The position numbers and the translations under genes were made by a program. DNA of 39,898 nt, taken from positions 1 through 39,898 of the forward strand of contig JAILQZ010000076.1 in assembly GCA_024698685.1 (NCBI GenBank), written 5' to 3'. The notes under the pieces were generated by a model. It saw only the letters and a program-made list of their open reading frames with translations. It did no database searches and was not told where the DNA came from. The number at the start of each line of letters is the position of its first letter. Position 1 is the stretch's first letter. The DNA comes from a bacterium (GTDB taxonomy: Bacteria; Actinomycetota; Coriobacteriia; Coriobacteriales; CADBOM01). Shown one piece after another: positions 1-39,898 of this stretch.

Positions 1-368
1 CCCATGCGCTTCATCGTTACGGAGAAGAGGTTGTAGGAGCCTCCGTAGATCGTGCTGGAGGAGACGATGTGGTCGCCTGCGCTTACGATGTTGAAGACCG
101 CGAGGAAGGTTGCTGCCATGCCGGTGGAGGTCAGGATCGCCGCGGTGCCGCCTTCGAGCTCGCAGATCCTCTGTGCCACCGCGTCGTTGGTGGGGTTAGA
201 GAGTCGCGTGTAGAAGTATCCCTCGTCCTCGAGCCTCATCAGGCTGGCGACCCTCTCGGCGTTGTCGTACTTAAACGTGGTGGACTGTACGATCGGCAGC
301 TGCCTCGGCTCGCCGTTGGCGGGCGTATATCCCGAGCGCACGCACTTCGTCTCGATATGCCTTTCCAT
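1..368 (-). CDS. O-acetylhomoserine/O-succinylhomoserine sulfhydrylase-type PLP enzyme (Cys/Met metabolism family), partial; runs off the window edge
   Basis: Reverse-strand translation MERHIETKCVRSGYTPANGEPRQLPIVQSTTFKYDNAERVASLMRLEDEGYFYTRLSNPTNDAVAQRICELEGGTAAILTSTGMAA... is typical of the Cys/Met PLP family. Absent from the ORF track because it is truncated. Confidence 0.9.
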   Translation of the reverse strand, partial: MERHIETKCVRSGYTPANGEPRQLPIVQSTTFKYDNAERVASLMRLEDEGYFYTRLSNPTNDAVAQRICELEGGTAAILTSTGMAATFLAVFNIVSAGDHIVSSSTIYGGSYNLFSVTMKRM

Positions 369-423
369 CGTGCCTCCTAATCGTCTAGTGGTTCCAACGA
401 TTCCAAATCAGTGAAATGCCGGC

Positions 424-1302
424 TCACCGCGCAACCACGTCGAGCCCGCCCACGGTGGCATAGATCGCTCCGATGCATGCTGGCGTGGCATTGCAGCAGG
501 CGCCGATGAACTGAACGCCCATCTCCCTGTAGAGCATCGCGCATCGGGCGACCTTGTCGATGGCGTTGCGGCGCTCGATCTTGCCCATGCCCTCGAGGTC
601 GAAGACATCGGGGGATACGAGAACCGGCAGCGTGGTGGTCTTGCATAGCCTACGCGCGTTGGGGACCATCTGCTCGCAATCGAGCCCGTGGTTCATGCCG
701 ATGACGCTCGCGCCGGCGCGCTCGAGTGCGGCCGCCGCATCCTCGATGGAGGTGCCGCAACCCACCATGTTGCCCTCGTCGTCGAAGGTGCAACTCACGA
801 ACAGGGGCAGGTTGCACGCGCTCTTAGCGGCGGAAATTGCGCAGATCGCATCCTCTATGCGCTCCATGGTCTCGATGTAGATCGCATCGGGCCTCTCGGA
901 AGCAAGCGCGGCGGCATGCTCGCGATACTGTTCGAAGGCGGCCTCGTACCCATCTCCGGAGAGGCTGTCGACGAGGATGCCGCAGGGGCCCATGTTGGCG
1001 AGTATGTGCTCGGGGGAGTTGGCGCCGGCCAGGCGAACGCCTTCGCGGTTGAGCTCGTCTGCCTTGTCATCTAGGCCATAGACGGCCAGCGCGCGCCGCG
1101 ATCCGCCGAAGGTGTTGCTGATGGCGCAGTGCGCACCAGCCATCTTGAAGAGCAGATGGTTGTTCTCGACGATCTCGGGTTCGAGCGCATTGAGAAGCTC
1201 GGGGCAGTCGTCGTCAGACACTCCCTGGCTGGAGAGCATCGCTGCGGTCCCGCCCTCCAAAACGAGCATATCCTTGCCAAAGCGCATAGCGATATCGGGC
1301 AT
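424..1302 (-). CDS. homocysteine S-methyltransferase family protein
   Basis: Translation MPDIAMRFGKDMLVLEGGTAAML...GMNHGLD...QFIGACCNATPACIGAIYA has the Cys-Cys zinc motif near the C-terminus. RBS gaggaggtaac precedes the ATG at 1302, so the ORF start at 1377 is an over-extension. Adjacent to a metY-like gene. Confidence 0.85.
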   Translation of the reverse strand: MPDIAMRFGKDMLVLEGGTAAMLSSQGVSDDDCPELLNALEPEIVENNHLLFKMAGAHCAISNTFGGSRRALAVYGLDDKADELNREGVRLAGANSPEHILANMGPCGILVDSLSGDGYEAAFEQYREHAAALASERPDAIYIETMERIEDAICAISAAKSACNLPLFVSCTFDDEGNMVGCGTSIEDAAAALERAGASVIGMNHGLDCEQMVPNARRLCKTTTLPVLVSPDVFDLEGMGKIERRNAIDKVARCAMLYREMGVQFIGACCNATPACIGAIYATVGGLDVVAR

Positions 1303-1589
1303 GTTACCTCCTCTGGTTAGAGATTCGCACGTCTGGAGCCGCCCTGTCAATGGATTGCTGGCGACCCCGCTGTCCAATCGCCACGCGCGGTGCTAGGGAA
1401 GTTGCGCGCCGCTGATCGAACACCAGCTGGGAGCGCTTCGCAAACCCTCGCTTGTTCATTGCATGGATTCGCTGAAAGCTCAAGGTTCCTTTAAGGATTG
1501 TGAGCTATATTTGTTCCATGGCTCAGAGAGATTTTCATGCTTGCATTCGTGGCAATGCGAATGGGCTTCAAAGGTTAGGTTAGGCAAAA

Positions 1590-3059
1590 ATGGTTGAAGA
1601 CAGCAATGGTCAGAATGGATTCGGCGAGTTTCCAGGATCTGGCGACGGAGAAGGCCAGATTCGCTATGACATGTACACCGGAGAGCCTCTGACCACCGAC
1701 ATCGCTCCAAGCAGCGGAGCTTCGATGACACAGTCCGTCGGCGACGCGATCGCGGTGCCCGCTCCGCCAGAGCAGTCCGCCCTGGAGAGCCTCGACATGC
1801 CTGTTGCGCAGGAGGCCCCGGAGAGCGCTCCGCAGCCCGCTCAGAGCGCCAAGGAGAGGAAGGCGGCGGAGAAGGCCAGCGCCAAGGCAGCGAAAGCCGA
1901 GAAGAAGGCCTCCAAGCGCGGAATCGGCGGATTCGGGGCATTTCTGCTCGGGGTCTTCGGCGCCATCGTCGGCGCTGCAGTTGCCATCGGCGTCCTTTGG
2001 TGTACCGGCATGATCCACTTCGGCACCACCTCCAGCGGATCCGCGCAGCAGCAGGTCACCATCAACGCTAGCAGCGTCGACTCGAGTCTGCCCGAGGCAG
2101 TGGCGGCCAAGTCCTTGCCCTCGGTAGTCAGCATCGATGTTTACTCAAAGGCCCAAGGCAACCCGTATGGCCCCTTCGGCCCGATGTCCAGTAGCGGCGA
2201 TAGCGAGGCAGCGCCCACGCTGAGTTCTCTAGGCTCCGGAGTCATCATCGACCCCGACGGCTACATTCTCACCAACTATCATGTAATCGATGGCGGCTCG
2301 AAGTTCGTCATCCACTTCGATGACGATTCCAGCGCCGAGGCCAAGATCGTCGGTACCGATGAGTCCAGCGACCTCGCTGTGCTCAAGGTCGACAAGGAGG
2401 GTCTGATAGCCATCGACATCGCGGATTCCTCCACTGCAGTGGTGGGAGAGTGGGTCATGGCTATCGGCAGCCCGTTCGGCAACGACAAGTCTGTTTCGGC
2501 CGGCATCGTCTCGGCCCTCTACAGGTCCACATCGCTCGACTCGACCAATGGCACGTCCTTCTACATCAACATGATCCAGACCGACGCGGCCATCAATCCG
2601 GGCAACTCGGGTGGAGCGCTGGTAAATGCCGATGGCGCGCTTTTGGGCATCAACACGCTGATCGACTCCTACTCGGGCAGCTCCTCCGGCGTGGGCTTCG
2701 CGATCCCCAGCAACTACGCGATGAATATCGCCAGTCAGATCATCGAAAACGGCGAGGCTGCGCATCCGTATCTGGGCTGCACGCTCGGTACCGTCGACGC
2801 GAGCACCCGCGACTACTACAAGACCGATGCCGAGTACGGCGCCTATATCGGGGAGGTCATCAAGGGCAGCCCGGCTGAGAAGGCGGGCCTGCAAGCCGGC
2901 GACATCGTCATTGCATGCGACGGCAAGGACGTGACCAACTCCACCGAGCTGATCATCGACATCAGGGCGCACAACATCGGCGATACCATCAAGCTCACCG
3001 TTCTCAGGGGCAACGATGAGATCGAGATCGAAGCCGTGCTCGCCTCGGACAACGAGTAG
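1590..3059 (+). CDS. HtrA/DegP-like trypsin-type serine protease with one TM helix and a C-terminal PDZ domain
   Basis: Protease motifs include ILTNYHVIDGG, DLAVLKVD and NPGNSGGALVN (catalytic Ser). PDZ segment PYLGCTLGTV...SPAEKAGLQAGDIVIACDGKDV. N-terminal TM helix after a charged KA-rich cytoplasmic region. Confidence 0.92.
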   Translation: MVEDSNGQNGFGEFPGSGDGEGQIRYDMYTGEPLTTDIAPSSGASMTQSVGDAIAVPAPPEQSALESLDMPVAQEAPESAPQPAQSAKERKAAEKASAKAAKAEKKASKRGIGGFGAFLLGVFGAIVGAAVAIGVLWCTGMIHFGTTSSGSAQQQVTINASSVDSSLPEAVAAKSLPSVVSIDVYSKAQGNPYGPFGPMSSSGDSEAAPTLSSLGSGVIIDPDGYILTNYHVIDGGSKFVIHFDDDSSAEAKIVGTDESSDLAVLKVDKEGLIAIDIADSSTAVVGEWVMAIGSPFGNDKSVSAGIVSALYRSTSLDSTNGTSFYINMIQTDAAINPGNSGGALVNADGALLGINTLIDSYSGSSSGVGFAIPSNYAMNIASQIIENGEAAHPYLGCTLGTVDASTRDYYKTDAEYGAYIGEVIKGSPAEKAGLQAGDIVIACDGKDVTNSTELIIDIRAHNIGDTIKLTVLRGNDEIEIEAVLASDNE

Positions 3060-3071
3060 CGGAGGCAGCAG

Positions 3072-3542
3072 TTGAAGATCACCGTCATCGCGGTAGGCAA
3101 GCTCAAGGAGACCTTCTGGAAGGAGGCGTGCGGCGAATATGCCAAGCGCCTCCGCCGTTACGTTCCGCTTGAGATCATCGAGCTCGACGACATCGATCCC
3201 GACAAGCACGGCGGCCCAACATACGCTCGCGAGCTAGAAGCCGCGGCCATCGTGAAGAGCATCCCGCGCGACTCCCGCATCATCTGCCTGGACAGGCAGG
3301 GAAAGCAGCTGGATAGCGAGGGCTTCGCCGACCTCGTCGCCAACGCGGGCACCTCGGGCTGCAAAAACCTCGTCTTCATAATCGGTGGGCCCACAGGCCT
3401 CGACATCTCGCTGATGGAGAGCGCCAGCATGCGCCTCTCGTTCGGCAAGATCACGCTCCCGCACAATCTCGCCCGCGTCGTGCTGCTCGAGCAGATCTAC
3501 CGCGCGCACCGCATTATCAGAGGCGAGCCGTACCATAAGTAG
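3072..3542 (+). CDS. rlmH: 23S rRNA (pseudouridine1915-N3)-methyltransferase RlmH (TTG start)
   Basis: MKITVIAVGKLKETFWKEACGEYAKRLRRY...FIIGGPTGLD...SFGKITLPHNLARVVLLEQIYRAHRIIRGEPYHK is the RlmH signature. Confidence 0.95.
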   Translation: MKITVIAVGKLKETFWKEACGEYAKRLRRYVPLEIIELDDIDPDKHGGPTYARELEAAAIVKSIPRDSRIICLDRQGKQLDSEGFADLVANAGTSGCKNLVFIIGGPTGLDISLMESASMRLSFGKITLPHNLARVVLLEQIYRAHRIIRGEPYHK

Positions 3543-3572
3543 GCTTCCGTTTAGCTGACCTTCAGGGGGACC

Positions 3573-5903
3573 ATGGCGCTGAACATCGACGATCTGAACG
3601 AGGCGCAAGCCGAGGTAGTGAAGACCACGCATGGCCCGCTGCTCGTCCTTGCTGGGGCGGGAAGCGGCAAGACGCGCGCGCTGACCTATCGCATCGCACA
3701 TCTCATCCACGACGTGGGCGTTTCGCCTTACCAGATCCTCGCCATCACCTTCACCAACAAGGCCGCTGCCGAGATGCGCAGCAGGCTCTTCGACCTCGTC
3801 GGCCCGATGCGGGGGATGTGGGTCCTCACATTCCACTCGCTGTGCGCCCGCATGCTGCGCATCGATGCCGACCGGGTCGGCTTCACCTCGAGCTTCACGA
3901 TCTACGACGATGATGACCAGAAGCGCCTGATGAGGGAGATCTACGCGCAGCTTGACATCAATCCCAAGATGTTTCCGATACAGGCTGTGCGCGGCAAGAT
4001 CTCCGACGCCAAGAACGAGCTGATCACGGCGGAGGAATACGTCGACATGATGCACGTCAACCCGGTCGAGAAGGCCGCGGCCAAGGTGTATCCGATCTAT
4101 TCCGAGCGTCTGAAGCGCGCCAACGCGATGGATTTCGATGACCTGCTGCTCTATGCATATCTGCTGCTAAAGGACAACCCCGATGTGCTCGAGGGCTATC
4201 AGGAGCGCTTCACCTTCATATCGGTTGACGAGTACCAAGACACAAACCATGCGCAGTACGAGATCACCAAGCTGCTCGCCTCGAAGTACCGCAACCTGAT
4301 GGTCGTCGGCGACGATGACCAGTCGATCTACTCGTGGCGCGGCGCGGACATCCAGAACATCCTGAGCTTCGAGAGCGACTATCCCGATGCGAAGGTGGTC
4401 AAGCTCGAGCAGAACTACAGGTCGACAGACACGATCCTCAAGGCCGCCAACGAGGTGATTTCGAACAACGAGAACCGCAAGCCCAAGCGTCTCTTCACCA
4501 AGGGCGATGAGGGTGACAAGATTGACATCTACCTTGCAAGCGACGAACGCGACGAGGGACGATGGATCGCCTCCGAGATAGAGAAGGGCGTGCTGCTGGG
4601 AGCGAAGTACTCCGATTACGCGGTTTTCTACCGCACAAACGCGCAGTCGCGCTCTCTCGAGGACATGTTCCTGCGCGCCGGCATCCCGTACGAGATCGTC
4701 GGTGGAACGCGCTTCTTCGAGCGCGCCGAGATCCGCGACGTGATGGCCTATCTCAGCCTTGTCGTCAACCCGGCCGACGACATCTCGGCAAAGCGCATCA
4801 TCAACACGCCGCGCCGCTCGATCGGAAAGGCTACCGTGCAGGCGATCGAGGTGAGGGCAGCCGAGGACGGCCTGACCTTCATGGAGGCGCTGAGAGCCTC
4901 GCTGGTGCTCGACGATTTCCCCGCTCGCACGAAGAACGCGCTGGCGGCCTTCGACGCGATGATAGAGGAGGTCCGCGCCTATACGGGTTCGATGCGCGAC
5001 GTGGTGGAGATGATCGTCGAGAAGACCGGGCTGATGCAATACCTCGAAGAGCAGAAGACGCCGGAGGCACAGAGCCGCGTCGAGAACATCAAGGAGTTCT
5101 TCGGTGTTGTCTCGGAGTATGAGGAGACGCACGAGGACGAGGGGGAGAGCTGGGAGCCCGAGCCGGGGGATGAAGCCGCGGAGGTGCCCGAAGCCGAGCC
5201 CGAGGATGATGGCCTCGGAACCGCCCAGCGGATGCTGGTGCCGCTGATGGAGTGGCTCTCTCTGCGCACCGACCTCGATTCGCTCGACGATTCCGACTCC
5301 TTCGTCACTCTGATGACCGTCCACTCCGCCAAGGGCCTTGAGTTCCCGTACGTCTTCCTCGCTGGCATGGAGGATGGCATCTTCCCGCATATGAACTCGA
5401 TGTTCGAGAAATCTGGCCTGGAGGAGGAGCGCCGCCTGGCGTATGTTGCGATCACGCGCGCCAAGAAGCGCCTCTCGATCATCTGCTGCCAGCACAGGAG
5501 CCTCTACGGAAACACCACGAGCTATCCGAAGAGCCGATTCGTGCAGGAGATTCCCGACGAGTGCGTCAGCGTCGCTGGCATAGGCAGCTCGGGTTATTCG
5601 GGCACCGGGCGCGAGAAGCGAGGCAGCCGCAAGGGAATCTACGGTTCCGGCACGCGCTACGAGCGCGGTGAACCACAGCGCACCCACAGAACCGCCGCCA
5701 CCGCGGACAATCTGCTCGGCTCGAGCAGCTCGCGCAGAGAGCGCGGCAGCGACTTCTCCGTGGGCGACAAGGTCGACCACAAGGTCTTCGGCAGGGGTGT
5801 CGTGGTCAAGGTCGAGGGCGATGCGCTCTCCGTCGAGTTCGAGAGGACCGGGGAGACAAAGCGCCTGCTCGCTGGACTCGCTCCGATCGTCAAGATCCAG
5901 TAG
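3573..5903 (+). CDS. pcrA: UvrD/PcrA-family ATP-dependent DNA helicase
   Basis: Walker A GAGSGKTRALTYRIAHL, DDDQSIYSWRGAD, LMTVHSAKGLEFPYVFLAGMEDGIFPH, EERRLAYVAITRAKKRL; Tudor-like C-terminus DKVDHKVFGRGVVVKVEGD. Confidence 0.95.
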   Translation: MALNIDDLNEAQAEVVKTTHGPLLVLAGAGSGKTRALTYRIAHLIHDVGVSPYQILAITFTNKAAAEMRSRLFDLVGPMRGMWVLTFHSLCARMLRIDADRVGFTSSFTIYDDDDQKRLMREIYAQLDINPKMFPIQAVRGKISDAKNELITAEEYVDMMHVNPVEKAAAKVYPIYSERLKRANAMDFDDLLLYAYLLLKDNPDVLEGYQERFTFISVDEYQDTNHAQYEITKLLASKYRNLMVVGDDDQSIYSWRGADIQNILSFESDYPDAKVVKLEQNYRSTDTILKAANEVISNNENRKPKRLFTKGDEGDKIDIYLASDERDEGRWIASEIEKGVLLGAKYSDYAVFYRTNAQSRSLEDMFLRAGIPYEIVGGTRFFERAEIRDVMAYLSLVVNPADDISAKRIINTPRRSIGKATVQAIEVRAAEDGLTFMEALRASLVLDDFPARTKNALAAFDAMIEEVRAYTGSMRDVVEMIVEKTGLMQYLEEQKTPEAQSRVENIKEFFGVVSEYEETHEDEGESWEPEPGDEAAEVPEAEPEDDGLGTAQRMLVPLMEWLSLRTDLDSLDDSDSFVTLMTVHSAKGLEFPYVFLAGMEDGIFPHMNSMFEKSGLEEERRLAYVAITRAKKRLSIICCQHRSLYGNTTSYPKSRFVQEIPDECVSVAGIGSSGYSGTGREKRGSRKGIYGSGTRYERGEPQRTHRTAATADNLLGSSSSRRERGSDFSVGDKVDHKVFGRGVVVKVEGDALSVEFERTGETKRLLAGLAPIVKIQ

Positions 5904-5919
5904 CGGGGGAGAACGGCAG

Positions 5920-5942
5920 AGTAGGGGCGATCTAACCCTACT
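5920..5942. terminator. putative convergent hairpin between the helicase and the permease
   Basis: AGTAGGG (5920-5926) / CCCTACT (5936-5942) inverted repeat between convergent genes; no clear U-tract. Confidence 0.35.
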
Positions 5943-6744
5943 GCGCCCTTGCGAAGAAGGTCACGAGGCCAATCGCGATCAGCAGTCCGTAGATGAACTT
6001 CAGGAACCGCTCCTGCGACATCTTCTTCTGCAGGTATTGGCCGATCACCGTTGCGATGACCGAGACCGGGATGCAGATCAGCACGATCTGGACGACTTCG
6101 GGAGTGTAGTGCCCGAGGTAGATTGCGACCATAGCGTAGATGAAGTTCAGGATCGTCCAGACCATCGAGAGCGTTGCGCGGAACTGCTGCTTGTCCTCGA
6201 TTTTCTGCACCGCGTAGACCGCGAGGAATGCGCCACCGCAGACCAGCATGCCCTGGATGACGCCGGCGATGGCCAGCACGATGTAGAGCAGCCAGTCGGG
6301 CAGCTTTCGCTTCTTGGGCAGGAACAGGTAGTAGCAGCCGATCAGCACCGTGGTGGTGGCGTAGACCTTCAGCAGCGCGTTGGCGGGGATCATGCGGTCG
6401 AGCCAGATGCCGACGAACATGAAGGAGCCCATGACCAGGCAGATCTTGCCGAGTTCCCTCCAATTGATGCTCTTGATGTTGACGAACGCGACCATTCCGC
6501 ATGCGAGGCAGCCCATCGCGTTGAGGATGGCAACCGAGCTGCCGACGCCGAGGAAGATCGTGCCCACCGGCATCGCGAAGATGTTGCCGGCGAATCCGGT
6601 AATCGCCTGGATTGTGTAGGCGATGAAGAAGGTCGATATGAAGGCGATCTTACCCCACACGGCGCTGGACCTCGTTTTTCCCTGACAGTCGCGCAATCTT
6701 GCATCCATATGCACGAAATGCACGGTATATGCAATCTGGCGCAT
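5938..6744 (-). CDS. TauE/SafE family (sulfite exporter-like) membrane permease
   Basis: Multi-TM protein with the repeated TauE-type segment GFAGNIFAMPVGTIFLGV...GVIQGMLVCGGAFLAVYAVQKI. Start uncertain (M1 or M13). Confidence 0.8.
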   Translation of the reverse strand: MRQIAYTVHFVHMDARLRDCQGKTRSSAVWGKIAFISTFFIAYTIQAITGFAGNIFAMPVGTIFLGVGSSVAILNAMGCLACGMVAFVNIKSINWRELGKICLVMGSFMFVGIWLDRMIPANALLKVYATTTVLIGCYYLFLPKKRKLPDWLLYIVLAIAGVIQGMLVCGGAFLAVYAVQKIEDKQQFRATLSMVWTILNFIYAMVAIYLGHYTPEVVQIVLICIPVSVIATVIGQYLQKKMSQERFLKFIYGLLIAIGLVTFFARAQ

Positions 6745-6925
6745 GAAAGCACGCGCACGCGATCGCCTGTTGAGTATGGTAGCGAAAACGCTTCAAATCC
6801 AGCGGTTTTATCCATTATCTGCATTCAGCGAAAAGTGAACGGCATTGCCGCTTTAGCTATGCAGCGCGCCTGTTTGCGAATATAATCTAACGATGTACCA
6901 AGAGCCTTTAGACAAAGGAGGAGAA

Positions 6926-7483
6926 ATGAAATTCGTATGTCCAGTTTGCGGTTACGTCGAGGAGTATGATGGCGACGAGCTGCCCGCCGATTTCGTGTGT
7001 CCACAGTGCAAGGTTCCCGGCAGCCGCTTCCTCAAGCAGGCTGACGAGCTCACTTGGGCTGCCGAGCATGTTGTAGGCGTCGGCAAGGTCGAGGGCGTCC
7101 CCGAGGACATCATCGCCGACCTGCGCAGCAACTACGAGGGCGAGTGCACCGAGGTTGGAATGTACCTCGCAATGGCGCGCGTCGCGTTCCGTGAGGGATA
7201 TCCCGAGATCGGCCTCTATTGGGAGAAGGCAGCCTACGAGGAGGCAGAGCATGCCGCCAAGTTCGCCGAGCTCCTCGGCGAGGTCGTCACCGACTCCACC
7301 AAGAAGAACCTCGAGATGCGCGTTGAGGCCGAAAACGGCGCAACCGCCGGCAAGACCGACCTTGCCAAGCGCGCCAAGGCCCTCAACCTCGATGCCATCC
7401 ACGACACCGTCCACGAGATGGCTCGCGACGAGGCCCGTCACGGCAAGGCCTTCAAGGGACTGCTCGACAGGTACTTCGGCTAA
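6926..7483 (+). CDS. reverse rubrerythrin (N-terminal rubredoxin domain followed by ferritin-like diiron domain)
   Basis: [35 protein letters not shown] is a rubredoxin-type CxxC...CxxC, followed by [17 protein letters not shown]...[15 protein letters not shown]...[20 protein letters not shown] aaaggaggagaa before the ATG at 6926. Confidence 0.92.
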
Positions 7484-7531
7484 GAGCGCCACAAGGTCAT
7501 CCGCGCTCCACGGCGACTAGTGCCAAGCCGC

Positions 7532-7566
7532 TCCGCCCTCCCCAAGTCGGGGAGGGCGGATTTTTT
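7532..7566 (+). terminator. rho-independent terminator of the rubrerythrin gene
   Basis: TCCGCCCTCCCC-AAGT-CGGGGAGGGCGGA followed by TTTTTT. Confidence 0.9.
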
Positions 7567-7630
7567 CCAGCGCATCTTGGAAAACCGAGGCGTCCGGTGC
7601 TGCGCGGCGAAAAGCCCATGGATCAAGTTT

Positions 7631-7647
7631 CAACTTATGCTAAGTTG
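7631..7647. promoter_or_regulatory. putative operator palindrome CAACTTA-TGC-TAAGTTG
   Basis: Perfect 7-bp arms with a 3-bp spacer in the intergenic region upstream of the flavoenzyme gene. Confidence 0.4.
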
Positions 7648-7735
7648 GCGCGCCTCTCGCGGATTCGCGTTTGCAGCCCCTAAATCGCAGAAATATCAAT
7701 GCGCGCGATATTTACTGTTTCCAATCGTTCTCAAC

Positions 7736-7751
7736 ACGCTACAATTAGCGT
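7736..7751. promoter_or_regulatory. putative operator palindrome ACGCTA-CAAT-TAGCGT overlapping a TACAAT (-10-like) hexamer
   Basis: Perfect 6-bp arms; TACAAT at 7740-7745 lies within the dyad, about 75 bp upstream of the ATG at 7820. Confidence 0.4.
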
Positions 7752-7819
7752 AAGGAAGTTAGCGCTTCGATGGGTGCACTATGCACTCAGTCCTAGAGTC
7801 TTGTATGAAGGAGGATTAA

Positions 7820-9814
7820 ATGGGATCTGAAAAGTATAAGCGCTGTTTTGAGCCCCTCACCATCAAGGGCGTCACGTTCAAGAACCGCATCGTCTGCACT
7901 CCGCACATCCATGCATGGGGTTCCCGCGGTCTCGTCACCGCCGAGCAGGCGGCTGAGTACGAGCGCATCGCAGCGGGCGGTCCGGCAATCGTGACTCTCG
8001 GCAACTGCGCCGTCAACATGAAGGAGTGCTCCGACGAGGTCAGCCAGATCGACCTCTCGCAAGAGCCCGTGCTTCTCGGACTCAACGTCCTTCGCGAGCG
8101 CGTCAATCGCTGGGGCTGCCAGATCTCCGCGCAGATCAACTACGCAGGCCGCAACGCCTGGTATCCGGGCAGCGTCTTCTATGCTCCCTCGCCGATTCCG
8201 TCGCCGGGCGAGCTTGAGAGGGCAGCAGCAGAGGGTCGTCGTCCCAGGGTTCCGATCGAGCTCACCAAGGAGAAGATCATCGAGATCGAGGATCTCTACA
8301 TCGGCGGCGCCATCAAGCTCAAGAGGGCCGGCTTCAAGGTCATCCAGCTCCACTGCGCGCACAACAATCTGATCGGCCAGTTCTTCAGCCCGATCTCCAA
8401 CCACCGCACCGACGAGTATGGCTGCGACACCTATGAGAACCGCACCCGCTTCGTCATGAACATCCTCAGGGGTATCCGCAAGGCTTGCGGCAACGACCTC
8501 ATCATCGACATCCGCATGTCCGGCGAGGACAAGCTTCCCAACGCGCTCACCGTCGATGAGGCAGTCGAGATCTCCAAGATCATGGAGCCCTACTGCGACA
8601 TCTTCACGATCTCCAACGCCTTCCACATGGCTCCTCCGTCGATTGCCGGCAAGATGTCCCTCGGCATGTATCTGCCGCAGATTCCGCTGGTCGACTACAC
8701 TTGGAAGTTCAAGAACGCTCTCAAGAAGGCCAAGATCACCTTCACCACTTGCGTCATGAATCTCGACAACGCCGAGCAGCTCCTCGAGAGCGGAGTTTGC
8801 GACTTCGTCGGAATGTTCCGCCCGTTCCTCGCAGATCCCGATATCGTCAAGAAGTCCGCGCGCGGCAAGATCGACGACATCAACTTCTGCATCCGCTGCG
8901 AGTATCACAACCGCTTCATCTTCCACCAGCCCATCGGCTGCGCGGTCAACCCGCTGGTAGGCCATAGCCTCGAGTTCCCGTATGGCAAGCTCCCGCAGAT
9001 CGACGAGCCCAAGAAGCTCATGATCGTCGGTGGCGGCCCTGCTGGCATGCAGGCTGCGGTTACCGCCCGCAAGCGCGGATTCGACGTCGTCCTCTACGAG
9101 GCCAAGGATCGCCTCGGCGGCGCTCTCTACTGGGCGCAGGAGCTCCCGTTCAAGCGCGAGATCGAGAAGTACACCAATTACATCATCAGGCAGGTCGAGG
9201 CCTCTGGTGCCGAGATCAAGCTCGGTGTCAAGGCAACCCCCGAGACCGTTGCGGCCGAGAACCCGGACTTCCTCTTCATCGCCATCGGCGGCGACTACAC
9301 CAAGCCTCCTATCAAGGGCATCGATGGCCCGAACGTCTGCTACAGCTATGAGGCTGACGCGGGCGAGGTCGAGCTCGGCGATGAGATCGTCATCATCGGT
9401 GGTGGCCTGGTCGGCATGGAGTCCGCGATGTACTTCGCGCGCGACTGCGGCAAGAAGGTCACCGTTATCGACGCTGCTCCGCAGGCTGTCTGCGCAATGG
9501 CATGCAAGAGCAACTACGCCGCGTTCCTGCAGTGGATGGACGAGGGCGGCGCAGACTACAAGCTGATCTACGATGCCGCCATCACCGAGATCAAGGACGG
9601 CTCCGTCGTCTTCTTCCAGGGTGGCCGCATGCAGGAGATCAAGGCCGACAACGTACTCGTTGCAACCGGTATGCGCCCGAAGATCGAGGAGATCGACTCC
9701 TTCAGGCATACCCTCCCGGAGACCGACGTCTACATCCTCGGCTACAACTGCGTCAATGGCACCATCGGCGATGCAACCAACGCAGCGTTCGATATCGCAG
9801 CGCACGTCTTCTAA
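7820..9814 (+). CDS. NADH:flavin oxidoreductase / Old Yellow Enzyme family with C-terminal FAD/NAD(P) domain (enoate reductase / 2,4-dienoyl-CoA reductase / BaiCD-like)
   Basis: N-terminal FMN barrel FEPLTIKGVTFKNRIVCTPHIHAWGSRGLVTAEQAAEYERIAAGG, QLHCAHNNLIGQFFSPISNHRTDEYG, and two Rossmann motifs KLMIVGGGPAGMQAA and EIVIIGGGLVGMESA. RBS aaggagga. Confidence 0.9.
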   Translation: MGSEKYKRCFEPLTIKGVTFKNRIVCTPHIHAWGSRGLVTAEQAAEYERIAAGGPAIVTLGNCAVNMKECSDEVSQIDLSQEPVLLGLNVLRERVNRWGCQISAQINYAGRNAWYPGSVFYAPSPIPSPGELERAAAEGRRPRVPIELTKEKIIEIEDLYIGGAIKLKRAGFKVIQLHCAHNNLIGQFFSPISNHRTDEYGCDTYENRTRFVMNILRGIRKACGNDLIIDIRMSGEDKLPNALTVDEAVEISKIMEPYCDIFTISNAFHMAPPSIAGKMSLGMYLPQIPLVDYTWKFKNALKKAKITFTTCVMNLDNAEQLLESGVCDFVGMFRPFLADPDIVKKSARGKIDDINFCIRCEYHNRFIFHQPIGCAVNPLVGHSLEFPYGKLPQIDEPKKLMIVGGGPAGMQAAVTARKRGFDVVLYEAKDRLGGALYWAQELPFKREIEKYTNYIIRQVEASGAEIKLGVKATPETVAAENPDFLFIAIGGDYTKPPIKGIDGPNVCYSYEADAGEVELGDEIVIIGGGLVGMESAMYFARDCGKKVTVIDAAPQAVCAMACKSNYAAFLQWMDEGGADYKLIYDAAITEIKDGSVVFFQGGRMQEIKADNVLVATGMRPKIEEIDSFRHTLPETDVYILGYNCVNGTIGDATNAAFDIAAHVF

Positions 9815-9871
9815 GCCGCTAGTGGCATAGGGTCGCTGCGGCCTCGAGCTGACGCGGCAAAGAGCCCAAAC

Positions 9872-9912
9872 GTTGTGCCGGATGCCTTCGGGTGTCCGGC
9901 ACAACTGCGTTT
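9872..9912 (+). terminator. strong hairpin with UUCG tetraloop, likely terminator of the flavoenzyme gene
   Basis: GTTGTGCCGGATGCC-TTCG-GGTGTCCGGCACAAC (15-bp stem including G-U pairs), then TGCGTTTT. Confidence 0.65.
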
Positions 9913-10009
9913 TCGGGGGTCTGCGGCGCGTCGATTCGCGCGACAGCGGCATCCAACGCGGCCAAAACTTGCGGTTTTGTGCGATTTCAGCATTTTTCGC
10001 CAACGAGCT

Positions 10010-10209
10010 GGCCATTTTTTCCGACTTATGTACGATTATTCGGAGTGATTTCCAGGTCACAAAAATGGACAACCCATCTGACCTGCGGTTTTGCTGATAC
10101 GAACACGGCAATTTCGAATCAGCGCTGAAAAAATCGTACATAAGTCGATATTTTTGCCACCTGTCTAGCTAAAAACTAAAAAATCGTTCAAAAGTCGGAT
10201 TTTTGGCCA
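10010..10209. repeat. three copies of a short intergenic repeat, core AATCGTACATAAGTCG(GA)
   Basis: Copy 1 inverted at 10022-10037 (CGACTTATGTACGATT). Copy 2 at 10132-10147 (AATCGTACATAAGTCG). Copy 3 at 10182-10197 (AATCGTTCAAAAGTCG, 2 mismatches). Copies 1 and 3 also share a flanking A/T run and GGCCA. Confidence 0.8.
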
Positions 10210-10262
10210 TCGATCTCGGCGATCGCGGCTGGCAAAGGCTTCAAAAGCGCTCGCATTTCCCT

Positions 10263-10290
10263 TTGATTGAAACGGCAGTCCGTTTAAAAT
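10263..10290 (+). promoter_or_regulatory. putative sigma70-type promoter with operator dyad in the spacer
   Basis: TTGATT (10263-10268), N16, TAAAAT (10285-10290). Spacer contains the perfect palindrome AAACGG-CAGT-CCGTTT (10270-10285). Confidence 0.4.
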
Positions 10291-10301
10291 GGAAATATCG
10301 T

Positions 10302-10330
10302 GCATCCACATGCGGGAAACATGTGGATGC
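10302..10330 (+). promoter_or_regulatory. perfect 11-bp inverted repeat/hairpin in the 5' UTR of the molybdoenzyme gene
   Basis: GCATCCACATG-CGGGAAA-CATGTGGATGC, ending 25 nt before the ATG at 10356. Confidence 0.6.
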
Positions 10331-10355
10331 GGAAGGAAAAGGAAGGGCAATCATC

Positions 10356-12911
10356 ATGGCTGACTACCAAGAATTCCTGGATTCAATCGATCGCGAGGCC
10401 TACCATGCAGGGGAGTGGCAGTGGGAGGAGGACGGCTACACCGTCACCCGCACATACCACTATTCGCCGCCGGGGTGCCATACCTCGTGCGGAATCCTGA
10501 TCTACGTCAAGGACGGCAAGGTCGAGAAGGTCGAGGGCGACCCGCTCGATCCGTGCACCAACGGCAAGCTCTGCATCAAGTGCCTCATGCTTCCCGAGGC
10601 CATCAACAGCCCACAGCGCGTGAAGTACCCGATGCGGCGCGCGGGCGAGCGCGGGGAGAACAAGTGGGAGCGCATCACCTGGGACGAGGCCTACGACGAG
10701 ATCGAGGCCAAGGTCCGCGAGATCTGGGAGACCGACGGCGGCTACGCGATCATGTGCATCCACGGCACCGGCCGCAACATCAACTGGCAGGTTCCTTTCT
10801 TCGGTCAGGCCGCGCTGAAGACGCCGAACATCTCGACCTTCGCGTTCACTGGCTTCTCCTGCTACATGCCGCGCGTGTGCGGCTGCATCGCGCCCTTCGG
10901 CGACTTCACCGTGGTGGACGCGTCGCAGTGCCACGAGGAGCGCTACAACAACGAGGAGTGGGTTCCGCCAGAGGTCCTGGTGGTCTGGGGAAACGAGCCG
11001 CTGGCATCAAACGCCGATGGCTACATCGGCCACTGGCTCGTGCAGTGCGTCCAGATGGGCACGCGGATCATCTCGATCGACCCGCGCCTCACGTGGTGGG
11101 GCGCTCGCGCCGAGCACTGGCTGCAGATCAGGCCGGGCACCGATGCCGCGCTCGCGTGCGCATGGCTCAACGTGATCATCGAGGAGGATCTCTACGACCA
11201 CGAGGCGGTCGAGTACTGGTGCGCCGGCTTCGACCAGCTCGCCGAGGCGGTCAAGGAGATGACCCCGGAGTGGGCTGCGCCCATCTGCGACCTCGATGCC
11301 GACGACATCCGCGCCTCCGCGCGAACCTACGCGGCCGGAAACCCCTCGGCCATCCAGTGGGGCCTCTCGTTCGACCAGCAGCTCTCCGCGATGGCGCTGT
11401 GCCTCGCAGGCTGCGACCTCATGGCCATCTGCGGCAACGTCGACGTGCCCGGCGGCAACATCCTCGTGCACAACGCGTTCGAATGCAATGCGGGCTACGC
11501 ATCGGGCGAGGCCTTCACGCCGCCTGAGTGGCGCGCTCTCAAGCTCAACAACAGCTTCGGCCTCGGTATCGAAGGTGGCGATTTCGTGGCTCACGCGGCG
11601 TCTGACCCGCTCCTGCAGGCAATCGAGGAGGACTTCCCATATCCGATCAAGATGCTGTGGATGCAATCGTCCAACACCATCTCGTGCCCGGGCATGGACG
11701 CGCCGCGCGTTCTGGCCGCGATGCAGAAGGTCCCCTTCATCGTCAATGCCGACCCGTTCCTCACGCCGACCTCTGTCGCCTGCGCCGACATCCTGCTGCC
11801 GGTGGCGATGAGCGCCGAGCGCAACTCGGCCCGCACCTGGTGGACCCCGGCTCGCGCGATGGTCGCGGTCACGCAGTTCTACGAGGCCAAATCGGACGAG
11901 ACGATCATCATTGAGCTGGGCAAGCGCCTCAACCCCGAGGTCTTCGGCCAGTGGGACAACGACATCGACTTCCTCAACTGGTACCTCCACGACGGCACCG
12001 GCTCGTTCTCCGCTACCACCGAGGCCACGGATCAGAGCGGCTCCGTCAACTCCGGCAAGACGCTCTTCCCGGCGGACAAGGACTGGATCAACCTCGTCCA
12101 GGATCCCGACATGTGCGGTCACAGGTACGACGAGTTCAACGCCACCTATTACAAGGCCGCCAAGGGCATGTTCAGGCCCGATGGCTCCGTCGGCTACGGC
12201 ACCCCGTCCGGCCGTCTCGAGCTCACCCCGCTGCTCTACCAGTACTGGGGCCTGCGCACCACGCCGTTCCACACCGAGCCGCCCTACGGCCCGATCTCCA
12301 CGCCCGAGCTCATGGAGGAGTACCCGCTCATCCTCACGTGCGGCGGTCGCTCCTTCGAGTTCTTCCATAGCGAGCATCGACAGCTGCCCACGGCGCGCGA
12401 GTTGCATCCCGTGCCGCTGGTGATGATCAACCCGAAGACCGCGGAGAAGTACGGCATCCACGAGGGCCAGTGGGTGTGGATCGAGAACGACCATGGCCGC
12501 TTCAAGCAGGTCGCCAAGATCACCCCGCGTGTCAACGAGAAGACCGTCCACGCCGAGCACGGCTGGTGGTTCCCAGAGGCCAGGCCAGAGGCGCCGTACT
12601 TCTTCGACACCTTCGAGTCGAACCCCAACAACTGCACGCGCGCTTTCCTCGCAGGGCAGGGAGGCGTAGGCTCGCCGATCAAGTCGATGATCTGCAAGAT
12701 CTACCCGGTGCAGGATGGCGACATCACGCCCACGCAGGTGGTTGCCGAGCAGGGCAACTTCGATCAGTACGTAAAGATGGAGTCGCCGCGCAAGGCCGAG
12801 ATCGAGAAGTTCCACGAGCTTACTGCCAAGGGCTGGTCGTTCAATCCGTGGACCAACGAGGTCACCGATCCTGAGACTGGCGAGAAAGCCAACCTCAAGG
12901 AGTTCGTCTAA
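10356..12911 (+). CDS. molybdopterin-dependent oxidoreductase (DMSO reductase superfamily), cytoplasmic-type catalytic subunit without obvious Tat signal
   Basis: Fe-S motif SPPGCHTSCGILIYVKDGKVEKVEGDPLDPCTNGKLCIKCL, ITWDEAYDEIEAKVREIW, GNVDVPGGNILV, PTSVACADILLPVAMSAERNSARTWW, molydopterin-dinucleotide-binding C-terminus. The upstream in-frame ORF extension from 10203 runs through intergenic repeats. Confidence 0.9.
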   Translation: MADYQEFLDSIDREAYHAGEWQWEEDGYTVTRTYHYSPPGCHTSCGILIYVKDGKVEKVEGDPLDPCTNGKLCIKCLMLPEAINSPQRVKYPMRRAGERGENKWERITWDEAYDEIEAKVREIWETDGGYAIMCIHGTGRNINWQVPFFGQAALKTPNISTFAFTGFSCYMPRVCGCIAPFGDFTVVDASQCHEERYNNEEWVPPEVLVVWGNEPLASNADGYIGHWLVQCVQMGTRIISIDPRLTWWGARAEHWLQIRPGTDAALACAWLNVIIEEDLYDHEAVEYWCAGFDQLAEAVKEMTPEWAAPICDLDADDIRASARTYAAGNPSAIQWGLSFDQQLSAMALCLAGCDLMAICGNVDVPGGNILVHNAFECNAGYASGEAFTPPEWRALKLNNSFGLGIEGGDFVAHAASDPLLQAIEEDFPYPIKMLWMQSSNTISCPGMDAPRVLAAMQKVPFIVNADPFLTPTSVACADILLPVAMSAERNSARTWWTPARAMVAVTQFYEAKSDETIIIELGKRLNPEVFGQWDNDIDFLNWYLHDGTGSFSATTEATDQSGSVNSGKTLFPADKDWINLVQDPDMCGHRYDEFNATYYKAAKGMFRPDGSVGYGTPSGRLELTPLLYQYWGLRTTPFHTEPPYGPISTPELMEEYPLILTCGGRSFEFFHSEHRQLPTARELHPVPLVMINPKTAEKYGIHEGQWVWIENDHGRFKQVAKITPRVNEKTVHAEHGWWFPEARPEAPYFFDTFESNPNNCTRAFLAGQGGVGSPIKSMICKIYPVQDGDITPTQVVAEQGNFDQYVKMESPRKAEIEKFHELTAKGWSFNPWTNEVTDPETGEKANLKEFV

Positions 12912-12945
12912 ACCCGCAGCAGCAGCGTTCATAGCACTACCTAGT

Positions 12946-12976
12946 GCCCCGATGCCGAGTGCGTCGGGGCTCTTTT
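12946..12976 (+). terminator. rho-independent terminator of the molybdoenzyme gene
   Basis: GCCCCGA-TGCCGAGTGCG-TCGGGGC followed by TCTTTT. Confidence 0.8.
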
Positions 12977-13179
12977 ACAGTTCCAGTAGGCTATAACCTG
13001 CAGCCAACTCATCACTCCTCCTTCCTTCAAATGCTGGATTCAAATCAGGGTCCGCCATGCTTTTCTTTCTAAATTTGCGCACTTCGCGTCCGCGCGAAAT
13101 CGCGACAAGCGCAGCAGTTGCGCGCCCCGACACTTGTGCTACACTTGTAAACGCTTGGAGACAGGCCGATTTCCTGTGG

Positions 13180-13460
13180 CCTCGCAGGGGTTACGGCAGG
13201 CGGGTGGCACGCGCCGCCGGCAAGCGCGTTACCTGCGGGGATGAACAAGTGAACCAGGTGGGAATCCTGGGTGGGGCCGCCGCTGTATGCGACAAGCGTG
13301 AACGTCCCGAGGGCGAAAGCCGGTCACTGGGGCAACCTGGGAAGGCTGGCGTTCACGCGCAGGATGGCGCAGGCGGGTGCGGGCAAGATCGCGGGCAACC
13401 GCGCGGCGCCGCAACCGCAGACGCGCGTCTGAGAGTCGCGAGCCAGAAGACCTACGGGAA
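13180..13460 (+). ncRNA. cobalamin (B12) riboswitch
   Basis: Core elements in order: GAACCAGGTGGGAATCCTGGGTGGGGCCGCCGCTGT, CCCGAGGGCGAAAGCCGGTCACTGGGGCAACCTGGGAAGGC, and terminal B12 box GAGAGTCGCGAGCCAGAAGACCTACGG. Boundaries approximate. Confidence 0.88.
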
Positions 13461-13797
13461 TGGAAGATACGCTGTCTGCGATCGCCAAGTCGCAGGCGGA
13501 GACCAAGGTGCATCACGGGCCGCGCCGCAAGCGTCCAGCAGACGCTCGCTGCGGCCTGTCTGTATTTTGGGGCGGCGCGCCGTGCGCCGCATCATACCAG
13601 AGGGGGCGGGCTCTCTCTCTTCGTATCGGGGATCGGAACGGGGTTTCGAAGGGAAACCCATGGTCCGGCTGAGGCGTGCGCGCGCATGCCCCGACCTCGA
13701 TCCGGTCCTCGTTGCCTGCAAGGGCACGTGCCGCGCCAAGCGGCAGGACGAAAGGCCCCGCGGAAGGTCGCGGGCCGCGAAGAGAGGAGGAAACCTT

Positions 13798-16700
13798 ATG
13801 AGAGAGAAGCCCCTATCCACCAAGAGAGGGTTGCGCTTCCTGGGCATGCTGCTGGCATCGCTGGTGCTGGCGTTCGGCCTTGCGCTCCCTGCCTTTGCAG
13901 AATCGGGGGGGTCTGATTCAGGAGATGAGATCTGCCTCCTGGACAACGAGGTCTGGGCGTCCATATCCGGAGCCGACGTCGTATCCGCGGTTGAGACAGA
14001 GGTCCCAGAGGACTTCGCGCCCGAGCTATTCCCCGAGGCTAAGTGCTGGGACGTGACGCTGTCGGGCATCGAGGAGTACGACGAGATCACCCTCTCGGCT
14101 CGCACGCTGGGCGACCCTCCGACGCAGGATGATTTCTCCAAGGCGCTGTCGACCGCGGGGTTCTCGAGCGAGGATGAGCTAGACCAGGGGACGTGGTTCG
14201 AAATCCGATCCATGGCGATAGCTAACTACGTGCAGGATGCCGCGAGGTACGACTACGTGCTCGAGATCGAGCTCGAGGACGGCGAGATGATGTTCGTCCT
14301 GTTCTACTACAGGGACAACATCGCGGTATACGATCCCGACCTGGCCACCCCCGCCGCCCTGATCTTCAGGTTCCACATCGACAATTCGACCCCGCCTGAC
14401 CCTCAGCCATCTGATCAGATGATTACGAAAGCTATCCCGTTATGTGGTCAATTCGAGAATGAAAATGCGCTCTACGGATCAGTTGAACATGAGCAGAATG
14501 CCTATGCATGCGACCATGCAACTTATCTGGTAGTCCCAAATGACGTTGATAAGGTAGATGTGGCGCTTACATTCAACGCTAATGATTACGAAGTAGCAGT
14601 CAACGGTGTCGCTCAAAGGCCGATATCAGACGAAAACGAGCTAGTAGTTTCGCTAAATGCCGCCCCCAAGTCGAGATTTGGTATGTCTCAAGATTCCGTA
14701 AACTCGATTGTTGTTACAAAGGGCGACAAGGCGACAACGTATAAGGTGTTTGTTGTCAGTCAAAGATTTGATGATCTGCCCAGTTCAGTCGTTGAGTATC
14801 TCTGCATTGGATCCCAGTACACTAACGATCGCAGTGGTGCAGGCGATTATGGAACAAGGGCTGTGCGATCTCTTGTTGGAAGTAATTATTCTGCTGGCGG
14901 AGAGGCTTCAGGTCCAGTGTCTCTTGGCGGGTTCGGCGGATACATCATTTACAAGTTCGACGACCCAATCAAGGATGATTCGAATAATCCTTACGGAATA
15001 GATTTCATTGTTTTCGGCAACGCATATAAGGGGAGTCAAGAATTTGGCGAGCCAGGTCAAGTCTGGGTTAGTGAAGATGGCGAGACTTGGTATGCGCTTG
15101 CGGGTGGCATGCACTATGAGGATTACGCAAGTTGGGATTACTCGATAACGTATTCCAAGAATGGTAATGGAAGTACGACGATTACAGATGCTAATGGGAG
15201 CTCAAAAACGTACCGTGATCTCTATTATCCCGATCCACTTAAATACCCCTATTTTGATTCCAGTGGACAAAGCGATGATAGCCTGACGGTATCTGGGATT
15301 TGTTTCGAGTCCGAAAATGAGCTTGATCCTTCTGGAAGCGAAATGGCTCAACATGCTGGTTTTGGATATGCTGACCTTGGGAGCTCAGGGACGAAGTTGC
15401 CTGATGAAAGTACAGAAGGCTGGATGGAATATAACATCCCAGATCCTGAAAACTCGGGTTCTACAATTGGCTCCATTTTGAGTGAGGTGGGATACGAAAA
15501 GCTCGCCCGCAATATTGCACTGAATCCTTATGCTGATTATCCATCTGGCGATGATATAGGTAATTATGACGCCCCAACCGATGGCATGGATCTCGCGTGG
15601 GCTGTTGACAAAGACGGTCAGCCTGTAGATGTTAGCAACAAGGAATTCCATTACGTAAAAATTGTGACCGCGACCAATATTGTAAATCCGTCGCTCGGTG
15701 AGAAGTCCACCGAGGTCAACATGGTGCGTGTGGCGCAAGCTGCCGACTCTGCAGTTGGCAAGACCGGCGCACCGGCGAAGATTACGGTTGACGGCGTTGA
15801 TGTCCCACTTGAGGACGGCAAGTTCGTCTATGACGATGTTGTCGTTGACGGCGCTTTCCAAGTTGCCGTCGATGCTCCTGAGGATGCGCACGTCTACATC
15901 AACAACAACTGCGCCGCTAGCGCGGACTACGACAAGATTCCCGACCACAAGATCATCCGCGTGATCGTTCAGGAGGGCGAGAAGGAGCCCGCAATCTACA
16001 TTCTCAACCTTGTTGAGGGCGAGCTGCCGGATATCAACACTCCGCCCGCCCTGGCTGATGACGTTGCGGCTGCTGTTGAGGCCGAGGCAGTTGTCGGCGA
16101 GCCCTACGTTGTCGATCTGAGCGGAATCTTCGTGGACGAGGATGGCGACGAGATCACCTACAAGGTGACGGATCACAGCGGCGTTACCGTCGACATCCCC
16201 GCTATCTACAGTTTCACCTACGAGGAGCCTGGCACCTATACGCTGGTGTTCACCGCCAATGACGGCCAGGCTGACTCGCCGACCTACACGGTGACTCTGA
16301 CCGTTTCCGAGCCCGCTCCCGCCTACGCCCCCGGCTGGAACAGAGACGCAGATGGAGATTGGATCTACGTCAACGAGGACGGCTCGATCCGCACCAACGG
16401 CTGGGCCAAGGACTCCAAGGGCTGGTGCTACCTCGGCGATGACGGCAAGATCGTCAAGTCGAAGTGGATCAAGGACACCAACGGCGAGTGGTACTACCTC
16501 AAGGACAACGGATACATGGCTGCCAACGAGTGGGCAAAGGACAGCCACGGCTGGATGTATATGGCATCCAACGGAAAGATCACCAAGGGCAAGTGGGTCA
16601 AGTACAAGGGAGAGTGGTACTACCTCAAGGCCAACGGCTACATGGCCGCCAACGAGTGGGCCAAGGATTCCAAGGGCTGGATGTACATGGACTCCTCGGG

Positions 16701-16839
16701 CAAGATCACCAAGAGCAAGTGGGTCAAATACAACGGATCGTGGTACTACCTGAAGGCCGACGGCTATATGGCCACTGGCACGCAGACCATCAATGGCAAG
16801 ACCTACAAGTTCGCGAGTTCGGGCAAGTGGATCAGCTAG
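13798..16839 (+). CDS. large secreted surface protein with signal peptide, Ig/cadherin-like domain and C-terminal cell-wall/choline-binding-type repeats; downstream of the cobalamin riboswitch
   Basis: RBS gagaggaggaaacctt before ATG at 13798; signal peptide MREKPLSTKRGLRFLGMLLASLVLAFGLALPAFAES. C-terminus has repeated GWAKDSKGW.YL...GKIVKSKWIK..NGEWYYLK.NGYMAANEWAKDS units. The ORF-track start at 13057 reads through the riboswitch and is rejected. Confidence 0.88.
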   Translation: MREKPLSTKRGLRFLGMLLASLVLAFGLALPAFAESGGSDSGDEICLLDNEVWASISGADVVSAVETEVPEDFAPELFPEAKCWDVTLSGIEEYDEITLSARTLGDPPTQDDFSKALSTAGFSSEDELDQGTWFEIRSMAIANYVQDAARYDYVLEIELEDGEMMFVLFYYRDNIAVYDPDLATPAALIFRFHIDNSTPPDPQPSDQMITKAIPLCGQFENENALYGSVEHEQNAYACDHATYLVVPNDVDKVDVALTFNANDYEVAVNGVAQRPISDENELVVSLNAAPKSRFGMSQDSVNSIVVTKGDKATTYKVFVVSQRFDDLPSSVVEYLCIGSQYTNDRSGAGDYGTRAVRSLVGSNYSAGGEASGPVSLGGFGGYIIYKFDDPIKDDSNNPYGIDFIVFGNAYKGSQEFGEPGQVWVSEDGETWYALAGGMHYEDYASWDYSITYSKNGNGSTTITDANGSSKTYRDLYYPDPLKYPYFDSSGQSDDSLTVSGICFESENELDPSGSEMAQHAGFGYADLGSSGTKLPDESTEGWMEYNIPDPENSGSTIGSILSEVGYEKLARNIALNPYADYPSGDDIGNYDAPTDGMDLAWAVDKDGQPVDVSNKEFHYVKIVTATNIVNPSLGEKSTEVNMVRVAQAADSAVGKTGAPAKITVDGVDVPLEDGKFVYDDVVVDGAFQVAVDAPEDAHVYINNNCAASADYDKIPDHKIIRVIVQEGEKEPAIYILNLVEGELPDINTPPALADDVAAAVEAEAVVGEPYVVDLSGIFVDEDGDEITYKVTDHSGVTVDIPAIYSFTYEEPGTYTLVFTANDGQADSPTYTVTLTVSEPAPAYAPGWNRDADGDWIYVNEDGSIRTNGWAKDSKGWCYLGDDGKIVKSKWIKDTNGEWYYLKDNGYMAANEWAKDSHGWMYMASNGKITKGKWVKYKGEWYYLKANGYMAANEWAKDSKGWMYMDSSGKITKSKWVKYNGSWYYLKADGYMATGTQTINGKTYKFASSGKWIS
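16333..16836 (+). repeat. cell-wall-binding repeat region (about 20-aa alternating units) inside the surface protein
   Basis: Repeated units such as GWAKDSKGWCYLGDDGKIVKSKWIKDTNGEWYYLKDNGYMAANEWAKDSHGWMYMASNGKITKGKWVKYKGEWYYLKANGYMAANEW. Confidence 0.85.
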
Positions 16840-16895
16840 CCTGCAAGCTACATTCGAGCTGATCTGGCGCTGCAGCGCGCCAAGCCGCGAACCAA

Positions 16896-16924
16896 AGGGG
16901 CGCTCGCAAATCGCGGGCGCCCCT
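16896..16924 (+). terminator. GC-rich hairpin downstream of the surface-protein gene (no U-tract)
   Basis: AGGGGCGCTCGC / GCGGGCGCCCCT stem with one G-U pair. Confidence 0.5.
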
Positions 16925-17003
16925 GCTGCTATTGGGCCGCATGAATAGGCATTTTCGGTTATAGTGTTTCCGTTGGATACATGACGAAATACGCGAGGTT
17001 GAA

Positions 17004-18173
17004 ATGAAGAGAAAAAGCCTGAAGGTAGCCTTCAGTTGGGCGTTTGCGCTCGCGCTGGCCATATCGCTTTTCGCGCTAGTCGCTTGCTCGGGGTCGGGCG
17101 GGAACTCCGGCATCGAGCAGTTGACCTTCGCCCGCAATTCCGCGGATTCGCTGACGCTTTCCTGGGTTGACTCCACCGATTCCGGATCCGAGGCCTACAC
17201 GGTGATCCGCCGCTGCACAGACCAAGAGGATGCACAGTGGAACGTTGTTGGGAGCATCGAGTCCAACGGAGCTGCAGATGGCAAGGCCGTCGAGTTCACC
17301 GACAAGCTTCCCTCAAGCGATCCGATCATCTACGAGTATCGCGTGATCCCTAAGGGAGCCAGCGATGTGGAGGAGCTTGTTGCGAAGGACAGGGTGGATT
17401 CCGCTCCCGGCGCTTCTATCTACGCCAGCTCGATCCTGATCTGCCTCGACCCCGGCCACTATGCTGGCTGCAATGACGTGCCCGATGGGGAGTATCCGTA
17501 TTGCGAGGGCGACGTCATGCTCGACCTCGCGAAGGCGCTGCAAGAGGACCTGCTCGGCTACGGCATCACCTGCAAGCTGACCCGCGACTCGGGCAGCATC
17601 ACCCTCGGAGGCCTGACCGATGCCGACCTCGATTCGGCGAATCCGGCGCTGAGGGGTGAGCAGGCCGAGGGCTGCAACCTCTTCATTTCGCTCCACACCG
17701 GCTCCAATCAGGAGAACGTGAACAGGCACGAAACCTACGACCAGCCCATCGGCATCACCAAGACGATCGTGCTGATGAACAAGCAGGCCGTAAAGGACCC
17801 GTATGCGATTGCGGTTGGAAACGAGATAGGGAAGCGCGTCACTGCGACCAACTACGAGCATGGCTATGCAAGCTTGGAGGAGTTCGGCGCGGCGGAGTCG
17901 TTCGCCGACATGACCGCATGGACCGATGAGTTCAATGATGCCCTTCATACCAAGGGAACGCTCTGCTACTCGAACAAGGGCGATGCACGCGATTACGGCG
18001 TGCTCGAGGGTGCGGATAGCATCGGGGTCAGCGGCATGGTGATCGAGCACGCCTTCCATACGGTGCCTGTCATGCGCAAGGCGTTCAATAAGGAGGACCT
18101 TGTTGCCGAATGGGCGGCATGCGATGCCGAGGGAATCGCGGTAGGGTTCGGATTCCTCATCGAAGAGGATTGA
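17004..18173 (+). CDS. lipoprotein with fibronectin-III-like segment and N-acetylmuramoyl-L-alanine amidase (Amidase_3) domain
   Basis: Lipobox LFALVACSG; amidase motifs ICLDPGHYAG...YCEGDVMLDLAKALQEDL...LTRDSG...LFISLHTGS...VIEHAFHT. Confidence 0.8.
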   Translation: MKRKSLKVAFSWAFALALAISLFALVACSGSGGNSGIEQLTFARNSADSLTLSWVDSTDSGSEAYTVIRRCTDQEDAQWNVVGSIESNGAADGKAVEFTDKLPSSDPIIYEYRVIPKGASDVEELVAKDRVDSAPGASIYASSILICLDPGHYAGCNDVPDGEYPYCEGDVMLDLAKALQEDLLGYGITCKLTRDSGSITLGGLTDADLDSANPALRGEQAEGCNLFISLHTGSNQENVNRHETYDQPIGITKTIVLMNKQAVKDPYAIAVGNEIGKRVTATNYEHGYASLEEFGAAESFADMTAWTDEFNDALHTKGTLCYSNKGDARDYGVLEGADSIGVSGMVIEHAFHTVPVMRKAFNKEDLVAEWAACDAEGIAVGFGFLIEED

Positions 18174-18176
18174 TGG

Positions 18177-19175
18177 CTACAGGCCAGGCACGATCGACTC
18201 GTAGTCGGGCAGGAAGTTGCGCTCCACCGCGTCGAAGACCTCGTCGATGGTCCACGGGCCGTCGTACTTGGTGATTACCTTGCGCCCGATGGGGTCGGAG
18301 TACCACTTGATGTTCTCGCCGCCGAGCTCGAAGATCGAACCGCTGATCTTGGCACCTTCGTCCGATGCGAGGTAGACGAGGAAGGGGACAAGGCGCTCGG
18401 GCTCCGGCGACTGCTCGTAGGTTGCCAACGGGCGGTCGGTGAGCGCGGCTTTGAAGCTGCCGACCTCGACATGTGCCTCGAGCTCGTAGGATGAGCGAGT
18501 CTTTGCCCAGGGGCTGAACGCGTTGCAGGTGATGCCGAATTCGGCCAGTTCGATTGCTGCGCCGCGCGTGAGGCCTACGACACCCGCATTGGCGGTGCAG
18601 TATTGCACATGGCGCAAGATATCGCCGAGCCAGGCGCGAGAGGTGCAGTTGATGATGCGCCCACCGTCTCCTTGTTCCTTCATGTACGGCACCGCATGCC
18701 TCATCACGTTGAAGTATCCCTTCGGCTTGACGCTGGTTACGCGGTCCCAAAGCTCCTCGGAGATCTCGTCGAAGGGGGAGAAGCCGAAGCTTCCCGCAAT
18801 GTTGGCTACGATGTCGATGCGCCCATAGGTCTCGACGGTGAAGTCTACCAAGCGCTTGGCCTCGTCCCATTTGGAGATGTCGGCGATGCAGGGGGTGGCT
18901 TCGCAACCCATCGCCACGATTGTCTCGGCGGTGGTGTACGCATCGCCCTGCGTTTCCTCGCGTGCTCTGTCGAACCACGTCTTACGCTCGTCGCTGAGCT
19001 TGGCGTAGTCCTCGTCCTTCATGACACCACCGCTGGTGAGCGAGCCGTCAAGCCGCTTCTCGTTGTTCGTGACGACCTTCGCGCCCTGCTGCGCGAATCC
19101 GATAGCAATGGCGCGTCCGACTCCCTGGCCCGACCCGGTTACCAACGCCACTTTGCCTTCAAGCTTGCCTGCCAT
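18177..19175 (-). CDS. short-chain dehydrogenase/reductase (SDR)
   Basis: MAGKLEGKVALVTGSGQGVGRAIAIGFAQQGAKVV...VANIAGSFGF...YCTANAGVVGLTRGAAIELAEFGITCNAFSP. RBS gagagga upstream of the ATG at 19175. The classical YxxxK is read as YCTAN. Confidence 0.85.
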   Translation of the reverse strand: MAGKLEGKVALVTGSGQGVGRAIAIGFAQQGAKVVTNNEKRLDGSLTSGGVMKDEDYAKLSDERKTWFDRAREETQGDAYTTAETIVAMGCEATPCIADISKWDEAKRLVDFTVETYGRIDIVANIAGSFGFSPFDEISEELWDRVTSVKPKGYFNVMRHAVPYMKEQGDGGRIINCTSRAWLGDILRHVQYCTANAGVVGLTRGAAIELAEFGITCNAFSPWAKTRSSYELEAHVEVGSFKAALTDRPLATYEQSPEPERLVPFLVYLASDEGAKISGSIFELGGENIKWYSDPIGRKVITKYDGPWTIDEVFDAVERNFLPDYESIVPGL

Positions 19176-19416
19176 GTTGTTGATCCTCTCTTTGAAAGGG
19201 CCGCAGAGCAGCCGCCATGCCCATTTCCATGACAATGAAATGATAGCAGCATTCGGTTTGCGAGAATGAATAAGAGAATAGCAGCCGTATATTCAATATT
19301 TCGCAATTTCGGCAATGCATTATGCCAGCTAGATGCAAAAAAGCGCGTATCTAGAGGTTATAATCAAATGTTAGTGAAAAGCAGGGCGATAGCCATGACG
19401 TTGCATTGGGGCGAGT

Positions 19417-22400
19417 ATGTCCAAATTGTTCAAGGGAATAGCTTCGGTTCTTCTTTCCATCGTATTGCTGGTGGCCTATACGCCTACCTTCTCCTTCGCA
19501 TCCGACGAAGCGGAAGATTCTGCTGTCGAGCAGGTGCAAGAGAACGAAGCCACCGAAGCCGACGAACCCGAGGAACCAACTGGAGAGCAGGAGACCGAAG
19601 CTCCTGCAGACCCGGAACCTGAGGCCGATGCCGTTCCGGCTCCCGAAGCCAACGTTGCCTCCGAGGTCGCAAGCTCCAACTCCAAGAGCACTCCCGCATC
19701 CGATGGTTCCGGCTCCGCCAAAGCGCCCACTCGCGGCGCTGCGAGCGAGGCCGCTGCGCTCACCGGATTGCTGGTCTTCTCCGGCGTCACTCCCAAGAAG
19801 GACAACGTTCTTATCAGGAATGCCTCTGATTCCTCCTACAGCGATCCCCGCACTGTGACGTTCAGTCCTGATATATTCGACTACGAGCTGGCCGATGTTG
19901 CCGACAACGGCAAGGACGCCTCCGCCTCCAACGCCCTCACGCAACTGAGGTTCCGTCCCGTTGTCAACGTCGAGGGCTCCACCGTCACCTTGAAGTACAA
20001 GGGCCTCGATGGCGCTCCGGCAACCAAGGACATCACCTGGTCTGGATCGGGCAACTCGTCGTTCGCCAACTGCCTGAACCTGGGCTCCAACGAGCTCGAA
20101 ATCGTGGTCGATCCACCTGAGGGCTCGGATTTGGCATCCACCACCTACAAGATCAAGGTCGACTGCCTTCCCACGCTCAAGGAGCTCTCGCTGACCCAGG
20201 GCGGCTCGCAGGTCTACCTCGACAAGGCCTTTGCATCCATGAGCTACAACTATTCGATTACGGTTCCGAGCAGCGTGGAGACCATCGATGTGGCAGCTAC
20301 CGCAACGGGCAGCGGCTGCACGATCGCCTACAACGGCTCCAGCTCCTCCGCTGTCGACATCAGCGACGAGAGCGTCGATTCGATTGATGTTGCGGTTTCT
20401 GCGAGCAAGGGCTCGTTTTCCGCCACGAATGTCTACACGATTGCGATTGACCGCATCGATTCCACCGCCGTTGGCTTCAACGTCACGCCGAGCGATGCGA
20501 TGCTCTCCGTCTACGATTCCTCCGGTGCCGCGGTCAAGCCCGATGCCGATGGCAAGTACACGGTGATGCCCGGCGAGTCGCTGGCTTACGTGGCAAGCAA
20601 GGCTGGCTATCGCTCGGCAACGGGTACGATCGATGGCTCCCAGGCAATGATCGATATCACGCTTGAGCAGGGCTCGTCGCTGCCCGATGTCGACTCCAGT
20701 TGGCCGTACTTCCGTGGCGATGATTCCAACATGGCCATCGTCGATTACGAAACTCCAGTAGATGTCTCATTGACCGACCTCATCTGGGTCGTCGCGCTTG
20801 GCGAAAACGCCGGTTCGGGTTCGTTCGATAATGCGCCATCGGTGCAGATCATCGTCGACAACGCGCTCGTCGTGCTGAGCAACAAAACCATCTACAAGCT
20901 CGACCTCAATACCGGCGAGGTTCTTGCGCGGGGCGAGATGGTGGAGAGGCCCAACTGGGGCTACACGCCGCCGACCTACGCAGACGGCATGATCTTCGCA
21001 CCGCTTGCCAACGGAACGATACAAGCCTTCGATGCCAAGACACTGGAGTCTCTATGGGTCTACAAGGATCCGCTGAAGGGCCAGTCGCTCTCACCGATCA
21101 CCTATTCTGAGGGATGCATCTACACGGGCTTCTGGCGTAGCTACACCAGCGATGCCAATTACGTCTGCCTGACCACGACCGACGAGGATCCGTCGAGCAC
21201 CAACGAGCAGAAGAGCCCGTCGTGGCGCTTCTCGCTTAGGGGCGGCTTCTATTGGGCTGGTGCTGCAACAGTTGGCGATGTGCTGATCATCGGAACCTCC
21301 AACGGTCAGAGCGACGACAGCTCGACGACCACCCCCGCGCACATCCTCTCGATTGACAAGCGCACCGGGCAGGTCATCTCCAGCCTAGACATCGCGGGCA
21401 CCCAGCGCAGCTCGATCGCCTATGACGAATCGACCAGCCAAGCATACTTCGTCACCAAGGCCGGCATGCTCTACCGCGTTGACGTCGATCCCGCCACTGG
21501 CGCCCTCAGCAACCTGAAGTCCGCGAAAGTGGGCCACGAGTCGACCTCGACTCCCGTGGTCTACGATGGAGTCGTGTACTTCGGTTGCGGCGATGGGTTT
21601 GAGCAGGGCTACGTCATGGCCTACGATTCCTCGACGCTCAAGAAGATCTTCGAGATATCTGCACCTGGCAATGTGCAGTCTTCGCTGCTGCTCTCCACAG
21701 CGTATGAGGACACAGGCTACATCTATCTATACTTCACCTACAACAACCCGCCTGGCGGCCTTGGCATGCTCAAGGTCAAGAACCCGCCGGCTTCCGCTTC
21801 CGATGCCGAATATGTTGACATCTACGATGCAACGGGCTACGAGCAGTACAACATCACATCGCCTATAGCTGGTCCTGATGGCACGATCTACTTCAAGAAC
21901 GACAGCGGTCGCGTCTTCGCAGTTGCCGCCATCAGTGCAAAGGCTGCCGAGCGCGCCATCGATGCCATCGGCGAGGTGACCCTCGAGTCCGAGGGCGCGA
22001 TCAACTCAGCCCGCAGGATCTACGACAAGCTTTCCGAGGCCGAAAAGGCCAAGGTTTCCAACTACGACGTGCTTCTCGCTGCCGAGGCGAAGCTTGCCGA
22101 GCTGAAGAAGGAGGCCGAAGACAAGGATAAGGACAAGGATCAGGGCGGCAACGGCGGCAAGGTCACGCCCAAACCTGGTGGATCGTCCGCTAACGGAGCT
22201 GGCGGGTATACCCGATCGCTCGGTCTGACGCTTGCAACCAAGAGCTCCCTTGCTGGCGTTAGCGCCAAGGCCGCCGAGCTCTCTGCAGCCGATAAGGCGG
22301 CAATCGCGCGCGCCGAAAAGCTCGGTCACATCGGTGATGCCCCGCTGGCAGAGGATATCTCCGGCCTGCTGACCTGGGCTGTCATCGGCGGCGCGGCGCT

Positions 22401-22482
22401 GCTGGTCCTGTTCCTGTTGTTGCTGCTCAGGCGCAACAACGACGACGACGACGAAGAAGAAGAGAGCGCGGAAGGGGAGTAG
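19417..22482 (+). CDS. surface-anchored protein: signal peptide, cadherin-like beta-sandwich domain(s), PEGA-like domain, PQQ-type beta-propeller, C-terminal TM helix and acidic tail
   Basis: MSKLFKGIASVLLSIVLLVAYTPTFSFAS signal; FSPDIFDYELAD...NELEIVVDPPEGSDLASTTYKIKV; VTPSDAMLSVYDSSGAAVKPDADGKYTVMPGESLAYVASKAGYRSATGTI; repeated propeller blades (IYKLDLNTGEVL, IQAFDAKTLESLWVYKD, ILSIDKRTGQVISSLD, VMAYDSSTLKKIFEI); C-terminus LLVLFLLLLLRRNNDDDDEEEESAEGE. Confidence 0.8.
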   Translation: MSKLFKGIASVLLSIVLLVAYTPTFSFASDEAEDSAVEQVQENEATEADEPEEPTGEQETEAPADPEPEADAVPAPEANVASEVASSNSKSTPASDGSGSAKAPTRGAASEAAALTGLLVFSGVTPKKDNVLIRNASDSSYSDPRTVTFSPDIFDYELADVADNGKDASASNALTQLRFRPVVNVEGSTVTLKYKGLDGAPATKDITWSGSGNSSFANCLNLGSNELEIVVDPPEGSDLASTTYKIKVDCLPTLKELSLTQGGSQVYLDKAFASMSYNYSITVPSSVETIDVAATATGSGCTIAYNGSSSSAVDISDESVDSIDVAVSASKGSFSATNVYTIAIDRIDSTAVGFNVTPSDAMLSVYDSSGAAVKPDADGKYTVMPGESLAYVASKAGYRSATGTIDGSQAMIDITLEQGSSLPDVDSSWPYFRGDDSNMAIVDYETPVDVSLTDLIWVVALGENAGSGSFDNAPSVQIIVDNALVVLSNKTIYKLDLNTGEVLARGEMVERPNWGYTPPTYADGMIFAPLANGTIQAFDAKTLESLWVYKDPLKGQSLSPITYSEGCIYTGFWRSYTSDANYVCLTTTDEDPSSTNEQKSPSWRFSLRGGFYWAGAATVGDVLIIGTSNGQSDDSSTTTPAHILSIDKRTGQVISSLDIAGTQRSSIAYDESTSQAYFVTKAGMLYRVDVDPATGALSNLKSAKVGHESTSTPVVYDGVVYFGCGDGFEQGYVMAYDSSTLKKIFEISAPGNVQSSLLLSTAYEDTGYIYLYFTYNNPPGGLGMLKVKNPPASASDAEYVDIYDATGYEQYNITSPIAGPDGTIYFKNDSGRVFAVAAISAKAAERAIDAIGEVTLESEGAINSARRIYDKLSEAEKAKVSNYDVLLAAEAKLAELKKEAEDKDKDKDQGGNGGKVTPKPGGSSANGAGGYTRSLGLTLATKSSLAGVSAKAAELSAADKAAIARAEKLGHIGDAPLAEDISGLLTWAVIGGAALLVLFLLLLLRRNNDDDDEEEESAEGE

Positions 22483-22483
22483 C

Positions 22484-23371
22484 ATGGACGAGGCATTCAG
22501 CCGCTTTCATCCTGCCGTGAACTTCATCTTCTTCATCGCTGCAGTAGTGTTCGGAATGTTCTTCGTGCACCCGGTGTTCCTCGCTGTCTCCGTGGTCTGC
22601 TCAATCACCTACTACTTGCTTATCCACGGAGCCAAGGGACTCAAGTTCATCGCGGTCATGGCCGTCGTCTTCGTCTTCGTCACGTTGATCAATCCAGTTT
22701 TCAACACGCTGGGAGATCACGTTCTCTTCACCTACTTCGGCGGCCGGCCCTACACGCTCGAGGCGCTTGGGTACGGCGCTGCCATCGCTGGGATGTTCGT
22801 AAGCATCCTCGTCTGGTTCGGCTGCTACAACGCGATCATGACCAGCGACAAGTTCACCTATCTCTTCGGCAGGTTCATCCCGTCTATCTCGCTGATCCTT
22901 ACGATGGTCCTGCGCTTGGTTCCCAACTACAAGCGCCATTTCGAGACGCTATCCAACGCGCGCGAGTGCATCGGCAAAGCGCCGGCCTCGGCAGACCGCA
23001 AGGAGAAGGTCGCCAACTCGGTCACGCTCATCTCGGCGCTCACTTCCTGGGCGCTTGAAGGGGGAGTGGTCACCGGCGATTCGATGCGCAGCAGAGGATA
23101 TGGCGAGGCCAGGCGCACCAATTTCGCCATCTACCGCATCTCCGTGCGCGACAAGGTAGTCACGGGACTCATGATAGTTGCCATCGCTGCCGTTGCGTTC
23201 TGCATGTTCAACGGAGTGATGCACGTCGACTACACGCCCGTTTTCGCGATTTCGCCCATCACCGCATTATCGATTGTCGGGATAGTCGCTTACGCTATCC
23301 TTCTGGCAATTCCGTCAGCGATTCACATCATGGAGGAAGCCACATGGCGCATTTTACGCTCGAGAATCTGA
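22484..23371 (+). CDS. ECF transporter transmembrane T component (CbiQ/EcfT family), copy 1
   Basis: FSRFHPAVNFIFFIAAVVFGMFFVHPVFLAVS...MVLRLVPNYKRHFETLSNARECIG...DSMRSRGYGEARRTNF (EcfT coupling-helix-type R-rich segment). Confidence 0.85.
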   Translation: MDEAFSRFHPAVNFIFFIAAVVFGMFFVHPVFLAVSVVCSITYYLLIHGAKGLKFIAVMAVVFVFVTLINPVFNTLGDHVLFTYFGGRPYTLEALGYGAAIAGMFVSILVWFGCYNAIMTSDKFTYLFGRFIPSISLILTMVLRLVPNYKRHFETLSNARECIGKAPASADRKEKVANSVTLISALTSWALEGGVVTGDSMRSRGYGEARRTNFAIYRISVRDKVVTGLMIVAIAAVAFCMFNGVMHVDYTPVFAISPITALSIVGIVAYAILLAIPSAIHIMEEATWRILRSRI

Positions 23372-25014
23372 CATTCGCGTATCCCACATCGGATAAGCAG
23401 GCGCTCAGCGACATCAACCTTTCGATCGAGAAGGGCCAGTACGTCACGCTCTGCGGAAAGAGCGGGTCGGGCAAGTCCACTCTCATGCGCCATCTCAAGA
23501 GCGTGCTCACTCCTCACGGCGACCGCAGCGGCCGCGTGCTTTTCGAGGGGCGCGAGCTAAGCACCGTGGACATGCGCGAGCAGAGCTCGAAGATTGGATT
23601 CGTCATGCAGAATCCGGACAACCAGATCGTCACCGACAAGGTCTGGCACGAGCTCGCCTTCGGGCTCGAGAGCCTTGGTTGCGACCAGAAGGTCATGCGC
23701 CTGCGCGTTGCCGAGATGGCTAGCTACTTCGGCATCCAGAAGTGGTTCCACAAGGATGTCTCCGAGCTCTCCGGCGGCCAGAAGCAGCTGCTCAATCTCG
23801 CGTCGATCATGGCCATGCAGCCCAGCGTCCTCATCCTCGACGAGCCCACGAGCCAGCTCGATCCGATTGCTGCGACCGACTTCCTCAACACCGTTCGCAA
23901 GATCAACCTCGAGCTCGGCACGACGATCATCATCTCCGAGCACAGGCTCGAGGACGTCTTCTCCGTGGCCGACAGGCTCATCGTCATGGATCAGGGCCGC
24001 ATCATCGCCGACGACAACCCGCGCAGGATCGGCGAGCATCTCAAGGATTCCAACGACGACATGTTCGCCGCGCTGCCATCGCCGGTGCAGATCTTCTACG
24101 GCTCGAAGAGCAATAGCGAGTGTCCGCTGACCGTGCGCGAGGGCCGCAACTGGCTCACAAGCGAATTCGAAGGCAAGGAGCTCAAGCGCACCTCCATCGA
24201 GGAGTCGCCGGAGCTGCCCGAGGTGGATGATCCTGCCATCGAGCTGCGCGAGGTTTGGTTCCGCTACGCCAAGGATGCGCCCGACGTGGTCAAGGGCGCG
24301 AGCTTCGAGGTCGAGAGGGGCACGCTCTTCGCGATCGTTGGCGGCAACGGCACGGGCAAGTCGACCACGCTCAAGTCGATCTGCAACATCTGCAAGCCAT
24401 ATCGCGGCAAGGTGCTCATCGACGGCAAGCCCATCGACAAGTACAAGTCCAACGAGCTCTTCAAGGGCAACCTCGCGATGCTTCCGCAGGATCCGCAGAG
24501 CCTCTTCGTGAAGAAGACCGTGCGCGATGAGCTCTTCGAGATGGTCGACCACCTCAAGACCGACGAGGAGAAGGCCGCCGCGGTGGATATGGTCGCAAAG
24601 CTCTGCGAAGTCGACATGTACATGGATTCGCACCCGTACGACCTCTCCGGCGGCGAGCAGCAGCGCGCCGCGCTGGCCAAGGTGCTTCTGTGCAATCCGA
24701 AGATCCTGCTGCTCGACGAGCCCACCAAGGGCATCGACAACTTCTTCAAGATCAAGCTTGCCAAGATCTTCCGCACGCTGTGCGAGCAGGGCGTTACCAT
24801 CGTCATGGCCTCCCATGACGTTGAGTTCTGCGCACGTTACGCAGACAGCGTCTCGATGTTCTTCGATGGCGGCATCGTCACCACTAACACGCCGTCGAGG
24901 TTCTTCTCGCAAAACTGCTTCTACACCACTGCCGCCAACCGCATGAGCAGGCACATGTTCCAAAACGCAATTACGAATGAAGATGTGATCGAACTATGTC
25001 TCGCGAACAGGTAA
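23344..25014 (+). CDS. ECF transporter ATPase with two fused ABC domains (EcfA1A2-type)
   Basis: Two Walker A motifs CGKSGSGKSTLM and GGNGTGKSTTL; two signatures ELSGGQKQLL and DLSGGEQQRAAL; VLILDEPTSQLDP and ILLLDEPTKGID. Confidence 0.92.
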   Translation: MAHFTLENLTFAYPTSDKQALSDINLSIEKGQYVTLCGKSGSGKSTLMRHLKSVLTPHGDRSGRVLFEGRELSTVDMREQSSKIGFVMQNPDNQIVTDKVWHELAFGLESLGCDQKVMRLRVAEMASYFGIQKWFHKDVSELSGGQKQLLNLASIMAMQPSVLILDEPTSQLDPIAATDFLNTVRKINLELGTTIIISEHRLEDVFSVADRLIVMDQGRIIADDNPRRIGEHLKDSNDDMFAALPSPVQIFYGSKSNSECPLTVREGRNWLTSEFEGKELKRTSIEESPELPEVDDPAIELREVWFRYAKDAPDVVKGASFEVERGTLFAIVGGNGTGKSTTLKSICNICKPYRGKVLIDGKPIDKYKSNELFKGNLAMLPQDPQSLFVKKTVRDELFEMVDHLKTDEEKAAAVDMVAKLCEVDMYMDSHPYDLSGGEQQRAALAKVLLCNPKILLLDEPTKGIDNFFKIKLAKIFRTLCEQGVTIVMASHDVEFCARYADSVSMFFDGGIVTTNTPSRFFSQNCFYTTAANRMSRHMFQNAITNEDVIELCLANR

Positions 25015-26036
25015 AAGAGGGCATTGGCGCCCTGAACGCGCTTTCCGCTCTGAATATGGATGAGGAGGCTGCCGAGGTCGTTGCCGAGGAGGCCGTGGTC
25101 GAAGTTGCCGAGGAGCAGTCTGCCGCGAAGCTCGCGATGCAGGTTGCCGTGCAGGTTGCGATGCAGTCTGAGCCCGAGCAGCAGCTCGAGCCTGTGCCAG
25201 AGTCCGCCGAAGAGGTCATAGAGCTCGAAATCGAGCCAGTGCCCGAGCCGGTTGCGGCCCCGCTCGCCACCACCGAGATCACCGGCGAGATCGCCGAACA
25301 GCGCGCGGCCAGGCTCACCAAATCGGGCCGCAAGCGCCTCACCAAGCGCACCATCGTCTCAATCATCGCGATACTCGTACTCATACCGCCGACGATCTTC
25401 ATCGGCTGGAATTTTGGCGACCGCAACTACTACATCACGAGCGTCCTGATCATCGCCTACACGCTCATTCCGTTCTTCATCTCGTTCGAGAACCGCAAGC
25501 CGCAGGCGCGCGAGCTCGTCATCATAGCGGTGATGATCGCGATAGCCGTGGTCTCGAGGGTTGCCTTCATCTGGGCACCCTCGTTCAAGCCGACAATAGC
25601 GGTGATCATGATCGCCGGCATGGCTTTGGGAGCGGAAGCGGGCTTCATGACGGGCAGCCTCACCGCGTTCGTCTCGAACTTCATCTTCGGCCAGGGTCCA
25701 TGGACGCCTTTTCAGATGTTCGCCTATGGAATCGCGGGCCTGGTTGGGGGAATCCTAGCCCACAAGGGCATCCTGAAGACCAAGCCCGTCCACCTGATCA
25801 TCGCAGGAATAGCGGTGCCGCTGTGCATCGTAGGCCCGTTGCTCGACACCTGCGCGCTCTTCCTCAGCTTATCCGAGATCACATGGGAATCCGCTGGCGC
25901 GATCTACCTCTCGGGACTGCCGGTCAATGCGGCGCTGGCCTTCGCCACCACTGTCACGCTCCTGCTCGCCGCCAAGCCGCTGTGCGAGAAGCTCGACCGC
26001 GTCAAGGTGAAGTACGGCTTCATGGAAGGTGAGTAA
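24996..26036 (+). CDS. ECF transporter S component (substrate-specific) with about 100-aa acidic/Val-Ala-rich N-terminal extension
   Basis: TM region AVVSRVAFIWAPSFKPTIAVIMIAGMALGAEAGFMTGSLTAFVSNFIFGQGPWTPFQMFAYGIAGLVGGIL is typical of ECF S proteins; encoded between A and T genes. Confidence 0.8.
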   Translation: MSREQVKEGIGALNALSALNMDEEAAEVVAEEAVVEVAEEQSAAKLAMQVAVQVAMQSEPEQQLEPVPESAEEVIELEIEPVPEPVAAPLATTEITGEIAEQRAARLTKSGRKRLTKRTIVSIIAILVLIPPTIFIGWNFGDRNYYITSVLIIAYTLIPFFISFENRKPQARELVIIAVMIAIAVVSRVAFIWAPSFKPTIAVIMIAGMALGAEAGFMTGSLTAFVSNFIFGQGPWTPFQMFAYGIAGLVGGILAHKGILKTKPVHLIIAGIAVPLCIVGPLLDTCALFLSLSEITWESAGAIYLSGLPVNAALAFATTVTLLLAAKPLCEKLDRVKVKYGFMEGE

Positions 26037-26918
26037 TTGAAGTTCGATTCCTACCATCCGGCAATCAACTTCATATTCTTCGCCGCGGTGATAGTCGCGA
26101 CGCTATGCTTTACGCACCCAGTCTTCCTCGCGATCTCGTTCATCGCAGCATTCATCTACTCGATCAAGCTCAACGGCGTGCGGGCGCTCATCTTCAACAT
26201 CGTGCTGCTCGTGCTCATAGCTGCGTTCGCGTGCTTCTACGCCTACTACACGCATTTCGGCGTCACCAACCTGCACATGAACTTCGCGGGCAACCAGATC
26301 ACGCTCGAGTCGCTCGTCTTCGGCTTCGTCTTCGCGACGATCGTCGCCACCGTGCTTATGTGGCTCTCATGCATGCACGCGATCATCAGCAGCGACAAGG
26401 TGGTCTACCTCTTCGGGCGCATTTCGCCGAAGCTCTCGCTTTTCCTCTCGATTCTGCTGCGCATGGTTCCGCGCATCAAGGAGCGCTCGCGGGTCATCGA
26501 TACCGGTCGCAAGTGCATCGGCATGGGAGGCGGTCAGGGGCCCATTCCGCGCAGGTTCGTCAACTGGGTCAGGCGCTTTTCGATCCTGATCACCTGGATT
26601 TCCGAGAGCCTGGTGGAAAGCTCGCGCTCGATGCGCAGCCGTGGCTATTCGCTCAAGGGACGCACTGCGTTTTCGATCTATCGCTTCGACAATCGCGACA
26701 GGTCGTTCGTGATCTTCCTCTTCATCTGCATCGCTTTCGTGTTGATGGCGATCCTCTTCAACCAGACGCGAATCGTATACGATCCGATGATCATCATGAA
26801 CAGGATCACCGCGTTCAGCATCGTGTTCTATCTTGCTTATGCGGCGTTCTGCTTCGCCCCGCTTGCGTTGCAGCTTGTGGGTGAGTTACGCTTCGAAATG
26901 CTGAGGAAAACGGCTTAG
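26037..26918 (+). CDS. ECF transporter T component (CbiQ/EcfT family), copy 2 (TTG start)
   Basis: FDSYHPAINFIFFAAVIVATLCFTHPVFLAIS...ILLRMVPRIKERSRVIDTGRKCIGMGG...SRSMRSRGYSLKGRTAFSIYRFDNRD; clearly paralogous to 22484-23371. Confidence 0.85.
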   Translation: MKFDSYHPAINFIFFAAVIVATLCFTHPVFLAISFIAAFIYSIKLNGVRALIFNIVLLVLIAAFACFYAYYTHFGVTNLHMNFAGNQITLESLVFGFVFATIVATVLMWLSCMHAIISSDKVVYLFGRISPKLSLFLSILLRMVPRIKERSRVIDTGRKCIGMGGGQGPIPRRFVNWVRRFSILITWISESLVESSRSMRSRGYSLKGRTAFSIYRFDNRDRSFVIFLFICIAFVLMAILFNQTRIVYDPMIIMNRITAFSIVFYLAYAAFCFAPLALQLVGELRFEMLRKTA

Positions 26919-26926
26919 GAGACATC

Positions 26927-28138
26927 ATGGCAAAGGCCAACGCAAAGAAACGCAAAGCTCTCAATATCGCCATGGTCGCGATCATCGCGGTCATCATCGC
27001 CGCGGCGGTTGCGATCGTCGGAAACATCCAAGGGTGGTTCGGCGGAAACCAGGAGAGCCCGATGCAGGCGGACAACAAGGTCGGCTATGCGAACATCGAG
27101 CGCGCCGGAGTCGCCTACACGCTTGACGACGAGACCGACCTACAGGACGGCGACTACATCGAGACGCTCGTCGGCTCCTCGGTCGACCTGAACTTCAAGG
27201 ATGTCGGCAAGGTTGCGATGAACGAGCGCACCGAGCTCACCGTCGCCATCGATGGCGAGACCCCCAGCAGCCTTGACGTCAAGACCGGCGACATCCTGGT
27301 CGCGCGCGACCAGGAGTACGTGATCACCGCCCGCAAGCATGTTGTGACGACGCCAGGCGCGGTATTCGAGCTCAGCGTCAACGAGGGCAGCGTCGAAGCC
27401 TACGTCTTCCTCGGCAAGGTAACCATCGATGGCACCGATGCGTCGGCAGGCGAGAGGCTGCTCGTTCTAGACGACTCCAAGACCGAGCTTGGCAAGGTGG
27501 AAGCCAATGCCCTCAGCGACTACATGATCAACACGCTGCTCGACCTCGATGGCTTCGATGGCATCGTGGTTGCCAGCGCCGACCTCAAGCAGGTTCTCAA
27601 CGACCGCGCCGAGGCCAAGCACAAGGCGCAGGAGGAGGCGGCCAATTCCGAGGTCATCTACGTTGACGGCGGCTCCGGCGGCAGCGGCGGCAGCGGAGGT
27701 TCCGGTGGAAGCTCTGGCGGCGGCAGCGGCAGCGATGAGAAGGTGCTGACCTGCACGGTCGAGATCCGGTGCGACACCATTCTCAACCACATGGACGACC
27801 TCACGCCCGGCAAGAACGCCTACGTCCCGAGCAACGGCATCATCTTGGCCACTTCGACCGTTGCGTTCGTCGATGGCGAGACCGCGTTCGACGTGCTGCA
27901 GCGCACCTGCAAGGCCGCGAACATCCAGCTCGAGTACTCTTGGTCGGCAACCTATTCGTCGCAGTACGTCGAGGGCATCAACAACCTTTACGAGTTCGAC
28001 TGCGGAGACCTTTCCGGCTGGATCTACAAGATCAACGGATGGATGCCCAACTACGGATCATCCGTCTACAAGATGAAGGATGGCGACGTTATGGTCTGGG
28101 CCTTCACTTGCGAGGGCCTGGGCGCAGACACCATGTGA
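26927..28138 (+). CDS. membrane-anchored FecR-like domain plus DUF4430 (transcobalamin C-terminal-like) protein with Gly/Ser linker
   Basis: N-terminal TM; FecR-like YTLDDETDLQDGDYIETLVGSSVDLNF...VVTTPGAVFELSVNEGSVEAYVFLGKVTI; GGSGGSGGSGGSGGSSGGGSGS linker; DUF4430-type VALFDVLQRTCKA-like region FDVLQRTCKAANIQLEYSW...YVEGINNLYEFDCGDLSGWIYKINGWMPNYGSSVYKMKDGDVMVWAF. Confidence 0.75.
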   Translation: MAKANAKKRKALNIAMVAIIAVIIAAAVAIVGNIQGWFGGNQESPMQADNKVGYANIERAGVAYTLDDETDLQDGDYIETLVGSSVDLNFKDVGKVAMNERTELTVAIDGETPSSLDVKTGDILVARDQEYVITARKHVVTTPGAVFELSVNEGSVEAYVFLGKVTIDGTDASAGERLLVLDDSKTELGKVEANALSDYMINTLLDLDGFDGIVVASADLKQVLNDRAEAKHKAQEEAANSEVIYVDGGSGGSGGSGGSGGSSGGGSGSDEKVLTCTVEIRCDTILNHMDDLTPGKNAYVPSNGIILATSTVAFVDGETAFDVLQRTCKAANIQLEYSWSATYSSQYVEGINNLYEFDCGDLSGWIYKINGWMPNYGSSVYKMKDGDVMVWAFTCEGLGADTM

Positions 28139-28150
28139 TCGGCGGGCATC

Positions 28151-28852
28151 GTGTCGAAGGGCAGGTTCTTCGGAGTCGGGGTGGGCCCAGGCGATCCCGA
28201 GCTCATCACCGTCAAAGCGCTTCGCATACTGGGGAAATGCCCTGTGGTTGCCGCTCCGCGCACGCGCAGCGGAGAGATGCTCGCGCTCGACATCGCGCGG
28301 GGGGCACTTGACCTGACGGATAAGGAGATTCTCCCGATAGAATTCACCATGGAGCGCGATGCGTCCAAGCGTGCTGAGAGTTATCGGATTGCCGCGGACG
28401 CTATCGCCAAGCAGCTCGATGCTGGCCGCGACGTGGCGATGGTCAACCTCGGCGACGTTTCGATATTCGCCACGGTCTGCTACCTGATCGCCGAGCTCGC
28501 CGAGCGCGGATACGCTTGCGAGATGGTTCCCGGGGTCACCAGCTTCTCCGCTATCGGCTCGCGCTTGGGCATCAGCCTCACCGAGATGAACGCCCCGCTT
28601 CATATCATCCCGGCATCTGCAAAGGGCCTCGACAAGGCGCTCGATCTTCCCGGCAGCCTGGTGCTGATGAAATCGGCCAGCCAACTCGATGAGGTGATGG
28701 CGGCACTAGAGGCTCGCGGCATGCTGCATCGCGCCAAGCTGGTATCGAACTGCGGGCTTCCCGACGAGCTCGTGATCGAGGATCTCTCGGAAGGCGCTGA
28801 GCTCGCCAAGAGCGCAGGATATTTCACCACAATCGTCATTACTGGAGAATAA
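28151..28852 (+). CDS. cbiL: precorrin-2/cobalt-factor-II C20-methyltransferase (GTG start)
   Basis: KGRFFGVGVGPGDPELITVKALRIL...MVNLGDVSIFATVCYLI...CEMVPGVTSFSAIGSRLGISL...LVLMKSASQLDEV fits the CbiL/CobI branch of tetrapyrrole methylases. Confidence 0.85.
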   Translation: MSKGRFFGVGVGPGDPELITVKALRILGKCPVVAAPRTRSGEMLALDIARGALDLTDKEILPIEFTMERDASKRAESYRIAADAIAKQLDAGRDVAMVNLGDVSIFATVCYLIAELAERGYACEMVPGVTSFSAIGSRLGISLTEMNAPLHIIPASAKGLDKALDLPGSLVLMKSASQLDEVMAALEARGMLHRAKLVSNCGLPDELVIEDLSEGAELAKSAGYFTTIVITGE

Positions 28853-28930
28853 AAGCCCAAACTCAAGCGCATCTTGCCCTCCTATGGGATATAGTTCAAT
28901 CTAAGGAAAACCGAACGAGGAAGGTTTGCC

Positions 28931-30070
28931 ATGTCATATCTGGGTGAGGATATCCCCAAGCTGGGCTTTGGAATGATGCGTCTGCCGCAACTCGAAGAGG
29001 GCGGCACCGACATAGAGCAGGTCAAGGAGATGGTGGACGTCTTCATGGCTGCCGGCCTTACGTACTTCGACACCGCGCGCGCCTACGAGGGCTCCGAGGA
29101 TGCTATCAGACAGGCCGTGGTCGAGCGCTACCCACGTGACAGCTTCCAGATCGCCACGAAGGCTGCGGCTTGGGCTGGCGCGAAGAGCATCGAGGACATA
29201 GAGGAGATGTTCGAGACCTCGCTCAAGACGCTCGGCGTGGATTACGTCGACTTCTATTTGCTGCACAACATCGGCAACGACCGCACGCAGTTCTTCGACA
29301 AGTACGATATGTGGGGCTTCGTCGAGAAGCAGAAGGAGCTTGGCAGGGTCAAACACATCGGCTTTTCGATGCACGACGTCTCCGACGTGCTGGAGAAGGC
29401 CCTGCAGGACCATCCCTCGATGGAATTCGTGCAGCTGCAAGTCAACTGGTCAGATTGGAATGCCGGCGGCGTCCAGGCGCGCGAGTGCATGGAGGTTGCG
29501 CAGAAGTACGGTGTTCCGGTCGTGATCATGGAGCCGGTGCGCGGAGGCACGCTTGCCGATCCGCCCCACGGCGTCGCCGAGATCTTCGCCAACGCTACCC
29601 CGAAGATGCCGCCAGCCGAGTGGGCGCTGCGCTTCTGCTGGAACCTCCCGAACGTCCTCACCGTGCTCAGCGGCATGTCCACTCTCGAGCAGGTGCAGCA
29701 AAACGTCGAGAGCTACAAGCGCTTCCAGCCGCTGACGGACGCCGAGATGGAGGTCTATGCGGCCGCGCAGGAGGCTATGGCTACGGCGGTTGCAGTGCCG
29801 TGCACGTCATGCAAGTACTGCATGAAGGTCTGCCCGATGGGGATCAACATCGCGGGAATCTTCGCGGCGGTCAACCGCAAGTCGCAGTTCTCGTTCAGAC
29901 AGGGCCAGTTCTGGTACGGCTTCATGACGCGCGAGGCCAAGGGATCCGATTGCATCAAATGCGGTCAGTGCGTCATGGCGTGCCCGCAGCACATCAACGT
30001 CGTCGAGGAGGTCGCCAAGGCCGTTGAGCTCTTCGAGGATCCGAGCCTGGAGCCAGTCGGTCCGAGTTGA
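28931..30070 (+). CDS. aldo/keto reductase with C-terminal 4Fe-4S ferredoxin-type motifs
   Basis: LGFGMMRLPQLEEGGTDIEQVKEMVDVFMAAGLTYFDTARAYEGSEDAIRQAV; Cys clusters CTSCKYCMKVCP and CIKCGQCVMACP. Confidence 0.9.
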   Translation: MSYLGEDIPKLGFGMMRLPQLEEGGTDIEQVKEMVDVFMAAGLTYFDTARAYEGSEDAIRQAVVERYPRDSFQIATKAAAWAGAKSIEDIEEMFETSLKTLGVDYVDFYLLHNIGNDRTQFFDKYDMWGFVEKQKELGRVKHIGFSMHDVSDVLEKALQDHPSMEFVQLQVNWSDWNAGGVQARECMEVAQKYGVPVVIMEPVRGGTLADPPHGVAEIFANATPKMPPAEWALRFCWNLPNVLTVLSGMSTLEQVQQNVESYKRFQPLTDAEMEVYAAAQEAMATAVAVPCTSCKYCMKVCPMGINIAGIFAAVNRKSQFSFRQGQFWYGFMTREAKGSDCIKCGQCVMACPQHINVVEEVAKAVELFEDPSLEPVGPS

Positions 30071-30111
30071 AGCAGATAGGCGCAAGGCCTTCAAAACCAG
30101 TCGGACAAACG

Positions 30112-30146
30112 AATTGCTCCACCGTCTTCGATGGAGCGATTCTCTT
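30112..30146. terminator. hairpin terminator between the convergent AKR and AICARFT genes
   Basis: AATTGCTCCA / TGGAGCGATT stem followed by CTCTT on the plus strand. Confidence 0.55.
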
Positions 30147-30171
30147 CTGTTGGGTTATGCAGCGATTGCCC

Positions 30172-31350
30172 TTAGTGGTGGAAAAGGCGCATTCCAGTGA
30201 AGCACATCGTGATGCCGTATTCGTTGGCGGTTTCTATGACGTTGTCGTCGCGGATCGAACCGCCAGGCTCGACGATGTATCTGACGCCGGATTTGCGCGC
30301 GCGCTCGACGTTGTCGCCGAAGGGGAAGAACGCATCGCTTCCGCAGGTCACGCCGCTCATCTGCGATAGCCACTCGCGCTGCTCTGCTTGGGTGAGCTCG
30401 TCGGGCCTCACCTTGAAGATCTCCTGCCACTTGCCATCGGCAAGCACGTCGTCGAATTCGTTGGAGAGATAGACATCGATCGCATTGTCGCGCGCCGGTC
30501 GCTTGATGTCGTCTATGAACTGCAGCCCGAGGACCTTGGGATGCTGGCGCAGATACCAATTGTCCGCCTTGTTGCCAGCCAGGCGAGTGCAATGGATGCG
30601 GCTCTGCTGACCTGCACCGATGCCGATTGCCTGGCCATCTTTTACGTAGCAGACCGAATTCGATTGAGTGTACTTGAGCGTTATGAGCGCGATGGCCATA
30701 TCGATCTTGGCGTTCTCGGGCAGCTCCTTGCTCTCGCTGACGATGTTGGTGAACATCTCGGTGTCGATGGCATAGTCGTTTCGACCCTGCTCGAAGGTGA
30801 TGCCAAAGACGTCCTTGTTCTCCACGGGAGCAGGCACGTAGCTCGGGTCTATGCGCACGACGTTGTATCTGCCGCCCTTCTTCGTCTTTAGGATCTCGAG
30901 CGCCTCGTCGGTATAGCCGGGCGCGATTATTCCGTCGGAGACCTCCTGCTTGAGATACGTCGCCGTAGCTGCGTCGCAGATATCGCTGAGAGCCGCCCAG
31001 TCGCCGTATGAGCACAGTCTGTCGGCTCCGCGGGCTTTGATGTAGGCGCAGGCGATAGGCGAGAGCTCAGCGCCTTCATCTACGAAGTAGATCTTGCGCT
31101 CGACCTCGGAAAGCGGTGTGCCTACAGCGGCGCCGGCGGGGGAGACGTGCTTGAACGAAGCAGCCGCGGGCAAGCCCGTAGCGGCCTTGAGCTCCTTGAC
31201 GAGCTGGTAGGAGTTGAAAGCGTCGAGGAAGTTGATGTATCCGGGCTTGCCGTTGAGAACCTCGATAGGCAGGTCGGAGCCATCTTTCATGAAGATCCGC
31301 GCAGGTTTCTGATTGGGGTTGCAGCCGTACTTGAGCTCGCATTCGTTCAT
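30172..31350 (-). CDS. standalone AICAR formyltransferase (PurH AICARFT domain without IMP cyclohydrolase domain)
   Basis: MNECELKYGCNPNQKPARI...AAASFKHVSPAGAAVG...LCSYGDWAALSD...VSDGIIAPGYTDEALEIL...YTQSNSVCYVKDGQAIGIGAGQQSRIHCTRLAG...SDAFFPFGDNVERARKSGVRYIVEPGGSIRDDNVI. RBS ggaggaagca before the ATG at 31350. Confidence 0.9.
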   Translation of the reverse strand: MNECELKYGCNPNQKPARIFMKDGSDLPIEVLNGKPGYINFLDAFNSYQLVKELKAATGLPAAASFKHVSPAGAAVGTPLSEVERKIYFVDEGAELSPIACAYIKARGADRLCSYGDWAALSDICDAATATYLKQEVSDGIIAPGYTDEALEILKTKKGGRYNVVRIDPSYVPAPVENKDVFGITFEQGRNDYAIDTEMFTNIVSESKELPENAKIDMAIALITLKYTQSNSVCYVKDGQAIGIGAGQQSRIHCTRLAGNKADNWYLRQHPKVLGLQFIDDIKRPARDNAIDVYLSNEFDDVLADGKWQEIFKVRPDELTQAEQREWLSQMSGVTCGSDAFFPFGDNVERARKSGVRYIVEPGGSIRDDNVIETANEYGITMCFTGMRLFHH

Positions 31351-31525
31351 TGCTTCCTCCAATGCTCAGGGAGAGTTGATGCACGTACAAAGATAGATTA
31401 ACATCGCACGCGGCGCAAAGCGCGATCGCTTCGCTTGCAGGTTGGACGTTCGTGAGGAATCGATGCGCGCACCAAGTGTGCGATAATGGATGATGGCATG
31501 TTGCATCGGCCGAGACGGGCAGAGC

Positions 31526-33379
31526 ATGGGACGCATTTCAGAAGAGGACATCACGAGGGTACGGGAGGCCACCGACATCGTCGAGCTGGTCTCGGAATAC
31601 GTCTCTCTCAGGAGGCGCGGAAGCGATTTCTGGGGTTGCTGCCCGTTTCACAACGAGAAGACCCCTTCGTTCAAGGTCAACGCGCAGACCCAGCTCTGGC
31701 ATTGCTTCGGCCAGTGCAGCGAAGGCGGCGACGTCTTCAAGTTCATCATGCGCAAGGAGCATTTCGACTTCCCGGATGCGGTGCGGTTCCTCGCGAACAA
31801 GGCTCACATCGAGATCGTCGAGGAGGAGGGCGGAATGCCCTCGGGATATCGAGCGAGGCTGCTTTCCGCATGTGACAAGGCAGCCGAGTTCTACCACACG
31901 CAGTTGATGCGCGGCCGCGGAGAGGGAAACGACGATGCGCGCCGCTACCTGAGCAAACGCGGCCTCGGCGGCCAGATTCCCAAGACCTGGAACCTCGGCT
32001 ATGCGCCTGGCAAGAACTCTCTTACGGCATTCCTGACGCAAAGCGGATTCAGCGCGCAGGAGATGATCGATGCCAACCTGGCCATGCGCGCAGACAGCGG
32101 CAGCCTGCGCGACAGGTTCTACAACCGCGTGATGTTCCCGATCAGGGATCTGCAGGGGCGCACGATAGCCTTCGGCGGCAGGGTGATCGGCAGGGGAGAG
32201 CCCAAGTACATCAACACCTCGAACTGCCCGCTGTTCTCCAAGCGCGAGAACCTCTACGGCATCGATGCTGCTAAGTCATCGATCGTCAGTCGCGGAACGG
32301 CGATCGTGGTCGAGGGCTATACCGACGTCATCGCGATGCACGAGGCGGGCTTCACCAACACCATCGCAACTCTCGGTACCGCGCTCACGCCTCAGCATAT
32401 CAAGGTCCTCAACCGCTTCGCCAACAAGGTGATCTATCTCTTCGACGGCGATGCGGCTGGCCAGAAGGCTGCCGAGCGCGCCGGAGACCTCATAACCCCC
32501 GAGATCACCCCAGAGTCCGGTGCGAGGCAAGTTGCGCTCTTCGTCGCTGTCATCCCAGGGGACATGGACCCGGCCGAGTACATAGCTGAGCATGGCGAGG
32601 AGGGGATGCAAGGCGTCCTCGATAGCGCCACTGCGCTGCTCAGGTTCGTCATCGACAAGAAGCTCGCCGAGCACGATCTCTCCACCCCTGAGCTGCGGTC
32701 GCAGGCTCTTCCGAAGATATTGGCGGTCCTCGCGCCCATCAAGGACTCGATACTGGCCGATGAGTATCTCAACTACCTGGCCGATGTGTTCAAACTCGAC
32801 TTCCAACGCATGCGCAAGACGCTCGACTCGCTCAAGGCTGATCGCCCAGTGCGCAATTACGACGATGATAATCCTGCCTATGGTCAGTGGTCCCAGACTG
32901 AACCTGCGTCCGCGCCCGAGCCCGCGGCTCCGCGCTTCACGGTGCCTGCAGATGGAGTGGGGAAGTGGGAGGTCCAGCTTGCGTGCCTCTACGTCTTCTG
33001 TCCGGCTGTACGCGCCACCATTGCGCAGGGAATCGAGGAGATGGGATGGTCGAGCGAACTCTTCTCGGCTATCGTGGGAGTTGCCGATTCCTGCGGGATC
33101 GCTGCAGAGCCTACCAAGATCATCTCGAAGTGTCTGGCTGACTATCCCGAGGCCGAGGCCATCTTCAGCGACTATGTGCCGGGGTCCTACGATGACGAGG
33201 AGGCCCAACAGCTTGCCGAGCTCATGCTCAAGGAGCGCAAGTGCGCATCGCTGTCAGATCGCATAGCCTCGATCAACAGCAAGCTCAAGTACTCGCAGGG
33301 GCTAAGCGAGCAGGAGAGCGATACGCTATTCGCCGAGGTCGCACGCTTGCAAAAGGAGCTCTCGGAGCTGCGCAAGTAG
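31526..33379 (+). CDS. dnaG: DNA primase DnaG
   Basis: MGRISEEDITRVREATDIVELVSEYVSLRRRGSDFWGCCPFHNEKTPSFKVNAQTQLWHCFGQCSEGGDVFKFIM zinc-binding domain; TOPRIM region VVEGYTDVIAMHEAGFTNTIATLGTALT...YLFDGDAAGQKAAER. Confidence 0.95.
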   Translation: MGRISEEDITRVREATDIVELVSEYVSLRRRGSDFWGCCPFHNEKTPSFKVNAQTQLWHCFGQCSEGGDVFKFIMRKEHFDFPDAVRFLANKAHIEIVEEEGGMPSGYRARLLSACDKAAEFYHTQLMRGRGEGNDDARRYLSKRGLGGQIPKTWNLGYAPGKNSLTAFLTQSGFSAQEMIDANLAMRADSGSLRDRFYNRVMFPIRDLQGRTIAFGGRVIGRGEPKYINTSNCPLFSKRENLYGIDAAKSSIVSRGTAIVVEGYTDVIAMHEAGFTNTIATLGTALTPQHIKVLNRFANKVIYLFDGDAAGQKAAERAGDLITPEITPESGARQVALFVAVIPGDMDPAEYIAEHGEEGMQGVLDSATALLRFVIDKKLAEHDLSTPELRSQALPKILAVLAPIKDSILADEYLNYLADVFKLDFQRMRKTLDSLKADRPVRNYDDDNPAYGQWSQTEPASAPEPAAPRFTVPADGVGKWEVQLACLYVFCPAVRATIAQGIEEMGWSSELFSAIVGVADSCGIAAEPTKIISKCLADYPEAEAIFSDYVPGSYDDEEAQQLAELMLKERKCASLSDRIASINSKLKYSQGLSEQESDTLFAEVARLQKELSELRK

Positions 33380-33555
33380 GCTGTTCGCGCGTTCGAGCCA
33401 ACCTGTCAATCATCAACATCTTGGGCTTGCGCGCCGATCCGTGGCACAACGCTGGTTTTAAGCAGCATTTCAAGGAAATCGTTGCAATTCTTGTGATAAT
33501 GCATTAATAATATAGGTTCGAGTAAAATGCATTCCTTTTAAACGAGAGGAACAAC

Positions 33556-34923
33556 GTGGCTGAAAACGAAGCGATCATTCTTCCCCCTGAAATCGAAATG
33601 TATGAGAGAGAGCTGATGATCTCCAAGCAAGCTGGACTCGACCGCGGCTATCTCACATACGACGAGCTCAAAGGGATATTCAGTTCTGCAGAGCTTGAAG
33701 AAGCGCAAATCAAATCGATTGTCGATTTCCTCGCTACGCAGGGAGTCAGGGTTTCCGACGAGGACCCAGACGATCAGGATCCTGACGATGCCGAGGGCCC
33801 GGAGGTCAATCTCGAAGAGCTGCTCATCGAGGACGATGCAGACGACGTTGTTACCGAGTCCGTCGAGGATGTCGTCGACAACATTCCCGAGTCCGAGCTC
33901 AAGGTTGCTGCCGATGTCGATACGATCCTCCCGAAGATCACCGCTGCCAAGTCCAAGCGCGGCGCGCGCCGCATGGCCAACGACCCGAACATCGCGATGC
34001 TCACTGGAGATCCGGTCCGCATGTACCTCAAGGAGATCGGCCGCGTTCCGCTGCTCTCCGCCGCGGAGGAGATCGATCTCGCCATGAAGATCGAGAAGGG
34101 CCTCGAGGCAACCAAGGCCATCGAGGATGCCATCGACGAGGGCATCGAGCTGCCTGCGCGCGAGCGCAACCACCTTGCCAAGGTCGAGCAGGTGGGCCTC
34201 AACGCCAAGCAGGACCTCATAGAGGCCAACCTCAGGCTCGTCGTCTCCATCGCCAAGCGCTACGTTGGTCGCGGCATGCTCTTCCTCGACCTTATCCAGG
34301 AGGGAAATCTCGGCCTTATCCGCGCAGTCGAGAAGTTCGACTACACCAAGGGCTTCAAGTTCTCCACTTACGCAACGTGGTGGATCCGCCAGGCCATCAC
34401 GCGCGCTATCGCCGACCAAGCCCGCACCATCCGCATCCCGGTGCATATGGTAGAGACCATCAACAAACTCGTTCGCGTCCAACGTACCCTTCTGCAGGAG
34501 CTCGGCCGCGAGCCAACTCCCGAGGAGATCGGCGAGCAGATGGACATGACGCCCGAGCGCATTCGAGAGATCCAGAAGATCAGCCAGGAGCCGGTCAGCC
34601 TCGAGACGCCGATCGGTGAGGAGGAGGATTCCCAGCTTGGCGACTTCATCGAGGATCAGGCCGCTGTGGCTCCTCCGGATGCCGCGAGCTTCTCGATGCT
34701 GCAGGAGCAGCTGCGCAGCGTTCTCGACGGCCTGGCCGACCGCGAGCGCAAGGTCATCGAGCTGAGGTTCGGCCTGCTCGACGGCCATGCTAGGACGCTC
34801 GAGGAGGTCGGCAAGGAGTTCGGCGTCACCCGCGAGAGGATCCGCCAGATCGAGTCGAAGACCCTCGCCAAGCTGCGCCATCCCTCCAGGTCCTCCAAGC
34901 TCAGGGACTATCTCGAGGACTAG
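33556..34923 (+). CDS. rpoD: primary sigma factor RpoD/SigA (GTG start)
   Basis: [86 protein letters not shown]... and region 4 [42 protein letters not shown]. Confidence 0.97.
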
Positions 34924-34951
34924 CCCCAGGTGCACATGTCCATCCAGAACG

Positions 34952-34979
34952 GCGAGCAGGCACTGCGCCTGCTCGCTTT
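34952..34979 (+). terminator. putative rpoD terminator
   Basis: GCGAGCAGGC-ACTGC-GCCTGCTCGC followed by TTTC. Confidence 0.65.
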
Positions 34980-35002
34980 CGTCTTGCAGTGAAAACTCGC
35001 TC

Positions 35003-35034
35003 GGAAAATTAAAAGAGCCCCGCGTGGGGCTCTT
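35003..35034 (-). terminator. rho-independent terminator of the tRNA-Arg transcript
   Basis: Reverse strand AAGAGCCCC-ACGC-GGGGCTCTT followed by TTAATTTT. Confidence 0.8.
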
Positions 35035-35042
35035 GGAGATTC

Positions 35043-35119
35043 TGGCGCGCCGTGAGGGACTCGAACCCCCGGCGTTCTGATTCGTAGTCAGACCCTCTAT
35101 CCATCTGAGGTAACGGCGC
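35043..35119 (-). tRNA. tRNA-Arg (anticodon ACG), CCA encoded
   Basis: Reverse strand GCGCCGTTACCTCAGATGGATAGAGGGTCTGACTACGAATCAGAACGCCGGGGGTTCGAGTCCCTCACGGCGCGCCA; acceptor stem GCGCCGT/ACGGCGC; anticodon loop CTACGAA; TTCGAGT T-loop. Confidence 0.95.
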
Positions 35120-35200
35120 AATCGAACAGCTTGTTAATTCTTGCAAAGGCGCAAATGAATGTCAATCGGCAATGTTTGAATGGCGTTGCCGAGCGGCTAT

Positions 35201-35728
35201 TCAGCATAGGATTGCGCGGTAAATCGGCTCGTAGACCAGCCGATCGTCGACTCGATGGGAGTGGAAGAGCGTGACCGTGTCGATGATGCCGTCTTCCTTG
35301 TGCGGCGCCATGAGCGTGGCTTCGATGAGGTTGGCCTTGCGCATCAACGTGATGTGGGCGCGGAAGGGCTTGGGATCGAATGTGAAGCCCTCGCCCTCTA
35401 GCGCGCGGCGCATGTCGCTGGCTAGCTCTGCGAGCGCTCGGGTATTGCCGGCAAGGCCCTGCCAGAGTATTGCGTTGCCCTTCTTGCCGAAGCTGCCGAG
35501 TTCGTCGAGAGCGGCTTCGATGGGGGAGTGAAGCGCCACAACGCGCTCGATGATGCCCTCGATCGTTGGGATCCTAGCGGCTTCCACCTCGCCGAGGAAT
35601 GCCAGCGTGATGTGGAACATGTCGGGGCGCACGTAGCGACCCTGAACGCATGCGCGCAGGTCAGCCGATGTCTCGGCAAGTGCATCGAGCATGTTGTCCG
35701 GCAGCTCCGCAGCGATGAATAGCCTCAT
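35201..35728 (-). CDS. thpR: RNA 2',3'-cyclic phosphodiesterase (2'-5' RNA ligase family)
   Basis: MRLFIAAELPDNMLDALAE with two HxTL-type motifs, FHITLAFLGEV and AHITLMRK. Confidence 0.88.
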   Translation of the reverse strand: MRLFIAAELPDNMLDALAETSADLRACVQGRYVRPDMFHITLAFLGEVEAARIPTIEGIIERVVALHSPIEAALDELGSFGKKGNAILWQGLAGNTRALAELASDMRRALEGEGFTFDPKPFRAHITLMRKANLIEATLMAPHKEDGIIDTVTLFHSHRVDDRLVYEPIYRAILC

Positions 35729-35814
35729 GGCTGTCCTCCTGTCTTCCAGCTTGAGCATAGCATACCGCCGTTTATGCATTCTTTAGACATTCTATACATT
35801 TGTTATCCATATCA

Positions 35815-35855
35815 AACTTATTAGTGCTACCATAAGTTAAAAAGAGGTAACTTAT
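35815..35855. promoter_or_regulatory. cluster of AACTTAT half-sites upstream of the ABC transporter operon
   Basis: AACTTAT (35815-35821) N10 ATAAGTT (35832-35838), then TAACTTAT (35848-35855) overlapping the RBS/alternative start. Confidence 0.4.
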
Positions 35856-35868
35856 GAGGTGGTACTCG

Positions 35869-36576
35869 ATGTCGGAAGCGTTTCTGAGGGTTGAGGGGCT
35901 GTGCAAGCACTATGGCGAGGGCGAGGCGAAGGTCGAGGTTCTGCGCGATATCACCGTCGGTGTCGAGCGGGGAGAGATCTGCGTACTGCTCGGTCCATCC
36001 GGTTCCGGCAAATCGACGTTCCTGAACCTCGTAGGAGGTCTCGAACCTTCAGATAGCGGCCGCATCTTTCTCGGCGACACGGAGCTCACCGCGCTCTCTG
36101 GCAAGGGACTTGTGGAGTATCGCCGTCGCGAGCTGGGTTTCGTGTTCCAGTTTTACAACCTCGTCAGCGACCTCACCATCCGTGAGAATATCGAGGTCTG
36201 CGAGTATCTGTCGCAAGACCCGCTTCCGCTCAATGAGCTGCTCGAATCTCTTGGACTTTGGGAACATCGCCTGAAGTTTCCCAACCAGGTGTCCGGTGGC
36301 CAGCAGCAGCGCTGTGCGATCGGCCGAGCGCTGGTGAAGAATCCCAGCCTACTTCTGTGCGACGAGCCCACTGGCGCGCTCGACTACAACACATCCAAGG
36401 AGATCCTCCAGCTCATGGAGGATGTGAACCGCGAGTACGGCTGCACTATCATCATCGTTACGCATAACGAGGCGATCAAGCACATGGCCCATCGCATATT
36501 GCGCCTGCGCGACGGGCGCCTGGTCGAGAACACGATAAACACCGATGTTTGGCCCGCCTCGAAGCTGGAGTGGTAG
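35869..36576 (+). CDS. ABC transporter ATP-binding protein (LolD/MacB type)
   Basis: [60 protein letters not shown]. Start at 35869 or 35854 (MRWYS extension). Confidence 0.92.
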
Positions 36577-36577
36577 G

Positions 36578-39500
36578 ATGCGAAATCCGCTATCCAAGCG
36601 CTTTCCGCGCGAGCTGAAGCACAATCTAGGCAAGTATCTCGGCATATTCCTCATGATGGTGTTCGCAACGTCGTTCACGAGCAGCTTCCTGCTCGCAGCG
36701 TCCAGCATCGAGACGATCCTCGACGACATGGATGAGACGTACAACGTGGAGGACGGCCGTTTCGTCTGCGATTTCGAGGCGGATGACGAGGCTATCGATG
36801 CGGTTGAGGCGCTTGGCGTCACGGTCTACAAGGATTTCTATCGGCAGGTTCCTCTCGAGCTTGTGGCATCAGAGGATGCTGCGGCGGAAGACGTCGGAGA
36901 AGCGGCCGACGACGACATCCTCGTGCGCGTATACAGCAACCGCACCGAGGTCAATCTCGCTGCCTATGCAGAGGGAGTCGAGCCCACCAAGGAGGGTGAG
37001 ATCGCACTCGATCGCGTCTTCATGGACAACCACGACCTCTCGCTCGGCGATACCGTCATCGTCGATGGGCATGAATGCACCATCGTCGGCATCATGACGC
37101 TGCCCGACTACCAAGCTCTCTTCCAGAGCAATACGGACTTCATATTCGATTCCATTGGATTCTCTGTAGCGCAGGTGGCGCCAGAGGAATACAAGCGCTT
37201 GGACAGTACCGCAGAGACATTCAACTACTCGTTCATCTTCGACGACAAGTCGCTCGACCTTGCATCGCGCTCCGATATCGAGGACGACATGATCGATGCG
37301 CTCGTCGACAATGACGCGAGCATCTCCGACTTCATCGATGCCGAGGACAACCAGGCCATCGGCTACGCTCATGACGATGTGAGCCACGACCAGACCATGT
37401 GGACCGTCCTGCTATTCATGCTCGTTGTGATCATGGCGTTCGTCTTCGTGGTGCTCACAGGCGCGACCATCGAGCAGGAGAGCTCGGTCATCGGCACGCT
37501 GTTGGCAAGCGGTTGGCGCAAGGGCGAACTCGTTCGCCACTATCTCGTGCTTCCGGCGATCGTGGGCATCCTTGCCGTTGTCATAGGGCTAGTCGTGGGC
37601 ATCGTCTTCTTCACGGATTCGATGCGCGCCCTGTACTACAACAGCTACAGCATCCCGCCGTATCACACGATCTGGAATTGGCGAATCGTCTTCAATACCG
37701 CCGTCCTGCCTTACATATTGCTGGTCGGCATCACGCTGCTGGGCTTGATGCGCAAGATGCGCTTCACGCCGCTGCAGTTCCTACGCCACGAGGTTTCGGG
37801 GCGCAAGCGAGGCGCCCGCATCCGCCTTCCCGAGCGCCTGAGCTATCCCGCGCGATTCAGGATGCGCCTTCTCATGCGCAATGCGAGCCACTTCATCACG
37901 CTGTTCTGCGGCATCATGTTCGCCAGCCTGCTGCTGCTCTTCGGCATCTGTATGCTCCCGGTCGTGGACAATTACGCGGGTCAGCTGCGAGCAACCGTAG
38001 CTTCTCCGTACCAGTACGCGCTCAAGGCTCCGCTGGAGCTGGATGGGACGGACGAGGAGCGCGACATGTACGCGGCGGCGCTGCGACTGGTAGAGGACCG
38101 CGATCGGATTGAGGCCAACCGGGATGCAATCGAAGCAGCCGAGCGCCTGCAGGATGACGAGGCGCTGATGGATGCGCTCGAGCGCTTGAAGAACAACAAG
38201 GGATTGCTCGATGCGCTCGATAGGCTGCAGAGTCAGCAGGCGCTAATGGATGCCGCCGAGCGGCTGCAGTACAAGCAGGGGATTATCGCAGCGGCGCAAA
38301 GGCTTCAGAGCCAGCAAGCTGTGGTGGATGCCGCTCAGAGGCTACAGGGCAAGCATGACGTGGTTGCCGCAGCTCAACGACTTTCGGGCCAGCAGGGCGT
38401 TATCGATGCTGCCACTCGATTGCAGGATAAGCCTGATATCATAGCTGCCGCGCAGAGGTTGCAGGGCAAGCAGGATGCGGTTGCAGCGGCTCAGCGCCTT
38501 CAGGGCAAGGAGGACATCATAGCCGCCGCTCAACGATTGCAGGAAAGGCCCGAGGTCATTGCCGCGGCCCAGCATGCAGCAGAGGGAACGGCCACAGAGG
38601 AGGAGCTGGCGTTGCTCGAATCACTCGATGAGCAAACCGCTTCCGACCTGCAGGTTGTCATGAACCTCGACGCGCAGACGCGCGTAGACATCCAGACTGT
38701 TGCCGGCATGGACGCGCAAACGCGCGCCGACATCGAGATGATGGCGAGCCTCGATGCCCAGACCAAGTCCGATCTCCAGACGCTCCAGGGAGCTAGCTCT
38801 CAGACGCTGGCGGACATCGAGACCGTTTCGAAGATGGATGCGCAGACGCGCAAGGACCTCGAGACACTGCAGAACGCCAGCGCGCAGACGCAGAAGGACC
38901 TCGAAACCGTCGCCAACATGGACGCGCAGACCAAGGCCGACTTCCAGCTCGTGCAGAATGCCAGCGCTCAGACTCGCGCCGACATGGAGCTGGTTTCGAA
39001 CGTCGATGCGCAAACGCGAAAGGATCTCGAGCTCATCTCCAACCTGGACGCGAAGAAGCGAGCCGATCTCGACCTCGTCCGCAGCATGGACAGCGACTTG
39101 CTCGACGATCTTCTGCTGGCTGGCGATATCGATGAGGATGCGCATCCTGTGAACTCCCGCGACAACGGCTCTCGCATCATCCTCCAGACCGAGAAGTTCG
39201 CGATGGCCAGCGTTGAGGTCCATAGGGTTTGGGGCGATACGTTCGAAACCATCACCGTGTATGGAATCAAGCCCGATAGCAGGTATTGGAAGGACATCCC
39301 CGTGAGCGACGGCCAAGCCATAGCAGGCATGGGCCTGATCGAGAAGACAGATGCCGAGGTTGGCTCCGACATGCGGCTCTTCAACCACTACGAGGGCGAG
39401 GAGTACACCGTGGCCATCGCCGGCGAGGCTTCCAACGAGTCGGACACCGCGCTGTACATGACGCTAGACGACTTCAACCGCATGTTCGGCAACGATGCGG

Positions 39501-39898
39501 ACTTTTTCAACGCGTATGCCAGCGGCGAGGAGCTGATGCTCGACGGGCGCTACGTGGCTAAGACGATCAGGCCGTCGGATATGGACAAGATCAGCGCCCA
39601 GATGCGCGAGTCGATGGGCGACATCATGTTCATGATCCTGCTGATGTCGATTCCGATCTACCTGATCATCGTCTACCTGCTGACCAAGACCGTCATCGAT
39701 CGCAGCGCGCGCTCGATCAGCTACATGAAGGTCTTCGGCTATCGCAACAATGAGGTTAACGGCCTGTACGTGCGGCCCATCACCTTCGCCGTGCTGTTCA
39801 GCCTCGTCGTCAGCATTCCGCTCATAGTGATGATGTTCGCGTTCCTGGTCAAGGTCATCTTCATGACCTATGCAGGCAACTTCCCGCTGATCATCCCG
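36578..39898 (+). CDS. FtsX-like ABC permease with long extracellular repeat-containing region, partial (no stop in window; 1107 codons in frame to the last base)
   Basis: MRNPLSKRFPRELKHNLGKYLGIFLMMVFATSFTSSFLLAASSIETILDDMDETYNV...; TM clusters near 37400-37980 and again at 39620 onward (MFMILLMSIPIYLIIVYLLTKTVIDRSARSISYMKVFGYRNNEVNGLYV). Directly follows the ATPase gene; missing from the ORF track because it is open at the window end. Confidence 0.9.
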   Translation, partial: MRNPLSKRFPRELKHNLGKYLGIFLMMVFATSFTSSFLLAASSIETILDDMDETYNVEDGRFVCDFEADDEAIDAVEALGVTVYKDFYRQVPLELVASEDAAAEDVGEAADDDILVRVYSNRTEVNLAAYAEGVEPTKEGEIALDRVFMDNHDLSLGDTVIVDGHECTIVGIMTLPDYQALFQSNTDFIFDSIGFSVAQVAPEEYKRLDSTAETFNYSFIFDDKSLDLASRSDIEDDMIDALVDNDASISDFIDAEDNQAIGYAHDDVSHDQTMWTVLLFMLVVIMAFVFVVLTGATIEQESSVIGTLLASGWRKGELVRHYLVLPAIVGILAVVIGLVVGIVFFTDSMRALYYNSYSIPPYHTIWNWRIVFNTAVLPYILLVGITLLGLMRKMRFTPLQFLRHEVSGRKRGARIRLPERLSYPARFRMRLLMRNASHFITLFCGIMFASLLLLFGICMLPVVDNYAGQLRATVASPYQYALKAPLELDGTDEERDMYAAALRLVEDRDRIEANRDAIEAAERLQDDEALMDALERLKNNKGLLDALDRLQSQQALMDAAERLQYKQGIIAAAQRLQSQQAVVDAAQRLQGKHDVVAAAQRLSGQQGVIDAATRLQDKPDIIAAAQRLQGKQDAVAAAQRLQGKEDIIAAAQRLQERPEVIAAAQHAAEGTATEEELALLESLDEQTASDLQVVMNLDAQTRVDIQTVAGMDAQTRADIEMMASLDAQTKSDLQTLQGASSQTLADIETVSKMDAQTRKDLETLQNASAQTQKDLETVANMDAQTKADFQLVQNASAQTRADMELVSNVDAQTRKDLELISNLDAKKRADLDLVRSMDSDLLDDLLLAGDIDEDAHPVNSRDNGSRIILQTEKFAMASVEVHRVWGDTFETITVYGIKPDSRYWKDIPVSDGQAIAGMGLIEKTDAEVGSDMRLFNHYEGEEYTVAIAGEASNESDTALYMTLDDFNRMFGNDADFFNAYASGEELMLDGRYVAKTIRPSDMDKISAQMRESMGDIMFMILLMSIPIYLIIVYLLTKTVIDRSARSISYMKVFGYRNNEVNGLYVRPITFAVLFSLVVSIPLIVMMFAFLVKVIFMTYAGNFPLIIP
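38144..38572 (+). repeat. 11 tandem 13-aa (39-bp) repeats within the FtsX-like permease, consensus RLQGKQDVIAAAQ
   Basis: RLQDDEALMDALE RLKNNKGLLDALD RLQSQQALMDAAE RLQYKQGIIAAAQ RLQSQQAVVDAAQ RLQGKHDVVAAAQ RLSGQQGVIDAAT RLQDKPDIIAAAQ RLQGKQDAVAAAQ RLQGKEDIIAAAQ RLQERPEVIAAAQ. Confidence 0.93.
38624..39085 (+). repeat. 11 tandem 14-aa (42-bp) repeats within the FtsX-like permease, consensus MDAQTRADLETVAN
   Basis: LDEQTASDLQVVMN LDAQTRVDIQTVAG MDAQTRADIEMMAS LDAQTKSDLQTLQG ASSQTLADIETVSK MDAQTRKDLETLQN ASAQTQKDLETVAN MDAQTKADFQLVQN ASAQTRADMELVSN VDAQTRKDLELISN LDAKKRADLDLVRS. Confidence 0.93.

Follow-up and report, generated by a model that had tools for sequence, protein, structure and literature searches.

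A divergent cobalamin riboswitch precedes the gene for a putative wall-bound BtuH-type cobamide receptor in a Coriobacteriales bacterium

The surface system by which Bacteroides captures cobamides has been solved, and to our knowledge little is known about extramembrane cobamide capture by the Gram-positive bacteria of the gut. Two Bacteroides proteins are the closest known to the protein described here, namely BtuH2 (BT_1956 of B. thetaiotaomicron; PDB ID: 7biz) and the BtuH domain of BtuG1/BtuGH (BT_1490; PDB ID: 8blw). BtuH2 binds B12 through this domain and is of importance for uptake and for fitness in the gut (PMC8941943). The same study points to btuH homologues in three Firmicutes species and notes that EUBSIR_01285 of Eubacterium siraeum is located near a predicted ECF cobamide transporter (PMC8941943). 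Surface binders under riboswitch control are established in Bacteroides (PMC12751083). BtuJ (DUF4465) and BtuG provide riboswitch-controlled capture of B12 at the surface (PMC12751083, PMC6143338), as we propose for the present protein, but they are lipoproteins with jelly-roll and beta-propeller folds. Among papers mentioning BtuH no report from Actinomycetota was found in the literature searched, preprints and most subscription journals being outside its scope.

In the window, by which we mean the whole stretch of 39,898 nucleotides analysed here, positions 13798–16839 of the forward strand encode P0001, a secreted wall-binding protein of 1013 amino acids with a BtuH-type domain. P0001 shares with BtuH2 and BtuGH a homologous domain of about 300 residues, the predicted fold of this domain, the Gln and Asn of the nucleotide-loop site, an N-terminal beta-sandwich domain, a B12 riboswitch and a location at the cell surface, which is a prediction in the case of P0001. 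BtuH2 and BtuGH are outer-membrane lipoproteins in a TonB/BtuFCD context, whereas P0001 is a Gram-positive wall protein on choline-binding repeats in an ECF context, has no BtuB or BtuG partner and shows changes in the corrin-ring contacts of BtuH2. No TonB receptor was found among the window genes scanned. In its strict sense the name BtuH denotes a Bacteroidota outer-membrane lipoprotein encoded together with btuB; P0001 carries wall repeats in place of a lipobox and falls outside this definition. The new element is therefore the BtuH domain on a Gram-positive wall, BtuH itself being already known in Bacteroides. We consider it very probable that the riboswitch and the gene form a unit for a B12-repressed, wall-bound surface catcher of cobamides, made when the vitamin is scarce.

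A divergent, RF00174-like cobalamin riboswitch aptamer is located at 13228–13455 (+). The core blocks that the original prediction had read from the sequence are all present in the correct order (GAACCAGGTGGGAATCCTGG, CGCCGCTGTATGCG, GCCGGTCACTGG...CCTGGGAAGGC, GCGAGCCAGAAGACCT), and the alignment likewise places the conserved RF00174 blocks GGUGnnAAUCC, CNGUA, GNCACUG, GGGAAGG and AGCCAGnAGACC one after the other. A permissive cmscan search matched RF00174 with 23.3 bits and E-values of 0.0011 (1 kb), 0.046 (window) and 5e-4 (whole genome of 1.78 Mb in 99 contigs). The Infernal scan proposed in that prediction therefore finds the element in permissive mode, but at a score under the Rfam gathering score of 31.5 bits; the Rfam search of the window at its default gathering threshold did not report the aptamer, and by this measure it is a divergent relative of RF00174 rather than a member. 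Two features accompany the low score: P1/P2 is weak, and a long peripheral insert occupies about 13370–13438. A second model, R1, built from other B12 riboswitches which are mostly Coriobacteriales sites unrelated to the BtuH-type domain, also matches 13228–13455 (29.4 bits, E = 0.0021 over 1.3 Mb). No orthologous copy of the aptamer was found in the close genomes compared. A sub-threshold riboswitch in a sister genome (G001, C96) was rejected as an orthologue, as it precedes a cbiK-type gene.

The gap between the aptamer and the gene start is 343 bases long. The gene at 13798–16839 is the next one after the aptamer that has a ribosome-binding site (AGGAGG at 13785–13790, +, read from the sequence), with its ATG at 13798. 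The first credible gene is thus the one for a 1013-residue secreted protein with wall repeats, as had been predicted, although ‘giant’ overstates a protein of this length. An in-frame ATG at 13057 gives a mechanical open reading frame of 1260 amino acids, which spans the riboswitch. Folding of the leader revealed a strong GC hairpin at 13515–13559 followed by CTGTATTTTG (13515–13569, +), and the energy for 13500–13575 is -41.9 kcal/mol. Judging from this fold, the hairpin and its T-rich tail would act as the terminator of an expression platform; a stricter terminator consensus scan did not list 13515–13569. The sub-threshold RF00174 score, the weak P1/P2 and the long gap with its stable hairpin may also be taken to mean that the riboswitch has decayed to a relic or runs into a terminator, and that the gene at 13798 is read from a promoter of its own within the gap. 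This appears improbable to us. The core blocks are intact, the genome-wide E-value is 5e-4, the domain family lies behind riboswitches in dozens of genomes, and the leader of the Bacillota locus L063 also has a hairpin and a T-run 3′ of its aptamer, which is the pattern expected for a termination switch. As weak evidence in the same direction, a scan of 12900–13850 found no sigma-70-like promoter.

All domains of P0001 are encoded on the forward strand. From inspection of the translation, the protein starts with a signal peptide (13798–13899) that is cleaved about after AFA. It is followed by a Cadherin-like beta-sandwich domain at residues 235–318 (14500–14751; PF12733, E = 1.1e-4, just under the curated cut-off), the BtuH-type B12-binding domain at residues 333–654 (14794–15759), a bacterial Ig-like domain, Big_9, at residues 747–835 (16036–16302; PF17963, E = 5e-4, under the cut-off) and choline-binding or cell-wall-binding repeats at about residues 839–1012 (16312–16833). 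Three Pfam repeat models match the repeats above their cut-offs (PF19127, 4.4e-16; PF01473, 1.1e-15; PF19085), and the repeats align with solved choline-binding proteins in the PDB. Tandem repeats in combination with a signal peptide, the latter by inspection, characterize P0001 as a predicted choline-binding wall protein. A phmmer search of the PDB with the whole protein gave essentially repeat matches, and Pfam and NCBIfam gave no name for the central domain. When P0001 was used as a query against its own genome, nearly all of the 39 matches fell on the choline-binding repeats, so that these are common to wall proteins of many roles. It could thus be argued that P0001 is mainly an adhesin or a structural wall protein whose regulation by B12 is incidental. 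We regard this as highly improbable, since the region between the signal peptide and the anchor contains, apart from beta-sandwich spacers, the BtuH-type domain as its only recognised domain.

Searched against the PDB as a single sequence, residues 333–654 match 7biz, the B12-bound structure of BtuH2 (E = 1.3e-7); this search gave no other credible match. A profile made from the window protein and Bacillota only, without Bacteroidota (A4), matches 8blw at 8e-45 and 7biz at 1.7e-40. The value obtained for 7biz with another profile (A1; 1e-122) was set aside as circular because that profile contains a near copy of BtuH2. An AlphaFold model generated from 48 family members has a pTM of 0.83, and a Foldseek search with it gave just two matches below E = 0.001, namely 7biz and 8blw, the better being 7biz at 1.4e-14; a poorer model from the non-Bacteroidota rows had the same outcome. 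Residues 333–654 are therefore homologous to the C-terminal domain of BtuH2. The suggestion of a surface corrinoid receptor, originally a guess from gene position, gains direct support from the presence of this domain.

The BtuH2 numbering was verified against eight published residues. Gln333 and Asn399 of BtuH2, which touch the ribose and phosphate of the B12 nucleotide loop (PMC8941943), correspond to Gln340 and Asn408 of P0001; both residues are kept, and the two positions are invariant across 48 sequences. The corrin-ring contacts His476, Tyr510, Trp511 and Trp577 of BtuH2 are replaced by Tyr, Ser, Glu and Ser in P0001, the alignment near 510–511 being uncertain, and so the ligand or the affinity could differ. 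One may go further and suppose that the domain has changed its ligand, for instance to a different tetrapyrrole, a precursor of corrinoids or a glycan, and that P0001 binds no complete cobamides. The loss of four ring contacts would be in line with this, as would the divergence of L063 and L086 at the same positions and the modest resemblance of BtuH2 to non-B12 structures, e.g. alginate lyase, that was described by its authors (PMC8941943). Such a change is unlikely in our opinion: it is at odds with the invariance of the nucleotide-loop Gln and Asn, the Bacillota group retains its association with riboswitches, and the ring contacts vary too in riboswitch-linked Bacteroidota copies that reside within B12 operons (e.g. 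L055). As the nucleotide-loop residues are kept and the ring contacts vary even inside B12 operons, the domain of P0001 likely binds B12.

Matches on Bacteroidota plasmids were obtained by tblastn with residues 333–654. On an annotated plasmid of Bacteroides finegoldii the homologue, a ‘PKD-like domain-containing protein’, sits in a complete B12 uptake operon with the order DUF4465 protein, homologue, lipoprotein, YncE/BtuG, TonB receptor, BtuF, BtuC and BtuD, where the Btu names are read from the gene order. Its slot is the position of BtuH2 in operon 2 of B. thetaiotaomicron (PMC12751083). A scan of a collection with one genome per species yielded at least 80 loci with the domain, most of them in Bacteroidota. 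Among the matches listed, model R1 detects a riboswitch ahead of the domain and on its strand in 65 of 80 and at a distance of up to 1.5 kb in 26 of 80, such distances being no proof of co-transcription; likewise among the matches listed, only one riboswitch match in about 1.18 Mb of loci is on the opposite strand, and at 19 loci the aptamer core ends about 200–450 bases ahead of the domain match. Rfam itself confirms the riboswitch in 7 of the 8 Bacillota loci tested, in one Planctomycetota locus and in the majority of the loci on plasmids and faecal scaffolds. Homologues of the domain thus stand behind B12 riboswitches across phyla, which is what the original prediction had proposed to look for in other genomes.

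The nearest relative of P0001 among the matches listed is L063, from a Bacillota metagenome-assembled genome of water-deer abomasum. It aligns to residues 142–740 of P0001 with 42% identity and carries DUF4430 and S-layer anchor domains beyond this region. One riboswitch lies ahead of the L063 gene and another behind it, after which come the genes for an alpha-toroid/S-layer protein and a DUF4430 protein as well as ECF genes. BtuH-domain proteins of Bacillota also occur in Paenibacillus (L064, L066, L067, L069), Gracilibacteraceae (L086) and Sedimentibacter (L094). Like P0001, the Bacillota proteins have the BtuH-type domain and B12 riboswitches upstream, and are wall proteins where examined (L063, L064, L086); ECF and DUF4430 genes are present alongside both L063 and L064. 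Their anchors, however, are S-layer homology or CWB2 domains instead of choline-binding repeats. In addition, L063, L064 and L086 contain DUF4430 within the same chain, the Paenibacillus and Gracilibacteraceae proteins joining the BtuH-type domain with DUF4430 and wall anchors, whereas P0001 is without DUF4430. In the tree P0001 groups with L063 (support 100/100) amid Bacillota rows. Inside the gene, a low-GC segment at 14353–15702 (+) has a third-position GC content (GC3) of 0.436 compared with about 0.80 in both flanks. No second copy of the domain was found in the 200 order-level relatives or in the 350 class-level genomes searched. Because of the GC3 contrast and the tree, the simplest reading is that the receptor part was probably gained laterally from Bacillota and joined to a local choline-binding anchor.

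Other RF00174 riboswitch loci of the same genome also lead into secreted surface proteins. A tandem pair, the first of which lies before a short AraC-type regulator, precedes a protein with DUF4430 and choline-binding repeats, and another riboswitch precedes a secreted protein that exceeds 2000 amino acids in length; an AdoCbl-II switch in this genome precedes a cbiK-type gene. The first of these proteins (L016, 4067–5290) resembles P0001 in having a riboswitch directly upstream, a signal peptide, a Cadherin-like domain and the same wall repeats, but has a transcobalamin-type DUF4430 where P0001 has BtuH. DUF4430 is the C-terminal domain type of the vertebrate transcobalamins (TCN proteins) (PMC4350170). 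Of 54 riboswitches in 61 order-level genomes, 25 are followed on their own strand by a DUF4430 gene at a distance of up to 10 kb, and a heuristic suggests signal peptides for many of the first genes. A full-text literature search, with preprints and most subscription journals outside its scope, found no paper joining DUF4430 with ‘cobalamin riboswitch’. Control of surface proteins by B12 riboswitches is not unusual in this order, and the premise that they rarely control such proteins fails here as well as for Bacteroidota.

Downstream of P0001, an SDR oxidoreductase gene on the opposite strand (18177–19178, −; NCBIfam SDR models) splits the riboswitch unit from an ECF operon. The ECF run starts with a surface protein in which Pfam recognises Cadherin-like and beta-propeller (PQQ_2) domains (19417–22482, +) and continues with four ECF transporter genes (22484–26918, +), namely a CbiQ-like T component at 22484 (just under the Pfam cut-off), an ATPase at 23344, an S component at 24996 and a T-like membrane protein with no Pfam match at 26037. 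A membrane-anchored DUF4430 protein (26927–28138, +; PF14478, 1.9e-15) and cbiL/cobI, encoding precorrin-2 C20-methyltransferase (28151–28852, +; TIGR01467, 197.4 bits, cut-off 163.25), come next. The presence of cbiL directly after the ECF run makes it likely that the ECF/DUF4430 operon transports corrinoids. The link between P0001 and this locus, which formed part of the original prediction, is favoured by cbiL at the operon end and by the Bacillota relatives that lie beside ECF and DUF4430 genes, but the intervening opposite-strand gene speaks against it, and no riboswitch was found ahead of the ECF operon in a search with filters off. The riboswitch unit and the ECF operon are separate units which can cooperate.

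Homology, fold, residues, riboswitch association and relatives therefore support well a wall-bound, B12-repressed cobamide receptor. In the mechanism that we propose, the leader riboswitch would sense intracellular cobalamin and, when cobalamin is low, permit transcription or translation into the 1013-residue gene. An activating corrinoid riboswitch has been reported (PMC10653944), so the sign of the control is not certain. P0001 would be exported via its signal peptide and kept on the cell wall by the choline-binding repeats. There the BtuH-type domain may hold cobamides, mainly via the nucleotide loop, and concentrate them so that a membrane transporter can take them up, with hand-over most plausibly to the ECF/DUF4430/CbiL system 2.6 kb downstream.

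The locus provides a concrete receptor candidate which combines a domain having a solved B12-bound relative, a wall anchor and a B12 riboswitch, and it yields a rule by which to name a domain missed by Pfam and NCBIfam in P0001. It also suggests a reason for the many B12 riboswitches that, in this order, lie ahead of surface proteins lacking an assigned function. On balance, we lean towards a general wall-displayed capture of cobamides in Gram-positives, this Coriobacteriales lineage included, with interchangeable BtuH or DUF4430 domains placed on the anchor of the lineage (choline-binding repeats, S-layer homology or CWB2), switched by riboswitches and feeding an ECF transporter. If this is true, monoderm bacteria would possess an equivalent of the surface system that BtuG, BtuH and BtuJ form in Bacteroides.

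Directly 3' of the BtuH-type gene, which is putatively under riboswitch control, lies a gene (17004-18173) for an Amidase_3-like protein carrying a lipobox-like signal, and a GC hairpin separates the two. The ECF operon is headed by a gene (19417-22482) for a surface protein that combines Cadherin-like and beta-propeller domains with a C-terminal membrane anchor. By analogy, this protein is possibly a counterpart of the Bacteroides BtuG propeller.

At L063 (7234-9767), the Bacillota MAG locus encoding the closest relative of the BtuH-type protein, an S-layer protein that is linked to a riboswitch and contains a squalene-cyclase-like alpha-toroid adjoins a DUF4430 protein. As a pair, the alpha-toroid protein and the DUF4430 protein look like vertebrate intrinsic factor/transcobalamin in its two halves.

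Further B12-riboswitch loci are present in the source genome of the window. Contig C81 (L017, 6126-12623) has a strong B12 riboswitch, scoring 59 bits, upstream of a gene whose secreted product exceeds 2000 aa; in this product Ig-like domains are present and a B12-binding domain is not recognised. An AdoCbl-II riboswitch on contig C36 (L018, 4664-8317) is followed by the gene for a CbiK-type chelatase with an apparent lipoprotein signal, and then by those for a protein weakly resembling NEAT and a lipoprotein of the periplasmic-binding type. It is possible that this chelatase is extracytoplasmic.

Two B12 riboswitches are arranged in tandem on contig C78 (L016, 2555-5290), the first preceding an AraC-type helix-turn-helix gene (113 aa) and the second a gene for a surface protein with DUF4430 and choline-binding repeats. 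A riboswitch pair is similarly placed relative to DUF4430 in the sister genome G001 (contig C40).

Among 61 genomes of the order, a DUF4430 gene is found on the same strand at most 10 kb downstream of 25 of the 54 B12 riboswitches. In the Coriobacteriales, DUF4430 seems to be a corrinoid domain with a general link to riboswitches.
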